Shown here one piece after another: positions 1 through 55,237 of a stretch of 55,237 nucleotides of DNA (the stretch's first letter is position 1; every line of letters begins with the position of its first letter). Origin of the DNA: Promicromonospora soli. Its GTDB lineage: Bacteria; Actinomycetota; Actinomycetes; Actinomycetales; Cellulomonadaceae. The notes beneath the pieces were generated by a model, which ran no database searches, was not told where the DNA came from, and saw only the letters and a program-made list of their open reading frames with translations. A program made the translations under genes and the position numbers. Location of the stretch: NCBI RefSeq assembly GCF_014653785.1, contig NZ_BNAS01000007.1, positions 153,148 to 208,384 on the forward strand, written 5' to 3'.

Positions 1-13
1 AGCACCTCAGCCC

Positions 14-52
14 CAGTTCTATCTCGCCACAGTTCTACCTCGGCGGGGCGAG
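14..52. repeat. Tandem 15-bp repeat with weak hairpin next to the lpqB stop
   Basis: Two near-identical 15-mers, CAGTTCTATCTCGCC (14-28) and CAGTTCTACCTCGGC (30-44), lie just beyond the lpqB stop. CTCGCC (23-28) can pair with GGCGAG (47-52), so the block may act as a weak terminator for the leftward operon. The same 15-mer with one change (CAGTTCTACTTCGGC) occurs on the minus strand at 17692-17706, inside another terminator, so it may be a dispersed repeat. The terminator role is inferred. Confidence 0.45.
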
Positions 53-1798
53 TCAGCCCGGGTAGGCCACCAGGTCGACGTCGTCGGCGAAGGGCTGCCA
101 GACGCCCGTCTCCTCGCGCTCCAGGTCGCCGTTCTCGGTGACCACCAGGATCCCCTCGTCGGCCACACCGGCCGCGAGCTGCTTGACGTCCGTGAGGCCC
201 GGGAGCTGCCGCGACTGGCCACCGCTGCCGGCCAGCCCGCCGACGCCGGCGGTCCAGACGCCGGAGATGCCGTCGTCGTCAAGGGTCAGGAGCGCCAGCA
301 TGGTGAGCCCGGCCCAGCGAGCCTCCACGGTGTCGACCACAGGCGCAGCGACCGAGAGCGGCGGCGCTAGGTCGACCAGGTTGTCCTCGTTGTCCCGCAC
401 GATGCCCGCCACCTGCACCTGTGTGCCCGACGGCGCCACGCTCACGATCGCTATGCGCGAACCTTCCGGCGACACCGAGACGCTGATCACCTGGCGCCCG
501 CTCAGCCAGTCGGGCTCCAGGGAGACCTCCTCGACCGCGACCTCCCCATCGACCATCACGGTGGACGCCACCCGCAGCTGGCCGGTGCCGCCACTGGTCC
601 ACGTCGCGCCGAACTTGTCGACGGACGGCGCAGCCAGGTCCGGACCTTCCAGGAGCTGCACCGGGCCGCCGTCGAGCGAGACGTTCACTATCCGGTCGGT
701 GCCGTCCCGGATGACGATCGGCTCGGTCGCCGGACTGAGCGCGAGCGCCGTCGGGTCCAGGTCCGACAGGTCGTTGGGCAGGTCGAACTCCACGGTGCGT
801 CCGTCGTCCACCCGGTACAGGCGGTGGTTCTTCAGCACCATCGGCTGGACGATCGTCTTCGGCAGGTTGACGCCGGCCGCGTCGACGGAGAGCCGGTTCT
901 GAGCGCTGTACAGCTCCACGGGGCGGACGCGGCCGGCTCCTTCGGAGAGGGTCGCGGAGAGCTGCGCGGCGATCACCGCGCGCTCGGCTGCCGGAGCGGC
1001 GCTGATCTGCTCGCTGAGCCGCACGACGACCGCCTCCGCGTCCTCCGAGTCCTGGACGGACGGAGAGGCGAGCTGGGTCCCCTCGGGCACCAGGGACTGG
1101 GTAGCCCCCTGGAGCCACTCGGGCGGCCCGGCGAGCATCTCCCGCACCGCCACGGTGCGCCAGGAGTACCGGGGGAACCAGCGCTGGTCGGGCACGAGAC
1201 TTTTGATGTCGTCCGCGGCCGGGAAGAACAGGCGCGTGGCCCGGTACTGGTTCGCGAACAGGTTGGAGGGCACCAGCACACCGTTGTCGAGGGCCGAGAT
1301 GCGCCACTCGCCGCCAGACTTCACGAGGGTGAACCGGTAGCCGAGCTCCCGCGGGTTGCCCACCTCCGTGTAGGTACCGACGCTGTCGAGGGTGGCGACG
1401 GTCGTCGCGCGCACGACGACCTCCACCGTCTCGGCACCTCGCAGCTCAACCCCCCGCTCGAACGGCTCCGGCAGCGGCGCCTCGCGCACCACGCGCACGG
1501 CCTCCTCCGGGTCCCACGTGCCGGCGACGTCCTCGGTCAGGAACTCCCGGGCCGTCTGGAACTCCTTCGGTGACGTCGTCGCCGCCACGGCCGCGCCCAG
1601 GAAGCCCAGCACGATCCTGTTGGGGTCCGCGCCGGGCGCCGGTCCCTGCGGCAGCAGCGCGATGTCGAGCGGTCGCTCCACGGGCGCGTTGCCGATCCGC
1701 ACCGGGCCCGACGTCGGGATCTGGGCGCAGGCCCCGAGACCGGCGACACCGGCCAGCGTGACGACAGCGGCGACAACGACGCTTGCTGCCTTACGCAT
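53..1798 (-). CDS. lpqB: Lipoprotein LpqB, partner of the MtrAB two-component system
   Basis: A 581-residue predicted lipoprotein. It starts MRKAASVV, continues with a hydrophobic segment and has the lipobox LGAC with the lipidated Cys at about residue 24. The body fits LpqB: an N-terminal GerMN-type domain (around residues 200-330) followed by a beta-propeller-like C-terminal half. In actinobacteria LpqB works with the sensor kinase MtrB outside the membrane and influences cell-wall and division phenotypes. The ATG overlaps the mtrB stop by one base (TGATG at 1800-1796), so the two are translationally coupled. An open frame continues far upstream through mtrB but is only a shadow: the signal peptide fixes the start. 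Confidence 0.93.
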   Translation of the reverse strand: MRKAASVVVAAVVTLAGVAGLGACAQIPTSGPVRIGNAPVERPLDIALLPQGPAPGADPNRIVLGFLGAAVAATTSPKEFQTAREFLTEDVAGTWDPEEAVRVVREAPLPEPFERGVELRGAETVEVVVRATTVATLDSVGTYTEVGNPRELGYRFTLVKSGGEWRISALDNGVLVPSNLFANQYRATRLFFPAADDIKSLVPDQRWFPRYSWRTVAVREMLAGPPEWLQGATQSLVPEGTQLASPSVQDSEDAEAVVVRLSEQISAAPAAERAVIAAQLSATLSEGAGRVRPVELYSAQNRLSVDAAGVNLPKTIVQPMVLKNHRLYRVDDGRTVEFDLPNDLSDLDPTALALSPATEPIVIRDGTDRIVNVSLDGGPVQLLEGPDLAAPSVDKFGATWTSGGTGQLRVASTVMVDGEVAVEEVSLEPDWLSGRQVISVSVSPEGSRIAIVSVAPSGTQVQVAGIVRDNEDNLVDLAPPLSVAAPVVDTVEARWAGLTMLALLTLDDDGISGVWTAGVGGLAGSGGQSRQLPGLTDVKQLAAGVADEGILVVTENGDLEREETGVWQPFADDVDLVAYPG

Positions 1799-3564
1799 CA
1801 GTGCACCTCCAGGTCGTTCGTGGCAGATCTCGGGTCGGCGGACTCTGCGGTCTCGTCCGGGTCCGACAGGTCGGGGATCGTCGTCGGCGTCGGGCCCGTG
1901 GCCGGGTGCACCACCGGGATCTGGCCGGTCCGGAGACCGGCCTCGTGGGACGCGGGCGCCATCGTCACGGGCGGCTCCCCCACCTCGACGCCGGCGCTGC
2001 GGGGCAGCGTGAGGCGGAAGCTCGCACCCTGCCCGGGGCGGCCCCAGGCGTCGAGGCGCCCGGCGTGCAGGCGCGCGTCCTCGAGCGCGATCGCCAGGCC
2101 CAGGCCGGAGCCGCCCGTAGTGCGGGCTCGCGCCGGGTCGGCCCGCCAGAACCGGTCGAACACGTGCTCGACCTCCTGCTTCGTCATACCGACGCCGTAG
2201 TCGCGCACCACGACGGCGACCGCTCGGTTGTCCTCCGCGACGGTGACCTCGACAGGCCGCTCCTCGGCGTGCTCTATCGCGTTGACGACGAGGTTGCGCA
2301 GGATGCGCTCGATGCGGCGCGGGTCGAAGTCGGCGAAGGCGTCGCCGTCGGGCAGCCGTACCGAGACCCGCACGTCCTTGGTCTCCGCGAGCGGGGCGGC
2401 CTGCTCCACCACGGACATGACGAGGTCGCGCAGGTCGCGGCGCTCGGCGTCGAGCACGGCGGCGCCCGCGTCGAACCGGCTGATCTCCAGCAGGTCGGAC
2501 AGGAGCGACTCGAACCGGTCGATCTGGCCGAGGAGCAGCTCGGCCGAGCGGGCGGCGTCCTCGTCCATCTGGTCGCGCGACTCGTGGATGATCTCGCTCG
2601 CCATGCGGATGGTGGTGAGCGGGGTACGCAGCTCGTGCGACACGTCGGAGACGAACCGGCGCTGCATGGTCGACAGCTCCTCCATGCGCCGGATCTGGTC
2701 CTGCAGGCTCTCCGCCATCTCGTTGAACGATCGCGCGAGGCTCGCCATCTCGTCGGTGCCGCGGGCACCCGGCATGCGCTCCGACAGGTGACCCTCGGCG
2801 AGGCGCTCCGCCACGGTCGCGGCGCGCGTCACGGGCGTGACCGTCTGCCGCGCCATCGTCCAGGTGACGACGCCGAGGAGCGCGAGCATCCCGAACCCGC
2901 CCGCGAGCAGCACGCGGTGCACGAACGACAGCGTCTCCTGCTCGGGCTCCAGGGAGTAGAGGTAGTAGATCTCGTACCCGGCGTCCGGCGCGGCCTGGAC
3001 CGTGGAGCCCACGATGACACCGGGGCGCACCATGCCCGAGCCGTTGGGCGCGGGGATGCCCACCGCCTGCAGCACCTGGTCGTCGTCGGAGGCGAGGTTG
3101 GCCTGGCGCAGCTCGGTGGTGATGAGCACGTCCGTCAGCTCGGGCCGGGTGGCGATGTCGCTCACCTGGACGGTGCTGCCGAGCTCGTGCAGCAGGAAGT
3201 ACGCCTCGGCCGTGGAACCGCTCGTGGCGCCGAGCGTCGCGATGGTGTCGTTCAGCAGCGTCTGCAGCTCGCCGTCCGACGTCGTGGCCGTCTCCGAGAA
3301 GGTCCGCGAGACCTGCGCCGTCAGCGCGGCGGCCTCTCGGTCGATGGCCGCCAGGCGCTGCTCGTAGATGCCGTCCCGGACCGACGTCGACAGGTACAGC
3401 CCCAGCACCGCGATGGCCGCCAAGCCGATCGCCAGCGCGGTGGTGACGACCCGCAGCTGCAGCGAGGCGCGCCACTGGGCAACCGATCGACGGGTGGCCC
3501 GGATCGTGACCACCCGGGCCCTTGACACCACCCGGCGGAGCCGAGTGACCAGGCCGGACGGCAT
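1798..3564 (-). CDS. mtrB: Sensor histidine kinase MtrB
   Basis: A 588-residue membrane histidine kinase. Order: basic cytoplasmic N-terminus, TM1 (about 38-60), extracytoplasmic sensor region, TM2 (about 217-238), HAMP (about 240-292), dimerisation helix with DVSHELRTPLTT (phospho-accepting His about 310), then a HATPase domain ending with the GGSGLGLAIA G-box. Downstream of mtrA with a TGATG overlap and coupled to lpqB in the same way, the usual mtrA-mtrB-lpqB order. It autophosphorylates and passes phosphate to MtrA; the family controls wall hydrolases and division. The C-terminal tail after the kinase is long, proline/threonine-rich and probably disordered. Confidence 0.95.
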   Translation of the reverse strand: MPSGLVTRLRRVVSRARVVTIRATRRSVAQWRASLQLRVVTTALAIGLAAIAVLGLYLSTSVRDGIYEQRLAAIDREAAALTAQVSRTFSETATTSDGELQTLLNDTIATLGATSGSTAEAYFLLHELGSTVQVSDIATRPELTDVLITTELRQANLASDDDQVLQAVGIPAPNGSGMVRPGVIVGSTVQAAPDAGYEIYYLYSLEPEQETLSFVHRVLLAGGFGMLALLGVVTWTMARQTVTPVTRAATVAERLAEGHLSERMPGARGTDEMASLARSFNEMAESLQDQIRRMEELSTMQRRFVSDVSHELRTPLTTIRMASEIIHESRDQMDEDAARSAELLLGQIDRFESLLSDLLEISRFDAGAAVLDAERRDLRDLVMSVVEQAAPLAETKDVRVSVRLPDGDAFADFDPRRIERILRNLVVNAIEHAEERPVEVTVAEDNRAVAVVVRDYGVGMTKQEVEHVFDRFWRADPARARTTGGSGLGLAIALEDARLHAGRLDAWGRPGQGASFRLTLPRSAGVEVGEPPVTMAPASHEAGLRTGQIPVVHPATGPTPTTIPDLSDPDETAESADPRSATNDLEVH

Positions 3565-4244
3565 CAGCGTGTCGCGCCCGCCTTGTAACCGACGCCGCGA
3601 ACCGTGAGGACGATCTCCGGGTTCTCCGGGTCACGCTCGATCTTGGAGCGCAGGCGCTGGACGTGGACGTTGACCAGGCGGGTGTCCGCGCTGTGCCGGT
3701 AGCCCCAGACGCGCTCCAGCAGCACCTCGCGCGTGAACACCTGCCAGGGCTTGCGGGCCAGGGCCACGAGCAGGTCGAACTCCAGCGGGGTGAGCGCGAT
3801 GCGCTCGCCGTCGCGCATGACGGTGTGGCCGGTGACGTCGATCTCGACGTCGCCCACCACGAGCCGCTCCGGGCCGGGGTCCTCGCTGCGGCGCAGGCGG
3901 GCCTTGATCCGGGCCACCAGCTCCTTGGGCTTGAACGGCTTGGACACGTAGTCGTCGGCGCCGGACTCGAGGCCCACCACCACGTCGAGCGTGTCCGACT
4001 TGGCCGTCAGCATGATGATCGGCACGCCGGACTCGGCGCGGATCTCGCGGCAGACCTGCACGCCGTCCTTGCCGGGCAGCATGAGATCGAGCAGCACGAG
4101 GTCCGGCTGGTGGGTGCGGAACATCCCCAGGGCGGAGTCCCCGTCGGCGCAGAAGATGGACTCGATGCCCTCGCCCTTGAGGACGATGCCGATCATCTCT
4201 GCCAGTGCTGTGTCGTCATCGACGACGAGAACTCGTACCTTCAT
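3564..4244 (-). CDS. mtrA: Response regulator MtrA (OmpR/PhoB type)
   Basis: A 226-residue response regulator. The receiver domain shows the acidic pair DDD (10-12), phospho-accepting Asp53 in LLDLMLPGKDG, Thr80 and Lys102 (SKPFKP). A winged-helix DNA-binding domain follows from about residue 130 (LTPLEFDLLVALARKP ... RLVNVHVQRLRSKIE ... TVRGVGYK). The ATG at 4244 is preceded by a good GGAGG site. It is the first gene of the operon, overlapping mtrB by one base. The product is a DNA-binding regulator activated by MtrB. Confidence 0.97.
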   Translation of the reverse strand: MKVRVLVVDDDTALAEMIGIVLKGEGIESIFCADGDSALGMFRTHQPDLVLLDLMLPGKDGVQVCREIRAESGVPIIMLTAKSDTLDVVVGLESGADDYVSKPFKPKELVARIKARLRRSEDPGPERLVVGDVEIDVTGHTVMRDGERIALTPLEFDLLVALARKPWQVFTREVLLERVWGYRHSADTRLVNVHVQRLRSKIERDPENPEIVLTVRGVGYKAGATR

Positions 4245-4431
4245 GTCCTCCAGTGTGCCAGGCCGGTCCAGGAATCCCGGTCTTCAGGGCCACGGCGCGG
4301 CGTCTTCACCCCACTGAGGCGCCGTCGCGCTCGGGCGGACCGGATCTCGGGAGGGGCGAGAACCCCCGCAGGACGCCGCCGACCACCGCCGGGTCCTGGC
4401 CGTGCTGCGGCATCTCGGTGTCTGACGGCGG

Positions 4432-5784
4432 TCAGAGGCGGCCGGCAGCCTTGAGCGCCAGGTACTCGTCTGCAAGGCGCGGCGCCAGGTCGTCCGGCAG
4501 CGCCTCGACGACGTCGGCCCCGTAGCGCCGCAGCATCGTGGTGACGGCGGTGCGCTCCAGGTCGCCGCGCGCGGCGGCCGCGGCGTCGTAGACCTCGGCG
4601 ACCGTCTCGCGGCCGGCGCGGAGCCCCGCCACCTCCTCGTCCGCGACGGAGGCGACGACGACCGTGTGGTCGCGGGCGAGCTGGTCCACGACGGGCAGCA
4701 GGCCGTTCTCCACCGCCGCCGGGTCGAGGGTCGTGAGCAGCACCACGAGCGCGCGCTGTGTCATGCGGGTCCGCACCTGCGTCACCACGCCCGGCCAGTC
4801 GGTCTCCAGCAGCACCGGCTCGACGGTCGCCAGGGACTCGGCCATGGCGGGCATGAGCCGCGGCCCGGCCGCGCCCACCACACGGGACCGCACGGTGCGG
4901 TCGAACGCGACGAGCTCAACCCGGTCCCCCGCGTGCCCGGCCAGCGCGGCGAGCAGCAGCGCCGCCTCGATGCTGGCGTCCAGCCGCGGCGCGCCCGTCG
5001 AGTCAGCGGCGCCCACGCGGGCGGCGGCCGTACGGCCCGTGTCCAGCACGATCAGCACGCGCCGGTCCCGCTCGGGGCGCCACGTGCGCACCACCACCTC
5101 GCGGCGGCGGGCGGTGGCACGCCAGTCGATCGAGCGGACGTCGTCGCCCACCACGTACTCCCGGAGCGAGTCGAACTCCGTGCCCTCGCCGCGGATCTGC
5201 ACCGCCGCGCGGCCGTCCATCTCCCGCAGCCGCGCCAGGCGCGACGGCAGGTGCTTGCGGCTGGCGAACTCCGGCAGCACGCGCAGGCGGCCGGGCACGG
5301 GCAGCGTCACCTGGCGGCCCGCCAGACCCAGCGGCCCGAGGCTGCGGATCGTCACGCCGCCCGCCGCCCGGTCGCCGCGCCGCGTCGGCACGAGCGTGGT
5401 GGGCAGGCGCGCGGCCTCGCCGTCGGGCAGGTCCACGTGGTGGCGCCCCGAGCCGCCCGACGCCGGACGCGCCCGCTGACCGTTCCCCCGCCCCGGACCG
5501 GCGCCGGCCGACGGGCCCCACGCATCGCGGATCACGCCACGCAGCCGCCGGCCGGAGGCATTCCGGACGACGAGCTCGCTGGTCGCCTCCGAGCGCAGCC
5601 GGACCGACGCCGGAACCCGGCGCTGTACGGCGACTCGCCGCGGCGACGCGGCCAGCGCGACGTCGACGAGGCACACCAGGACCACTACCGCCGCCCAGAC
5701 CAGCACCGTGCCGTTCGCCGGCAGGAGCAGCACGGGCACCACCCCGAGGCCCATCAGGGCGGCGGCCCGCCACGTCACGACCAT
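4432..5784 (-). CDS. DUF58 protein (vWA-like), MoxR partner
   Basis: A 450-residue membrane-anchored DUF58 protein. Two hydrophobic segments near the N-terminus (about 8-45) are followed by a soluble region carrying the family signature, roughly EFDSLREYVVGDD-RSIDW-ATARR, and a vWA-like core beginning IVLDTG. DUF58 proteins are encoded with MoxR AAA ATPases and are thought to act as their metal-dependent adaptors in envelope or protein-complex maturation; the client here is unknown. An in-frame ATG lies 34 codons upstream, but the extra residues come from intergenic repeat-like sequence, so the MVVTWRAAAL start at 5784 is preferred. It lies 58 bp downstream of the moxR stop. Confidence 0.88.
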   Translation of the reverse strand: MVVTWRAAALMGLGVVPVLLLPANGTVLVWAAVVVLVCLVDVALAASPRRVAVQRRVPASVRLRSEATSELVVRNASGRRLRGVIRDAWGPSAGAGPGRGNGQRARPASGGSGRHHVDLPDGEAARLPTTLVPTRRGDRAAGGVTIRSLGPLGLAGRQVTLPVPGRLRVLPEFASRKHLPSRLARLREMDGRAAVQIRGEGTEFDSLREYVVGDDVRSIDWRATARRREVVVRTWRPERDRRVLIVLDTGRTAAARVGAADSTGAPRLDASIEAALLLAALAGHAGDRVELVAFDRTVRSRVVGAAGPRLMPAMAESLATVEPVLLETDWPGVVTQVRTRMTQRALVVLLTTLDPAAVENGLLPVVDQLARDHTVVVASVADEEVAGLRAGRETVAEVYDAAAAARGDLERTAVTTMLRRYGADVVEALPDDLAPRLADEYLALKAAGRL

Positions 5785-5842
5785 CGGGTTCCCCGGGTCT
5801 CGATGCGCGGTTCCCGAGCCGGTCGAAGGGCGGCCACCCTGG
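5785..5842. repeat. Intergenic GC-rich element of a common actinobacterial type
   Basis: The short gap between moxR and the DUF58 gene contains, on the minus strand, CCCTTCGACCGGCTCGGGAA. This resembles the widespread '(C)CCTTCGACAGGCTCAGGGA' intergenic repeats of Micrococcales. Only a half-element is present here, with no matching second arm, so any role is unclear. Confidence 0.3.
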
Positions 5843-6925
5843 TCACCGCGGTACCGGCACGGAGGCCAGCACCGTGTCCAGCACACCCTCGGCGGTGACG
5901 CCCTCGAGCTCGGCCTCGGCGCGCAGCTGCACGCGGTGCCGCAGCGTCGGGTGGGCGAGCGCCTTGATGTCGTCGGGCGTCACGAACGAGCGTCCCGACA
6001 GCCACGCCCACGCCCGCGCCGTGCGCAGCAGCGCGGTGGCGCCACGCGGAGAGACGCCAAGCGAGAGCGACGGCGAGAAGCGGGTGGCGCGGCAGACGTC
6101 CACGGCGTAGCCGAGCACCTCCCGCGACACCTGGACCCGCGCCACCTCGACGCGGGCACGCTCCAGGATCGTGGCGTCGGCGACGGGCGTGACACCGGCG
6201 GCCGCCAGGTTGCGCGGGTCGAAGCCCGCGGCGTGCCGGGCCAGGACCTCGATCTCCTGCTCGCGCTCGGGCAGCGGAAGCACGAGCTTGAGCAGGAACC
6301 GGTCGAGCTGGGCCTCGGGCAGCGAGTAGGTGCCCTCGTACTCGACGGGGTTCTGGGTGGCGATCACCAGGAACGGGTCGGGCAGCGGACGGGGCTTGCC
6401 GTCCACCGACACCTGCCGCTCCTCCATCGCCTCCAGCAGGGACGCCTGGGTCTTGGGGGGCGTGCGGTTGATCTCGTCCGCCAGCACCAGGTTGGTGAAC
6501 ACGGGGCCCTCGCGGAACGAGAACTCGGCAGTGCGCGCGTCGTACACGAGCGAGCCCGTCACGTCGCCCGGCATGAGGTCGGGCGTGAACTGGACGCGCT
6601 TGGTGTCCAGCCGCAGGGCCGCCGCCAGGGTGCGGACCAGGAGGGTCTTCGCCACGCCCGGCACGCCCTCCAGGAGCACGTGCCCCTGGCACAGCAGCGC
6701 GATGAGCAGGCTGGTCACCGCCGCGTCCTGCCCGACGACGGCCTTGCCCACCTCGGTACGGACCGCCGCCAGGGCGGCGCGCAGCTCCTGCGACGGGGCG
6801 GGCGGCTCGGGCGCGGTCTGCGTGGCCACAGGCTGCGGAGCCGTTGCCACGGGCTGCGGCTGCGGAGCGGGCCTCGGCTCAGCGGGCTGCTGGGCGGGCT
6901 GGTTGGGGAAGGCTGGTTCGGTCAC
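5843..6925 (-). CDS. MoxR-family AAA+ ATPase
   Basis: A 360-residue AAA+ ATPase. A proline/glutamine-rich, likely disordered N-terminal tail of about 45 residues precedes the ATPase core with Walker A GVPGVAKT, Walker B LVLADEINR and sensor-1 region ATQNPVEYEGTYSLPEAQLDRF, all hallmarks of the MoxR branch. MoxR ATPases act as chaperone-like partners of vWA/DUF58 proteins, and the downstream DUF58 gene fits. The GTG start overlaps the stop of the DUF4350 gene (GTGA), so translation is probably coupled. Confidence 0.93.
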   Translation of the reverse strand: MTEPAFPNQPAQQPAEPRPAPQPQPVATAPQPVATQTAPEPPAPSQELRAALAAVRTEVGKAVVGQDAAVTSLLIALLCQGHVLLEGVPGVAKTLLVRTLAAALRLDTKRVQFTPDLMPGDVTGSLVYDARTAEFSFREGPVFTNLVLADEINRTPPKTQASLLEAMEERQVSVDGKPRPLPDPFLVIATQNPVEYEGTYSLPEAQLDRFLLKLVLPLPEREQEIEVLARHAAGFDPRNLAAAGVTPVADATILERARVEVARVQVSREVLGYAVDVCRATRFSPSLSLGVSPRGATALLRTARAWAWLSGRSFVTPDDIKALAHPTLRHRVQLRAEAELEGVTAEGVLDTVLASVPVPR

Positions 6926-8190
6926 GGTCGGTAGACCTCGCTCTCCAGGAAGTCGAGTCGGCGCGCGAGCTCGGCGAGCGCGGCGTCGTCAGCGGGCGGT
7001 GGGCCATAGAGCAGGTCTGCCACCTGCTGCGGCGGGCGGTTCGTGGCGGCCACGACGGCATCGACCACGGTATTGGCATCGGACGAGCGGGCGAGACCGA
7101 GGCGTGAGGCGATCCGGTCCGCCGCCGCCGCCCGCAAGCCCGCGGCGGCATGCCCGCTGGCACGGGCCGCCCGGTACAGACGGGCGCGGCCGCGGGTCGC
7201 CTCGGCCGAGCGGACGAGGACCGGCAGGTCCTCGACGACGAGCGGGCCCATGCGGCGCACGCGCCAGAGCGCGAGCAGCACGGCAGCGAGCACAGCCACG
7301 AGGGCGACCGGCGCGGAACCCGGCGGCATCTGGGGGTTCACCTGGCCGCGCTCGGCCGGCGTTGGCTCGTCGTCGCCGGTGCTGACGTCCATCGGGTTCG
7401 GCACCAGCCAGACGAGGTCCTCGTGCTGGCCGAGCATCCACAGCGCGAGCGCCGCGTTGCCCTCGTCCAGGACCGAGTCGTTGCGGATCACCGCCGGGTC
7501 GCTGACCACGGTCACCGACCGGTCCGGGAAGTCCAGGCGTGCATAGGCGAAGGCGCCCATGCCGTCGGGCCAGCACAGGACTGGGCGGACGGCGTCGCCG
7601 TTAGTCGACGTGTCGTAGAGGCCGGGCCCGAGCTCGAGCGCGCCCGCTGCCCGCGCGGCCGGGTCGTCGCACTGCGGCTGGACGGGGCCGGACAGCTCGC
7701 TGTACATGGAGTCGACAGTGTTCCGAGTCACGGCCCCGATCATGCTGTAGTCCGGGTTGAGCACCACGAGGTCCGCCCCCGTGCGGCTCAGCGACGAGAT
7801 CTGGTCCTCGGCGAAGAACGCCGGGTTGGGTGTGACCAGGAGCGTGCTGTCGGGGCCGGCGGCCGCGACGGCGTCGGCCACCGAGGTGACGTGCGTGATC
7901 TGCACGCCCTGGTCCTCCAACACCTCGGCCACGGCCATGGCCCCGTCCGACTCCGGGTTGTCCGGCGCGTATGACTCGGCCGACGTCGGCTGGCGCACCA
8001 CCGCGAGGAACAGGACGAGCAGCGCGATCACCCCGAGCACCGTCAGCGGCCAGCGCATGCGGCGCCATCTGTTGGCGGCGCGCGACCGGCCGGTGGTGTC
8101 GTCGCCGATGATCACCGGTGGCTCGTTGACCAGGGCCGCAGGCGCGGGCCGAGTCGGAGCGTGGGGCGGGGGCACCGCCGGGGCGGTCAC
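6922..8190 (-). CDS. DUF4350 membrane protein
   Basis: A 422-residue protein with a cytoplasmic proline-rich N-terminus, one TM helix (about 48-66), a long extracytoplasmic domain and a second TM helix (about 290-310, PVALVAVLAAVLLALW). This is the architecture of DUF4350 proteins found beside MoxR/DUF58/DUF4129 genes. The extracytoplasmic part begins SYAPDNPESDGAMAVAEVLEDQGVQ, typical of the family. Function unknown; probably part of the MoxR-linked envelope system. GTG start overlapping the DUF4129 stop (GTGA), GTGA overlap also with moxR. Confidence 0.85.
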   Translation of the reverse strand: MTAPAVPPPHAPTRPAPAALVNEPPVIIGDDTTGRSRAANRWRRMRWPLTVLGVIALLVLFLAVVRQPTSAESYAPDNPESDGAMAVAEVLEDQGVQITHVTSVADAVAAAGPDSTLLVTPNPAFFAEDQISSLSRTGADLVVLNPDYSMIGAVTRNTVDSMYSELSGPVQPQCDDPAARAAGALELGPGLYDTSTNGDAVRPVLCWPDGMGAFAYARLDFPDRSVTVVSDPAVIRNDSVLDEGNAALALWMLGQHEDLVWLVPNPMDVSTGDDEPTPAERGQVNPQMPPGSAPVALVAVLAAVLLALWRVRRMGPLVVEDLPVLVRSAEATRGRARLYRAARASGHAAAGLRAAAADRIASRLGLARSSDANTVVDAVVAATNRPPQQVADLLYGPPPADDAALAELARRLDFLESEVYRP

Positions 8191-8891
8191 GCGGACACCC
8201 CAGGCTTCTCTTCCGCCCGCTCCTCGGTGTCCGAGCCGGAGCTCGCACCAGCGGCCGAGCCGGCGACCGGCAGGGCAGCGGGCCGGGCCGCCGCGACCTC
8301 GGCGTCGAGCTCGCGCAGCGCGGCGTCGTCCGCGGCCGTGGCGACCAGGTCACCGTACTCGACCCCGTCGAACAGGTCCGCGCCCGAGCGCAGGCGTGCG
8401 GCCTGCGCGGGCAAGCGCTCCCCTGCGTCGGCGGCGGCCTCCTGTGCCGTACGGCCGGGTCGCGGTTCGATGATCACTCGTTCCTCCAGGATCCGGACGA
8501 CGGCGCGGAAACGCTCGACCACCGCCGTCCGCCAGTCACCCGACGCCGCCGCGGCGTCCGCCGAGGCGCGCAGCTCCGCGGCCGAGCGGGTGTCGTCGCT
8601 GTCGAGCACCTTCGCGGAACGGGCGCGGTCGCGCCCCAGTCGCACCGGCCCGGCCACCAACCAGGCGATCCCGACCACCACCGCGGCGATCACCGCGATG
8701 GTGATCGCGAGCTGCGGGCCCGCCATGGTGAGAGCCGCGGGCCACTCGATCTCGTCCAGGCGCTCCAGCACCCAGCTGATGAGGCGTGAGAGCAGCGACT
8801 CCCGCTCCGCGTACTCGGGGCGCTGGAGCTCGCTCGTGAGCCACTCGCGGGCGGTGTCCCGGTCCGGGACGACAGGTACGTCGAACCTCAT
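8187..8891 (-). CDS. DUF4129 domain membrane protein
   Basis: A 234-residue protein with a single central TM helix (about 62-80, AITIAVIAAVVVGIAWLVAG) and a cytoplasmic C-terminal DUF4129 domain, recognised by the stretch around RAVVRILEERVIIEPRPGRTAQE. DUF4129 genes travel with MoxR/DUF58/DUF4350; some family members are fused to transglutaminase domains, absent here. The C-terminus is Ala/Ser/Glu-rich and probably disordered. Its ATG is one base beyond the stop of the upstream gene (TGACATG), and its stop overlaps the next GTG. Confidence 0.85.
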   Translation of the reverse strand: MRFDVPVVPDRDTAREWLTSELQRPEYAERESLLSRLISWVLERLDEIEWPAALTMAGPQLAITIAVIAAVVVGIAWLVAGPVRLGRDRARSAKVLDSDDTRSAAELRASADAAAASGDWRTAVVERFRAVVRILEERVIIEPRPGRTAQEAAADAGERLPAQAARLRSGADLFDGVEYGDLVATAADDAALRELDAEVAAARPAALPVAGSAAGASSGSDTEERAEEKPGVSA

Positions 8892-8892
8892 G

Positions 8893-10101
8893 TCACTTGT
8901 CCGCCGCGGCTGCGGCCGCGGCCTGCAGCTGAACGTCCAGTCCCTCGCGTCGCATCCGGGTGTCGATGTAGAGCAGGGCCATGACGCCGCCGAGGAAGAG
9001 CACGCTCATGCCGCCCGTGATGATGTAGGTGAGCCCGAGGCTGACCGCGACGCCCACGTCGTTGGCAGCCGTCATCGCCACGCCCATGACGATGCCCACG
9101 GGAACCGCGACGATCTGGCCGATGACGCTCAGGATGATCGAGGTCAGCAGGTAGATGCCGAGCACCCGCCAGAACGTGCCGCGGGTCAGCTTCCACGCCC
9201 GCTGGCACGTGGCCCAGAACCCGCCGCCCTCGACCGCGAGCGCCGGCGGGATGAGGGCGACCCGGGTGACCGCCCAGACGCCGCCCACAACCAGTGCGAT
9301 GAGGACGACGAAGATCCCGATCACGCCGAGCGTCGTGTCCACGGCGAACAGCCCGGCCACGATCGCGATGGCCAGCGCGTAGGCCACGAGCACCGCGACG
9401 AAGCTCAGCAGCGAGAACCCGATGAGGAACCACCAGCGCTTGGCGGCGCGCCGCCACGCGTCGGACACCGAAACCTTGCGGCCGATGACCGAGTCGCTGA
9501 CGGAGATGGCCATGATGCCCATGGCGAGCGGCGTCGCAAGCGTGAGCAGCAGGCCGGTGCCGAGCGCCGACCCGTAGGTCACGCCCAGGAGGTCCTGCGT
9601 GAAGCCCAGGTCCTCGGTGGCGGGGTCGACCTCGAGCTGGGTGAACACGCTGGCGAACAGGTCCGTGAACAGCGTGGTCAGGGGGATGCTGATCAGGGTG
9701 CCGAGCACGACGGCGCCGACCACGACGATCGCCGTCAGGCCCAGCGTCACGCCCGGGTTGTGCCGGACCGCGCCGAACGCGCCGTCGTACAGCTCGCCCA
9801 GGGTGAGCGGGCGCAGCGGGACGATGCCGGGCTTGTCGGCCGGGGGCCGGTAGCCAGGTACCTGCGGCGAGAACGGGGCGTACTGCCCGTACTGGCTCTG
9901 GCCGTACTGCCCGGCTGCAGGAACTCCCGGCGGCGTCCCGTGCTGCGACTGCTCGGGAGCTGGCGGCGCTGCCGGGTCGTACCCGGGCGCGTACTGCCCG
10001 TACCGCGGCGGCTCGCCCCAGCCGCCGGCGGGCTGGGACCCTCCGGGCTGCGGGGGCGTCGGCTGCGCCGGCTGGTCGGGTGCGCTCTCGGGCGTCGTCA
10101 T
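8893..10101 (-). CDS. Multi-spanning membrane protein with proline/tyrosine-rich N-terminus (GPDPase membrane-domain-like)
   Basis: A 402-residue protein. The first ~110 residues are rich in Pro, Gln, Gly and Tyr with repeated QYGQ/GQYAP motifs and are surely disordered. The rest has about six TM helices and resembles the membrane domain annotated in some glycerophosphodiester phosphodiesterases; there is no phosphodiesterase catalytic domain. The start MTTPESAP at 10101 is chosen over an in-frame start 22 codons upstream because it begins the typical low-complexity tail and has GGAG about 10 bases upstream. First gene of the leftward MoxR-associated operon. Function unknown. Confidence 0.75.
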   Translation of the reverse strand: MTTPESAPDQPAQPTPPQPGGSQPAGGWGEPPRYGQYAPGYDPAAPPAPEQSQHGTPPGVPAAGQYGQSQYGQYAPFSPQVPGYRPPADKPGIVPLRPLTLGELYDGAFGAVRHNPGVTLGLTAIVVVGAVVLGTLISIPLTTLFTDLFASVFTQLEVDPATEDLGFTQDLLGVTYGSALGTGLLLTLATPLAMGIMAISVSDSVIGRKVSVSDAWRRAAKRWWFLIGFSLLSFVAVLVAYALAIAIVAGLFAVDTTLGVIGIFVVLIALVVGGVWAVTRVALIPPALAVEGGGFWATCQRAWKLTRGTFWRVLGIYLLTSIILSVIGQIVAVPVGIVMGVAMTAANDVGVAVSLGLTYIITGGMSVLFLGGVMALLYIDTRMRREGLDVQLQAAAAAAADK

Positions 10102-10190
10102 GGGGCGTGCTCCGGGTCTCGTCTCAAGTCGTGCCTGCGCCGCAACCCTAGTACGGGGCACCGACACCGGGCCCGCGTAACTCGAGCGTA

Positions 10191-10209
10191 CTGCGGGGTC
10201 TTCCCGCAG
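10191..10209 (-). terminator. Small GC hairpin after the SpoIIM-like gene
   Basis: CTGCGGG (10191-10197), loop GTCTT, CCCGCAG (10203-10209) forms a perfect 7-bp stem right after the leftward stop at 10213. No U-tract is seen, so termination is only a suggestion. Confidence 0.4.
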
Positions 10210-10212
10210 CCG

Positions 10213-11202
10213 TCACCCAGCCGTGACCACGGTCGCGCCCGCTTCGTGCTCGGCGAGGTCACCGGTGGCCCCCGCCCGGACCGCTCGCCCGCCCAGCACG
10301 TACACGTAGGCCCAGAACCCGGCGAGCACCATGGCGCCGATCAGGATCTTGAGCCACCAGTACATCTCCGAGCCGGTGACGAAGCCCTCCACGAGGCCGG
10401 AGACCCCGAGCGCGACCGCGAGCCCGATGACCGTCGTGATCAGGGAGCGCCCCTCGGCTGCCATGGCTACCGAGCGCTTGCGGTGGCCCGGGTCGATCAG
10501 GGTCCAGAACAGCCGCAGGCCCGCCGCTCCTGCGACGAAGATGCACGTCAGCTCGAGCAGGCCGTGCGGGGCGATGAGCGTGAGGAACAGGTCGAGCTGG
10601 TCGTGGGCGGCCATCATGCCGCCAGCTGCGCCCACGCCTACCGAGTTCTGCCAGAGCACGTTGAGCGTGAAGAATCCGGTGATCCCGCCGGCCACGGCCA
10701 GGGCGGCGATCCGCGCGTTGTTGGTCCACACGACGCCTGCGAACCCGGGGCCCGGCTCGTAGTACGAGGCGAACGCGTTGTTCACATACTCGTCCTGCTC
10801 CGCCGGCGTCATCATCGAGTTCAGCGCGTCGGCGTCGGTGGCGATGTAGATGCCGGCGACGATCGCGACGAGCAGGCAGGCCGCCGTTACCGCGTGGGAC
10901 CACCACCGGATCCGGTAGAACGCCGCCGGCAGCGACACCATCGTGAACCGCACGACCTCGCGCCAGGCGGGCTCGTGCGTGCCCGCGATGCGAGTGCGCG
11001 CGCGGTTCAGGACGTCGGACAGGCTGGTGACCAGCGCCGGGTCCGGTGCAGCGGAACGGACGGTCGACAGGTGCGTGGCCACCGACTGGTACAGGCGCAC
11101 GAGCTCGTCGGACTCGGCGCCGTCCAGGCGGCGCCGGGACGAGAGCTCTTTGAGGCGGTCCCACTCTGCGGCGTGCACGGCGGTGAAGGCGTCGATGTCC
11201 AC
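10213..11202 (-). CDS. Stage II sporulation protein M-like (DUF95) membrane protein
   Basis: A 329-residue integral membrane protein of the SpoIIM/DUF95 family. A soluble N-terminal helical part (about 1-100: VDIDAFTAVHAAEWDRL) is followed by about six TM segments. The family feature NNARIAALAVAGGITG and the central 'APHGLLEL' loop are both clear. In non-sporulating actinobacteria these are paired with RDD proteins near MoxR clusters; the role is unknown but envelope-linked. The GTG at 11202 is preferred because the residues further upstream come from the divergent promoter and the RDD gene opposite. It is divergent from the RDD gene with a 64-bp gap. Confidence 0.82.
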   Translation of the reverse strand: MDIDAFTAVHAAEWDRLKELSSRRRLDGAESDELVRLYQSVATHLSTVRSAAPDPALVTSLSDVLNRARTRIAGTHEPAWREVVRFTMVSLPAAFYRIRWWSHAVTAACLLVAIVAGIYIATDADALNSMMTPAEQDEYVNNAFASYYEPGPGFAGVVWTNNARIAALAVAGGITGFFTLNVLWQNSVGVGAAGGMMAAHDQLDLFLTLIAPHGLLELTCIFVAGAAGLRLFWTLIDPGHRKRSVAMAAEGRSLITTVIGLAVALGVSGLVEGFVTGSEMYWWLKILIGAMVLAGFWAYVYVLGGRAVRAGATGDLAEHEAGATVVTAG

Positions 11203-11266
11203 GACGGTAGTCTGCCGCACAGGAATTACGGCGTGACCCCGAGGCCCCACACCGACCGGAGGAACC

Positions 11267-12094
11267 GTGCAGGACGGCATAGTCATCGGCGAGGGCGTGG
11301 TGCTGGACGCGCGCCCCGCCTCGTTCATCACCCGCGGCATGGGGGCGATGCTCGACTTCATAGTGGTCGGCGCTGCGATCTGGATCTTCCTGTCCATCGC
11401 CGGCATCTGGTTCTTCGAGGTCGCCACGATGAGCCAGGACCTGGCCCTGATCATCTTCTCCGTGGCGAGCGCGGCCGTGGTCGTGGGCGTGCCCGTCACG
11501 GTCGAGACGCTGTCACGCGGCCGGTCGGTCGGCAAGCTCGCCTGCGGCATCCGCGTGGTGCGCGACGACGGCGGTCCGGTCCGGTTCCGGCACGCGCTGG
11601 TCCGCGCCCTGATCGGGGTGTTCGAGCTGTGGCTCACGTTCGGCGCTATCGCGGCCATCGCGTCGCTGTCCAACGCGAAGGGCAAGCGCCTCGGCGACAT
11701 CGCCGCCGGCACGTACGCGGTTCGGGTGCGGGGCGGCAAGCCGCCGTCGGCCCCGGTCGTGATGCCGCAGAGCCTGGCCGCGTGGGCGCACACCGCGGAC
11801 ATGCGCCGTCTGCCGGACGGGCTGGCCCTGGCCGCGCGCCAGCTGCTCGGCCGCGCCGCCCGCCTCGCCCCCGACTCCCGGGCGCGGCTCGCCGACGACC
11901 TCGCCGGCCGCATCGAGCCCTACGTCGCCCCCGGGCCGCCGCCCGGAACGCATCCCGAGGCATTCCTGCACGCGGTCCTCGCCGAGCGTCGCGAGCGCGA
12001 GCTCGCCGCCGGCCAGCGGGAGCGCAAGCGGGCCGAGGAGCAGGCGGCGCTGCTGCACCGTCTTCCGTTCGCGGTGGCGGACCCGCCGCGCTGA
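11267..12094 (+). CDS. RDD family membrane protein
   Basis: A 275-residue RDD protein. The family residues appear in the N-terminal half: 'DARPASFITRGMGAMLDF' (Arg and Asp of RDD), then TM helices at about 27-47, 58-78 and 105-130, with GRSVGKLACGIRVVRDDG between. The C-terminal ~110 residues are soluble, helical and highly charged (RERELAAGQRERKRAEEQ), an extension beyond the core domain. RDD proteins are poorly understood; some have been linked to ion/proton exchange. GTG start with a strong GGAGG site 6 bases upstream. Divergent to the SpoIIM-like gene, a common pair. Confidence 0.85.
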   Translation: MQDGIVIGEGVVLDARPASFITRGMGAMLDFIVVGAAIWIFLSIAGIWFFEVATMSQDLALIIFSVASAAVVVGVPVTVETLSRGRSVGKLACGIRVVRDDGGPVRFRHALVRALIGVFELWLTFGAIAAIASLSNAKGKRLGDIAAGTYAVRVRGGKPPSAPVVMPQSLAAWAHTADMRRLPDGLALAARQLLGRAARLAPDSRARLADDLAGRIEPYVAPGPPPGTHPEAFLHAVLAERRERELAAGQRERKRAEEQAALLHRLPFAVADPPR

Positions 12095-12125
12095 GCGCGC
12101 GGCTCGACCTCACTCGGGTGACGCG

Positions 12126-13313
12126 TCAGGTCCGGATGTCGTCCCAGGCGCGCATCAGGCCACGCGAGCGCAGGGCGTCCGAGCAGCGGAGCAGCCCGGC
12201 CTGCACCGCCCGGCGCAGCCGGGCCGACGTCGGCCGCTCGACGCCGTAGTGGATCGCCACCGCGAGGACCACGCTCAGCGCGCCCGCCGCGAAGAGGGCG
12301 ACCGTGCGGGTGGTCTGGTGGGCGAGCAGGTCGATCACGGCGTACCCGAACTGCGTGTGCACCAGGTAGATGGGATACGTCAGGGCACCGGCCGTGCCGA
12401 GCGCTGCCACCAGCCGGCCGGGCGGGCGCACTTTGCCCTGCAGCGTCGTCGCCCAGACGGCGACGACGCACGCCAGCATGATCGCCGCCGCGACGAATGG
12501 GCTCACCAGGACGCCCTGGAGGTCGGAAGCGCGGCCGGCGGCATCGACGACCCGCATGACGCACAGGCCCAGCGACCCGACGAGGATGAGGCCCGTGACC
12601 AGGTCGAACCCGTCGCGGTAGGCGAGGAACAGCAGCATGCCGACGGCGAAGTAGGGGGCGTAGTTCGGCACCAGCCAGTCGACGAGCCACTGGGCGCCGA
12701 GCGCCTGGGCGGCCCAGCCGGCGAGCGGCCAGATCGCGGCGAAGGCCAGCACCCGGTTGCGCGTGAGCGGACCGAGCGCCAGCACTACCAGCACGAGCAG
12801 GTAGAACTTGAGCTCCACGAGCAGGGTCCAGAACACGACCTGGAGTCCCGTGACCTGGAACAGGTCCTGCACCATCGTGAGGTTGACGAGGGTCTCGGTC
12901 AGGCTCGCCTGCCGTCCGCCCGACCACACCTGCTGCAGGCCCGCCGTCAGCACGACGCACGCCCAGTAGGCCGGGAAGAGCCGGCCGACCCGGGAGGCGA
13001 TGAAGCCCGCTATCCCCCGGCCGTCCGAGGTGAGCAGGATGACGAACCCCGAGATCATGAAGAACAGCTCGACGGCGAGCCAGCCGTACCGCGTGAACTC
13101 GTTGAGCAGCGGAAACGCGTGGACCGGGTTGACACCCCAGTAGCCGCTCACGCTCGTGGTCGCCGTGAAGTGGTACAGGAGCACGGCCGCGGCGGCGACG
13201 AACCGCAGCCCATCTATGGCCACGAGCCGGCCGGAGGTTTTCCGGCCCGTACTACCCGTGGTTGCGTAGGTCGCCTCGGGCGTCTTGGCGGGTGGGCTGT
13301 AGCGGCGGGTCAT
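12126..13313 (-). CDS. Acyltransferase 3 (OafA/NodX-type) membrane protein
   Basis: A 395-residue membrane acyltransferase with about ten TM helices. It shows LRFVAAAAVLLYHF with the family's conserved Arg and His near the N-terminus, FFMISGFVI, the R-x-x-R-L-FPAYW motif and WTLLVELKFY with the conserved Glu. It would transfer acyl (often acetyl) groups from the cytoplasm to surface carbohydrates. There is no C-terminal SGNH domain, unlike three other acyltransferases in this window. It lies 40 bp downstream of a GT4 glycosyltransferase in the same direction, so its substrate is plausibly the glycan made by that gene. Confidence 0.88.
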   Translation of the reverse strand: MTRRYSPPAKTPEATYATTGSTGRKTSGRLVAIDGLRFVAAAAVLLYHFTATTSVSGYWGVNPVHAFPLLNEFTRYGWLAVELFFMISGFVILLTSDGRGIAGFIASRVGRLFPAYWACVVLTAGLQQVWSGGRQASLTETLVNLTMVQDLFQVTGLQVVFWTLLVELKFYLLVLVVLALGPLTRNRVLAFAAIWPLAGWAAQALGAQWLVDWLVPNYAPYFAVGMLLFLAYRDGFDLVTGLILVGSLGLCVMRVVDAAGRASDLQGVLVSPFVAAAIMLACVVAVWATTLQGKVRPPGRLVAALGTAGALTYPIYLVHTQFGYAVIDLLAHQTTRTVALFAAGALSVVLAVAIHYGVERPTSARLRRAVQAGLLRCSDALRSRGLMRAWDDIRT

Positions 13314-13353
13314 CGCCGAAGACCTTAGATCACGGATAGATAACGGTCAAACT

Positions 13354-14430
13354 TCACCTTACCAGAAGGGCGAGCAGAGCCTTGGCGGAGGAGTTCCAGT
13401 CGTACCCTGCGGCACGGATCCGCGCGGCCGCCGACCGTTCGGCCCAGGTCTCCGGATCTTCGAGCTCGCGGACCGCGGCGACGAACCCGGCGACGTCGTC
13501 CGGGTCGACGTACGCGCCCGCAGCCCCGCCGACCTCCCGGAACACGGGGATGTCGCTGACCACGACGGGCGTACCGAGCGACATGGCCTCCACCAGCGGG
13601 AGCCCGAAGCCCTCGTCGCGGGACCCGGAGACGAGCGCCGTCGCCCTGCGCAGCACGTCACGGTAGAGCTCGTCGGACGCGCCGTCGTGGAACACGAGCG
13701 AGCCGTCGCCCGCCAGCCCGCTCAGCCGCTCCCGCTGTTCGGTCTTGACCGGGCTCATGAGGTGCAGCTCCCACCCCGGCAGGTCCGCCATGGCGCGCGC
13801 GGGCAGCTCGACGTTCTTGTACGGCATGAACGAGCCCATGTACACGAGCGACCGGGTGCGCGGAGGGGCGGCCTGGCCGGCCGCCAGGTCCGGCACCGGG
13901 TCGGGCGCGTTCGGAACGACGGTTACCTCGCGTCGGGTCAGCCGGTGCCGCGCGATGAGGTCGCGCGTGGTCTCCGAGACGGTGACCACGGCGTCGGCCC
14001 GGTTCAGCAGCACGCGCTGCGGCCACCACGCGAGGTGGAACGCCCGCCACAGCAGGCGCACGGGCGCGGGCAGGTTCCGGGGCGGTGTGGGGTGCCGGTA
14101 GTAGATGAGGTCGTGCAGGGTCAGCACCACCCGGTAGTCACGCCCCCAGGTGCCCATGGTCTGCATCGGGCTGAACACGACGTCGGCGCCCGTGCGGCGC
14201 ACCTGCCGCGCCACGAACGGCTCGCGCCAGCTCGTCGGGGCGCTCACCAGGTGCCACGGCAGGCCGTCGGGCAGGTGGTCGAGCTGACGCTCGTCGTTGA
14301 CCAGCACCTCGATCGGGTGCAGCTTGGCCAGCGCGGTCACGATCCCCGCGGTGTACCGGCTGATGCCGTCGTGGCGGCCGACCCGCAGGTACCGGCAGTC
14401 GACGACGATCTTCGGCTGCGCTTCCGTCAT
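13354..14430 (-). CDS. Glycosyltransferase, GT4 family
   Basis: A 358-residue GT-B glycosyltransferase. The N-terminal domain opens with KIVVDCRYL-VGRHDGISRYT, and the C-terminal nucleotide-sugar site has LVYMGSFMPYKN and the GSRDEGFGLPLVEAMSLGTPVVVSD block with the family Glu residues (EGFGLPLVE). It likely transfers a sugar from a nucleotide donor to a surface polysaccharide or lipid acceptor; donor unknown. Its ATG overlaps the stop of the alpha/beta hydrolase (ATGA), and an acyltransferase follows 40 bp later, giving a three-gene leftward operon. Confidence 0.9.
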   Translation of the reverse strand: MTEAQPKIVVDCRYLRVGRHDGISRYTAGIVTALAKLHPIEVLVNDERQLDHLPDGLPWHLVSAPTSWREPFVARQVRRTGADVVFSPMQTMGTWGRDYRVVLTLHDLIYYRHPTPPRNLPAPVRLLWRAFHLAWWPQRVLLNRADAVVTVSETTRDLIARHRLTRREVTVVPNAPDPVPDLAAGQAAPPRTRSLVYMGSFMPYKNVELPARAMADLPGWELHLMSPVKTEQRERLSGLAGDGSLVFHDGASDELYRDVLRRATALVSGSRDEGFGLPLVEAMSLGTPVVVSDIPVFREVGGAAGAYVDPDDVAGFVAAVRELEDPETWAERSAAARIRAAGYDWNSSAKALLALLVR

Positions 14431-15434
14431 GGCGTGGCGCCTTCGAGGCCGGCGAAGAACCCCGCGATCTCGCGCGCGACGGCGTCCGGCGCCTCGTAGT
14501 GCGCCAGATGCCCCACCCGCGGGACGACGACGAGCTGCGCCTGGGCGAACATCGCCTGCAGCACCCGCTGGGAGGGCAGCGGGGCGACGTCGTCGTTCTC
14601 GGATGCCACCAGCAGCGTCGGCACGCGGATGTCCGCGGCGTAGCCGGCGACGTCGGTGCCGACCGAGGCGTGGAACGCCTCCAGCAGCGTGCGCCGGTCC
14701 GCGAAGCCCGAGAAGTACCGGTCGTGCTCGGCGTGGATCCAGCGTCGCAGGTCCCGGTCGCCGGTTGTGACCATCGCCACGCTCGCGATCCGGGTGAACA
14801 GTTGGTGACGCAGAAGTGCAGTCCCGATGGCCTCGGGCAACGCCGCGGCCAGCCGGTGCACCCCGACCGTCACCGCGCTCAGCACGCGCCGGGGGCCCGC
14901 GAGCGCCGCCGTAGCGATCGGGTTCACCAGGACCAGAGCCCGCACGGCGGGCGCACCGGAGGCGGCCATGGTTGCTGCCGCGACGATCGACCCGAAGGAG
15001 TGTCCGGCCAGGACCACGTCCCCCTCCGGTATGACGGCGTCCCCCTCAGGTATGACGCCGGCCAGCAGCTCGGCCGTCCAGGCGGCGTAGCCGGCGACGT
15101 CGTGCACGCCCTCCGGGAGTGGCGCGGAGGCACCGAATCCGGGCAGGTCAGGCACCCATACCTGCAGGTCAGGGCGCTGACGCACGAGGTGCGCGACGAT
15201 CGGCTCCAGTCCGTGATGGTCGCCCCGGAGGCCGTGCAGGAACACGAGCCGGTTCGGCGCGGCGGCGTCGCCGTAGACCCGGATGTGGGCGCGGACGCCG
15301 CGGATCTCCCGGTCCTCGTCGCGTACGGGTGTGCCCGCGACGAGTCCCGCGTACGGTGCTTTCTGCGGGGGTTCTTGCGGTACAGCCTCGTGCGGCGACG
15401 CGGCACTGCCGCGCGGGTTCGTGTCGGTGTTCAT
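14427..15434 (-). CDS. Alpha/beta hydrolase
   Basis: A 335-residue alpha/beta-hydrolase fold protein. Visible features are the oxyanion region FLHGLRGDHHG, nucleophile elbow GHSFGS, acid-region ASENDDVAPL and catalytic His in RVGHLAHYE. Substrate unknown; similarity is to general esterase/haloperoxidase-like hydrolases. The ATG at 15434 is chosen over another six codons upstream because AGGGTC sits at a suitable distance; both are possible. A 7-residue tandem duplication (VIPEGDA-VIPEGDV, from about 21 duplicated bases near 15019-15060) sits just before the nucleophile elbow. First gene of the operon with a GT4 and an acyltransferase. Confidence 0.87.
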   Translation of the reverse strand: MNTDTNPRGSAASPHEAVPQEPPQKAPYAGLVAGTPVRDEDREIRGVRAHIRVYGDAAAPNRLVFLHGLRGDHHGLEPIVAHLVRQRPDLQVWVPDLPGFGASAPLPEGVHDVAGYAAWTAELLAGVIPEGDAVIPEGDVVLAGHSFGSIVAAATMAASGAPAVRALVLVNPIATAALAGPRRVLSAVTVGVHRLAAALPEAIGTALLRHQLFTRIASVAMVTTGDRDLRRWIHAEHDRYFSGFADRRTLLEAFHASVGTDVAGYAADIRVPTLLVASENDDVAPLPSQRVLQAMFAQAQLVVVPRVGHLAHYEAPDAVAREIAGFFAGLEGATP

Positions 15435-15561
15435 CGCGCTGACCCTAAGCATTCAAGTAGCCGCCGCGGGAGTGGTCCGACAAAGATGGGGGTAAACCCC
15501 CATTCGATTCCGGGGGGAAACCTGGTGGCGGAGAAGGCCATCCTTACGTCACCGTTGACCC

Positions 15562-16497
15562 ATGCCAGCCATAGCGGTCGCCCTCGCCGTTCTCGGCGCC
15601 GCCCTTTTCGCCGGCGCTGCTGTCCTGCAGCACCGCGAGGTCGCCGACCTCTATGGGGAGCCGCTCCCTCGCGAACGCGTCCTGTCGCTGCGCCGCCTCG
15701 CCAGGATCGCGCGGCGGCCCGGCTGGCTGGCCGGGTTCGGGCTTGCCGGGGGCGGGACGATAGTCCACGCCATCGCCCTGGCACTCGCCCCGCTCCGCCT
15801 GGTTCAGCCGATCGGCGTGCTCGCGGTGCCCGTAGCGGTACTGCTGTCCTCGCTCCGGCTGCGCCGCGTGCCCGGCCGCAGCGTGCTCCTCGGCGTCGCC
15901 CTGACCATGGCCGGCGTCGCGGTGTTCGTCGCCGCCTCCGTGGGTGCCACATCGGGCAACCCACCGCCGCCCGGGTCCACCCTGCCGACCACTCTCATCG
16001 TCGGCGGCATCGTGCTGGCGCTCGGCATGGGCGGCCTGGCGGTGGGCGGCTGGCTGCGCTGCGTCGCCTGCGCCACGGCGGGGGCCACCGCGTTCGGCCT
16101 CCTCTCCGCACTGATGCGGGTGATCTTCCAGGAGCTCGCCGCCGGCGACAGCCGCTGGTACGAGCCGCCGGTGCTCGGTGCGGCAGCCAGCGCCGTCGTC
16201 GCCCTCGTGGTGGGCGGCTGGCTGGTGCAGCAGGCCTACCCGTCCGGCCCGCCCGAGGTAGTGGTCGCGTGCCTCACCGTCGTGGACCCGATCGTGGCGG
16301 TGCTCCTCGGCGCGCTGCTCCTCGGCGAGGGCGCCGACACGCCCGTCGCCACCTGGTTCCTCCTCGGAGGCGCGGCGCTCGCCGCGTCCGCCGGGGTCCT
16401 CGTTCTTGCTCGGCTCCACCCTGACGCCGTCGCAGCCCGCACGGCGCGTACCGCCCCTTCGACACTTCCCGAACCATCGAGAGGCACAGCACAGTGA
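15562..16497 (+). CDS. DMT/EamA-like membrane transporter
   Basis: A 311-residue protein with about nine to ten TM helices in the DMT-superfamily style (IGVLAVPVAVLLSSLRL; VVDPIVAVLLGALLLGE near the C-terminus, which is typical of the second EamA repeat). The substrate is unknown. An in-frame TGA stands two codons upstream (TGA CCC ATG), so 15562 is the first possible ATG; no Shine-Dalgarno is apparent, and it may be leaderless. Its stop overlaps the GTG of the next glycosyltransferase (GTGA), so the two are coupled. Pairing of a DMT-like protein with a GT4 suggests a role in lipid-linked glycan synthesis or flipping, which is an inference. Confidence 0.8.
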   Translation: MPAIAVALAVLGAALFAGAAVLQHREVADLYGEPLPRERVLSLRRLARIARRPGWLAGFGLAGGGTIVHAIALALAPLRLVQPIGVLAVPVAVLLSSLRLRRVPGRSVLLGVALTMAGVAVFVAASVGATSGNPPPPGSTLPTTLIVGGIVLALGMGGLAVGGWLRCVACATAGATAFGLLSALMRVIFQELAAGDSRWYEPPVLGAAASAVVALVVGGWLVQQAYPSGPPEVVVACLTVVDPIVAVLLGALLLGEGADTPVATWFLLGGAALAASAGVLVLARLHPDAVAARTARTAPSTLPEPSRGTAQ

Positions 16498-17678
16498 ACC
16501 TGCCTGGTACTCCCCGCACGATCTTGATCGGCGCCGATACCTATCCGCCCGCCGTGAACGGCGCCGCCCGGTTCGCCGGCAGCCTGGCCACCGGCCTGGC
16601 CCGCCGCGGGTACGACGTGCACGTCGTCGCACCGTCTCCGACAGGTCGGCCCTCGCGCGAGGTGCTCGACGGCGTCGTGCTGCACGGGCTGCGTTCCAGC
16701 CGGTACCCGACGCACCACAACCTGCAGATCTCCCTGCCGTGGGAGACGCGCCGGGCGGTCGCGGAGATCCTGGCGGAGATCCGGCCCGACGTCGTGCACA
16801 CCAACGGCAGCTTCATCGTCGGCCGCGCACTGGTGGACGCCGCGCACCGCGAGGGGCTCCCCCTGGTGGCCACCAACCACCTGATGCCCGAGAACCTGGT
16901 CGGCTACCTGCTGGTGCCCAGCTCGATGCATCGCACCGTCGGGCGCTGGCTCTGGCAGGACATCGGCCGCGTCTATGCCAAGGCGGACGTCGTCACGGCC
17001 CCCACGCCGCGTGCCGTGGACCTGCTCGCGCAGCACGCCGGGCTCAGCCACGCGATCCCCGTGTCCAACGGCATCGACACCGACCGGTACACGACCACGG
17101 TCCGGGACGGCCGCACGGAGCCGACGGTCCTGTTCGTGGGCCGCCTCGACCAGGAGAAGCGGGTCGACGAGATCATCCGGGCCTTCGCCCTGCTCCCCGA
17201 GGACCTGCCGGGACGGCTCGAGATCGTCGGCACCGGCACGAAGGCCGACGACTGGGCGGCGCTCGCCGCGTCCTCCGGCGTCTCGCACCGGGTCCGCTTC
17301 CGCGGCTACGTGCCCGACGACGAGCTGCTTACCGCCTACTCCGAGGCCGACGTGTTCTGCATGCCCGGGGTGGCCGAGCTGCAGAGCCTGGTCACGCTCG
17401 AGGCGATGGCCTCGGGCCTGCCGGTGGTCGCCGCCGACGCGATGGCGCTGCCCCACCTGGTCCGCCCCGGCGTCAACGGCTGGCTCTACACGCCCGGCGA
17501 CGTGCGCGAGCTGGCGAACCGGCTCGGCGACCTCCTGGCGGACGCCGGCCTGCGCCGCCGCATGGGCGCGGCCAGCCGGGAGCTGGTCGCGGCGCACGCC
17601 GTGGACGGCACCCTCGACGCGTTCGAGGGCATCTACGAGAAGGTCCGGAGCATGCACGACATGCCCGCGGCGGCCTGA
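16494..17678 (+). CDS. Glycosyltransferase, GT4 family (mannosyl/diacylglycerol-glycosyltransferase-like)
   Basis: A 394-residue GT-B enzyme. N-terminal signature IGADTYPPAVNGAARFAGSLA is of the type seen in lipid- or GDP-mannose-using GT4 enzymes. The C-terminal domain shows LFVGRLDQEKRVDEII and the acceptor/donor block GVAELQSLVTLEAMASGLPVVA. It probably glycosylates a lipid or lipoglycan acceptor at the membrane; donor and acceptor cannot be read from sequence. Its GTG overlaps the upstream transporter's stop. It ends in a strong bidirectional hairpin at 17683-17719. Confidence 0.9.
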   Translation: MNLPGTPRTILIGADTYPPAVNGAARFAGSLATGLARRGYDVHVVAPSPTGRPSREVLDGVVLHGLRSSRYPTHHNLQISLPWETRRAVAEILAEIRPDVVHTNGSFIVGRALVDAAHREGLPLVATNHLMPENLVGYLLVPSSMHRTVGRWLWQDIGRVYAKADVVTAPTPRAVDLLAQHAGLSHAIPVSNGIDTDRYTTTVRDGRTEPTVLFVGRLDQEKRVDEIIRAFALLPEDLPGRLEIVGTGTKADDWAALAASSGVSHRVRFRGYVPDDELLTAYSEADVFCMPGVAELQSLVTLEAMASGLPVVAADAMALPHLVRPGVNGWLYTPGDVRELANRLGDLLADAGLRRRMGAASRELVAAHAVDGTLDAFEGIYEKVRSMHDMPAAA

Positions 17679-17682
17679 GTGA

Positions 17683-17719
17683 CCCCGCCCCGCCGAAGTA
17701 GAACTGCGGCGGGGCGGGG
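17683..17719. terminator. Bidirectional GC-rich terminator between convergent genes
   Basis: CCCCGCCCCGCCG (17683-17695), an 11-base loop and CGGCGGGGCGGGG (17707-17719) make a perfect 13-bp stem. It sits between the GT4 stop (17678) and the convergent NRAMP stop (17724). The loop plus one arm matches the repeat at 14-52. Confidence 0.75.
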
Positions 17720-17723
17720 CGGG

Positions 17724-19046
17724 TCAGCCGCCGAAGAGCGGCGCCACGGCCTTGATCAGCTCGTTGATGCCGAGCACGAGGAACATCGCGGCCACCAGGC
17801 TGAGGATCACGTTGACCCACCACCGGTTGCGCCACTGCTTGGGCACGACCTTCGAGTTCATCAGCAGCAGCAGCGTGATCGCGAGGAACGGCATGAACAG
17901 CGAGCCCAGCGCGCCGTAGACCACGACGAGCAGGATCGGCTTGTCGAGGAACAGCAGCGCCATCGGCGGGAACGTCAGCCACAGGATGTACATCCGGTAG
18001 TAGCTGCCTCCGGCGCCGCGCCGCGAGTCGTCGCTGGGCAGGTTGCGCATGGTGGCGACGAAGTCGGCGAACATGAGCGACACGCCGTGCCAGACGCCGA
18101 GAACGGACGAGAACGTCGCGGCGAAGAAGCCGACCAGGAACAGCGGCGCCATGAACGACCCGTACCGCTCGGCGAGCACGTCGGCGAGGTCGATGAGCCC
18201 CTCCTCGCCGTCGCCCACCACCATCCCCGCGGAGAACAGCAGCTCGGCGCCCACGATCAGCATGGACACCACGAAGATGCCCGACATGGCGTACGCCCAC
18301 GCGTTGTCGATCCGCATGACGCGCATCCAGCGGGGCGTGTCCCAGCCCTTCTCGGCGAGCCAGTAGCCGTAGGCGGCCAGGGTGATGGTGCCGCCGACGC
18401 CGCCCGCGAGACCCAGCGTGTTCAGGACCGCGCCGTCGGGGATGATCGGCACCAGGCCGGCCGCGATCTCGCCGAGGTTGGGCGTCGTCAGCAGCGCTGA
18501 GCCCACGACCGTCACGAACATGACGCCGATGAGGACCGCCATGACGTTCTCGAACGGCTTGTACTTGCCGAACCAGACCAGCAGCAGCCCGGCGAGCCCG
18601 GCGAGCATCGCCCAGTACCGCACATCGAGCCCGGGGAACAGCCCGTTCAGCGCGAGGCCCGTACCCGACATCGCGGCGGCCCCGAAGCTGAAGCCCCACA
18701 CCACCACGTAGACGCCGAAGTAGACGACTGCCCAGAGGCCGAGCGACTTCCAGCCGTCGAAGATGGTGCGTCCGGTCGCGAGCGTCCAGCGACCGGCACC
18801 CTCGACCAGTGCGATCTTCACGACGACGCCGAGGATCACCGCCCACAGCAGCGTGTACCCGTAGCTGCTGCCCGCGACCATCGTGGCGACGAGGTCGCCG
18901 GCGCCGATGCCGGTCGCTGCGACGATGAGGCCCGGCCCGATGATCTTCCAGCGTGGCTTCTCGAGGGACCCGGCGACCGCGACGTCGGGGGACGCTTGGG
19001 GTTCTTCCGTCAGTTCTGGCGAAGTGACCTCATTGTCCTTTTCCAT
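17724..19046 (-). CDS. NRAMP-superfamily transporter with non-canonical metal-site motifs
   Basis: A 440-residue protein with about eleven TM helices. The cytoplasmic N-terminal tail (about 30 residues, acidic) leads into PRWKIIGPGLIVAATGIGAGDLVA, which matches the NRAMP TM1 region. The classical metal-ligand motif DPGN is absent: GAGD occupies that place. The TM6 MPHN motif is also missing; the equivalent helix appears to be AAYGYWLAEKGW. The protein is therefore an NRAMP relative of uncertain specificity, not a confident Mn/Fe transporter. It ends at the shared terminator; upstream lies a 412-bp gap with a perfect palindrome. Confidence 0.83.
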   Translation of the reverse strand: MEKDNEVTSPELTEEPQASPDVAVAGSLEKPRWKIIGPGLIVAATGIGAGDLVATMVAGSSYGYTLLWAVILGVVVKIALVEGAGRWTLATGRTIFDGWKSLGLWAVVYFGVYVVVWGFSFGAAAMSGTGLALNGLFPGLDVRYWAMLAGLAGLLLVWFGKYKPFENVMAVLIGVMFVTVVGSALLTTPNLGEIAAGLVPIIPDGAVLNTLGLAGGVGGTITLAAYGYWLAEKGWDTPRWMRVMRIDNAWAYAMSGIFVVSMLIVGAELLFSAGMVVGDGEEGLIDLADVLAERYGSFMAPLFLVGFFAATFSSVLGVWHGVSLMFADFVATMRNLPSDDSRRGAGGSYYRMYILWLTFPPMALLFLDKPILLVVVYGALGSLFMPFLAITLLLLMNSKVVPKQWRNRWWVNVILSLVAAMFLVLGINELIKAVAPLFGG

Positions 19047-19458
19047 GGCGCGACTGTACCGAGAGTTTCACCCGCCCGAAAGGATCCGCCCCCTCACCGC
19101 GCGGCGCGGCCGGCGACGTATCACTCGACGCCGACGTCCCGCCACGGGCGACGGGGCTCGACTCGCCTGGACCACCCAACGTGCAGACCTTCGGCTGCTC
19201 CATCGAGGACATCTTCACGACCGAGTGATGCGGCCGTGGTTTCACCGCAGGATCACGCGATATCACGGCCGTGATGTCTGAGTTACGGGTGTTCCTGGTA
19301 ACCCGCCGGACGGTTCAATCCTGGAATGTCTTGTTTCATTCACTGTGCACCCTGTCACGCTCCGATTGACAGAACGAAAGCCCGGTCTGACGCTCGTCGT
19401 GGTGAATCACATGTGTGCCTCACCGCTGTTTCGACGGTGCCATTCGAGGGGAAACACA
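19047..19458. other. 412-bp intergenic region with palindromes
   Basis: This gap lies between the divergent NRAMP gene and the small secreted-protein gene. I see no convincing gene. It has a perfect 14-bp palindrome ATCACGGCCGTGAT (19262-19275), and a partial copy of its core (CGGCCGTG) about 30 bp before it. TTGACA occurs at 19366-19371 but without a good -10 at normal spacing. It probably holds both promoters. Confidence 0.5.
19262..19275. promoter_or_regulatory. Perfect 14-bp palindrome, candidate operator
   Basis: ATCACGGCCGTGAT reads the same on both strands. It sits between the divergent NRAMP gene and the small secreted protein. Dimeric regulators bind such sites; the regulator is not identified. 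Confidence 0.35.
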
Positions 19459-19800
19459 ATGATCCGAGGATTCCGTGCAATCGGCCGTTCTGCGGTGGCT
19501 GTGGCCATCTCGGCCGGTCTGGTCTGCGCAGCGGCGACGGGTGCGAGCGCGACGGTGCTGTCTGACGGCGACATGCCCACGGCCCACCTGATCAGCGCAC
19601 CCACCACCGCGACGGACCCGGTGCCGATCGACGCCCCGGTGCCCCCCGCCGATCTCCCGTCGCCGGAGCCGGAGCTCCCGACACCCGAGCTCCCCGACGA
19701 CACCGGTCTGCTCGATGGCCTGGTGAGCACCGTGACCGACACTCTCAGCGGATTGCTCGCCGCCATCCTCGGCCTTCTGGGCGGTGTGGCCCCGGAGTGA
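19459..19800 (+). CDS. Small secreted proline-rich protein with hydrophobic C-terminal helix
   Basis: A 113-residue predicted exported protein of unknown function. A signal peptide (MIRGFRAIGRSAVAVAISAG...) ends near ATGASA, suggesting cleavage before TVLSDGD. The mature part has a Pro/Glu/Ala-rich linker (PSPEPELPTPELPDD) and then about 26 residues that are hydrophobic and Leu/Gly-rich (TDTLSGLLAAILGLLGG). The start at 19459 has GAGGGG upstream and begins the signal peptide directly; a further-upstream ATG would bury it. A strong terminator follows at 19843. Unrecognised family; it could be a surface-active or membrane-interacting peptide. Confidence 0.72.
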   Translation: MIRGFRAIGRSAVAVAISAGLVCAAATGASATVLSDGDMPTAHLISAPTTATDPVPIDAPVPPADLPSPEPELPTPELPDDTGLLDGLVSTVTDTLSGLLAAILGLLGGVAPE

Positions 19801-19842
19801 TGACACGCCCGGCAGGCGGAGGCCTGCGGTGAGCATGCAATG

Positions 19843-19887
19843 GTGAGGTCCTTTCCCGGGATTCCGGGGAAGGACCTCACTCTCTTT
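19843..19887 (+). terminator. Rho-independent terminator of the small secreted protein gene
   Basis: GTGAGGTCCTTTCCCGG pairs with CCGGGGAAGGACCTCAC across a short loop (one G-U pair in a 17-bp stem) and is followed by TCTCTTTTT. It is the clearest intrinsic terminator in the window. Confidence 0.92.
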
Positions 19888-19957
19888 TTCCGCCTTTGCG
19901 GAACCGGTCTCGGTACAGGTTCGACGATGCGGTTAACGTCCGGTGGCGTTCGGCAGA

Positions 19958-20326
19958 TCAGGCGCGGTCGTGGAGGGTGACCTGGTAGCCGTCGGGGTCG
20001 GCGAAGGTGAAGGTCCGGCCGAAGGGGCCGTCGATCGGTGCGACGACGATGGTGTGGCCGTCGGCGACGAGCGCGTCGTGGATCGCCTGGACGTCTGTGG
20101 CGTGGAGCCAGATCGCGGCACCGATGCCGGGCTGCGCAACGGACGCGAGGTCGGTGCCGGGTAGGACGTCGCGGAGTGCGAAGGCGATCGGCTTCGTCTC
20201 GAAGACGACGGCGTGCGGGGGTCCGGCCGGCGAGCGGACGAGGCCCAGGTACTGCTCGTAGAACGCCTGCGAAGCGTCGAGGTCGCGCGCTTGGAGCGAG
20301 ATGAAGTCGGGTCCGGTGACGGGCAT
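19958..20326 (-). CDS. VOC (glyoxalase/bleomycin-resistance) family protein
   Basis: A 122-residue vicinal-oxygen-chelate protein. It contains the paired beta-alpha-beta motifs, with SLQARDLDASQAFYEQYLGL at the start and the closing FADPDGYQVTLHDR. Members are metal-dependent small-molecule enzymes or resistance-binding proteins; the substrate is not readable. The ATG at 20326 has GGAAG upstream. It is divergent from a marR gene with two operator-like palindromes in the 63-bp gap, so it is very probably repressed by that MarR protein. Confidence 0.88.
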   Translation of the reverse strand: MPVTGPDFISLQARDLDASQAFYEQYLGLVRSPAGPPHAVVFETKPIAFALRDVLPGTDLASVAQPGIGAAIWLHATDVQAIHDALVADGHTIVVAPIDGPFGRTFTFADPDGYQVTLHDRA

Positions 20327-20345
20327 GATGATGCTTCTTCCTTTC

Positions 20346-20363
20346 GTGTCAGGTATCTGACAT
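20346..20363. promoter_or_regulatory. MarR operator site 1
   Basis: TGTCAG-GTAT-CTGACA (20347-20362) is a perfect 6-bp inverted repeat with a 4-base centre. It has the same TGTCAG half-sites as the second palindrome 28 bp to the right. It lies close to the VOC start. Confidence 0.72.
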
Positions 20364-20373
20364 GCGTGAACCT

Positions 20374-20391
20374 ATGTCAGAATGCTGACAT
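20374..20391. promoter_or_regulatory. MarR operator site 2, overlapping the marR start
   Basis: ATGTCAG-AATG-CTGACAT is a perfect 7-bp inverted repeat. It covers the first bases of the marR ATG (20390), so binding would block initiation of marR itself. Centre-to-centre distance to site 1 is 28 bp. Confidence 0.75.
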
Positions 20392-20848
20392 GAGTCAAAA
20401 GGGTGTCGGCGTCGACCTGGAGACGTCACTGGGCTACCTGCTCAAAGAAGCGTCGAGCGCCCTGCGTTCAGCCATGGAGGAGGTGCTGCGGCCCCTCGGG
20501 ATGAGCGTGACGCACTACTCCTGCCTCGAGCTGCTTGCGCAACGACCGGGCCTGTCGAGCTCCGAGCTCGCGCGGGGCGCGTTCGTGACCCGGCAGACGA
20601 TGAACGTGCTGCTCCAGGCCCTGGAACGAGACGGCTACGTGACCAGGCCTGCGGAGGCACCCGTCGGGAAGGTGCTTCCCACGCGGCTCACCCCTAGCGG
20701 CCGACGAAGCCTCGAGAAGGCGAGCGCGGCCGTCCGGTCCGTCGAGGCCAGAATGCTGGCCGACCTGACCGAGGACGAGCAGTCAGACGCTTTCCCGATC
20801 CTGCAGAGCATGATCCATTCCCTGCGCGGTGACAACGAGCGTGCATAG
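20390..20848 (+). CDS. MarR-family transcriptional regulator
   Basis: A 152-residue MarR protein. The winged helix-turn-helix is clear around LAQRPGLSSSELARGAFVTRQTMNVLLQALERDGYVTR, followed by LPTRLTPSGRR (wing and basic strand) and a C-terminal dimerisation helix. It most likely represses itself and the divergent VOC gene through the two TGTCAG palindromes. The ATG at 20390 lies within the second palindrome; the leader would then be very short or absent, typical of autoregulated repressors. The effector is unknown, perhaps a substrate of the VOC protein. Confidence 0.9.
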   Translation: MSQKGVGVDLETSLGYLLKEASSALRSAMEEVLRPLGMSVTHYSCLELLAQRPGLSSSELARGAFVTRQTMNVLLQALERDGYVTRPAEAPVGKVLPTRLTPSGRRSLEKASAAVRSVEARMLADLTEDEQSDAFPILQSMIHSLRGDNERA

Positions 20849-20933
20849 CTCGTTCGGCGGCGCACGTCTCGTCGCGCTCGATGCGATGAGCCGGTTGATC
20901 TCCTCGGGGACGCCCTCGACCCGACCGGGTTAA

Positions 20934-22856
20934 ATGAGTGTCATGACAGCGCCGTACTCCCCGCCAGCGTTCGCCCCGCCTGGGTTCACCCCGCCCGCCG
21001 CCCCAGTGACACGGCCCGACCTGCAGGGCACCTTCGGGATGGTGGCCTCGACCCACTGGATCGCCACCGCGAGCGCCCAGGCGGTGCTCGAGCGGGGCGG
21101 CAACGCCTTCGACGCGGTGGTCGCCGGCGCGTTCGTGCTGCACGTCGTGGAGCCGCACCTCAACGGCCCGGGCGGCGACATGACCGGCATCTTCGTCACC
21201 GCCGACGAGCCAGCGGCCCCGCGGGTCCTGGTGGGCCAGGGTCCCGCTCCCGCGGGCGCCACCATCGAGCACTACCGGGCGGAGGGCCTCGACCTCGTCC
21301 CGGGCTCGGGGGCGCTGGCCGCGGCCGTGCCCGGCAGCGTCGACGCGTGGCTGGTCCTCCTGCGCGACCACGGCACCTGGGACCTGGCCGACGTTCTCGC
21401 CTTCGCCATCGGGTACGCCCGCGACGGGCACCCGGTGCTCGGCCGGGTCAGCGCCACCATCTCCATGGTCTCCGGCCTCTTCCGCGACCACTGGCCCACT
21501 TCCGCCGCCCGCTGGCTGCCCGACGGCGAGGTGCCCGCCCCCGGCACGCTGATCACCAATCCGGAGTACGCCGACCTGCTCGACGCCGTCGTCGCCGCGG
21601 GCTCCGCCGCCGTTGGCCGCGAGGAGGCCATCGACCTTGCCCGCGCCGCCTGGCGCGCACGCGTCGGCGCAGCCGTCGAGGACTTCGTCAGGACGCCCCA
21701 CCGGCATGCCGACGGCGGCGATCACGCCGGCGTTCTGACCGCCGCCGACATCGCCGGCTTCGAGGCCTCCTACGAGGACGCGACCACAGCGACGTTCCGG
21801 GGGTACACGATCGCCAAGACCGGCGCCTGGGGCCAGGGCCCGGCGCTGCTGGCCGCGTGCAAGATCCTGGAGGGGTTCGACGACGCCGCCCTCGACCCGT
21901 CCACCGATCGCGGTGCCCACACGATCCTCGAGGCACAGAAGCTGGCGATGGCGGACCGCGACGTCTGGTACGGCGACCCCGCCTCGGACGACGTGCCATT
22001 GACCTACCTGCTCAGCGAGGAGTACGCGGCCCAGCGGCGGACGCTCATCACCGACGTCGCGAGCCACGAGCTCCGCCCGGGCGACGTGCCCGGCCGCCCG
22101 ACGCCGCCCGTCCCGACGCTGCGCACCGAGTACGTGACGGACGCTCCGGCCGGGTCGCTGCCGGGCGCGCCCACCGGCGGCGCGGCGGCCGGCGTGGGCG
22201 AGCCGACGGTACCGGTGGTCGAGCCCGACTCGCCCGAGCACACCGGCGCGACCCGTGGCGACACGTGCCACATCGACGTCGTGGACCGCTGGGGCAACAT
22301 GGTCTCGGCCACGCCGTCGGGCGGCTGGCTGCAGTCCTCCCCCACGGTGCCCGGCCTCGGCTTCTGCCTGGGCACGCGGCTGCAGATGACGTGGCTGGAC
22401 GAGGCGTCGCCGTCGGCCCTGGTGCCCGGGCGGCGGCCGCGCACCACCCTCACCCCCACGCTCGTGCTGCGCGATACCCGGGGTGGGGGCGTCGAGCCCG
22501 TGATCGCGCTCGGCTCGCCGGGCGGCGACCAGCAGGACCAGTGGCAGCTGCTGTTCCTGCTGCGCGTGCTCGTGGGCGGGTACACGCCGCAGCAGGCGAT
22601 CGACGCGCCCGCCCTGCACACGACGTCGTTCCCCGGCTCGTTCTGGCCCCGCACCTGGACGCCAGGCGGGGCGGTGGTCGAGGACCGGCTCGGCGACGAC
22701 GTCATCGCCGGGCTGGAGCGCCGCGGGCACGTCGTGACCCGGGCCGGCGACTGGGCGCTCGGCCGCCTCTCTGCGGTGACCCGCGACCCGGCCACCGGCC
22801 TCCTGGGGGCCGCCGCCAACCCGAGGGGAGCACAGGGGTACGCCGCAGGACGCTGA
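20934..22856 (+). CDS. Gamma-glutamyltransferase-family hydrolase (no signal peptide)
   Basis: A 640-residue Ntn-hydrolase related to gamma-glutamyltranspeptidase. The expected heavy/light-chain junction is visible: a variable linker, then GDTCHIDVVDRWGNMVSATPSGGW, where the Thr in GDT would be the autoprocessing nucleophile. The downstream PGRRPRTTLTPTLVLRD and ALGSPGGDQQDQ substrate-binding regions are also typical. The cytoplasmic-type N-terminus and the GDTxH motif resemble the amidohydrolase-like branch (such as oxamate amidohydrolase) rather than extracellular glutathione-cleaving GGT. Two ATGs lie three codons apart; 20934 is used. Stands alone. Confidence 0.85.
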   Translation: MSVMTAPYSPPAFAPPGFTPPAAPVTRPDLQGTFGMVASTHWIATASAQAVLERGGNAFDAVVAGAFVLHVVEPHLNGPGGDMTGIFVTADEPAAPRVLVGQGPAPAGATIEHYRAEGLDLVPGSGALAAAVPGSVDAWLVLLRDHGTWDLADVLAFAIGYARDGHPVLGRVSATISMVSGLFRDHWPTSAARWLPDGEVPAPGTLITNPEYADLLDAVVAAGSAAVGREEAIDLARAAWRARVGAAVEDFVRTPHRHADGGDHAGVLTAADIAGFEASYEDATTATFRGYTIAKTGAWGQGPALLAACKILEGFDDAALDPSTDRGAHTILEAQKLAMADRDVWYGDPASDDVPLTYLLSEEYAAQRRTLITDVASHELRPGDVPGRPTPPVPTLRTEYVTDAPAGSLPGAPTGGAAAGVGEPTVPVVEPDSPEHTGATRGDTCHIDVVDRWGNMVSATPSGGWLQSSPTVPGLGFCLGTRLQMTWLDEASPSALVPGRRPRTTLTPTLVLRDTRGGGVEPVIALGSPGGDQQDQWQLLFLLRVLVGGYTPQQAIDAPALHTTSFPGSFWPRTWTPGGAVVEDRLGDDVIAGLERRGHVVTRAGDWALGRLSAVTRDPATGLLGAAANPRGAQGYAAGR

Positions 22857-22904
22857 TGCCGCACCCCTCCGAGGCCCGGACCGGCCGTCACGGCGAGCTG
22901 CGGG

Positions 22905-24665
22905 TCAGGAATCGAGAGACAGCAGGAGCTTTTCGAGCGCCTGCCCGTCGCGCTCGACGTCGAACACGTAGTCCGCGTGGAACCCGTTGCCGGACTTGTC
23001 GGACGGTACGGGGTCGCACCAGAAGTAGTGCAGGTCCCCGCCGTACAGGGCGGCGATGTGGTACTCGTTGGTGGCCCAGTAGCTCTTCGATGCCAGCACG
23101 ATGCGCGTGGCCGGGCCCGACGAGAACACGGTGTTGATCAGCCCGGAGCCCGCGTACCCGGCGATCACCGGGACGCTCGAGAAGAGTCGCACCTGGTCCG
23201 GCAGCGACAGGTCCTCGGGGTAGATCGTGACGAAACCCGCGTCCTGGAACCGCTGCTCCACGTCGTCGCCGTTGAGGCACCGGCGGCGGGACGCTGCCCT
23301 GCGCGACACGAAGACTCGCTCCGGCAGCGGGTCGTGTCCCGCCCGCGGCAGCAGGCCTGCCACCACACGCGCCCAGACGTCCCGCGCCTCCGGGCTGAGG
23401 AAGGCCGGCTGCTGGAAGGCCTGCGTCGCGGTGATCAGACGTTCGGTCCGCACCGGGCCGGTGATCATGTGGACCCGCTCCCGGCCGATGCCGAAGGCCT
23501 CCAGGAGTTCATACGTATAAGGGGGTATTTCACCTGTCTCGACGTGGGGGCTGATCAGCACCTTCAGGTCGGGATACTCGGCAAGAGCGGCGTCCCACGC
23601 CCACAGCTTCGACAGGTCGTGCGTGATGACGTGCCCGTAGTGGCCGGCGATCTGGTTGTCCAGGTGGTAGTAGGTCCCGGGCAGCTCCTCGGGCTCGGCG
23701 TCGAGCTCGGGGAGGGCGGAGAAGTCGCTGCCGAAGTAGGTCATGCCGCGCGTCCTGCGGCTCGACCGCCCGGGCAGGAAGTACGACGTCGGCAGCAGGA
23801 GGCGCTCCAGCACGGCCACCTGACGCGGTGCGCAGAGAACCTTCTCGTAGACGGTGCAGACCAGCTCGCCCACGTCGATGGTCCCGCCGAGGCGCTCGGC
23901 GCCGAGCACGGGCTCGCTGGACCAGATGGACGACGCCGACGCCCGCCGCTCCGGCGCGACGCGCGCGATCACCCGCTGCTCGACCCCGCGCGCCGCGAGG
24001 GCCGCACGCGTCTCCTCCACACCGAGCTTGATGACGTGCTCGCCGCGCTTGTGCAGCACGAGGAAGTCGTCGTCGATCGACACGCCGGCCAGCGCCTGCC
24101 CGAGGCCCAGGTCGAGCGCATCGCTCAGGGCACGCCGCTCCGCCGTCGGCAGGCCCTGGCGGCGGGCGAGCTCCCGGACCTCGTCGACGATGTCGCCGTC
24201 GTCGGCCGGGATGCCGGGCTCCTGGCGGGTGATGTACCGACCGCCGTCGGCCAGGGTGAGGTAGGCCCGGCGAAAGGTGCTGCGCACGTCGTCCGGACGC
24301 CCCTGCCGCAGGTCGACGATCAGGTCGGCCGGAGGTAGCGCCGCGAGGGCGCGCACGATGTCGTGGTCGTTGCGGACCTGGGTCAGGCCGAACGGCCGCC
24401 CGCCCTGCTTGACCCGGACCTCGGACAGGACCGTGAGATCGGCGTCCGGGTACCAGTCCTGGAAGCTCAGCCCGAGGATGACCGGCCGGTCATCACAGAG
24501 GACGACGAGGACGCCGACATCGGCGGGATCTGCCGCGCGCTGGAAGAGCTCGAGCTGCTGGCGCGTGACCGCCGGCTGCTGGTCGTCTGGTCCTGCGGCA
24601 TTCGGACTTTTCGTACGTACCTTCGAGAGGAGGGATCTGAGTGGACCGGGCCTCGGATGGCTCAT
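22905..24665 (-). CDS. GT61-type glycosyltransferase with N-terminal Rossmann-like domain
   Basis: A 586-residue protein. The C-terminal half carries GT61 (DUF563) features: QIAGHYGHVITHDLSKLWAWD early on, then VFVSRRAASRRRCLNGDDVEQRFQDAGF, LPDQVRLFSSVPVIAGYAGSGLINTVF and the closing VLASKSYW. The N-terminal ~200 residues look like a separate alpha/beta domain (VLVVLCDDRPVILGLSF..., LADGGRYITRQEP) resembling a methyltransferase-like fold, function unknown. The ATG at 24665 has GGAG upstream. GT61 enzymes act in surface polysaccharide synthesis; no linked biosynthetic gene is adjacent. It ends convergent to the GGT gene. Confidence 0.78.
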   Translation of the reverse strand: MSHPRPGPLRSLLSKVRTKSPNAAGPDDQQPAVTRQQLELFQRAADPADVGVLVVLCDDRPVILGLSFQDWYPDADLTVLSEVRVKQGGRPFGLTQVRNDHDIVRALAALPPADLIVDLRQGRPDDVRSTFRRAYLTLADGGRYITRQEPGIPADDGDIVDEVRELARRQGLPTAERRALSDALDLGLGQALAGVSIDDDFLVLHKRGEHVIKLGVEETRAALAARGVEQRVIARVAPERRASASSIWSSEPVLGAERLGGTIDVGELVCTVYEKVLCAPRQVAVLERLLLPTSYFLPGRSSRRTRGMTYFGSDFSALPELDAEPEELPGTYYHLDNQIAGHYGHVITHDLSKLWAWDAALAEYPDLKVLISPHVETGEIPPYTYELLEAFGIGRERVHMITGPVRTERLITATQAFQQPAFLSPEARDVWARVVAGLLPRAGHDPLPERVFVSRRAASRRRCLNGDDVEQRFQDAGFVTIYPEDLSLPDQVRLFSSVPVIAGYAGSGLINTVFSSGPATRIVLASKSYWATNEYHIAALYGGDLHYFWCDPVPSDKSGNGFHADYVFDVERDGQALEKLLLSLDS

Positions 24666-24792
24666 GCCGCCATGATCGCTCCAGCCGACTGAACCCGCCT
24701 TTTAAGTGGGAATATCTCGGCGGGTGATTTCGTCCTGGCGCAAACATGCTGGTCGTGCTCCTCTGGGACGCCGTTACCGTGGGAGCGTGACG

Positions 24793-24855
24793 ATGAACGC
24801 GCAGACCGACGCAGAGCCTCGGGTCGCCCTCGCTCCCGGCGAAGCCCCCTCATGA
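24793..24855 (+). CDS. Candidate 20-residue leader ORF before the first DUF202 gene
   Basis: A small frame, MNAQTDAEPRVALAPGEAPS, starts at an ATG with GGGAG (24781-24785) at a good distance. Its TGA overlaps the ATG of the downstream DUF202 gene (ATGA at 24852-24855). The DUF202 gene has no clear ribosome binding site of its own, so coupled translation is plausible. It may not encode a functional peptide. Confidence 0.45.
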   Translation: MNAQTDAEPRVALAPGEAPS

Positions 24856-25211
24856 GCACGAAGCGATTCCCGCAGCGCGTCTACCGCGACGGCGAGGAGC
24901 CCGACCCCCGGTTCAGCCTGGCGAACGAGCGCACGTTCCTGGCCTGGCTGCGCACGGCGCTCGGGATGTATGCCGGCGCGTTCGCGCTCGAGGCGCTGTC
25001 CCTGCCCGCCGCGACGAGCTGGCGCCTGGCCGCGGCCGGCGTCTTCCTTGTCCTGGGCACACTGGCCGCCGTGCAGGCGTGGTTGGGCTGGTCCGCCACC
25101 GAGATGGCGCTGCGCCGCAAGCAGCCGCTGCCCGGCCTCGCCGTCGGCGGACTGATCGTCGTGGGCATCATCGTCGCCGTCGCCCTGGTCACCATCGGGA
25201 TCTTCGTATGA
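24852..25211 (+). CDS. YidH-like DUF202 membrane protein
   Basis: A 119-residue DUF202 protein. The conserved motif PRFSLANERTFLAWLRTALG sits before the first of three TM helices (about 36-55, 58-79, 95-117). Members of this family are small inner-membrane proteins of unknown function. Its start overlaps the stop of a short upstream frame, and its own stop overlaps the next DUF202 gene (ATGA at 25208-25211), so three frames are chained. Confidence 0.88.
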   Translation: MSTKRFPQRVYRDGEEPDPRFSLANERTFLAWLRTALGMYAGAFALEALSLPAATSWRLAAAGVFLVLGTLAAVQAWLGWSATEMALRRKQPLPGLAVGGLIVVGIIVAVALVTIGIFV

Positions 25212-25552
25212 GCCGGCAGAACGGCGTCTACGACCCCGGGCTCCAGACCGAGCGCACCCTCCTCGCCTGGCGCCGCACCTGCCTCGCCTTCGGGGTGGCG
25301 AGCCTCGTGGCGATGCGCTTCACCGTTGAGGCCGCCGGCGTCCTCGCCGTCTTCGCGGGCGTGCTCGGCGCCGGGCTCGCGGTTGCCGCCTACGTGGCCG
25401 CCGCGATCGGCTACCGCCGGGCCAACACGTCGCTGCATCGCACCGGAGAGCTGAACCACGGGGCCGCCCCGATCGCCCTCGCGACCGCGGCCGCACTGGT
25501 CCTCGGCGTGGCCTGTGCCGTGTACGTGGTGATGGGTGCGCTGAACGACTGA
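25208..25552 (+). CDS. Second DUF202 membrane protein
   Basis: A 114-residue DUF202 protein with the motif DPGLQTERTLLAWRRTCLAFGVASL and three TM helices. It is shorter than, and clearly different from, the preceding protein, and the pair probably forms one hetero-oligomeric complex (inference). Start ATG overlaps the upstream stop. Ends 26 bp before the convergent amidohydrolase stop. Confidence 0.87.
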   Translation: MSRQNGVYDPGLQTERTLLAWRRTCLAFGVASLVAMRFTVEAAGVLAVFAGVLGAGLAVAAYVAAAIGYRRANTSLHRTGELNHGAAPIALATAAALVLGVACAVYVVMGALND

Positions 25553-25577
25553 GCAGGAAATGAGGGCCCACAGGAGA

Positions 25578-27134
25578 TCAGAACGCCCGGTGCGTCCAGC
25601 GGCCCGCCAGGAGCGTGCCTGCGACAGACATGTCGCGCAGGCCTACAGCGCCCGCATCCGCATCCGCCTGTCCGACGGCGAGCGGGTCCGCGTCCAGGAC
25701 CACCACGTCGGCCGGCGCCCCCGCCGTCGGGAACAGGCCGCGCCCGTCAGTCGAGGCCTCCAGCGCCGTCCTTAGCCCGATCCGCTGCTCCGGGTGCCAC
25801 GCCGCGCGCCCGTCGCGCGAGCGGCTGACCGCCGCGGCGAGAGCTACCCACGGGTCGAGCGCGGCAACGGGCGCGTCCGAGCCCAGGGCGAGCACCGCCC
25901 CGGCGTCGTCCAGTGCCCCGTACGGGAAGGCGCGCCCGGTGCGGCCGGCCCAGTACCGGTCGGCGATGTCGCGGTCGTCCATGGCGTGCTCGGGCTGGAC
26001 CGAAGCGACCACGCCCAGCTCGGCGAAGCGGGCCAGGTCCGCGTGGTCGAGGAGCTGAGCGTGCTCGACCGAGCCGCGAGCGCCGGTCGCGGCGAACGCG
26101 TCCAGCGCGAGGGTGTTGGCGTGGTCGCCGATCGCGTGGATCGCGCACCAGAGGCCGCCGGCGTCCGCGCGCTTCATGAGCGGGACCAGCTCGTCCGGCG
26201 GCACGGACAGGATCCCGTGCGCCTCGGGCCCGCTCAGCCCCGGGTACGGGTCGTGGCAGTAGGCGGTGCGCGTGTTGAGCGAGCCGTCGGTGACCACCTT
26301 GAACGGCCCCTGCTCCAGCAGGCCGCCCGTGCCGGGCAGCACGTCGCCGGTGCGCAGGCCCTCGGTCAGGACGTGGTCCAGCCAGGGTGTCCAGACGCCG
26401 GCCCGCACGCGCAGCGCGTCGAAACCGGCGAGGAACCGGCGGCGCCAGACGGTGAGGTTGTCGGTGAGCTCGAGGTCGACGACGCCGACCACGCCCCGTG
26501 CGGCAGCGGCCGCGGCGGCGTCAGCCACCCAGGCGTCGGCGAGGTGGTCGGGCGCCCGGTCGACGACGGCGGCCAACGGCAGCCACTCGCTCTCCCGCAG
26601 CAACCCGGTGGGGTGCGAGCCGACGCCGACGAACCGCAGGCCTGCGGTGCTGAGCCAGGCGCAGTGCAGGTCGCCGGACACGAGGACCACTGGCACGTCG
26701 CCCGCTACGGCGTCGAGCAGTGATGCCGTGGGGGTATCGGGCCACAGGCCGTCCCGGAACCCGTAGCCGACCAGCGCGGTTCCCGGCTCCGGCAGGCCCT
26801 CGGCGAGGCGGTCGCGGACGAGCCGCACCGCCTGTGCGGCGGAGCGGGCGCCGGAAAGGTCGAGCCGACGCCGCACCAGTGCCCACTGCGTGAGGTGCAC
26901 GTGCTTGTCCCAGAGCCCGGGCAGCACGGTGCGACCGTCGAGGTCGACCCGCTCCACCGGCCCGGCGCCCACACCCGCGTCCCCCGCCCCGGCGCCACCC
27001 GAGCCGCCGGCCGCGAGGGTGCCCGACGGCGCGACGGCCCGCACCCGGCCGTCTCGCAGCAGCAGGTCGACGGGCTCGGTGTGCCCGGCGAGGCGGGCCC
27101 CGGTCAGCAGCAGCGGTCCAGCGACGGTGCTCAT
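25578..27134 (-). CDS. Amidohydrolase family protein (YtcJ-type)
   Basis: A 518-residue metal-dependent amidohydrolase of the amidohydrolase-3/YtcJ type. Features are an N-terminal barrel-edge domain, LPGLWDKHVHL (metal-ligand HxH), IHAIGDHAN and SVEHAQ (His-rich loops), and LGSDAPVAALDPW (the final catalytic Asp). Substrate unknown. A Gly/Ala-rich insert of about 20 residues (AAGGSGGAGAGDAGVGAG) interrupts the N-terminal part and looks like a flexible loop or GC-slippage product. The start at 27134 overlaps the stop of the upstream flavoprotein gene (ATGA), so translation is coupled. Confidence 0.87.
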   Translation of the reverse strand: MSTVAGPLLLTGARLAGHTEPVDLLLRDGRVRAVAPSGTLAAGGSGGAGAGDAGVGAGPVERVDLDGRTVLPGLWDKHVHLTQWALVRRRLDLSGARSAAQAVRLVRDRLAEGLPEPGTALVGYGFRDGLWPDTPTASLLDAVAGDVPVVLVSGDLHCAWLSTAGLRFVGVGSHPTGLLRESEWLPLAAVVDRAPDHLADAWVADAAAAAAARGVVGVVDLELTDNLTVWRRRFLAGFDALRVRAGVWTPWLDHVLTEGLRTGDVLPGTGGLLEQGPFKVVTDGSLNTRTAYCHDPYPGLSGPEAHGILSVPPDELVPLMKRADAGGLWCAIHAIGDHANTLALDAFAATGARGSVEHAQLLDHADLARFAELGVVASVQPEHAMDDRDIADRYWAGRTGRAFPYGALDDAGAVLALGSDAPVAALDPWVALAAAVSRSRDGRAAWHPEQRIGLRTALEASTDGRGLFPTAGAPADVVVLDADPLAVGQADADAGAVGLRDMSVAGTLLAGRWTHRAF

Positions 27135-27847
27135 GCGACGCCGCCGGTCAAGCCGCCAGTCACGCCGCCGGTCACGCTGCCCGGACGGCGGTCGAGCTCC
27201 GCGCGCATCTCGGCGGCGAGCGCGGGCTGCGCGTAGTGCGGGTCCGACTCCAGCGCCGCCACGACGCGCTCGGCGACGGCGCGAGGCTTGTCCTGGCTCA
27301 GCTTGGCCTTGCCCTGCCACCGGGTGACCCGCAGGCGGAACCCGGCTGCACCCTTGGCGATGCGCCGGGCGTACTCCTCGACCTGGGGCAGCCGGACCGG
27401 GTCGGGCATGACCGACTCGTAGCGGTCGACGGTGTCGGACAGGATCGCGTACGACTCCCCCGGACCGAGCAGCTCGACAGTGCAGTAAAGGTGGACGACG
27501 ACGTAGTTCCACGTCGGCACGGCCGGTGTCATGTCGTACCAGCCGGGAGACACGTAGCCGTGCGGGCCCTGCACGATCAGCAGCGACTCGCGGCCGCTGT
27601 CCAGCCGGTGCAGCACCTCGTCCGGCCGGCCGACGTGGCCGAGCAAGCTCATCGGCTCGCCCTCCGGCGTCTCCTCCAGCAGGACGGGCAGGTGGGAGGC
27701 GATGGGCGCGCCGTCGTCGGCCACCGCGACGAGGGTGGCCCAGCCGTGGGTGCGGACCAGGTCGCGCACGCGGGCCTCGTCCTCGATCGCATAGTCGGTC
27801 GTGTGGATCACACGCTCATCGAACCACCAGCGGGCGGGGCCGATCAC
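27131..27847 (-). CDS. FMN-binding PaiB-like protein
   Basis: A 238-residue flavin-binding split-barrel protein of the PaiB family (named a negative transcriptional regulator, though many members are simply FMN-binding). Clear motifs are HLPVLLEE, LLGHVGRPDEVL, GPHGYVSPGWY and VPTWNYVVVH. The GTG at 27847 overlaps the stop of the upstream acyltransferase (GTGA). The C-terminus ends with a short TGGV-TGGL-TGGV repeat, encoded by a 12-bp DNA repeat near 27135-27175. Coupled to the amidohydrolase downstream. Confidence 0.82.
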   Translation of the reverse strand: MIGPARWWFDERVIHTTDYAIEDEARVRDLVRTHGWATLVAVADDGAPIASHLPVLLEETPEGEPMSLLGHVGRPDEVLHRLDSGRESLLIVQGPHGYVSPGWYDMTPAVPTWNYVVVHLYCTVELLGPGESYAILSDTVDRYESVMPDPVRLPQVEEYARRIAKGAAGFRLRVTRWQGKAKLSQDKPRAVAERVVAALESDPHYAQPALAAEMRAELDRRPGSVTGGVTGGLTGGVA

Positions 27848-29952
27848 AGCGTCTTGGGCAGGGCCTCTCGGAGATCGTCGACCAGGGTGCGCATGTACGT
27901 GCGCGAGACGTGGTGGATGTCGCGGTACACGAGCGTGTTGCCGATCACTGCGGGGCAGGTTGTCTCGTCGCAGAACCGGTCCCAGAACTCGACCGAGCGA
28001 ACCCCCGGCGCCTGCTCGAGCGCGGCGGGAACGACCTCGCGCCCGTCGAGCGCCTGCCTGCTGGACTTCGCACACTGCTCAGGGTTCTCGTAGTTCTCGG
28101 TCACGCACGTCACCACGCTCCCGGAAGCCTGCGGCGTGTCCCGGATGACCAGTACCTTGGCCCCCGCCTTGACCAGCTCGTTCCACACCTCGGCGTAACC
28201 GGCCGCCCCCGGCTGTTCCTCGGACTCCCTGCGCTCGAAGCCGAGGTTCTCGTACGACGTCGTCACCACGAGGTCCGGCTTGAGCGACGCCAGCTCGGCC
28301 CGCGTCTGCTCGTTCGCGGTGAAGCAACCCTCGACCGAGCTGTTGCTGACGCGGCGCTCGGCGTTGTACGGGCACCCGGAGTGCAGGAACGAGACCACTC
28401 GCCACCCTCGTTCGGCCGCGACCGTGGCGATCGGCTCGGTGAACATCTCGGCGTGCGAGTCGCCGACCACGGCGACCGTCGCTACCGGGTTGTCCGTCTC
28501 GCCGAACTCGCAGACCGGGGTGGTCTCGTCCTCCTGGGGCGCCAGGCAGCGTTCCACGTCGGGTGCCTGGTCGTCGGCGGCGCGCAGCGGGTTGGGGGTG
28601 ATCGCCGTGTCGCCGTCGACGAACGGGGCGAAACCGTTCCCGAGGCTCTCGTTGACGCGGGTGTCGACGTCGGCGGCAACCGACTCCGCTCGCTGGTCCC
28701 ACTCCCCCATCACGCTCTGCGCGCGCAGCGGCAGGGCGAACGTCAGCCCGGCGACGAGCACCATGGCGAGCAGGGCGGAGACGAGCATGCGGCTGTCCGA
28801 GCGGAACCACGCCAGCGTGCGGACCGGCCGCTCCACGAGCACGTAGCTGGCGATGGCCAGAGCGAACGAGACCACGAGCAACGCCAGCACGTCGGGCGGC
28901 TCGGGCGTCCGGTTCGCGCGGACCGCGAAGAAGACGACCACGGGGAAGTGCCACAGGTACAGCGAGTAGGAGACGTCGCCGATCCGCTGCACCACCCAGG
29001 ACTCGGCGATCCTGCGCAGCGAGCCGGGACCCGACGTGCGCCCCGCCGCGATGACCGCGCTCGTGCCGAGGACCGGGACGAGTGCGGCGATCCCGGGGAA
29101 CGGGGTCGCGTCCGAGAACAGGCAGGCAGCGGCCACGATCATGGCGACGCCGCCCACCGCCATGGTGTTGCGCACCGACCGGAACCGGTCCGTGTCGCGC
29201 ATCAGCAGCGCCAGCACACCGCCGGCCCCGAGCTCCCATACGCGCGTCAGCGTCGAGTAGTACGCCACCGGGTTGCCCGCGCGGACCTCGACGACGCTCC
29301 AGACGAGCGAGGCGACGACGACCAGGGCGAAGATGCCCAGCAGCAGGCCGCGGAGCCCGGCGGTGTCCCGGACCTCGCCGGCAGGACGCCGGGCGCGCAG
29401 GGACCAGAGGCGAATCGCGAGGACCACGAGCAGCGGCCAGAAGAGGTAGAACTGCTCCTCGACGCCGAGGGACCAGAAGTGCTGGAACGCCGTCGGCTCG
29501 TTGCCTGCGGCCTGGTAGTCGACGGCGTCGGCCGCGAGCGCCCAGTTCTCGACGTAGACCACGGAGGCGAGCGCGTGCCGCCACCAGAGCTGGAGCAGGT
29601 CGAGCGGAAGGAGCACCAGGGCGAGGGCGATGGTGCCGACCGTGGCGACGAGCGACGCGGGCAGGATGCGCCTGGCGCGGGCGGCCCAGAACTTCTTGAG
29701 GCTCACCCGGCCCGTGGACGATGCCTCGCGCCACAGGTGACCCGTGATGAGGAAGCCCGAGATCACGAAGAACACGTCGACACCGATGTAGCCGCCAGGC
29801 AGGAGCGCGGGGTCGATGTGGTAGACGAGGACGAGCAGTACGGCCAGGGCGCGGAGGGCTTGGACCTCTGGACGGAACTTGCGCGGCGGGGCTGTCTCCC
29901 TCGCGGTGGTCGATTCCGGCGGTGCGGACAGTCTGATCGTCGTTGCCGTCAT
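27844..29952 (-). CDS. Acyltransferase with C-terminal SGNH domain (OafA type), copy 1
   Basis: A 702-residue membrane protein. The N-terminal acyltransferase-3 domain has LRALAVLLVLVYH, GGYIGVDVFFVISGFLIT, RARRILPAS and HFWSLGVEEQFYLFWP, and about eleven TM segments end near residue 420. The C-terminal extracytoplasmic SGNH domain has VVGDSHAEMF (catalytic Ser) and DIHHVSRTYMRTL (catalytic Asp-x-x-His). Such fusions add acetyl or other acyl groups to surface glycans. ATG at 29952 chosen because the upstream in-frame residues are basic and low-complexity; a start at 30033 is possible. The stop overlaps the PaiB-like GTG. Confidence 0.9.
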   Translation of the reverse strand: MTATTIRLSAPPESTTARETAPPRKFRPEVQALRALAVLLVLVYHIDPALLPGGYIGVDVFFVISGFLITGHLWREASSTGRVSLKKFWAARARRILPASLVATVGTIALALVLLPLDLLQLWWRHALASVVYVENWALAADAVDYQAAGNEPTAFQHFWSLGVEEQFYLFWPLLVVLAIRLWSLRARRPAGEVRDTAGLRGLLLGIFALVVVASLVWSVVEVRAGNPVAYYSTLTRVWELGAGGVLALLMRDTDRFRSVRNTMAVGGVAMIVAAACLFSDATPFPGIAALVPVLGTSAVIAAGRTSGPGSLRRIAESWVVQRIGDVSYSLYLWHFPVVVFFAVRANRTPEPPDVLALLVVSFALAIASYVLVERPVRTLAWFRSDSRMLVSALLAMVLVAGLTFALPLRAQSVMGEWDQRAESVAADVDTRVNESLGNGFAPFVDGDTAITPNPLRAADDQAPDVERCLAPQEDETTPVCEFGETDNPVATVAVVGDSHAEMFTEPIATVAAERGWRVVSFLHSGCPYNAERRVSNSSVEGCFTANEQTRAELASLKPDLVVTTSYENLGFERRESEEQPGAAGYAEVWNELVKAGAKVLVIRDTPQASGSVVTCVTENYENPEQCAKSSRQALDGREVVPAALEQAPGVRSVEFWDRFCDETTCPAVIGNTLVYRDIHHVSRTYMRTLVDDLREALPKTL

Positions 29953-30252
29953 TCTCTGTCGCGCTCTTCGCTCTCTCGGGGGCAGCTGGATGGGCCGGGG
30001 GCAAAACAGCGGCTCACGATGCCACAGATTCACCCCGTGCGGAAACTCCCCCTCGCACTCCTTACCGAGTACTGGATGGGCTGGCGATCTCCGCGCGGAC
30101 GCGAAGATACCCTACGGGTTCGATCGGGTACTCGTCACCTCGCCGGAAGGGTTTCGGCTTCAGGCAGGCCGACATGAGGCAGATTTCTCTACACAGGGTA
30201 GATTTCGGGAAATCCCCATCTGGGGCCCGTGCACCTCAAGGAGAGTGAACCT
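29953..30252. other. 300-bp intergenic region with palindromes before the subtilase gene
   Basis: This divergent gap separates the leftward acyltransferase from the rightward subtilase. I see no credible gene. It has the perfect inverted repeat GATTT-CGGG-AAATC (30201-30214) and CCCCATCTGGGG (30214-30225). The repeat AGATTT occurs at 30181 and just before the palindrome. These could be operators for the subtilase gene. Confidence 0.4.
30201..30214. promoter_or_regulatory. Inverted repeat upstream of the subtilase
   Basis: GATTT-CGGG-AAATC with 5-bp arms is placed 39 bp before the subtilase ATG, where a repressor site or RNA hairpin would act. No regulator is identified. Confidence 0.3.
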
Positions 30253-31755
30253 ATGCGCATCTCCCCCTCCAGGCGAGCACTCGCCGTCGCTACCGTGACG
30301 ACGCTCGCACTCACCGCACTCGGCAGCGTCGCCGGGTATGCGGCGGACGAGCCGGAGTCCACACCAGTCCCGATCGTCACGCCGGACGGAGCCCTGTTCT
30401 CCTACGTCGTCAACACGGAGCACACCAGCCTCCGCGAGACGCTCCTCGCCATCAAGGCGGTCACGCGAGCCGACGGCGTCGTCGTGCAGGCGTGGCCGCA
30501 GATCGGCGTCGTCGTGGCGCACTCGGCCAACGGCTCGTTCCGCGAGGACGTGCTCGCGGCCGACCGGACCGGCGTCATCGACTCCGTGGGTGCGACCCGC
30601 ACCGTCTCCCCCACCGAGGGCACGCACGGCGCGGAGACCGCCGCGGGCGCCCAGAAGAGCAAGTCGGTGGTGGGCCAGGCGAAGAAGGACGTCGTCGGCG
30701 ACACCGTCGAGGATCAGTCCCGCACCGCCGTGGTCCCCGACCCGGGCGAGGCGACCCAGTGGGACATGGAGATGATCAAGGCCGACGAGGCCCTGGCGGT
30801 CAACCCCGGCTCGTCCGCCGTCACCGTCGGCGTGCTCGACTCCGGGATCGACGCGGCGCACCCGGACCTGGCCACCCAGGTAGACGCCGACCAGTCGGTG
30901 AACTGCACCGACGGCGGTAGGCCGGACATGTCGGCGACCGGCTGGCTGCCCACCACCTCCGACCACGGGACGCACGTCGCGGGCACCATCGCCGCTGCGC
31001 AGAACGGCGTCGGCATCGTGGGCGTGGCCCCCGGCGTCAAGATGGCCTCGGTCAAGGTCGTGAACGACGACGGCTACATCTACCCCGAGTACGCCATCTG
31101 CGGCTTCATCTGGGCGGGCATGCACCGCATGGAGGTCACCAACAACTCGTACTACATCGACCCGTTCATGTACTGGTGCGAGGACCAGCCCGACCAGTAC
31201 GCCGCGAAGGAGGCCGTGCGCCGCGCAGTGGACTTCTCGACCAAGCGTGGCGTGGTGCACGCCGCCGCCGCGGGCAACGCCGCGACCGACCTGGCGAACA
31301 ACACCACCGATGCGTCGAGCCCGAACGACTCGACGGCCGTGCAGCGCGTGATCAACTCCGGCTGCGAGGACATCCCCGCGGAGCTGGACGGCGTCGTGAC
31401 CGTCTCGTCGCTGACCCAGGCGACGAACCTGAGCTCGTTCTCGAACCGCGGCCTCGGCAAGATCGATGTCTCCGCCCCGGGCAGCGCGATCCTGTCGACC
31501 GAGCTGAACGGCACGTGGGACCTCAAGAGCGGCACCTCGATGGCGTCCCCGCACGTCGCGGGCGTGCTCGCGCTCATGAAGTCGGCGCACCCGCGCTGGA
31601 CGCCGGCGCAGCTCGAGGCGGCGGTCCGCGCCCAGGCCGACGACCACGACTGCACCACCACGACGGCCGGCCCGGCCTGTGTGGGCGGGCTCGCGGAGAA
31701 CAGCTTCTACGGCGACGGCATAGCCGACGCCCTTGACGCCGTGACCCTCAACTAG
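30253..31755 (+). CDS. Secreted subtilisin-like serine protease (S8)
   Basis: A 500-residue predicted secreted subtilase. A signal peptide ends near SVAGYAAD, then a propeptide of about 140 residues. The protease domain carries the catalytic triad: Asp196 in VLDSGID, His238 in DHGTHVAG and Ser in SGTSMASPH, with the oxyanion Asn in AAAGNAA. Several Cys residues in the mature part suggest disulphides. The ATG at 30253 has AAGGAG upstream and begins the signal peptide; the extra 8 upstream codons of the open frame are rejected. Substrate unknown. Confidence 0.93.
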   Translation: MRISPSRRALAVATVTTLALTALGSVAGYAADEPESTPVPIVTPDGALFSYVVNTEHTSLRETLLAIKAVTRADGVVVQAWPQIGVVVAHSANGSFREDVLAADRTGVIDSVGATRTVSPTEGTHGAETAAGAQKSKSVVGQAKKDVVGDTVEDQSRTAVVPDPGEATQWDMEMIKADEALAVNPGSSAVTVGVLDSGIDAAHPDLATQVDADQSVNCTDGGRPDMSATGWLPTTSDHGTHVAGTIAAAQNGVGIVGVAPGVKMASVKVVNDDGYIYPEYAICGFIWAGMHRMEVTNNSYYIDPFMYWCEDQPDQYAAKEAVRRAVDFSTKRGVVHAAAAGNAATDLANNTTDASSPNDSTAVQRVINSGCEDIPAELDGVVTVSSLTQATNLSSFSNRGLGKIDVSAPGSAILSTELNGTWDLKSGTSMASPHVAGVLALMKSAHPRWTPAQLEAAVRAQADDHDCTTTTAGPACVGGLAENSFYGDGIADALDAVTLN

Positions 31756-31762
31756 GACCCGT

Positions 31763-31808
31763 TGGTCGAGCTTGTCGAGACCCTGTGAGGTCTCGACAAG
31801 CTCGACCA
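31763..31808. terminator. Perfect 20-bp inverted repeat, bidirectional terminator
   Basis: The arms at 31763-31782 and 31789-31808 are perfect reverse complements separated by a 6-base loop. They lie between the convergent subtilase (stop 31755) and the leftward acyltransferase (stop 31836). The arms contain the motif GTCGAGCTTGTCGAGAC, which belongs to a repeat family common between genes of Micrococcales, so it may be both a repeat element and a terminator. Confidence 0.8.
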
Positions 31809-31835
31809 GCGGTAGTCGCCCGACCCGCGGAAGGG

Positions 31836-34031
31836 TCAGAAGCGCATGCGCACCGACGGGCCGCGCATCGGGTCCACGAACAGCCACTTCGCCTTCGCCC
31901 GCAGCGCCTGGTGCAGCGGGCGAGCCAGGGTCGTCGCGTACGTAGCCGTCATGTGGTTGTCGTCTCGGTAGATCAGCACGTTCCCGACGACGCCCTCGCA
32001 CAGCTGCTCCCGGCAGATGAACCGGGTCAGGTCGATGTGCGCCGCCGACTGCGGCACTCCCTTGGCGTTCTCGACGGGGTTGACGGGCGAGAAGACGTCC
32101 GCCCGGGCCCGCGCGCAGCCGAAGCCGTCGGGCTGCTCCTCCATGCACGCGGGGACGTCGAAACCGAACCTCGGGTTGTCCCGCAGCGTCACTACCCGGA
32201 TACCCGCACTCCCCAGCCGTTTCCAGGCGCGCACCTCCGCCGGGCTCACCGTGTCGCCGGGCTCCGTGGGCGAGGTGCGGCTCCCGACCACCAGCACCGC
32301 GTCGGGCCGCATGCGCTCGAGCAGCTCCAGCGTGTTGACCCGCCAGGTCCAGCACATGTTGTCGGGGTTGGGCGGTTCGACCGACGCCGCCAGGCGGCAG
32401 CCGCGCCGCGCCATCAGCAGCACCCGCCAGTTCTCCTCCTCGCCGACCTCGGTCATCGCCGGGGACCACTGGATGGTGTGCGAGTCGCCCACCATGACCA
32501 CCACCTGCTCCGGGTCCGGCTCGTCGTTCAGGACGCAGGTCAGGGGCGTGTCCGACACGGGTGTCCGGCTGCCCTCGATGCAGCCGTCACCGTCGACGTC
32601 GGGCCGGTCCTGTGCAGCGACCGCGGGCGCGGGCTGGACCTGCACACCGTCCGGTACCGGGTCCTGGTACGCGGGGCTCAGCGCGAGCGCCCCCGGGTAC
32701 TCGGACGGCCCGCTCTCGTCCACGGCGTCCGCCACGGCCTCCGCACGCGCGAGCAGCTCGGCGTCCTGCCGCTCGAGCTCCCTCAGCGCGGCCACAGTGC
32801 CACCTGCCACGAGCGACACGCACAGGACGGCGGCCACCAGCGCGGGGACGCCGCCGAATCTCTCGCGGAACCGTTGTGCGGGGTTCGCCACGAGCTTCGT
32901 GGTGAGCCACGACAGCATCACCGACGCCGTCATGATCACCGCGGCCCCGAACCAGTCCGGCCGCTCCAGGCCCGTGTAGTGCAGGTAGGCGATGAGCAGC
33001 GGCCAGTGCCACAGGTACAGCGCGTAGGAGATGTCGGCGACGAAGCGCAGCGGCGCCACCTGGAGCAGGCCCCGCGGACCCCAGACGGCGGACCCGCCCG
33101 AGCCGAGCAGCACGAGCAGGGCGCCCGCCACCGGCCACAGGGCCCACTCCCCCGGGAACAGCGCGCCGCCGTCGAGCACGAAGCCGCTGGAGACCACAAG
33201 ACCCAGGCCGGCCCAGCCCAGCGGGGGGCGCAGGAAGCCCGGGAGCCGGAGCCAGGGCAGCACGAGGGCGAGGAAGCCGCCCACGCCCAGCTCCCAGAAC
33301 CTGGCCCAGGAGTGGAAGTACGCGACCGGCTGGTCCACGACGTGCAGCTCCTGGGCGAAGACGAACGACGCCGTCGTCGTACCCCCGACGACCACGATCA
33401 GCAGTGCGCGAGGGCTGATTCGCGCCAGCCGCGCCAGCGCGACCACGATCAGCACCACTATCGGCCAGGCCAGGAAGAACTGCCCCTGCACGGACATCGA
33501 CCAGAAGTGCTGCAGCGGGCTGGTCTGGGGGCCGGCCGCGCCGTAGGCGAGCTGGCCGGCGATCATCTCCCAGTTCACGTAGTACAGCGCCGAAGCCAGG
33601 ATCTCCCGGCCGGTCTGCACCCAGATGCCTCGCGGCATGACCCACCAGACGAGGGCCGCCGTCGCGACCAGCACCACGAGGGCGGGCGGCACGAGCCGGG
33701 AGAAGGTTCGCCCGTAGTGCTCGCCCAGGCGCAGCTCGCGCCGCTCGGCGCGGCGCAGCAGGGACCCGGTAGCCAGGAACCCGGACAGCACCAGGAAGAC
33801 GTCGACGCCGCCGGACACCCGGCCGTTGCCGAACAGGTGGAACGCGACGACGAGGGCGAGCGCCAGCCCGCGGAGTCCGTGCAGCTCGGGGATATGCGTG
33901 GCGGGCCGCGCCCCAGGGGTGCGGCCTGCCGGCGGGCGCGGGGCGTCGCCCTGCGCGAACTGCGCATCCGCAGTGGTGTCCAGATCCGCCGGCCCGAACG
34001 CGCGCGGGAGCGGACTCGAGACAACGGTCAC
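31836..34031 (-). CDS. Acyltransferase with C-terminal SGNH domain, copy 2 (altered active-site motif)
   Basis: A 731-residue protein with the same layout as copies 1 and 3: an acyltransferase-3 domain (LHGLRGLALALVVAFHLF; SGGVDVFLVLSGFLATG) and a C-terminal SGNH domain (MVGDSHTIQW; DDNHMTATYATTL). The usual HFWSLSVEEQFY motif is HFWSMSVQGQFF here: both adjacent Glu residues are replaced. The GTG at 34031 has a textbook GGAGG seven bases upstream and is preferred over an ATG at 34073. It lies at the border of the sulfate genes, after their terminator hairpin, so it is probably transcribed separately. Confidence 0.87.
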   Translation of the reverse strand: MTVVSSPLPRAFGPADLDTTADAQFAQGDAPRPPAGRTPGARPATHIPELHGLRGLALALVVAFHLFGNGRVSGGVDVFLVLSGFLATGSLLRRAERRELRLGEHYGRTFSRLVPPALVVLVATAALVWWVMPRGIWVQTGREILASALYYVNWEMIAGQLAYGAAGPQTSPLQHFWSMSVQGQFFLAWPIVVLIVVALARLARISPRALLIVVVGGTTTASFVFAQELHVVDQPVAYFHSWARFWELGVGGFLALVLPWLRLPGFLRPPLGWAGLGLVVSSGFVLDGGALFPGEWALWPVAGALLVLLGSGGSAVWGPRGLLQVAPLRFVADISYALYLWHWPLLIAYLHYTGLERPDWFGAAVIMTASVMLSWLTTKLVANPAQRFRERFGGVPALVAAVLCVSLVAGGTVAALRELERQDAELLARAEAVADAVDESGPSEYPGALALSPAYQDPVPDGVQVQPAPAVAAQDRPDVDGDGCIEGSRTPVSDTPLTCVLNDEPDPEQVVVMVGDSHTIQWSPAMTEVGEEENWRVLLMARRGCRLAASVEPPNPDNMCWTWRVNTLELLERMRPDAVLVVGSRTSPTEPGDTVSPAEVRAWKRLGSAGIRVVTLRDNPRFGFDVPACMEEQPDGFGCARARADVFSPVNPVENAKGVPQSAAHIDLTRFICREQLCEGVVGNVLIYRDDNHMTATYATTLARPLHQALRAKAKWLFVDPMRGPSVRMRF

Positions 34032-34127
34032 CTGGGGAACCTCCGGGTCGGACTGCGGGCCGTGGCCGCGCATCTCCGGGAAGACCGTGATGATCGCCCT
34101 GGCCAGGGACCAATTCTGGGGAGCATC

Positions 34128-34161
34128 GGAGGGCCGCCGACCTCAAGGTCGGCGGCCCTCC
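34128..34161 (-). terminator. Perfect 16-bp hairpin after cysN
   Basis: GGAGGGCCGCCGACCT (34128-34143) and AGGTCGGCGGCCCTCC (34146-34161) are perfect complements around a 2-base loop. The hairpin lies downstream of the leftward cysN stop (34230). No U-tract follows, as is common in this type of genome. Confidence 0.7.
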
Positions 34162-34229
34162 GGCGTTGCGGAGCGTATCAGGACTCCGTGGCGCTACCCG
34201 TCACATTCCGGACACGTTCTGTCCGTGGC

Positions 34230-35546
34230 TCAGTACTGGTGAGCAGGTCCGCCGATCATGCCCGCGGCTACCGTCTTGTTGGTCGCCTCGTCCACGAGGA
34301 TGAACGCGCCGGTCTGCCGGTTGGACTGGTAAGGGTCCACGAAGAGCGGCTGGGTCACGCGCAGCCGGATCCGCGCCATCTCGTTCAGCTTGATCTCGGT
34401 CGCGTCCTCGTCGCGGTGCAGCGTGTTGACGTCGACGCGGTAGTTGATGTTCTTGACCATCGCCCGCGCCCACCGGGTCGTGTGCTTGATCGCGTACTTC
34501 TTGCCCTGCACCAGCGACGCCGACTCGTCCATCCAGCAGATCTGGGCGTCGATGTCCTGGGTGACCGTCGGGACGTTGTTCGGGCGGCAGATCATGTCGC
34601 CGCGCGAGATGTCGATCTCGTCCGCCAGGCGCACGGTCACCGACATGGGCGGGAACGCCTCGTCGACGGGGCCGTCGGCCGTGTCGATGGACTCGATGGT
34701 CGTCTCCAGGCCGGCCGGGAGGGCCAGCACCCGGTCGCCCGGCTTCATGACGCCGGACGAGACGGTGCCCGCGTAGCCGCGGTAGTCGCGCGCGTCGTTC
34801 TGCTGCGGCCGGATCACGTACTGCACCGGGAACCGCACGTCGACCAGGTTCCGGTCCGACGCGACGTGCAGGCGCTCGAGGTGGCTCAGCAGCGGAGAGC
34901 CGTCGAACCACGGCATGTTCTCGGACCGCGTCACCACGTTGTCGCCCGCGAGGGCGGACACCGGGATGAAGGTCAGGTCGGGCACACGCAGGCGGGAGGC
35001 GAACTCGGTGAACTCTGCGCGGATCCGCTCGAAGACCTGCTCGTCGTAGTCCACCAGGTCCATCTTGTTCACGCAGACCACCACGTGCGGCACGCCCAGG
35101 AGCGTGGCCAGGAACGTGTGCCGGCGCGACTGCTCGACGACGCCCTTGCGCGCGTCCACGAGGATGAGCGCCACGTCCGCCGTCGAGGCGCCCGTGACCA
35201 TGTTCCGCGTGTACTGGATGTGGCCTGGCGTGTCCGCGATGATGAACTTGCGCTTCGGCGTCGCGAAGTAGCGGTACGCGACGTCGATGGTGATGCCCTG
35301 CTCGCGCTCGGCGCGCAGCCCGTCCGTCAGGAGCGACAGGTCCGCGTAGTCGTTGCCGCGGTCCTTGCTGACCTGCTCCACCGACTCGAGCTGGTCGGCG
35401 AAGATCGACTTGCTGTCGAACAGCAGGCGACCGATCAGGGTGGACTTGCCGTCGTCGACCGAGCCGGCCGTCGCGAACCGCAGGAGGTCGCCGCTGACGA
35501 TCTCGTTGTGCGACTCGGGACCGGCCTCGGGGAGAGTCGTCGTCAT
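34230..35546 (-). CDS. cysN: Sulfate adenylyltransferase large subunit CysN (GTPase)
   Basis: A 438-residue GTPase subunit of ATP sulfurylase. GTP-binding motifs are visible: G1 AGSVDDGKST, G3 DTPGH, G4 NKMD; the C-terminal beta-barrel domains follow (RFPVQYVIRPQQND... YAGTVSSG). With CysD it couples GTP hydrolysis to formation of adenosine 5'-phosphosulfate (APS) from ATP and sulfate. No APS kinase domain is fused, unlike some CysNC proteins; CysC is divergently encoded at 38579. ATG overlaps the cysD stop (TGATG), indicating coupled synthesis of the two subunits. Confidence 0.95.
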   Translation of the reverse strand: MTTTLPEAGPESHNEIVSGDLLRFATAGSVDDGKSTLIGRLLFDSKSIFADQLESVEQVSKDRGNDYADLSLLTDGLRAEREQGITIDVAYRYFATPKRKFIIADTPGHIQYTRNMVTGASTADVALILVDARKGVVEQSRRHTFLATLLGVPHVVVCVNKMDLVDYDEQVFERIRAEFTEFASRLRVPDLTFIPVSALAGDNVVTRSENMPWFDGSPLLSHLERLHVASDRNLVDVRFPVQYVIRPQQNDARDYRGYAGTVSSGVMKPGDRVLALPAGLETTIESIDTADGPVDEAFPPMSVTVRLADEIDISRGDMICRPNNVPTVTQDIDAQICWMDESASLVQGKKYAIKHTTRWARAMVKNINYRVDVNTLHRDEDATEIKLNEMARIRLRVTQPLFVDPYQSNRQTGAFILVDEATNKTVAAGMIGGPAHQY

Positions 35547-36448
35547 CAGAAGTAGCCTTCCTTCTTGCGGTCCTCCATGGCGGCCTCGCTGACCTTGTCG
35601 TCGCCGCGGGTGGCGCCGCGCTCGGTCAGACGAACGGCCGCGACCTCCTCGACGACGTCGTGGAGCGTGATCGCCGTGGACTCGACGCATGCAGTGAGGT
35701 TCGCGTCGCCGACGGTGCGGTAGCGCGTGGACCTGACCTCGGCGGTCTCGCCGTCCTTGAGCGGAGTGAACTCGTTGACCTCGTAGAGCATGCCGCTGCG
35801 CTCCACGACCTCGCGCTCCTTGGCGAGGTAGAGGTCGGGCAGGTCGATGTTCTCGGCTTCGATGTACGCCCAGATGTCCAGCTCGGTCCAGTTGGACAGC
35901 GGGAACACCCGGATGGACTCGCCCTGGTGGACGCGGCCGTTGTAGAGGTTCCAGATCTCCGGGCGCTGGTTCTTCGGGTCCCACTGGCCGAAGTCGTCGC
36001 GGAAGGAGAACACGCGCTCCTTGGCGCGGGCCTTCTCCTCGTCGCGCCGGCCGCCGCCGAACAGGGCGTCGAAGCCGTGCTTCTCGGCGGCCTCCAGCAG
36101 CACCGGCGTCTGGATCCGGTTGCGCGAGCCGTTCGGCTCTTCCTGCACCAGACCGCGGTCGATCGCCTCCTGGACGGAGGCGACCACCAGCTGCACGCCC
36201 GTGCGCTCCACCCACCGGTCGCGGCAGTCGAGCACGGTCTGGAAGTTCAGGCCGGTGTCGACGTGCATGATCGGGAACGGCACCCGCGCCGGCGCGAACG
36301 CCTTCACCGCGAGGTGCAGCATGACGATGGAGTCCTTCCCGCCGGAGAACAGCAGGCACGGCCGCTGCATCTCGGCTACCACCTCACGCATGATGTGGAT
36401 GCTCTCGGCTTCCAGGCTGCGCAGCTGGCTCAGAACGTGACTCTTCAC
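35546..36448 (-). CDS. cysD: Sulfate adenylyltransferase small subunit CysD
   Basis: A 300-residue adenylyltransferase. The PP-loop SGGKDS (residues 35-40), the conserved GLNFQTVLDCRDRW, FGGGRRDEEKARAKERVFSFRDDFGQWDPKNQRPEIWNLYNG block and FPLSNWTELDIWAYI are all present. It catalyses formation of APS with CysN. The GTG start overlaps the cysQ stop (GTGA), placing it second in the leftward cysQ-cysD-cysN operon. Confidence 0.95.
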   Translation of the reverse strand: MKSHVLSQLRSLEAESIHIMREVVAEMQRPCLLFSGGKDSIVMLHLAVKAFAPARVPFPIMHVDTGLNFQTVLDCRDRWVERTGVQLVVASVQEAIDRGLVQEEPNGSRNRIQTPVLLEAAEKHGFDALFGGGRRDEEKARAKERVFSFRDDFGQWDPKNQRPEIWNLYNGRVHQGESIRVFPLSNWTELDIWAYIEAENIDLPDLYLAKEREVVERSGMLYEVNEFTPLKDGETAEVRSTRYRTVGDANLTACVESTAITLHDVVEEVAAVRLTERGATRGDDKVSEAAMEDRKKEGYF

Positions 36449-37326
36449 GACTGGGCACCTTCCTTGCTATCTGCCCCGACCACGGACGCGACACCAACGG
36501 TGTCGAGCAGCTCACGCAGGCGCGGAGCCAGTGCCGGGGGGCATACGAACAGGTCAGGGAGCCAGGGGCTCTCCCGGTTGTACACGAGCTCGGATCCGTC
36601 GAGGCGGGTGCAGACGAGGCCTCGGGACCGTGCAACGGCTACAGGGGCCGCAGAGTCCCACTCGTACTGCCCACCCCCGTGGACGTAAGCGTCAACTGTA
36701 CCGTCGGCGACCGCCATCATCTTGACGCCCGCTGAGCCCATCGGCACCAGCTCGACGTCGTCGCGCTCGGCCAGGGCGGCCACGAACTCCGGCGGGCGGC
36801 TGCGGCTCGCCGCGATCCGCAGGGGGCGGCTCCCGGCCAGGACTGCGGCACTGTCGTCGTCCGGCACGACGCCGTCCGAGGTGGCCAGAACCTGCTGACG
36901 CGCAGGCAGGGCGACTGCGCCGACGGTGAGCCCGACGCCGCGCTCCCAGAGCGCGACGTGGACGGCGAAGTCGTCCCGCCACTGCCCGGCCAGCGGGCCG
37001 TCGACGTACCGCTCGGCGAACTCGCGGGTGCCGTCGAGGGGGTCGATGATCCACACACGATCTGCACGGGTGCGGGACGCATCGTCCTTCGCCTCTTCCG
37101 AGAGGACGGCGTCGGCGGGCCGGGCGGCGGTCAGCGCGGCCGCGAGCCACGCCTGAGCTGCGGCATCACCCGCGTCCTTGAGCTCCTTCGCGACGAAGGA
37201 GCCGCCGGCGGCGTCGACCTCGGCGCGGAGCGCGAGGAGCACCCCCGCCGCTCCCGAGGCGAGTGCGTGGGCGAGGGCGTCATCATCGAGCGACGCCTGA
37301 GGGAGCGTGGGGGACGGCGCGTTCAT
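36445..37326 (-). CDS. cysQ: CysQ-type 3'-phosphoadenosine-5'-phosphate (PAP) phosphatase / inositol monophosphatase-like
   Basis: A 293-residue inositol-monophosphatase-superfamily protein. The metal-binding motif VWIIDPLDGTREFAERY and the upstream acidic pair in VLSEEAKDD are present, and YEWDSAAPVAVARSRGL is the second conserved motif. CysQ enzymes remove the 3'-phosphate from PAP, the product of sulfotransfer or PAPS reduction. As first gene of a cysQ-cysD-cysN operon, and with a sulfotransferase gene near by, PAP recycling is the most likely role; an inositol-phosphate substrate cannot be excluded. ATG at 37326 with GGAG upstream. Confidence 0.88.
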   Translation of the reverse strand: MNAPSPTLPQASLDDDALAHALASGAAGVLLALRAEVDAAGGSFVAKELKDAGDAAAQAWLAAALTAARPADAVLSEEAKDDASRTRADRVWIIDPLDGTREFAERYVDGPLAGQWRDDFAVHVALWERGVGLTVGAVALPARQQVLATSDGVVPDDDSAAVLAGSRPLRIAASRSRPPEFVAALAERDDVELVPMGSAGVKMMAVADGTVDAYVHGGGQYEWDSAAPVAVARSRGLVCTRLDGSELVYNRESPWLPDLFVCPPALAPRLRELLDTVGVASVVGADSKEGAQS

Positions 37327-37497
37327 CGATCTCCAGGGTGGACGTCTTCTCCGGCGATCCAGCCGTTCCTGCAGGCGCTCGACAAGGAGCCAAGGTGCCG
37401 TGGGCGAAGTCCGGTGGACGCGCCGAGGCTACCATTCCGGCATGCGATCCAGCGTCTGCGGACCCGTACAGACCCCTACCGGCCCCAGGAGGCGTTA

Positions 37498-37569
37498 ATG
37501 CCTACTATCCCGATGGGGTTGATCGGAATAAGGGGATTCCGCGCGCTTCCCGGGGGATGCCCGCCATGA
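37498..37569 (+). CDS. Candidate 23-residue leader ORF before the TSUP gene
   Basis: A small frame begins at an ATG with a perfect AGGAGG (37487-37492) five bases upstream, the best ribosome binding site of the divergent region. It encodes MPTIPMGLIGIRGFRALPGG-CPP and its TGA overlaps the ATG of the TSUP transporter (ATGA at 37566-37569). The TSUP binding site (GGGGGA, 37552-37557) lies inside the small frame. A translationally coupled leader, possibly sensing the sulfur or cysteine state, is plausible; the peptide has only one Cys. Confidence 0.5.
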   Translation: MPTIPMGLIGIRGFRALPGGCPP

Positions 37570-38582
37570 GCATCGAGATCCCCCTGGTCCTCGGCGGCCT
37601 CGCGGTCGGGTTCATCGTCGGCCTGACGGGGATGGGCGGCGGCGCCCTCATGACGCCGATGCTCATCTTCGTGTTCCGCATCGACCCGCTCGTGGCGGTC
37701 TCCAGCGACGTTGTCGCCAGCCTCTTCATGAAGCCGGCGGGCGCCATCGTGCACCTGCGGCGCAGGACGGTGAACCTGAAGCTGGTCCTGTGGCTGTGCG
37801 TGGGCTCGGTCCCCGCCGCGTTCTCCGGCGCCCTGCTCATCCAGTGGCTGCCGTTCGGCGACTCCCTCGACGCAGCGCTCCAGAGGGTGCTCGGGGTGGC
37901 CCTTCTCATCGCGTCCGGCGGTCTCGTGGTCCGCGCCGTGCTGCAGATGGTGCGGGAGCGCTCCGCGTTCGGCGAGGGTCCTGCCAAGCCGTCCGCCCCG
38001 CGTGAGCTGGTGGTGCGACCGGTCCCCACCGTGATCCTCGGCGCCGTGGCCGGGCTCCTGGTCGGCATCACGTCGGTCGGCGCGGGTTCGGTGGTCATCG
38101 TCGTGCTCCTGCTGCTCTACCCGGCGCTCAAGGCGTCCCAGCTGGTCGGCACCGACCTGGTCCAGGCGGTGCCGCTCGTCGCGGCGGCGTCGCTGGGGCA
38201 CATCCTGTACGGCGACTTCTCGCTCGGCCTGACGACGTCCCTCCTCATCGGCGCCATCCCCGGCGCCTGGTTCGGCGCCCACGTGTCCTCGCGCGCGCCG
38301 GGCGGCATCATCCGCCGCGCCCTGGCGATCCTGCTGCTGGCGTCCGCGCTCAAGCTGCTCGGTGCGAGCCTCCCTGTGGTGCTGGGCGCCGCGGGTGCCG
38401 CGCTGGTCGGCGGTAACCTGGTCTGGTTCTGGGTCAAGCGCCGCTTTGGCGTCGCGCCCGCAGCGGGCTCGGCTCCGGCGGGGCGCGGCGAAGGCGCCGC
38501 GGACGACCCAGCGGTCGGCACCGCGGACGAGCCGGCCGGCGAACCAGCAGACGACAAAGCAGAAACGAGCCCCCGCGCATGA
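37566..38582 (+). CDS. TSUP-family (TauE/SafE-like) permease
   Basis: A 338-residue membrane permease. About eight TM helices in two repeats: the first starts GFIVGLTGMGGGALMTPMLI, the second GAVAGLLVGITSVGAGSVVIVVLLLLYPAL, the duplicated glycine-rich motif of the family. The C-terminal ~35 residues are acidic and disordered (DDPAVGTADEPAGEPADDK). TSUP proteins move sulfur-containing anions; beside CysD/CysN/CysC, sulfate import is the best guess. It is preceded by a candidate leader ORF, and its stop overlaps the cysC-like ATG (ATGA at 38579). Confidence 0.85.
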   Translation: MSIEIPLVLGGLAVGFIVGLTGMGGGALMTPMLIFVFRIDPLVAVSSDVVASLFMKPAGAIVHLRRRTVNLKLVLWLCVGSVPAAFSGALLIQWLPFGDSLDAALQRVLGVALLIASGGLVVRAVLQMVRERSAFGEGPAKPSAPRELVVRPVPTVILGAVAGLLVGITSVGAGSVVIVVLLLLYPALKASQLVGTDLVQAVPLVAAASLGHILYGDFSLGLTTSLLIGAIPGAWFGAHVSSRAPGGIIRRALAILLLASALKLLGASLPVVLGAAGAALVGGNLVWFWVKRRFGVAPAAGSAPAGRGEGAADDPAVGTADEPAGEPADDKAETSPRA

Positions 38583-39895
38583 CCGACCTTCCCGCCCGCG
38601 TCCTGACCGACGACGAGCTCGACCTCCTCGAGCTGGCCCTCGGCGGTGCCGTCGCGCCGTCGGTGCTCGCGGCCACCTGGCCGGACGCTCCGGCCGATGT
38701 CCGGGGTCCCCGCGGAGGCCCGCAGCGAAGCAAGGACTCCGTGGGGTGGGGTGTTGTGCTGACCGACGCCGAGAACACCCCGCTCGCCCGCCTCACGGTG
38801 CGCCCCGGCGATGTGCCCGACGCCGTCGACGCGCTCAAGCCGATGCCGCCGGCGATCGGCCCGCAGTGGGACGCCGCCGTGCGCCGCCCGGCCCGTGAGG
38901 TCCGCGCAGAGCTCGAGGCCGGGGCGGGCGCGGGCTCGCCGCAAGCGCTCAGCCTGCTCGTCACCGAGGTCCCTACGCGCGAGGAGACCGACGCCGCCGT
39001 GCGGCTGGCCGCGGGCTCCGACGCCGTGCTGCTGTTCGTGCCGGCCGCGCGCCGCACCCCGGAGCCGGGCACCGTCGGCGCCCCCGGTCTGGTGCGGGCG
39101 GTCACGGGGCTGGCCGGCACCCTGGCCGAGCGCACCGGGGCGCGGGTGAGCACCGTCGTCGTGCCATGGTCCGGCCTGGGTGGCGTGACGCTGGAAGAGG
39201 TGGCGGCCGCGTACGGCGCCACCCGCGCCGACACGCTCGCGGCACATCGCTCGCCGGCCACCGCGGCGGCCGTCTCGGGCCTCGCTCACGTCCGGGACAA
39301 CGCCGTTGCCGCCCTCTACCCTCCGGCCTCCGCCGCCGAGGTGGCACGCGCCGCGAGCAGCGGCCACCGCCAGGGCATCGTAGTGTTCTTCACGGGCCTG
39401 TCGGGCTCGGGCAAGTCGACGGTGGCCCGCGCCCTGGCAGCCGAGCTGGAGGACGATGGCCTGCAGACCACAGTGCTCGACGGCGACGCGGTGCGCCACC
39501 ACCTGTCGAAGGGCCTCGGGTTCGACCGCGAGTCCCGCGAGACCAACGTGGAGCGCATCGGCTACGTCGCGGCGCTCGTGGCCAAGCACGGCGGCATCGC
39601 GGTTGCGGCACCGATCGCGCCGTTCGCGGCGGGCCGAGCGAAGGTGCGGGCCCTGGCCGAGGAGGCCGGCGCGCGCTTCGTCCTGGTACACATCAGCACA
39701 CCGCTGGCGGTGTGCGAGGCGCGCGACCGCAAGGGCTTCTACGCCCGGGCGCGTGCCGGCGAGATCGCCGAGTTCACGGGCATCTCCTCGCCCTACGAGG
39801 AGCCGGAAGACGCAGATCTCGTCATCGATACCTCTGTCGTGTCCATCGACGCGGCGGTGAGCGCCGTCCGCACTCACATCATCGCGGCCGGGTGA
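38579..39895 (+). CDS. cysC: Adenylylsulfate kinase (CysC) with degenerate N-terminal ATP-sulfurylase-like domain
   Basis: A 438-residue fusion. The C-terminal ~170 residues are a complete APS kinase: Walker A GLSGSGKST (273-281), TVLDGDAVRHHLSKGLGFDRESRETNVERIGYVA, the Asp-Gly region and RDRKGFYARARAGEI. It converts APS to PAPS. The N-terminal ~265 residues resemble a shrunken ATP sulfurylase: LTDDELDLLELALGGAVAP looks like the PUA-like start, and PWSGLGGVTLEEVAAAYGATRADT like the end of the catalytic domain, but the catalytic HxxH-type motif is not visible and the region is about 130 residues short of a full Sat. Overlaps the TSUP stop (ATGA). Confidence 0.88.
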   Translation: MTDLPARVLTDDELDLLELALGGAVAPSVLAATWPDAPADVRGPRGGPQRSKDSVGWGVVLTDAENTPLARLTVRPGDVPDAVDALKPMPPAIGPQWDAAVRRPAREVRAELEAGAGAGSPQALSLLVTEVPTREETDAAVRLAAGSDAVLLFVPAARRTPEPGTVGAPGLVRAVTGLAGTLAERTGARVSTVVVPWSGLGGVTLEEVAAAYGATRADTLAAHRSPATAAAVSGLAHVRDNAVAALYPPASAAEVARAASSGHRQGIVVFFTGLSGSGKSTVARALAAELEDDGLQTTVLDGDAVRHHLSKGLGFDRESRETNVERIGYVAALVAKHGGIAVAAPIAPFAAGRAKVRALAEEAGARFVLVHISTPLAVCEARDRKGFYARARAGEIAEFTGISSPYEEPEDADLVIDTSVVSIDAAVSAVRTHIIAAG

Positions 39896-39903
39896 AAGAC
39901 GCC

Positions 39904-39969
39904 ATGCCCGAACTCCCGCAACTGCCAGGCGCAGCAAGCGATCCGATCAACCTGGAGATCACCGGATGA
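39904..39969 (+). CDS. Possible 21-residue ORF before the sulfotransferase gene
   Basis: A short frame, MPELPQLPGAASDPINLEI-TG, begins eight bases after the cysC stop and ends with a TGA overlapping the sulfotransferase ATG (ATGA at 39966-39969). No strong Shine-Dalgarno precedes it (GAAAG at best), and the sulfotransferase has GGAG of its own, so this is weaker than the two other leader candidates. Confidence 0.2.
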   Translation: MPELPQLPGAASDPINLEITG

Positions 39970-41342
39970 GCACGACGAGAACACTGGACTGGCAACAGGG
40001 CTTCGCCCGGGGCAAGGCGACCGGCGCGAAGTGGCGGGGCGCGTTCGGCCCCCCGGTGGTCGGTCGCAACCGCAGGGATGACCTGCTCCAAGAATTCTCG
40101 GACCTCATGGTCCGACATGCCCGCGGCGAGGAGATACCCGCGAGCAACGTGCAGTCCGTGCGCCGGCTGGCGATCGCAAAGCGGCACCGCGACTGGGACG
40201 GGCTGATCCTCGCCGTCGTCTCCACGCTGGCCACCGCCTTCGGCAACAAGCCGGCCCGGGCCTGGGTGCCCGTCCTGCTCGCCGCCGCCGGCAGGTTCGA
40301 CGAGGTGGTCGACGCGGAGCCCGAGTTCGTCACCAACGGCCCGGAGTACCAGGACTGGCTGGTCGTCGTCACGGCCCTCGCGAAGGCGGGCCGCGAGGAC
40401 CTGGCCCACGCCCTCGTGGACAGGCTCACCGCACACTTCCCGCCGGGCGAGGGGGCGAGCCTGACCGTCTGGGGCGACGACAGCCTCTCCAAGGAGTTCG
40501 CGCGGCTGCATCAGCAGGCGCCCGGCGGCGCCGCCCTGCCCGTGTTCTTCCATCTCCCGTTCTCCGGCGGCACCAGCATGATCGTGTCGCTCAAGCGCCT
40601 CATGCCGTGGGGCCGCATGCTGGAGATCAACCGGCGCCAGGGCCTCCTGCAGATCGAGCACGCGCTCCAGATGTCGGCGGAGGACTCCGGGCGGCTGATG
40701 ATGGTCCATCAGCACCACCCGTTCGCCTTCCAGCTGCCCGGGCGCGAGCTCAGCCACTTCACTGTGCTCCGCGACCCCGTCTCGCAGATCAGGTCGGGCT
40801 ACTTCAAGCGCCTCTCCACCCCCGGCATCGTGCCGACGCGCGACGAGTCCCCGACGTTCGACCAGCACGTCGACTACACGATCGAGCACGGAATGACGAA
40901 CATGCTGGCCCGCCAGATCGTGACCACGCACCCCGCCCTGCTCAAGGCGTACCGCACGCAGTTCCCGGCCTCCCGCTCCGGGAAGTTCGAGGCCATCGGT
41001 GCCGAGGAGGACATGTTCTGGCTCAGCGCTACCTCGGAGCTGAGCGAGGACGCCCTGCTGCGCATGTGCCGCGAGACGCTCGACGAGCGGTTCCACCTGG
41101 TCGGAACCATGCGGCACCTCGAGGCCAGCCACATAGCGGCCACGGCCTCGACCGGTTCGTACGCCGCCGACCGGGTGGGCCACCGCGGCCGGTCCGGTCA
41201 GCCCGAGCGGAGCGAAGACGAGTCCGACGCCGCACGCCGGCTGCGCGAGGCGAACGGCGTCGACCAGGTCCTGTACGACGAGTACACCGCGCGGTTCGAG
41301 CGGGACTACGCACCCCTCATCGAGCTCGTCGCATCGCACTGA
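39966..41342 (+). CDS. Sulfotransferase-like protein (PAPS-dependent), with helical N-terminal extension
   Basis: A 458-residue protein. From about residue 194, FFHLPFSGGTSM resembles the 5'-phosphosulfate-binding loop (HIPKTGGTS-type) of Sulfotransfer_2-like enzymes, and FTVLRDPVSQIRSGYFKR (265-282) matches the 3'-phosphate-binding block. The first ~190 residues are helical, possibly repeat-like, and match no domain I recognise. Directly following cysC, it would use PAPS to sulfate an acceptor, most plausibly a surface glycan made by the nearby genes; the acceptor is not known. Ends in two tandem hairpins shared with the convergent ABC gene. Confidence 0.8.
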   Translation: MSTTRTLDWQQGFARGKATGAKWRGAFGPPVVGRNRRDDLLQEFSDLMVRHARGEEIPASNVQSVRRLAIAKRHRDWDGLILAVVSTLATAFGNKPARAWVPVLLAAAGRFDEVVDAEPEFVTNGPEYQDWLVVVTALAKAGREDLAHALVDRLTAHFPPGEGASLTVWGDDSLSKEFARLHQQAPGGAALPVFFHLPFSGGTSMIVSLKRLMPWGRMLEINRRQGLLQIEHALQMSAEDSGRLMMVHQHHPFAFQLPGRELSHFTVLRDPVSQIRSGYFKRLSTPGIVPTRDESPTFDQHVDYTIEHGMTNMLARQIVTTHPALLKAYRTQFPASRSGKFEAIGAEEDMFWLSATSELSEDALLRMCRETLDERFHLVGTMRHLEASHIAATASTGSYAADRVGHRGRSGQPERSEDESDAARRLREANGVDQVLYDEYTARFERDYAPLIELVASH

Positions 41343-41355
41343 TCACACCCTGATC

Positions 41356-41379
41356 GCCCGCCGGGATCGCCCGGCGGGC
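41356..41379. terminator. First of two tandem hairpins between convergent genes
   Basis: GCCCGCCGGG-ATCG-CCCGGCGGGC is a perfect 10-bp stem with a 4-base loop, 14 bases after the sulfotransferase stop. Confidence 0.75.
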
Positions 41380-41394
41380 CCGTCCCGGCGCGCG

Positions 41395-41425
41395 AAGGGC
41401 CGCAGCTCCCTGAGCTGCGGCCCTT
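41395..41425. terminator. Second tandem hairpin between convergent genes
   Basis: AAGGGCCGCAGCT-CCCTG-AGCTGCGGCCCTT is a perfect 13-bp stem with T residues on both flanks (the A/T runs flanking the stem give U-rich ends in both directions). It can end both the sulfotransferase and the ABC-exporter transcripts. Confidence 0.82.
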
Positions 41426-41462
41426 TGCGTACGACTGCCTTTCGCTGCGCCCCTCGGGTCGG

Positions 41463-42446
41463 TCAGGACCCGGCGGGCTGCCCCTGGGCGCCGACCTTTC
41501 GGGCGTTGCCCTTGCCGCCGCCGTTCCGGGCGCCTGCCCGTCCGCCGGCCCTGGGGCCCCTGCGGCCGGGCGGCCGCTGGTCGCGGATGTACTCCTTGTA
41601 GCTCTCGGCCACCTCGTGCGTCGGGCCGTCCATCACGAGCTTGCCCTGGTGCACCCAGAGCACTCGTGTGCACATCGCCTCGACGGTCGAGATCGAGTGG
41701 CTGACCAGGAACACCGTCCCGGCGTTCTGGCGTACCTCCTCGATCCGCGCCTTCGACCGCGCCTTGAACGCGGCGTCTCCGGTGGCGAGCGCCTCGTCGA
41801 TCATCAGGATCTCCGGGGACGCCGCCGAGGAGATGGCGAAGCGCAGCCGGGCGGCCATGCCGGACGAGTAGGTCTTCATCGGGAGGTACACGAAGTCGCC
41901 GATCCCGGCGAACTCCACGACCTCGTCGAAGCGCTCCTCGACCTGCTTGGGCGTGAGCCCGAGAGCCAGACCACCGATCATGATGTTCTGCTCGCCGCTC
42001 AGCTGCGGCATGAGCGCCGCGTTGACGCCGAGCAGTGACGGCTCACCCGACACGTGAACGCTGCCCGACGCCGGCGGCATCAAGCCGGCGATCGCCCGCA
42101 GCAGCGTGCTCTTTCCCGAGCCGTTGACGCCCACGATCCCCACCGACTCGCCGTGCCGGACCGTGAACGAGATGCCCCGCACGGCGTGCACCTCGCTCAC
42201 CCCGCCGGTGTGCTGGCGGCCTGCGCTGACCAGTCGCTTGAGGAACGAGGGCTTGATCTGCGCCTCGCGGACCTCGGCGCCCTTCGCCGCTTCCTTGCGT
42301 GCCCGGCTGCCGACCACGCGGTAGACGACGTGGAGGTCGTCCACGACCAGGCAGGGATCGCCGATCGGGGTCTCGGGTGCCGTCTCTTCCAGGTCCTCGG
42401 GCTCGAGCTCGAGGTCGAAGTCCATGTGTGCGTCGGCCTCAGTCAC
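41463..42446 (-). CDS. ABC transporter ATP-binding protein for polysaccharide export (Wzt/TagH-like)
   Basis: A 327-residue ATPase of the O-antigen/teichoic-acid export type. Walker A GVNGSGKST, signature YSSGMAARLRFAIS, Walker B LMIDEALATGD and the H-loop FLVSHS are present, with the teichoic-acid-export pattern of a long region (about 30-60) preceding the ATPase. The C-terminal tail is Gly/Arg-rich (RRGPRAGGRAGARNGGG) and lacks the carbohydrate-binding domain of some Wzt proteins. The GTG at 42446 overlaps the permease end by 8 bases; AGGAGAGG lies upstream. With the permease, it exports a finished lipid-linked glycan. Confidence 0.93.
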   Translation of the reverse strand: MTEADAHMDFDLELEPEDLEETAPETPIGDPCLVVDDLHVVYRVVGSRARKEAAKGAEVREAQIKPSFLKRLVSAGRQHTGGVSEVHAVRGISFTVRHGESVGIVGVNGSGKSTLLRAIAGLMPPASGSVHVSGEPSLLGVNAALMPQLSGEQNIMIGGLALGLTPKQVEERFDEVVEFAGIGDFVYLPMKTYSSGMAARLRFAISSAASPEILMIDEALATGDAAFKARSKARIEEVRQNAGTVFLVSHSISTVEAMCTRVLWVHQGKLVMDGPTHEVAESYKEYIRDQRPPGRRGPRAGGRAGARNGGGKGNARKVGAQGQPAGS

Positions 42447-43434
42447 GTCCGTACCTCTCCTCGCCCCGCCAGAAGATGACGAAGCCGATCGCGAAGAACA
42501 CCACTGCCCACGCCGCTCCGAGCGCCCACATCAGCCCGCTCTGCGGGATGCTCTCCTCCTGCGTCAGGCAGGACCGGACGAGGTAGAGGAAGACCGCCAC
42601 AGGCTGGTACTCCAGGATCCCGCCTACCACGACCTTGGCGCCCTCGGAGATGTTCATCCGCTCGAGGTAGCCGGCGAGCGGGAAGATCACGCCGGAGCCG
42701 TACATCACCACCCGCATCACGAAGCCGATGATGTTGTCCAGGTCCGGCGTGGTGGCCACGATCCGGGCCATGATGAAAGCGAGCCCGGTGTTGAAGATCC
42801 ACAGGAGCACGACGGCCGCTGGCAGGAGCAGCCACCACCAGGTGACCGTCATCGTCTGGTACCCGGGGAGGAGCCCACTGAGTAGCACGATGACGCACAT
42901 GACGACGAGCGCCGGCAAGAGCGTCGCCAGGAGCGAGAGCACCGTGGACATGGGCAGCACAGCTCTCGGGAAGTGCAGGGAGCGCAGCAGCTGCGTCTTT
43001 CCGCTGATCGACTTGGCGCCGCCGGTCACCGACGACTCGATGAACCGGAAGATGAAGACGCCGATCACGATGAAGGCGATCGAGTTCCCCACGTGCCGGT
43101 TCACGCCCAGCAGGATCCCGAAGATCAGCACGTAGACGGCGGCGTTGAGGATCGGGTTCAGGACGGCCCAGAGCTGACCGAGGTAGTTGCCCTGGTTCCT
43201 CGCATAGGCGGTGGAGGTCGCCAGTGTGCGAATGAAGGACCAGCGGCCCATCAGGTCCCGGATGTACTCCAGGAGCGGTGGGCGGACGTTCAGCCGGCGA
43301 AGGCCGTACTGCTTCGCCAGCGCCATCCGCTCTTCCGACGTCGTGTCGGGCTCCAGCGGCGGCGGTGGTTGTGGCGTGCCGCCGCGCACAGGGCGGACAC
43401 CGGCTGCGGCCGCATCGGTGGTGGGTGTGCTCAC
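42439..43434 (-). CDS. ABC-2 type polysaccharide export permease (TagG/Wzm-like)
   Basis: A 331-residue integral membrane permease. A proline-rich cytoplasmic N-terminus (about 1-60) leads to six TM segments with the polysaccharide-exporter motif of the ABC-2 family (GNYLGQLWAVLNPILNAAVYVLIFGILLG; SLHFPRAVLP). It forms the channel for the ATPase at 41463. GTG start at 43434. It is divergent from the polysialyltransferase-like gene, with a 154-bp gap that holds a pair of 9-bp inverted sites. Confidence 0.93.
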   Translation of the reverse strand: MSTPTTDAAAAGVRPVRGGTPQPPPPLEPDTTSEERMALAKQYGLRRLNVRPPLLEYIRDLMGRWSFIRTLATSTAYARNQGNYLGQLWAVLNPILNAAVYVLIFGILLGVNRHVGNSIAFIVIGVFIFRFIESSVTGGAKSISGKTQLLRSLHFPRAVLPMSTVLSLLATLLPALVVMCVIVLLSGLLPGYQTMTVTWWWLLLPAAVVLLWIFNTGLAFIMARIVATTPDLDNIIGFVMRVVMYGSGVIFPLAGYLERMNISEGAKVVVGGILEYQPVAVFLYLVRSCLTQEESIPQSGLMWALGAAWAVVFFAIGFVIFWRGEERYGRD

Positions 43435-43446
43435 GGTTTAGGAAAT

Positions 43447-43525
43447 ACCTGTCTGTGGAGGGCAGGCCGGCATCGACCGGCCATCAAAATCCTAGCGGGT
43501 CGGGCTGAAAACCTACCAGACAGGT
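43447..43525. promoter_or_regulatory. Pair of inverted 9-mers in the divergent promoter region
   Basis: ACCTGTCTG (43447-43455) and its exact reverse complement CAGACAGGT (43517-43525) face each other about 70 bp apart in the 154-bp gap between the exporter and the polysialyltransferase-like gene. They could be half-sites for a looping regulator. No regulator is known. Confidence 0.3.
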
Positions 43526-43588
43526 CGGGCATTCCGGGGCCTCCGCCCGGCGTGATCCTGTTCTCCCCGACGTGAGAGACTGCCCATC

Positions 43589-44644
43589 GTGCCGACCGCC
43601 CACCACAATTCGCCTCATCCGACGGGGCCTGCGGGCGCACTGGTCGAGTCGCCGCTCCAGCTTCTCTGCACCATCGAGGCCCATGCCGCGGGGCTCGGCG
43701 GGACCCCGACTCGCGTCCATGTGCGCGACGACGTCCCCGCGCTGGACGACGCCCTGGACGAGGTACGGCGTTTCGGGCTGCCCGAGGGGTTCGCGGCCGA
43801 CCTGGGCGGACGGCGCGCTGCGCTCACCGCTCACGAACCGGTCTGGCTGGTCGGCGACGCCTTCTCCGGCCTGTTCCAGGCGACGGCGCCCCTGCGGCGC
43901 GGCCTGACCCACGTCGTTCTCGTCGACGACGGGCTCGCCACTCTCGACCTGGCCCGACGGCTGGCGGAACGCGAACCGCTGGTCCGCCCGCGCGCCACGG
44001 CCGGCGCGGCACGCCGCCGACTAGGCACCGTCGCCGCCCGCCGGCTGCGGGACCTCGCCGCCGACGGACGCGCGACCCTGTTCACGGCGCTGCCCCTCGA
44101 CGCGGGTGTCAGCGACCGCCTGCGCGCACAAGGATTCGAGCTGGTGCGGAACGAGTTCACCTGGCTCGCCCACGCTCCGGCCGGTGACGCCCCGGCCGAG
44201 CCGACGGTGGTCATCGGCTCCGCCCTCGCCGCCGACGGGCTGATCGACACCGACAGCTATGTGGAGTGGGTCCGGTCGCTCGCGGCAGACGGCCCGTTGC
44301 GCTACCTCCCGCATCGCCGCGAGCGGAACGAGGCACTGACCAGGCTCTCCGCGATCGACGGGCTGGTACTCGACGCGGCAGGGGCCCCGGTAGAGCTACG
44401 CTTGCGCGGCATGGCGGCATCGCAGCGCGTCGTCAGTCTCCCATCCACGGCAGCCGTACTCCTGACCACGATCCTCGCCCCCCGGGGCGTGGCGGTCACG
44501 CCGCAGGCCGTGCCGGACCGCTGGTGGACCGATCGCGCGGCACCGAGCTTGCGCGCGCACCTCTCGAGCGTGCTCCGGCTCGCGGCGGAGACCCGCGCCG
44601 CCGGAACCGGACCCGACTCGACCTACCCGGAGGACCACGGATGA
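43589..44644 (+). CDS. Polysialyltransferase-like glycosyltransferase (alpha-2,8-polyST family)
   Basis: A 351-residue protein. The opening ALVESPLQLLCTIEAHA resembles the start of the alpha-2,8-polysialyltransferase family. The conserved features PLRYLPHRRERNE and VVSLPSTAAVLLTTIL (HP/E and S-x-S-like motifs) appear later. It would transfer a CMP-activated nonulosonic sugar; with NeuB and a CMP-sugar synthetase 4 kb away, the donor is plausibly CMP-sialic-type acid. GTG start; the ATG of the next gene overlaps its stop (ATGA). Family placement is from memory of motifs; moderate certainty. Confidence 0.68.
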   Translation: MPTAHHNSPHPTGPAGALVESPLQLLCTIEAHAAGLGGTPTRVHVRDDVPALDDALDEVRRFGLPEGFAADLGGRRAALTAHEPVWLVGDAFSGLFQATAPLRRGLTHVVLVDDGLATLDLARRLAEREPLVRPRATAGAARRRLGTVAARRLRDLAADGRATLFTALPLDAGVSDRLRAQGFELVRNEFTWLAHAPAGDAPAEPTVVIGSALAADGLIDTDSYVEWVRSLAADGPLRYLPHRRERNEALTRLSAIDGLVLDAAGAPVELRLRGMAASQRVVSLPSTAAVLLTTILAPRGVAVTPQAVPDRWWTDRAAPSLRAHLSSVLRLAAETRAAGTGPDSTYPEDHG

Positions 44645-45873
44645 CCATCCGCGTGCTCGCCGTCGCGGACAGCGACTCCTACCTCAAGTGGGCGTGCTCG
44701 ACGCTCGACAGCCTCGGCGCGCCCGACGCCCCGCTGGAGCGATCGGCCGTCCTGATCAGCACTCCGATCGTGCCCACCACGAGCCAGATCGCGGCCGCCG
44801 TCGCCGGTTCCTCCGTGGTGCGCCCGCACGTGCTGAGCCTGCGCGCCCTGAAGCAGCACGTCCGGGACGCCAAGCCCGACGTCGTGCTGGTCGCCGCGAC
44901 CGGGCCGGTCGCGGAGATGGTTGCTCGCACGGTTGTCCGGGCGGACCCGCAGCGGCGGCCCGCCCTCGTCACCGGCCTGCCGGGCATGGCCCTGCCGGCC
45001 ACGCCGCGCGGCACGGCATGGCGCCGCTGGTGCGACGCGTTCGTCGTGCACAGCCGCCGGGAGCGCCTGGCCTACCAGGACGCGTTCGCCGCCCACGGCG
45101 TCGAGCCGCACGTGGTACTGACCCATCTGCCGTTCCTGGAGCGGAACGCCACCATGACGCCGAAGCCCATCGAGCGCGTCGTGTTCGCCGCCCAGGCCAA
45201 GGTGCCCGCCGGGCGCACCGAACGCCTCCGCCTGCTCGACGGCCTGGCGAACATCGCCAACGAAGGCTTCGACGTGATCGTCAAGCTCCGCGCCCGCAAG
45301 GGTGAGCGGCAGACGCACAACGAGGAGCACCCCTACGACGACCTGTGGGAGGCCGAGCACGCACGGCTCGGCCATCCGGCCGGCGCCCTGCGCTTCGTGG
45401 ACGGCCCCATGGCCGAGTGGCTGCAGTCCGGCACGGCCCTCGTGACCGTCAGCTCGACGGCGGCGCTCGAGTCGCTGGCCCTGAACCTGCCGACCGCCCT
45501 GGTCGACGACTTCGGCGTCTCCGACGAGCTCCTCAACGAGCCCTTCGCGGGCAGCGGCTGCCTCGTAGCCCTCGCGGACGCCGGCAAGCTCTTCCGCGAG
45601 AGCGGCCCCGTGCCCGACGCCGCGTGGCTGGACGAGAACTACCTGCACAGCAGCGACTCGGAGCTGCCTGACGTCGTCTCGGCCCTCGCCGCGCAGCGTG
45701 CGGACGGCACGCTGCGCGAGCTGCCGGACGTGCGCCCCTGGCTGTGGCCACGGCACGTGCGGGTGCTGCTGCAGTCGGTGCTGCCGGCCCCGGTCTACCA
45801 GGCCATCCTGGTCGTCGGTCGCCCGGTCAAGCGGGTGCTCGGCGGGGCAGCGCCGTCGCTCGAGAACCGGTAG
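44641..45873 (+). CDS. DUF6716-type putative glycosyltransferase
   Basis: A 410-residue GT-B-like protein of the kind often adjacent to the polysialyltransferase-like gene in actinobacterial sialic-acid clusters. It starts MTIRVLAVADSDSYLKWACSTLDSL, and the C-terminal half has MAEWLQSGTALVTVSSTAALESLALNLPTALVDDFGVSDELLNEPF, reminiscent of a nucleotide-sugar-binding domain. The exact reaction is unknown. Its start overlaps the upstream stop (ATGA), so the two are co-translated. A perfect 11-bp inverted repeat follows. Confidence 0.72.
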   Translation: MTIRVLAVADSDSYLKWACSTLDSLGAPDAPLERSAVLISTPIVPTTSQIAAAVAGSSVVRPHVLSLRALKQHVRDAKPDVVLVAATGPVAEMVARTVVRADPQRRPALVTGLPGMALPATPRGTAWRRWCDAFVVHSRRERLAYQDAFAAHGVEPHVVLTHLPFLERNATMTPKPIERVVFAAQAKVPAGRTERLRLLDGLANIANEGFDVIVKLRARKGERQTHNEEHPYDDLWEAEHARLGHPAGALRFVDGPMAEWLQSGTALVTVSSTAALESLALNLPTALVDDFGVSDELLNEPFAGSGCLVALADAGKLFRESGPVPDAAWLDENYLHSSDSELPDVVSALAAQRADGTLRELPDVRPWLWPRHVRVLLQSVLPAPVYQAILVVGRPVKRVLGGAAPSLENR

Positions 45874-45879
45874 CCGACA

Positions 45880-45917
45880 CCCGCCCAGATCGGGTGAATT
45901 ATGCCAATCTGGGCGGG
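45880..45917 (+). terminator. Hairpin after the DUF6716-type gene
   Basis: CCCGCCCAGAT (45880-45890), 16 bases of loop and ATCTGGGCGGG (45907-45917) are perfect complements, seven bases after the stop. No U-tract is visible. Confidence 0.65.
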
Positions 45918-45989
45918 AACTTCGTTGCCCGGTCAACACGTAGCGGCTAGCGTCGGCCGGGCTCCACGACCCTACGGCCGGAAGACATC

Positions 45990-46970
45990 ATGAAACGTGC
46001 TCTGATCAGCACCGCAGCTCTCACTCTGTCGCTCCTGACCGCCGGCGCGGGGACCGCCGTCGCCGCGGACGTCCCGGACCCCAGCGCGTCGCCTTCGCCG
46101 AGCATCTCCCCTTCGCCGTCCCCCAGCGCAGAGCCCGACGCCGATGTCATGGCGCTGGAACCGACACTCGGGCTGGCCCCGAACTTCACGTGCGACGAGG
46201 ACCCGTCCGACGACTTCCAGATCCCGCAGGACGGGGACGGAGTCACCTACACCCTTGAGGACGGCATCTTCACCGCCGCGCTGGAGGAAGGGTACGTGTG
46301 GGGAGAGGGGCCAGTGAACTGGGACCCCTGGACCGATCCCATCTACGAGGAGCCGCCGTACATCGAGCCGGAGCCTGGCACCACGGACCCGTACGTCAGG
46401 GCGGTCGCCGACTACGCGTTCCCGAACTGCAACCACAACGACGAGACGACCGTCAACGTGACGACCGAGTGCACGGACGGCATGGGCTACCTCGTGTACG
46501 ACATCGACGCGTGGTGGGCGACCGACGAGACCAGCGTCGCCATCTACCCCTACACCTCGGACGAGGCTGCCCAGGGGCGCACCGTCTATGACGGCAACAC
46601 GCTGTCCGGCCGGCTTGCCTGGGACGGCAGCACACCCGGCATGACCGGTCCGATCGCTGTGGGGTACGGGGACGAGATCTACGATCCGGAGGAGACTGCG
46701 GTAAGCGACCCCATCTTCTGGATCCACACAGGCGAGGGCCGGGACATCCATGAAGCGCTGGCCATGCTCCGCTTCGAGTCCGCCGACCCGTGCCTCGGCG
46801 TCGACGGCGGAACTGGCGACGGTGAGGGTGAGGGTGCGGCCGACGGCTCCGACGACGACGAGCTCGCCGCGACCGGCCCCGAGGCCGCGTGGCTCACGGC
46901 CGGCGTCGCCGCGCTGCTGGTGGCCGCGGGCGCCGCGCTCGTCGTCGTACGTCGCCGCCTGGGCGCCTGA
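45990..46970 (+). CDS. Sortase-anchored secreted protein with Ser/Pro linker
   Basis: A 326-residue cell-wall protein. Signal peptide (MKRALISTAALTLSLLTAG) cut near AVAAD, then a SPSPSISPSPSPS linker, an acidic domain without recognised family (rich in Asp, Trp, Pro and a few Cys) and a C-terminal sorting signal: LAATG (variant of LPxTG), hydrophobic helix and RRRLGA tail. LAxTG motifs fit the class E sortases of actinobacteria. Start at 45990 with GGAAG upstream. Function unknown. It ends in a strong bidirectional hairpin. Confidence 0.82.
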   Translation: MKRALISTAALTLSLLTAGAGTAVAADVPDPSASPSPSISPSPSPSAEPDADVMALEPTLGLAPNFTCDEDPSDDFQIPQDGDGVTYTLEDGIFTAALEEGYVWGEGPVNWDPWTDPIYEEPPYIEPEPGTTDPYVRAVADYAFPNCNHNDETTVNVTTECTDGMGYLVYDIDAWWATDETSVAIYPYTSDEAAQGRTVYDGNTLSGRLAWDGSTPGMTGPIAVGYGDEIYDPEETAVSDPIFWIHTGEGRDIHEALAMLRFESADPCLGVDGGTGDGEGEGAADGSDDDELAATGPEAAWLTAGVAALLVAAGAALVVVRRRLGA

Positions 46971-46988
46971 GACGACCCCATAACGCGC

Positions 46989-47022
46989 TGAGGCGCTCAC
47001 CCCGCACGGGGTGAGCGCCTCA
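46989..47022. terminator. Perfect 15-bp hairpin between convergent genes
   Basis: TGAGGCGCTCACCCC (46989-47003), loop GCAC, GGGGTGAGCGCCTCA (47008-47022). It sits between the sortase substrate (stop 46970) and the convergent GT2 (stop 47036). Confidence 0.82.
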
Positions 47023-47035
47023 GCAGCGTCGACGG

Positions 47036-48079
47036 TCAGACGCCGTCGTCGGTCCGGACCCGCTCGGTGAGGCCGCGCAGGAAACCCGCCCCCCACGCCA
47101 TGTGCATGGTCATGAGCGTGACGGGCAGTGCGAGGGCTGAACGCAGGTCCAGCCGTGGGCTGCGGGTCGCGGCGTGCGCCGAGGCGGCGAGGACGCCCAG
47201 CAGGTAGGTGGCTGGGGCCACGAGGCCGACCACCACCAGAGGCAGCAGGCCCGCTATCGCGCCGCCGACGGCAAGCAGGACCGACGTGCCGAGCACGACG
47301 ACGGCGGTCGGCGGGGCGAGGTAGCGCAGGTTCGCGGTGCCGGGGTTGCGGCGCACCACCTCGCGACGCCACATGCCGGTACGCCAGAACTGCGTGGCGA
47401 CGGCGCCGAGCGTGCGACGCGGCTTGTACTGGACCACGAGCGACGGGTCGAACCACAGCAGGCTGCCGCTGTTCCGCAGGCGCAGGCACAGCTCCCAGTC
47501 CTGGGCCCGCACGTACACGGGCGAGTACCCGCCCACGCGCTCCAGCGCCTCACGGCGGAACGTGCCCAGGTAGACCGTCTCGGCTGGGCCGGCACTGCCG
47601 CCCGTGTGGAACGACGCGGCGCCCAGACCTGCCGGGTGGCTCATCGCGCGCGCCACGGCCTTCTGGACGGGGGTGTCGCCGACGGGAAGCATCTGCCCGC
47701 CCACGCCGTCGGCCCCCGCGGCCTGGAGAGCCTCCACCGCGCGGCGCACGTACGTGGGCTCGGCCACCGTGTGGCCGTCCACGCGTACGAAGATCGAATG
47801 TCCCTCGGGCATGCGCTCCAGGCCTGCGTTCAGGCCGAGCGGCTTGGAGCCCGTCGGGTTGTCCACGACGGTGACGCGACCCGTCTCGACCGCGAGCTTG
47901 TCCGCGATCTCGCGGGTCCGGTCCTTGGAGGGGCCCACCGCGATCACCATGTGCAGCGGATGCGGGTAGTCCTGGCCCAGGATCGACCGCACCATCGCCT
48001 CGAGGTAGGGCTCCTCGTCACGTACGACGGCGACCACCGTCACCAACGGCATGCTCGCCGCATCTACCCGCTCGGGCAC
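47036..48079 (-). CDS. Glycosyltransferase family 2 (ExoA-like) with C-terminal membrane helices
   Basis: A 347-residue GT2 enzyme. GT-A signatures are VTVVAVVRDEEPYLEAMVRSILGQDYP, FVRVDGHT (DxD-like) and AQDWELCLRLR (catalytic ED-x). The C-terminal ~110 residues form three or more TM helices (LGTSVLLAVGGAIAGLLPLVVVGLVAP). Such proteins extend glycans on lipid carriers. The GTG at 48079 has GAGAGGGGG upstream; an ATG at 48052 (MPLVTVV) is an alternative, and a longer frame upstream is rejected. Reads leftward, probably with neuB and neuA. Confidence 0.87.
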   Translation of the reverse strand: MPERVDAASMPLVTVVAVVRDEEPYLEAMVRSILGQDYPHPLHMVIAVGPSKDRTREIADKLAVETGRVTVVDNPTGSKPLGLNAGLERMPEGHSIFVRVDGHTVAEPTYVRRAVEALQAAGADGVGGQMLPVGDTPVQKAVARAMSHPAGLGAASFHTGGSAGPAETVYLGTFRREALERVGGYSPVYVRAQDWELCLRLRNSGSLLWFDPSLVVQYKPRRTLGAVATQFWRTGMWRREVVRRNPGTANLRYLAPPTAVVVLGTSVLLAVGGAIAGLLPLVVVGLVAPATYLLGVLAASAHAATRSPRLDLRSALALPVTLMTMHMAWGAGFLRGLTERVRTDDGV

Positions 48080-48153
48080 GAGGCCCCCTCTCGCGATGGC
48101 TGGGCCGCTGCGGCCCGTGCGTTCCCCTGAACCTGCCGGACCGGGGAACATCA

Positions 48154-48185
48154 GAGGCGGGCACCGCACGTGCGGCGCCCGCCTC
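48154..48185 (-). terminator. GC-rich hairpin between neuB and the GT2 gene
   Basis: GAGGCGGGC-x-CCGCA and its complement TGCGG-x-GCCCGCCTC form a 15-bp stem with one mismatch, with a CG turn at the centre. It lies downstream of neuB (stop 48324) and upstream of the GT2 start, so it may end or attenuate the neuB transcript. Confidence 0.5.
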
Positions 48186-48290
48186 CGACGATGAACAGTT
48201 CCACGGACTCAGACCCTGCTGGGCGTCCGAGCCTGCGACGTGCCTTCGGTCCAGGCGCTGTCTGACGCGCCTGAGCCTACTACTGGCCTC

Positions 48291-48308
48291 GGATCAGTGT
48301 GCTGATCC
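48291..48308 (-). terminator. Nested hairpin after the neuB stop
   Basis: GGATCAG-TGTG-CTGATCC is a perfect 7-bp stem about 15 bases after the neuB stop. It lies within longer arms CGCCTGAGCC (48268-48277) and GGCTCAGGCG (48321-48330), which are also perfect complements. Confidence 0.55.
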
Positions 48309-48323
48309 GCCTGGGCCTGTGGC

Positions 48324-49217
48324 TCAGGCGTCGACGCGACGGAGGCGCGACATCGGCGAGAACTCGCCGGGCATGACGCGCTTCTGGCCGTCGCCGAGAG
48401 CCTTCTCGAGGATGCGGATGTCACGCACCAGGTTCTCGAGGCCCTTGGGCTCGAGCGAGGAGGCGTGGTCCGAGCCCCACATCGCGCGGTCGAGCGTGAT
48501 GTGCCGCTCCACGGCGACGGCGCCCAGCGCCACTGCTGCGATCGAGATCTGCAGACCGGTCTCGTGGCCCGAGTAGCCGACGGGCACGCCGTAGCGCTCC
48601 TGCAGCGTCGTGATGGTGCGCAGGTTCGCCTCCTCGGGGGGAAGCGGGTAGGTCGACGTGGAGTGCAGGATCACGAGCTTGCTCGTGTCCAGGATCTCCA
48701 CGGCGGCGTCGATCTGCTCGAGCGTCGACATACCGGTCGAGAGGATGATCGGCTTGCCGGTGGCGGCGAGCGCGTGAAGCATCTCGTGGTCCGTGACAGA
48801 GGCGGAGGCGACCTTGTGGGTCGGCACGCCCATCTTCTCCAGGAAGTCCACCGACGGGGCGTCCCACGGAGAGGCGAACCACTGCACGCCCTTGTCCTTG
48901 GCGTACGCGTCGATCTCCGTGTACTCCGGCTCCTCGAACTCAACCTTGTACTTGTACTCGAGGTACGTCATCTCGCCCCAGGGCGTCTGACGGATCTTGT
49001 CGCGCTGGTCCTTCGGAGTGCTGATCTCCGGAGTGCGCTTCTGGAACTTCACGGCCTGGCATCCGGCCTCGACCGCGACGTCGATCAGCTTCTTGGCAAT
49101 CTCGACGTCACCGTTGTGGTTGATGCCGATCTCGCCGATCACGTACACGGGCTGGCCGACGCCGACCTGCAGGTCGCCGATGGTGACCGGCGCGGGCTGC
49201 GCGTTCGTCGCGCTCAT
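48324..49217 (-). CDS. neuB: NeuB-family nonulosonic acid synthase, lacking the SAF domain
   Basis: A 297-residue TIM-barrel synthase. Conserved features are YVIGEIGINHNGDVEIAKKLID, AVKFQKRTPE, the metal/phosphoenolpyruvate-binding HST-STYPLP stretch, GYSGHETGLQISIAAVALGA and VERHITLDRAMWGSDHASSLEP. NeuB condenses phosphoenolpyruvate with an N-acyl-mannosamine- or similar-type sugar to sialic-, legionaminic- or Kdn-type acids. Most family members carry a C-terminal antifreeze-like (SAF) domain of about 50 residues; this one ends SPMSRLRRVDA just where it should begin. Downstream of neuA by 57 bp. Confidence 0.92.
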   Translation of the reverse strand: MSATNAQPAPVTIGDLQVGVGQPVYVIGEIGINHNGDVEIAKKLIDVAVEAGCQAVKFQKRTPEISTPKDQRDKIRQTPWGEMTYLEYKYKVEFEEPEYTEIDAYAKDKGVQWFASPWDAPSVDFLEKMGVPTHKVASASVTDHEMLHALAATGKPIILSTGMSTLEQIDAAVEILDTSKLVILHSTSTYPLPPEEANLRTITTLQERYGVPVGYSGHETGLQISIAAVALGAVAVERHITLDRAMWGSDHASSLEPKGLENLVRDIRILEKALGDGQKRVMPGEFSPMSRLRRVDA

Positions 49218-49274
49218 AAGAAGGTCCTTCCGAAAGGGTCAAGCACAGGGTAGTGCTGTTACGTGTCGTCGGGA

Positions 49275-50516
49275 CTAACCGGTGACGACGGGGGTCTGGG
49301 CAGCTGCTGTACTGGAGGCGACTTCGCCCTGACGCGCAGCGAGTATACGGTCACAGATCTCACGAACCGCACCGTTCCCGCCCTCGCGGGACAGCACGAG
49401 CCTGGCCTGTGCCTTCACCTCAGGGCGTGCGTCGGCGACCGCGACGGGCCATCCGACGACCGCCATGGCGGCGAGGTCGTTGACGTCATTCCCGACGTAC
49501 GCGACCCGCGACGGGTCCAGGTTCTGCTCGGCGATCCAGGCGCGCAGGGCCGAGGCCTTGTCGTCGATACCGTGCATGACCTGCACCTTCAGCTTGTCGG
49601 CACGCGAGGCGACGACCTTGTTGGTCTCCGTGGAGAGGATGAGGATCGGCAGTCCCGTGCGGCGCAGGCGGGAGACGCCCATGCCGTCGCCGCGGCTCAC
49701 CCGCACCTGCTCGGTGCCGTCCTGGTCGACGTAGGCGTGGTCGTCGGTGTGGACGCCGTCGAAGTCTGTGACGAGCGCCTCGACGTCGAGCGGCACCGGA
49801 GCGGCGTCGCTCTTCTGGTCCACGAGCTGGCGGGCGAGCCAGAGGTCGCGCGGCTCGTCGATCTCGATGGACCACTCGGGCGCCAGCGGCTGGATGCCGA
49901 CGTCGCCGAAGAATCGGCGACCACCTTCACGGAACCCGTCCGTACGCATCACGTAGAACGCACCGGTCTCGCGGAAGTGCGGGGCGCGCTCCTGGCGGCG
50001 CGGGCGGTACTCGGTGGTGTGTCCCACAGGGCTGGCGACGCCGTCGTCGATGCGCCACTGGAAGTCGTGCGTCTCGGAGACCGCTACCACTACGTCCTTC
50101 TCGCCCGCGGTGACGCGGCGGATCGCCGTGTCCAGGTCTTCCGGGTCGATGAACGGTGAGGTGCACTGCACCAGCACCGTCACTGGCGGGATCTCCTGGG
50201 GAGGCAGGCCGCCGTCGCCGGCCTCGACGCGGTCGAGGACGTGCAGCAGCGCCGACTCCGACGATGCCGTGCTGCCCGCGATCTCCGCGGGGCGGGCCAC
50301 GACGCGCGCACCGTGCAGGCGGGCCTCGGCGGCGATCTCGTCATGGTCGGTCGAGACGATGACCTCGGCCACCGACGGGGCCGCGAGCGACGCCTGTACT
50401 GCGCGCCCCACGAGCGTGATCCCGTCCACTCGCGCGAGGTTCTTCAGCGGTACCCCCTGAGAGCCGCCGCGCGCAGGGATGATGACTATCGCCGATGGGG
50501 TTGTCTGGTCGGGCAT
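49275..50516 (-). CDS. Bifunctional CMP-nonulosonate cytidylyltransferase / KdsC-like HAD phosphatase
   Basis: A 413-residue fusion. Residues 1-230 are a NeuA/KdsB-type cytidylyltransferase: VIIPARGGSQGVPLKNL (nucleotide loop), VLVQCTSPFIDPEDLDTAI and RETGAFYVMRTDGF. Residues 240-400 are an HAD phosphatase of the KdsC type: VTDFDGVHTDD, ILSTETNKV and YVGNDVNDLAAM. The phosphatase would dephosphorylate the 9-phosphate product of NeuB, then the cytidylyltransferase would make the CMP-sugar. The ATG at 50516 is upstream of neuB in the same leftward operon. Fits a Kdn- or legionaminic-like pathway; which one cannot be read. Confidence 0.9.
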   Translation of the reverse strand: MPDQTTPSAIVIIPARGGSQGVPLKNLARVDGITLVGRAVQASLAAPSVAEVIVSTDHDEIAAEARLHGARVVARPAEIAGSTASSESALLHVLDRVEAGDGGLPPQEIPPVTVLVQCTSPFIDPEDLDTAIRRVTAGEKDVVVAVSETHDFQWRIDDGVASPVGHTTEYRPRRQERAPHFRETGAFYVMRTDGFREGGRRFFGDVGIQPLAPEWSIEIDEPRDLWLARQLVDQKSDAAPVPLDVEALVTDFDGVHTDDHAYVDQDGTEQVRVSRGDGMGVSRLRRTGLPILILSTETNKVVASRADKLKVQVMHGIDDKASALRAWIAEQNLDPSRVAYVGNDVNDLAAMAVVGWPVAVADARPEVKAQARLVLSREGGNGAVREICDRILAARQGEVASSTAAAQTPVVTG

Positions 50517-50681
50517 GGCCTAATCTCTGGTGGTAGGGACGGGAGCGGGAGCGACCCTATCGAACGAGGTGCCGTGCGTGGTCCTGGAGCGATGTTCCTG
50601 GCGCAGCTCCTCGTACTGGAGAGCACCCGATCTACTGTAGCGTCCCTGCACGCCCGCCCCACCGCGCAGCAGGAGTAGCGA

Positions 50682-52943
50682 ATGTCCCCAGATTCGATCC
50701 GCAGAACGCTTGCCCGTCGCGGATCCGGCCTCGCGGCCACCGTCGTGAACGAGACCAACAGGCTGGTCGGCTCGAACGCCGCCACTGTCGAGCGCGCGGA
50801 CGCCAACCGAGCATTTCTCGACGCTGTCGAGAAGCACGACGAGCACGTCAGCGCGAAGACGCGCCGTGCCCGCAGGGAGCTCCTGGACCACGTCCTGCAG
50901 GCCGACGACGGCACCACTCTGTTCGCCCTGACGACCGGCCGGATCGCATGGACGAGCCCGTCCGGCGCCTTCGGCCGTGCGCTGACGCTCGTCGAGACGG
51001 CCGTCGACGAGGGCGACCTCCGGTACGCCACCGAGGTCGTCGAGCAGCTCCTCGCCGAGCGCCCGCAGAGTCCTCGCGCGCACGACCTCCGGGGCGTCCT
51101 CGAGGCGGCCGAGGACAACTGGGCGGCCGCCAAGAAGGACTGGCGCCTCGCCGAGCGGCGCACCACCCCTGACCCCGAGGAGCTGCGCCAGACCGTCGAC
51201 CGTCGCGTCCGCCGCGAGAAGAACCTCGCCATGCTCCGTGCGGCTGTCGTGCAGTGGTCCTCGACGCTCGACGTCGACGGTCTCGACGAGGCGACCCGGA
51301 GCCTCGTCGACCAGGTGCTGTCCGTCGCACGCAGTCCTCGGCGGGGCGAGGAGCTCGAGGCCGGCGTCGAGGCCCTGCTGGTGCACACCGCCGCCACCGA
51401 CGACACCGCTACCGTCAGCGCCCTGTTCGACGCCTACGCCGTCATGCGGGGCCGGACGTCCCCCCGCTCGGAGCCCGACTGGCTCGTCACCGCCGTCAAG
51501 GAGGCATCGGCGCTGTCCGACGACGGCGACTTCGCCGGCGCGGCGGCCGTGCTCGAGAAGGTCGCCACGACGCCCGGGGCGCTCCGGATCAACCAGTTCC
51601 TGCTCATGTGGGCGCGTCTCTTGTCTTCGACCAGCCGGTACGGGGCGGCGCACTCGGTCCTCGGTCTCGTGACCGCACCGCCCGAGGACGTCGCGCAGGC
51701 CCAGTTCCAGCGCGCACGGACCGCCTGGATCACGCACCGCTACGAGGACGGCGAGATCGCCGCGGCGGCGGCGCTGGAGGCCGATCCCGAGCGAAGCGCG
51801 GCGTCGAAGATGCTCGAACAGATCCGGTCCTCCGCCTACAGCCGGAGCGCCCTCGGCGCCGCCGACCTCGCGGGTAGCGTCGCGCATGTCGCCTACTACC
51901 CGGGAGCGACCGGGAACTTCGGCGACGTCATCCTGCCGATCGCGGTCCGGGCAGCCATCGAGACCGCCACGGCACCAACCACCTGGCGGCCGTACCACGC
52001 CCACCAGGTCGTCGACGACGTCACCGTGGAGCAGTTCAACGCCCAGCGCGCGGTGGTCGTGGGCGGAGGCGGACTGTTCCTCCCGGACACGTCGCCCAAC
52101 GGCAACTCAGGCTGGCAGTGGAACGTCGACAACGACCACCTCGAGCGCATCACGACGCCGCTCGCCCTGTTCGCGGTGGGCTACAACCTCTTTGCCGGGC
52201 AGACCTTCAAGGGCACCCTCTTCCAGGACAGCCTCGTGAAGGTCGCCGAGAAGGCGGAGTTCCTCGGGCTGCGCAACCAAGGGTCGATCGACCGTGTGCG
52301 CTCCGCCCTCCCCGCGTCCCTCCAGGACAAGGTGCGCTACGTCCCGTGCCCGACGACGATCCTGTCGCGCATCCGCCCGCTGGCCACGGCACCCGCCACG
52401 GGTACCGGACGGGTGCTGCTCAATGCCGCCTTCGACCGCAGGTCGCGCCGGTTCGGCGAGAGCTACGGGGAGTTTCTCGAGGAGATGGCCCGCCTGGTCA
52501 ACGGCGTGCGTGCGTCCGGCGCCGAGATCGCCTTCGCCGCGCACCTCACGAGCGACGAGCGGCTCGTCAACGACCTCAGGAGGAGCTTCGACCTGGAGCT
52601 CCCGGTGGAACGTCTCTACAACAACCCGCTGGAGGAGAGCCTGGCCGTGTACCGCGACGCAAGCCTCGTGATCGGCATGCGCGGGCACGCGACGATGGTC
52701 CCCTTCGGCCTCGGGACGCCCGTCCTGAGCATCGTGTCCCACCCCAAGATGCGCTACTTCCTCGAAGACATCGGGCGCCTCTCCTGGGCATTCGACGCGG
52801 CCACGCCGGACCTCGGCGAGCGGCTGCTTGAAAGTACGCTTGACATAGTTGCGCGGGAGGAGGAAGTGCGACGCGAGGTACTCGCCCTCCAGGAGCAGCT
52901 CGTCGAGCCCGTGTTCTCCGCCGCGCGCAGCCTCGTCGGCTGA
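50682..52943 (+). CDS. Polysaccharide pyruvyltransferase-family protein with long N-terminal helical domain
   Basis: A 753-residue protein. The C-terminal half (about 400-700) is of the WcaK/CsaB pyruvyltransferase family: YYPGATGNFGDVILPIAVR, VVVGGGGLFLPD, SLAVYRDASLVIGMRGHATMVPFGLGTPVLSI are all present. It would add a pyruvate ketal to a sugar of a wall glycan. The N-terminal ~400 residues are helical and TPR-like (repeated AxxxLL/ALEADP-type helices), an unusual fusion. ATG at 50682 with AGGAG upstream. Divergent from neuA and followed after about 137 bp by an acyltransferase. Confidence 0.85.
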   Translation: MSPDSIRRTLARRGSGLAATVVNETNRLVGSNAATVERADANRAFLDAVEKHDEHVSAKTRRARRELLDHVLQADDGTTLFALTTGRIAWTSPSGAFGRALTLVETAVDEGDLRYATEVVEQLLAERPQSPRAHDLRGVLEAAEDNWAAAKKDWRLAERRTTPDPEELRQTVDRRVRREKNLAMLRAAVVQWSSTLDVDGLDEATRSLVDQVLSVARSPRRGEELEAGVEALLVHTAATDDTATVSALFDAYAVMRGRTSPRSEPDWLVTAVKEASALSDDGDFAGAAAVLEKVATTPGALRINQFLLMWARLLSSTSRYGAAHSVLGLVTAPPEDVAQAQFQRARTAWITHRYEDGEIAAAAALEADPERSAASKMLEQIRSSAYSRSALGAADLAGSVAHVAYYPGATGNFGDVILPIAVRAAIETATAPTTWRPYHAHQVVDDVTVEQFNAQRAVVVGGGGLFLPDTSPNGNSGWQWNVDNDHLERITTPLALFAVGYNLFAGQTFKGTLFQDSLVKVAEKAEFLGLRNQGSIDRVRSALPASLQDKVRYVPCPTTILSRIRPLATAPATGTGRVLLNAAFDRRSRRFGESYGEFLEEMARLVNGVRASGAEIAFAAHLTSDERLVNDLRRSFDLELPVERLYNNPLEESLAVYRDASLVIGMRGHATMVPFGLGTPVLSIVSHPKMRYFLEDIGRLSWAFDAATPDLGERLLESTLDIVAREEEVRREVLALQEQLVEPVFSAARSLVG

Positions 52944-53079
52944 CGAGTCCCCGCCCGTAGGCCGCTGCCGGGGAGCAACATCCCCGTTGGTATGCTCGCA
53001 GCCGCAGAGACTCGCACGACAGTCTCTCCGGCGACCACAAAGTCGAAGGCCGCGCACAGCGCGAGCCGAAAGGTATTAC

Positions 53080-55146
53080 GTGACCAGTCGTATGAAGGCC
53101 GCCCGAGGCGTGCGAGGAGATATCCAGGCGCTCCGCGCATTCGCCGTGATGGCGGTGGTGCTCTATCACCTCTGGCCGATGCACGTCCCCGGCGGCTATA
53201 TCGGTGTCGACGCGTTCTTCGTGATCTCGGGGTTCCTGATCACGTCGCACCTCCTGCGCGAGGTCGACCGGACCGGGAAGATCGACCTCCCGCAGTTCTG
53301 GGCGAGACGCGTCCGGCGGCTGCTGCCCGCCTCGCTGCTCGTCGCAGTCGTCTCGGCCGTCGCCGTCCTGCTGCTCGTGCCGCGGGAGATGTGGCAGACG
53401 TTCCTCCAGGACACGATCGCGGCGACCGTCTACGTGCTGAACTGGGCGCTGGCCGCGCAGGCCGTGGACTACCTGGCCGCCGAGAGCGCGGCCTCGCCGG
53501 TCCAGCACTACTGGTCGCTGAGCGTCGAGGAGCAGTTCTACCTGGTCTGGCCGCTCCTGATCGTCGGAGCGATGTGGCTCGCCGTCCGCAGCGGGAAGTC
53601 CCGGCGCTCGGCGATCTTCGCGGTCCTCGCCGTGACGACCGTCGCCTCGCTGGTCTACGGCATAGTGCTGACGTTCACCGACCCGGCAGCCGCTTACTTC
53701 GTGACCCCGACGCGGGCCTGGCAGTTCGGCGCCGGCGCTCTCCTCGCCTTCCTCAGCACCACCCTCGCGAACCGAGGCGGGTTCTCGGCGATCGTGTCGT
53801 GGACGGGCATGGCCGCCCTCGTGGTGTCGGTCTTCGCCTACGGCAGCGGGACGCCGTTCCCCGGGGTCGCGGCCCTGCTGCCGGTCGTCGGCGTGCTCCT
53901 GGTCGTCGCCGCCGGCGAGTCGAACCACCCCCTCGCACCGACGCGGCTCTACAACCTGTCGCCCGTACGGTGGCTCGGCGACAACTCGTACTCGATCTAT
54001 CTGTGGCACTGGCCGCCGATCGTGATCCTGCCGTACGTGCTCGGGGGGAACCTCGACTACCGCCACAAGCTCGCGATCCTCGCCGGGACGCTGATCCTCG
54101 CCTGGCTGACGAAGCTGTACGTCGAGGATCCCGTTCGCAAGACCCCGGTCCTCGCCAAGCGACGCCCGCGCGTGACGTACGCGGTGCTGGTCGGCACCAC
54201 GGTGGTCGCCCTGGCGGCGCCGCTCATGGGCATCTCCGTCATCAATGCCCAGGAGCGGGAGAGCGAGCAGCTGGCCGACCAGGCGATCGGTACCGAATGC
54301 TTCGGTGCTGCCGCGATCCAGCCGGACGGGACCATCTGCTCCCCCGAGACGGTCACCGAGATCGTGCCCGAACCCGCGGTGGCCGAGAGCGACCTGCCCC
54401 CGGTCTACACCGACGAGTGCCGGGTCCAGCCCGAGGGCGAAGGCGTGCTCGAGTGCGTGCTCGGCGATCCAGACGGGGAGCGCTCCATAGCGATGGTGGG
54501 CGACTCCCACCTGGCTCAGTGGGCCACGCCTCTGTCGGAGATCGGCAAGGCCAATGGCTGGCGGATCACCCTCTTCTTCAAGGGCGCCTGCGCGTTCTCG
54601 GCGGCGATCGAGAGCCTGGACTCGACCTTCGACGAGACGACCTGCATCGCCTGGAACGACGAGGTTCTCGACCGCGTCCTGACCGGGGGCTTCGACGGCG
54701 TCGTGACGTCGTCCCGGGCGGGCTACACGTTTGTCGACGCCGCTGGTGAGCCCGACCGCGGCACCGCCGTGGGCGGCTTCCGCGACCGGTGGGCCGAGCT
54801 GACCGCCGCCGGTATGCCCGTCGCCGTCCTTGCCGACACACCCCGGATGCCCGACGAAGCGCGCGAGTGCGTCACCACGGCGGCGGACACCGCGTCGTGC
54901 GGCGTCGACCGCTCCGAGGCGTTCTCCCTGCCGGAGTACTTCCACGCGGCCGCGCGGGATGCCGACGACGTCACGCTGGTCGACCTCGGGGACCGCTTCT
55001 GCACCGACGACCGCTGCCCCGCGGTCGTGGGCTCGGTGTTCGTCTACCGGGACGGGAGCAGCCACATGACCGACACGTTCGCCAGGACGCTGCAGCCATA
55101 TCTGGAGGACGGGCTTCGCCCCTTCACCACCGCAGTGAGCAACTGA
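53080..55146 (+). CDS. Acyltransferase with C-terminal SGNH domain, copy 3
   Basis: A 688-residue protein like copy 1. The acyltransferase-3 domain has LRAFAVMAVVLYHLW, GGYIGVDAFFVISGFLIT and YWSLSVEEQFYLVWP; the SGNH domain has MVGDSHLAQW and SSHMTDTFARTL. It probably acylates the glycan exported by the nearby ABC system. The GTG at 53080 with AAAGG upstream is chosen (MTSRMKAARG); the ATG at 53092 is an alternative. The open frame extends further upstream through the pyruvyltransferase 3' end and is rejected. Confidence 0.88.
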   Translation: MTSRMKAARGVRGDIQALRAFAVMAVVLYHLWPMHVPGGYIGVDAFFVISGFLITSHLLREVDRTGKIDLPQFWARRVRRLLPASLLVAVVSAVAVLLLVPREMWQTFLQDTIAATVYVLNWALAAQAVDYLAAESAASPVQHYWSLSVEEQFYLVWPLLIVGAMWLAVRSGKSRRSAIFAVLAVTTVASLVYGIVLTFTDPAAAYFVTPTRAWQFGAGALLAFLSTTLANRGGFSAIVSWTGMAALVVSVFAYGSGTPFPGVAALLPVVGVLLVVAAGESNHPLAPTRLYNLSPVRWLGDNSYSIYLWHWPPIVILPYVLGGNLDYRHKLAILAGTLILAWLTKLYVEDPVRKTPVLAKRRPRVTYAVLVGTTVVALAAPLMGISVINAQERESEQLADQAIGTECFGAAAIQPDGTICSPETVTEIVPEPAVAESDLPPVYTDECRVQPEGEGVLECVLGDPDGERSIAMVGDSHLAQWATPLSEIGKANGWRITLFFKGACAFSAAIESLDSTFDETTCIAWNDEVLDRVLTGGFDGVVTSSRAGYTFVDAAGEPDRGTAVGGFRDRWAELTAAGMPVAVLADTPRMPDEARECVTTAADTASCGVDRSEAFSLPEYFHAAARDADDVTLVDLGDRFCTDDRCPAVVGSVFVYRDGSSHMTDTFARTLQPYLEDGLRPFTTAVSN

Positions 55147-55171
55147 CCAGGAAAGTCGAGAGGATTTCGTC

Positions 55172-55237
55172 GTGAAGATCGCTGTTGTGGGTACGGGTTA
55201 TGTCGGTCTGTCGAACGCGGTCCTGCTGGCCCAGAAC
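55172..55237 (+). CDS. ugd: UDP-glucose 6-dehydrogenase, N-terminal fragment
   Basis: Only the first 22 codons are in the window. They encode MKIAVVGTGYVGLS-NAVLLAQN, the NAD-binding Rossmann start of the UDP-glucose/GDP-mannose dehydrogenase family, very close to the enterobacterial Ugd N-terminus. GTG start with GAGAGGAT upstream. The enzyme would make UDP-glucuronic acid for acidic wall glycan. The gene continues beyond the window. Confidence 0.85.
   Translation, partial: MKIAVVGTGYVGLSNAVLLAQN

What the first reader, a model, noticed from the sequence alone, without database searches (positions are those of the whole stretch)
34230..41342. A complete sulfation module next to glycan genes, without a visible sulfate-reduction branch
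The block has sulfate import (TSUP), APS formation (CysD, CysN), PAPS formation (CysC), a PAPS-using sulfotransferase and a PAP phosphatase (CysQ). None of the assimilatory reduction genes (cysH, sulfite reductase) is in the cluster. PAP clearance by CysQ is needed after sulfotransfer. Seen in sequence: the genes and their divergent layout. Known: the chemistry. Inferred: that the module feeds sulfation of a surface glycan. Sulfated wall glycans outside mycobacteria would be little described.
Basis: partly seen in the sequence, partly recalled or inferred. Interest (0 to 1): 0.82.

Follow-up and report, generated by a model that had tools for sequence, protein, structure and literature searches.

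The report
Sulfated sialic-acid-type wall polymer locus
This stretch of a soil actinobacterium's genome most likely builds a sulfated sialic-acid-like (Kdn) sugar polymer for the cell wall, and related species differ by swapping the part that carries the sulfating enzyme, which would link genes to a wall sugar so far described chemically.

Summary
The six genes are real and lie as stated. The inferred sulfated surface glycan is supported; a self-contained sulfation module is not. The genome (Promicromonospora-like) has one ATP sulfurylase, the window's CysDN, while cysH and sulfite reductase lie on another contig, so CysDN must also feed assimilation.

The block sits in a wall-polymer locus with NeuB, a CMP-nonulosonate synthetase/phosphatase, pyruvyl transferase, glycosyltransferases and Wzm/Wzt. 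A review passage gives such a polymer for Promicromonospora citrea: Kdn teichulosonic acid with glucose-3-sulfate and pyruvylated Kdn.

In 13 genus genomes the locus is conserved, but the sulfotransferase occurs in 6. Its presence follows the neighbouring exporter/glycosyltransferase cassette exactly (one branch, 100/100) and cuts across the left flank and an unlinked marker; the right flank alone is inconclusive. This looks like a swapped polymer cassette.

The sulfotransferase is a remote Sulfotransfer_2 relative that keeps the 3'-phosphate site and histidine but has Phe for the PSB-loop Lys in 7 of 7 members. Its activity is untested; both structure predictions failed.

The parts
34230..35549 (-). 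CysN, GTPase subunit of ATP sulfurylase (439 aa)
   Evidence: TIGR02034 579.9 bits, cut-off 336.1; found in 13 of 13 genus genomes
35546..36448 (-). CysD, catalytic subunit of ATP sulfurylase; only copy found in the genome
   Evidence: TIGR02039 429 bits; PF01507 finds only this and CysH in the genome; PF01747 finds none
36445..37326 (-). CysQ-like PAP phosphatase
   Evidence: PF00459; best NCBIfam model is CysQ TIGR01331, under its cut-off
37557..38582 (+). TSUP/TauE-family membrane protein, presumed sulfate or sulfite carrier; direction unknown
   Evidence: PF01925 148 bits; no match in G064 and G111, both ST-negative, nor in the gapped G128
38579..39895 (+). CysC, APS kinase domain at residues 265-417 behind an unassigned 260-residue N-terminal domain
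   Evidence: PF01583 198.5 bits; one full-score match per genome in 13 of 13
39966..41342 (+). 458-aa sulfotransferase (ST): TPR-like N-terminal part, Sulfotransfer_2-like C-terminal domain from about residue 190
   Evidence: tblastn to 'sulfotransferase family 2' E 3e-5; hhalign 97.5%, E 5.7e-12 in a single-pair comparison; motifs
41463..42446 (-). Wzt-type ATPase of a polysaccharide ABC exporter, part of the swapped cassette
   Evidence: PF00005 79 bits; cassette tree
42439..43434 (-). Wzm-type permease of the exporter, part of the swapped cassette
   Evidence: PF01061 27.6 bits, cut-off 26.9; cassette tree
43589..44644 (+). GTpoly: probable CMP-nonulosonate (polysialyltransferase-like) transferase, part of the swapped cassette
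   Evidence: VDDG motif invariant in 12 of 12 rows (G128 fragment left out), H of the HP motif kept (motifs from passages of PMC2169525); no Pfam hit
44641..45873 (+). DUF6716 putative glycosyltransferase, part of the swapped cassette
   Evidence: PF20471 395 bits
45990..46970 (+). secreted protein (signal and C-terminal anchor by eye), matched in 4 of the 6 ST-positive genomes and in no ST-negative one
   Evidence: no Pfam family
47036..48169 (-). GT2 glycosyltransferase, outside the swapped part
   Evidence: PF13641, PF00535
48324..49217 (-). NeuB-family nonulosonate (likely Kdn-9-phosphate) synthase
   Evidence: PF03102 282 bits; NCBIfam NnaB model matched under its cut-off; 13 of 13 genus genomes
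49275..50516 (-). CMP-nonulosonate synthetase fused to a KdsC/Kdn-9-phosphatase-like domain
   Evidence: PF02348; NF058599 and KdsC models, under cut-off
50682..52943 (+). polysaccharide pyruvyl transferase with TPR-like N-terminal part
   Evidence: PF04230 67 bits
31836..34073 (-). membrane O-acyltransferase with SGNH domain (OatA-like)
   Evidence: PF01757, PF19040

Best explanation
The window carries the genus's single sulfate-activation locus (cysQDN / TSUP-cysC) joined to a wall-polymer locus that makes a Kdn teichulosonic acid. CysDN makes APS. Part of it goes to the reductase CysH (APS type by its cysteines) and the sulfite reductase encoded elsewhere, for cysteine. CysC turns the rest into PAPS. 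The 458-aa sulfotransferase uses PAPS to put sulfate on a sugar of the polymer, most likely the glucose at O-3 as in the P. citrea polymer, before export by Wzm/Wzt, and CysQ removes the PAP. The sulfotransferase belongs to one of two allelic cassettes (ST, wzt, wzm, GTpoly, DUF6716) that are exchanged between species, so sulfated and presumably unsulfated polymer types alternate in the genus. Shown here: the genes, the single ATP sulfurylase, the homology, the cassette linkage. Inferred: the polymer, the sulfation site, the order and place of the steps, the unsulfated state of the other type.
For: Gene families. One CysD, no Sat, and cysH-sir on another contig without cysDN in the 11 kb listed. 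CysH: CC and CxxC in 13 of 13 rows; APS-reductase model 205.6 bits against 175.1 for PAPS reductase, both under cut-off. ST relation to Sulfotransfer_2 and through those relatives to heparan sulfate 6-O- and 2-O-sulfotransferase structures. Kdn teichulosonic acid with Glc-3-sulfate and pyruvylated Kdn in P. citrea (passage in PMC6801904). Cassette tree splits ST-positive from ST-negative on one 100/100 branch; backbone needs 5 label changes, AU p 3e-6; unlinked CysH+Sir needs 6, AU p 2e-8; left flank 5, p 4e-8. Identity within positive / within negative / between: GTpoly 87/92/63, DUF6716 86/91/67, against CysQ 90/90/90, GT2 91/93/90, CysH 90/90/90, G031 and G048 set apart. In another genus the ST lies among GT61, pyruvyl-transferase/LicD and glycerophosphotransferase genes, with no window cys gene matched in the 20 kb.
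Against: The PSB-loop Lys of sulfotransferases is Phe in all 7 members, so transfer chemistry is not assured. No Pfam sulfotransferase model matches the ST. Both structure predictions failed. The right flank alone does not reject one clade (AU p 0.118). The ST lies 120 bases from wzt, so linkage alone could carry it along. The chemistry is from another strain and was read second-hand. CysDN, CysQ and CysC persist without this ST in 7 of 13 genomes. The only CysH models over cut-off are the general cysH one and one named phosphoadenylyl-sulfate reductase, so a need of PAPS for reduction is not excluded. The P of the HP motif in GTpoly is missing.
Confidence: 0.72

Rival explanations
1. The cys genes are only the housekeeping sulfate-activation locus of the genus, serving assimilation and several unrelated sulfotransferases; the 458-aa gene lies beside them by chance or for shared regulation.
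For: One CysD and one full-score CysC per genome in 13 of 13; 7 of 13 lack this ST; 2-8 Sulfotransfer_3 matches in each of the 13.
Against: The locus adjoins polymer genes in the genus, and the ST follows the polymer cassette without exception in 13 genomes. The housekeeping role is true as well; the two readings are not exclusive.
Confidence: 0.15
2. The 458-aa protein is not an active sulfotransferase: without the PSB lysine it binds PAP or PAPS, or the polymer, as a regulator or scaffold.
For: Phe at the PSB lysine in 7 of 7, Lys in 9 of 9 plasmid or chromosomal relatives and in both viral ones. In NDST1 this lysine is described as catalytic acid (passages of PMC3733922).
Against: His250, Arg269 and Ser277 are invariant in 12 of 12 rows; dN/dS 0.16-0.40 among the five closest rows, so the gene is kept; a sulfated polymer is reported in the genus.
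Confidence: 0.15
3. The sulfotransferase acts on another product of the cassette, such as the secreted protein at 45990-46970 or a lipid carrier, rather than on the wall polymer.
For: The secreted protein too was matched in ST-positive genomes only, 4 of 6.
Against: Two of 6 ST-positive genomes, G031 and the gapped G128, gave no match to that protein; in G072 the ST lies among glycan genes.
Confidence: 0.1
4. Co-variation of ST and cassette is hitch-hiking in one recombination tract and says nothing on function.
For: ST and wzt are 120 bases apart; the divergence between groups runs from about 39.9 to 47.0 kb without a break.
Against: cysC, 70 bases away on the other side, is kept in every genome; no discordant genome in 13, with 4 independent contrasts on well-supported branches of the unlinked tree. 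This does not exclude it.
Confidence: 0.3

Closest known systems
Kdn teichulosonic acid of Promicromonospora citrea 665T (Dmitrenok 2017, known here only from a passage in PMC6801904)
   Same: Kdn, pyruvate ketal and sulfate ester in one wall polymer; the locus has NeuB, CMP-synthetase/phosphatase, pyruvyl transferase, PAPS genes and ST; same genus
   Different: Chemistry only in that passage, no genes named; another strain; whether the window is P. citrea is unknown
Streptomyces coelicolor teichulosonic acid cluster SCO4873-SCO4882 (passages of PMC13011467)
   Same: Genes for a Kdn wall polymer in an actinobacterium
   Different: The S. coelicolor polymer is described as Gal-Kdn with GlcNAc or methyl (passages of PMC11481543 and PMC7831098), and the word stem 'sulf' does not occur in either main text; gene-by-gene comparison not done here
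Cobetia marina KMM 1449 and Vibrio sp. KMM 8419 sulfated capsule clusters (passages of PMC11766843, PMC11641403)
   Same: cysN, cysD, cysC (in Cobetia also cysQ and a sulfate permease) with an ABC exporter, glycosyltransferases and sulfotransferase genes; region 4 of the related Vibrio strain KMM 8434 lacks a sulfotransferase gene
   Different: Gram-negative capsules; Vibrio has second copies of cysNDC, here CysDN is the only copy found
Actinoplanes missouriensis wps-1 cluster (passages of PMC13390465)
   Same: Actinobacterial polysaccharide cluster with predicted sulfotransferases
   Different: Wzx/Wzy type; no nonulosonate genes mentioned in the passages seen; product not determined
Sulfotransfer_2 proteins, heparan sulfate 2-O- and 6-O-sulfotransferases
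   Same: PSB-loop frame HxPxxGGTS, histidine, 3'-PB motif RDPVxxxxS
   Different: PSB Lys replaced by Phe; extra TPR-like N-terminal part

Membership tests
PAPS-dependent carbohydrate sulfotransferase (Sulfotransfer_2) | 5'-PSB loop with its lysine | tested here: not met
   Loop frame kept, Lys replaced by Phe199 in 7 of 7; Lys in 9 of 9 relatives and 2 of 2 viral ones
PAPS-dependent carbohydrate sulfotransferase (Sulfotransfer_2) | 3'-phosphate site: Arg and Ser of RDPxxxxxxS | tested here: met
   Arg269 and Ser277 invariant in 12 of 12 rows and in the 4 rows; the roles of the residues are recalled
PAPS-dependent carbohydrate sulfotransferase (Sulfotransfer_2) | Catalytic histidine after the PSB loop | tested here: met
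   His250 column invariant in 12 of 12; not aligned to a histidine in the viral L111 row; its role is partly recalled, partly from the NDST1 passages
PAPS-dependent carbohydrate sulfotransferase (Sulfotransfer_2) | Match to the family model | tested here: not met
   No Pfam sulfotransferase model up to E 10 for the window protein or three relatives; profile comparison with family members 97.5%, E 5.7e-12
PAPS-dependent carbohydrate sulfotransferase (Sulfotransfer_2) | Sulfotransferase fold | tested here: inconclusive
   AlphaFold2 mean pLDDT 53.0 and 38.3; no fold search run
Kdn teichulosonic acid biosynthesis | NeuB-type synthase and CMP-nonulosonate synthetase | tested here: met
   PF03102 and PF02348 over cut-off in neither, one or both as listed: PF03102 282.5 bits (cut-off 22.1), PF02348 70.6 bits (cut-off 22.6); NnaB, KdsC and Kdn-9-phosphatase models matched under cut-off
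Kdn teichulosonic acid biosynthesis | CMP-nonulosonate transferase motifs D/E-D/E-G and HP | tested here: inconclusive
   VDDG invariant in 12 of 12 rows (G128 fragment left out); H kept, P replaced by R; motifs from passages of PMC2169525
Kdn teichulosonic acid biosynthesis | Product is a Kdn polymer of the wall | not testable with these tools
   Needs wall analysis
Dedicated sulfation module (own PAPS genes besides those of assimilation) | ATP sulfurylase separate from the assimilatory one | tested here: not met
   Only one CysD, no Sat found in the genome; no cysDN in the 11 kb listed around cysH-sir
Assimilatory sulfate-reduction operon | cysH and sulfite reductase in the block | tested here: not met
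   CysH and the sulfite reductase beside it are on contig C3

The most novel reading that the evidence does not exclude
The genus keeps an old two-allele polymorphism in its wall polymer: a sulfating and a non-sulfating cassette exchanged between species like capsule serotypes, driven by surface-binding enemies (phages, or lectin-guided toxins that use wall glycopolymers as receptors). The sulfating allele uses a sulfotransferase lineage that works without the PSB-loop lysine.
Probability: 0.35. Interest if true: 0.78.

Novelty: new variant of a known kind. Interest (0 to 1): 0.6.

Why it matters
It offers genes for a chemically described sulfated wall polymer of a Gram-positive genus and makes the assignment directly testable. 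It suggests sulfation as a swappable trait of an actinobacterial wall polymer, fed by a sulfate-activation locus shared with cysteine synthesis. It also points to a sulfotransferase lineage that lacks a residue held to be catalytic. Wall glycopolymers are receptors of umbrella toxins in Streptomyces (passages of PMC13274773), so such swapping may bear on warfare between soil bacteria; that last point is speculation.

Tried and rejected
Searches translated four loci on the wrong strand (all three proteins were wrong-strand); they were repeated correctly, and nothing rests on the wrong ones. The first structure prediction (mean pLDDT 53.0; helical N-terminal half resolved, catalytic half not) and the second (38.3) were too poor for a fold search, so none was run. 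Profile A2 against solved structures hit repeat proteins (PPR, TPR) through the N-terminal half and one unrelated aldolase at E 0.53, no sulfotransferase. The unassigned N-terminal domain of CysC looked to me like a decayed ATP sulfurylase, but no solved structure matched better than E 0.2 and no Pfam family; left open. PF03567 gave nothing in the genus, but nothing rang in the controls either, so that is no evidence. Viral contigs gave two remote relatives and none more; phage records gave none for the bridging protein L074. The ST profile is rare: 7 of 221 family genomes; 3 of 396 phylum genomes, namely the own one plus two weak partial matches. The paper with the P. citrea chemistry is not held. 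The independent-pairs sign test used one label for both traits and is uninformative; only the number of contrasts is used. The OatA_a and OatA_b rows mix paralogues and were kept out of the trees.


Full report
What is there. CysN, CysD and CysQ run leftward with 4-base overlaps. TSUP and CysC run rightward with a 4-base overlap, and the 458-aa gene follows after 70 bases. Rightward of it lie an ABC exporter (Wzt, Wzm), a polysialyltransferase-like protein, a DUF6716 glycosyltransferase, a secreted protein, a GT2 glycosyltransferase, NeuB, a CMP-nonulosonate synthetase fused to a KdsC-like phosphatase, a polysaccharide pyruvyl transferase and an acyltransferase. Leftward lie an acyltransferase, a subtilase-like protein and another acyltransferase (of the acyltransferases and the subtilase only the one at 31836-34073 was run against Pfam, the others are named by eye). 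The window is the end of contig C7 of a 5.38-Mb genome. The only named match to the 458-aa protein in genome contigs is Promicromonospora kroppenstedtii, 73% identical, so the window's genus is taken as Promicromonospora; the tool warns that records very near the window may be left out.

The missing reduction branch. The whole genome has one CysD (the window's) and one CysH on contig C3, no match to the Sat-type ATP sulfurylase model, and a sulfite/nitrite reductase gene directly beside cysH on C3 (a third NIR_SIR match, on C2 in an 893-aa frame, was not examined). Next to these on C3 lies a CysG-like gene and no cysDN in the 11 kb listed. So the reduction branch exists and, as far as found, depends on the window's CysDN. 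CysH has CC and CxxC cysteine pairs in 13 of 13 genus rows. It scores higher as APS reductase (205.6 bits) than as PAPS reductase (175.1), both under their cut-offs; the general cysH model and one named phosphoadenylyl-sulfate reductase are over theirs. Taking the cysteine pairs as the APS-type mark rests on recalled knowledge. On that reading PAPS and CysC are needed for sulfation alone. CysDN and CysC are not specific to this sulfotransferase: 13 of 13 genus genomes have one full-score CysC and one CysD (in G077 and G117 two further weak matches each to the APS kinase model; in G031 CysD is matched in two pieces). In 11 of the 13 the two lie a few kb apart on one contig; in the draft genomes G048 and G128 they fall on separate contigs. 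Each of the 13 also has 2 to 8 Sulfotransfer_3 matches.

The 458-aa protein. No sulfotransferase family of Pfam (up to E 10) and no NCBIfam or PHROGs family matched; its relatives show weak TPR matches in the N-terminal half. Against plasmids, tblastn found 26 records, all Priestia; each of the 20 listed is annotated sulfotransferase family 2, best E 3e-5 over residues 165-304. A profile of the C-terminal halves of its 7 known members matches a profile of 8 such proteins with 97.5% probability, E 5.7e-12, in a single-pair comparison. Of those 8, four are Priestia proteins and four were reached through L074, a protein that the ST profile found at E 7.8e-5 in another genus of the phylum; the 8 were picked from 39 plasmid records. 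Five of them were run against Pfam: four are over the PF03567 cut-off, the fifth just under. Their profile hits heparan sulfate 6-O-sulfotransferase (5.9e-18) and 2-O-sulfotransferase (1.2e-12) structures. In the 12-row alignment His250, Arg269 and Ser277 are invariant; in the smaller alignment with two viral relatives Arg and Ser hold, but L111 has no histidine there. The PSB-loop lysine is Phe in all 7 members, against Lys in 9 of 9 relatives and both viral ones. That lysine is described as catalytic acid in NDST1 (passages of PMC3733922). The gene is under purifying selection among the five closest rows, dN/dS 0.16-0.40; pairs with the two distant members give 0.53-0.87. Two structure predictions failed. 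I conclude: a remote Sulfotransfer_2 lineage with an altered PSB loop, probably active, not shown to be.

The sugar polymer. NeuB and the synthetase/phosphatase fit Kdn made through the 9-phosphate (inference; the Kdn-9-phosphatase model is under its cut-off). The GTpoly protein has an invariant VDDG in 12 of 12 rows, the G128 fragment left out, and keeps the H, not the P, of the HP motif (motifs from passages of PMC2169525). A passage in the review PMC6801904, citing Dmitrenok 2017, gives for the P. citrea 665T wall a Kdn teichulosonic acid with the unit 6-Glc-(1-6)-Glc-3-sulfate-(1-4)-7,9-pyruvyl-Kdn, besides a pyruvylated, acetylated galactan, and for Promicromonospora sp. VKM Ac-1028 a pyruvylated teichuronic acid-like polymer. 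Kdn, pyruvate and sulfate match the locus part by part. The original paper is not held. My searches that could have shown a gene assignment for this polymer showed none for Promicromonospora in their listings; subscription journals are mostly absent from the library, so this is weak.

The swapped cassette. In the 13 genomes held for the genus the locus keeps its order (exceptions in the observation check), but the ST is present in 6 (G000, G006, G031, G097, G123, G128) and not found in 7 by whole-genome search. In the ST-negative genomes the matched ends of cysC and wzt are 157-279 bases apart. A tree of wzt, wzm, GTpoly and DUF6716 parts the two groups on one branch with 100/100 support. A tree of seven flanking genes (CysQ in 12 rows, NeuA in 11, the rest in 13) needs 5 changes of the label and rejects one clade (AU p 3e-6). 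An unlinked marker, CysH (13 rows) plus part of sulfite reductase (12 rows), needs 6 (p 2e-8), the left flank 5 (p 4e-8); the right flank needs 4 but does not reject one clade (p 0.118). Protein identities within positive, within negative and between groups are 87, 92, 63 for GTpoly, 86, 91, 67 for DUF6716, 89, 86, 77 for Wzm and 90, 93, 83 for Wzt, against 90, 90, 90 for CysQ, 91, 93, 90 for GT2 and 90, 90, 90 for CysH; the outlying genomes G031 and G048 were set apart in these means. G031's Wzm is nearer to the ST-negative type (73 against 69). CysC is slightly split (78, 85, 76). In a DNA profile against 3 ST-positive and 4 ST-negative genomes, a drop shared by the four negative and not the three positive runs from about 39.9 to 47.0 kb; a few other windows are low in both groups. 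Both alleles have a deep-branching member (G031, G048), which are sisters in the backbone tree, so the two types look old. The downstream pyruvyl transferase also differs: 79% and 71% to the window's in G006 and G097, 65-74% in pieces in G128, none between NeuA and the next gene in G031 and G123, and 27-56% in 6 of the 7 ST-negative genomes, with none found in the stretch read of G064. In the one other genus with the ST (G072) it lies among GT61, pyruvyl-transferase/LicD and glycerophosphotransferase genes, about 25 kb from that genome's DUF6716 gene. Physical linkage could explain the co-variation by itself; the other-genus context and the polymer chemistry argue that it is functional.

Mechanism. 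Sulfate enters (TSUP, direction not shown), CysDN makes APS, APS goes either to CysH or to CysC, the ST sulfates the polymer repeat, Wzm/Wzt export it, and CysQ clears PAP. That sulfation is cytoplasmic is inferred from the need for PAPS; no localisation test was run.

Known systems. Cobetia and Vibrio capsules show the same gene logic (passages of PMC11766843 and PMC11641403), Vibrio with second copies of cysNDC. Streptomyces coelicolor has a teichulosonic acid cluster SCO4873-SCO4882 (passages of PMC13011467). Actinoplanes wps-1 is a predicted sulfated exopolysaccharide cluster (passages of PMC13390465). What is different here is the single shared ATP sulfurylase, the ST lineage without the PSB lysine, and the exchange of cassettes with and without the sulfotransferase.

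Verdict. Observation confirmed; interpretation partly supported. A new variant of a known kind; interest 0.6.

Noticed in passing
window 38579-39370: N-terminal 260 residues of CysC match no Pfam family or solved structure and vary much between genomes; to my eye they resemble a decayed ATP sulfurylase.
   Followed up: partly
window 45990-46970: Secreted protein with a C-terminal anchor (by eye), matched in 4 of 6 ST-positive genomes and in no ST-negative one.
   Followed up: partly
L069 12900-13800 (G031): CysD is matched in two pieces in different open frames, a frameshift or assembly error, in an ST-positive genome; described only.
   Followed up: no
L064 and L072 (G111, G064): TSUP gene not found between cysQ and cysC, nor the acyltransferase left of cysN, in two genomes, both ST-negative.
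   Followed up: no
   Followed up: partly
13 genus genomes: Each genome has 2-8 Sulfotransfer_3 matches elsewhere, so PAPS probably has several users.
   Followed up: no
window 17724-19046 and L073 5512-6828: Nramp-like transporter genes (the window's named by eye) lie within tens of kb of the polymer genes both in the window and in the other genus with the ST.
   Followed up: no
L112-L121, L059, L062, L063: The pyruvyl transferase downstream of NeuA differs between ST-positive and ST-negative genomes, and six ST-negative genomes show two or three matches, which hints at a second variable module.
   Followed up: partly
L004 (G000:C2:271244-271660): A further nitrite/sulfite-reductase match in an 893-aa open frame on another contig, not examined.
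   Followed up: no
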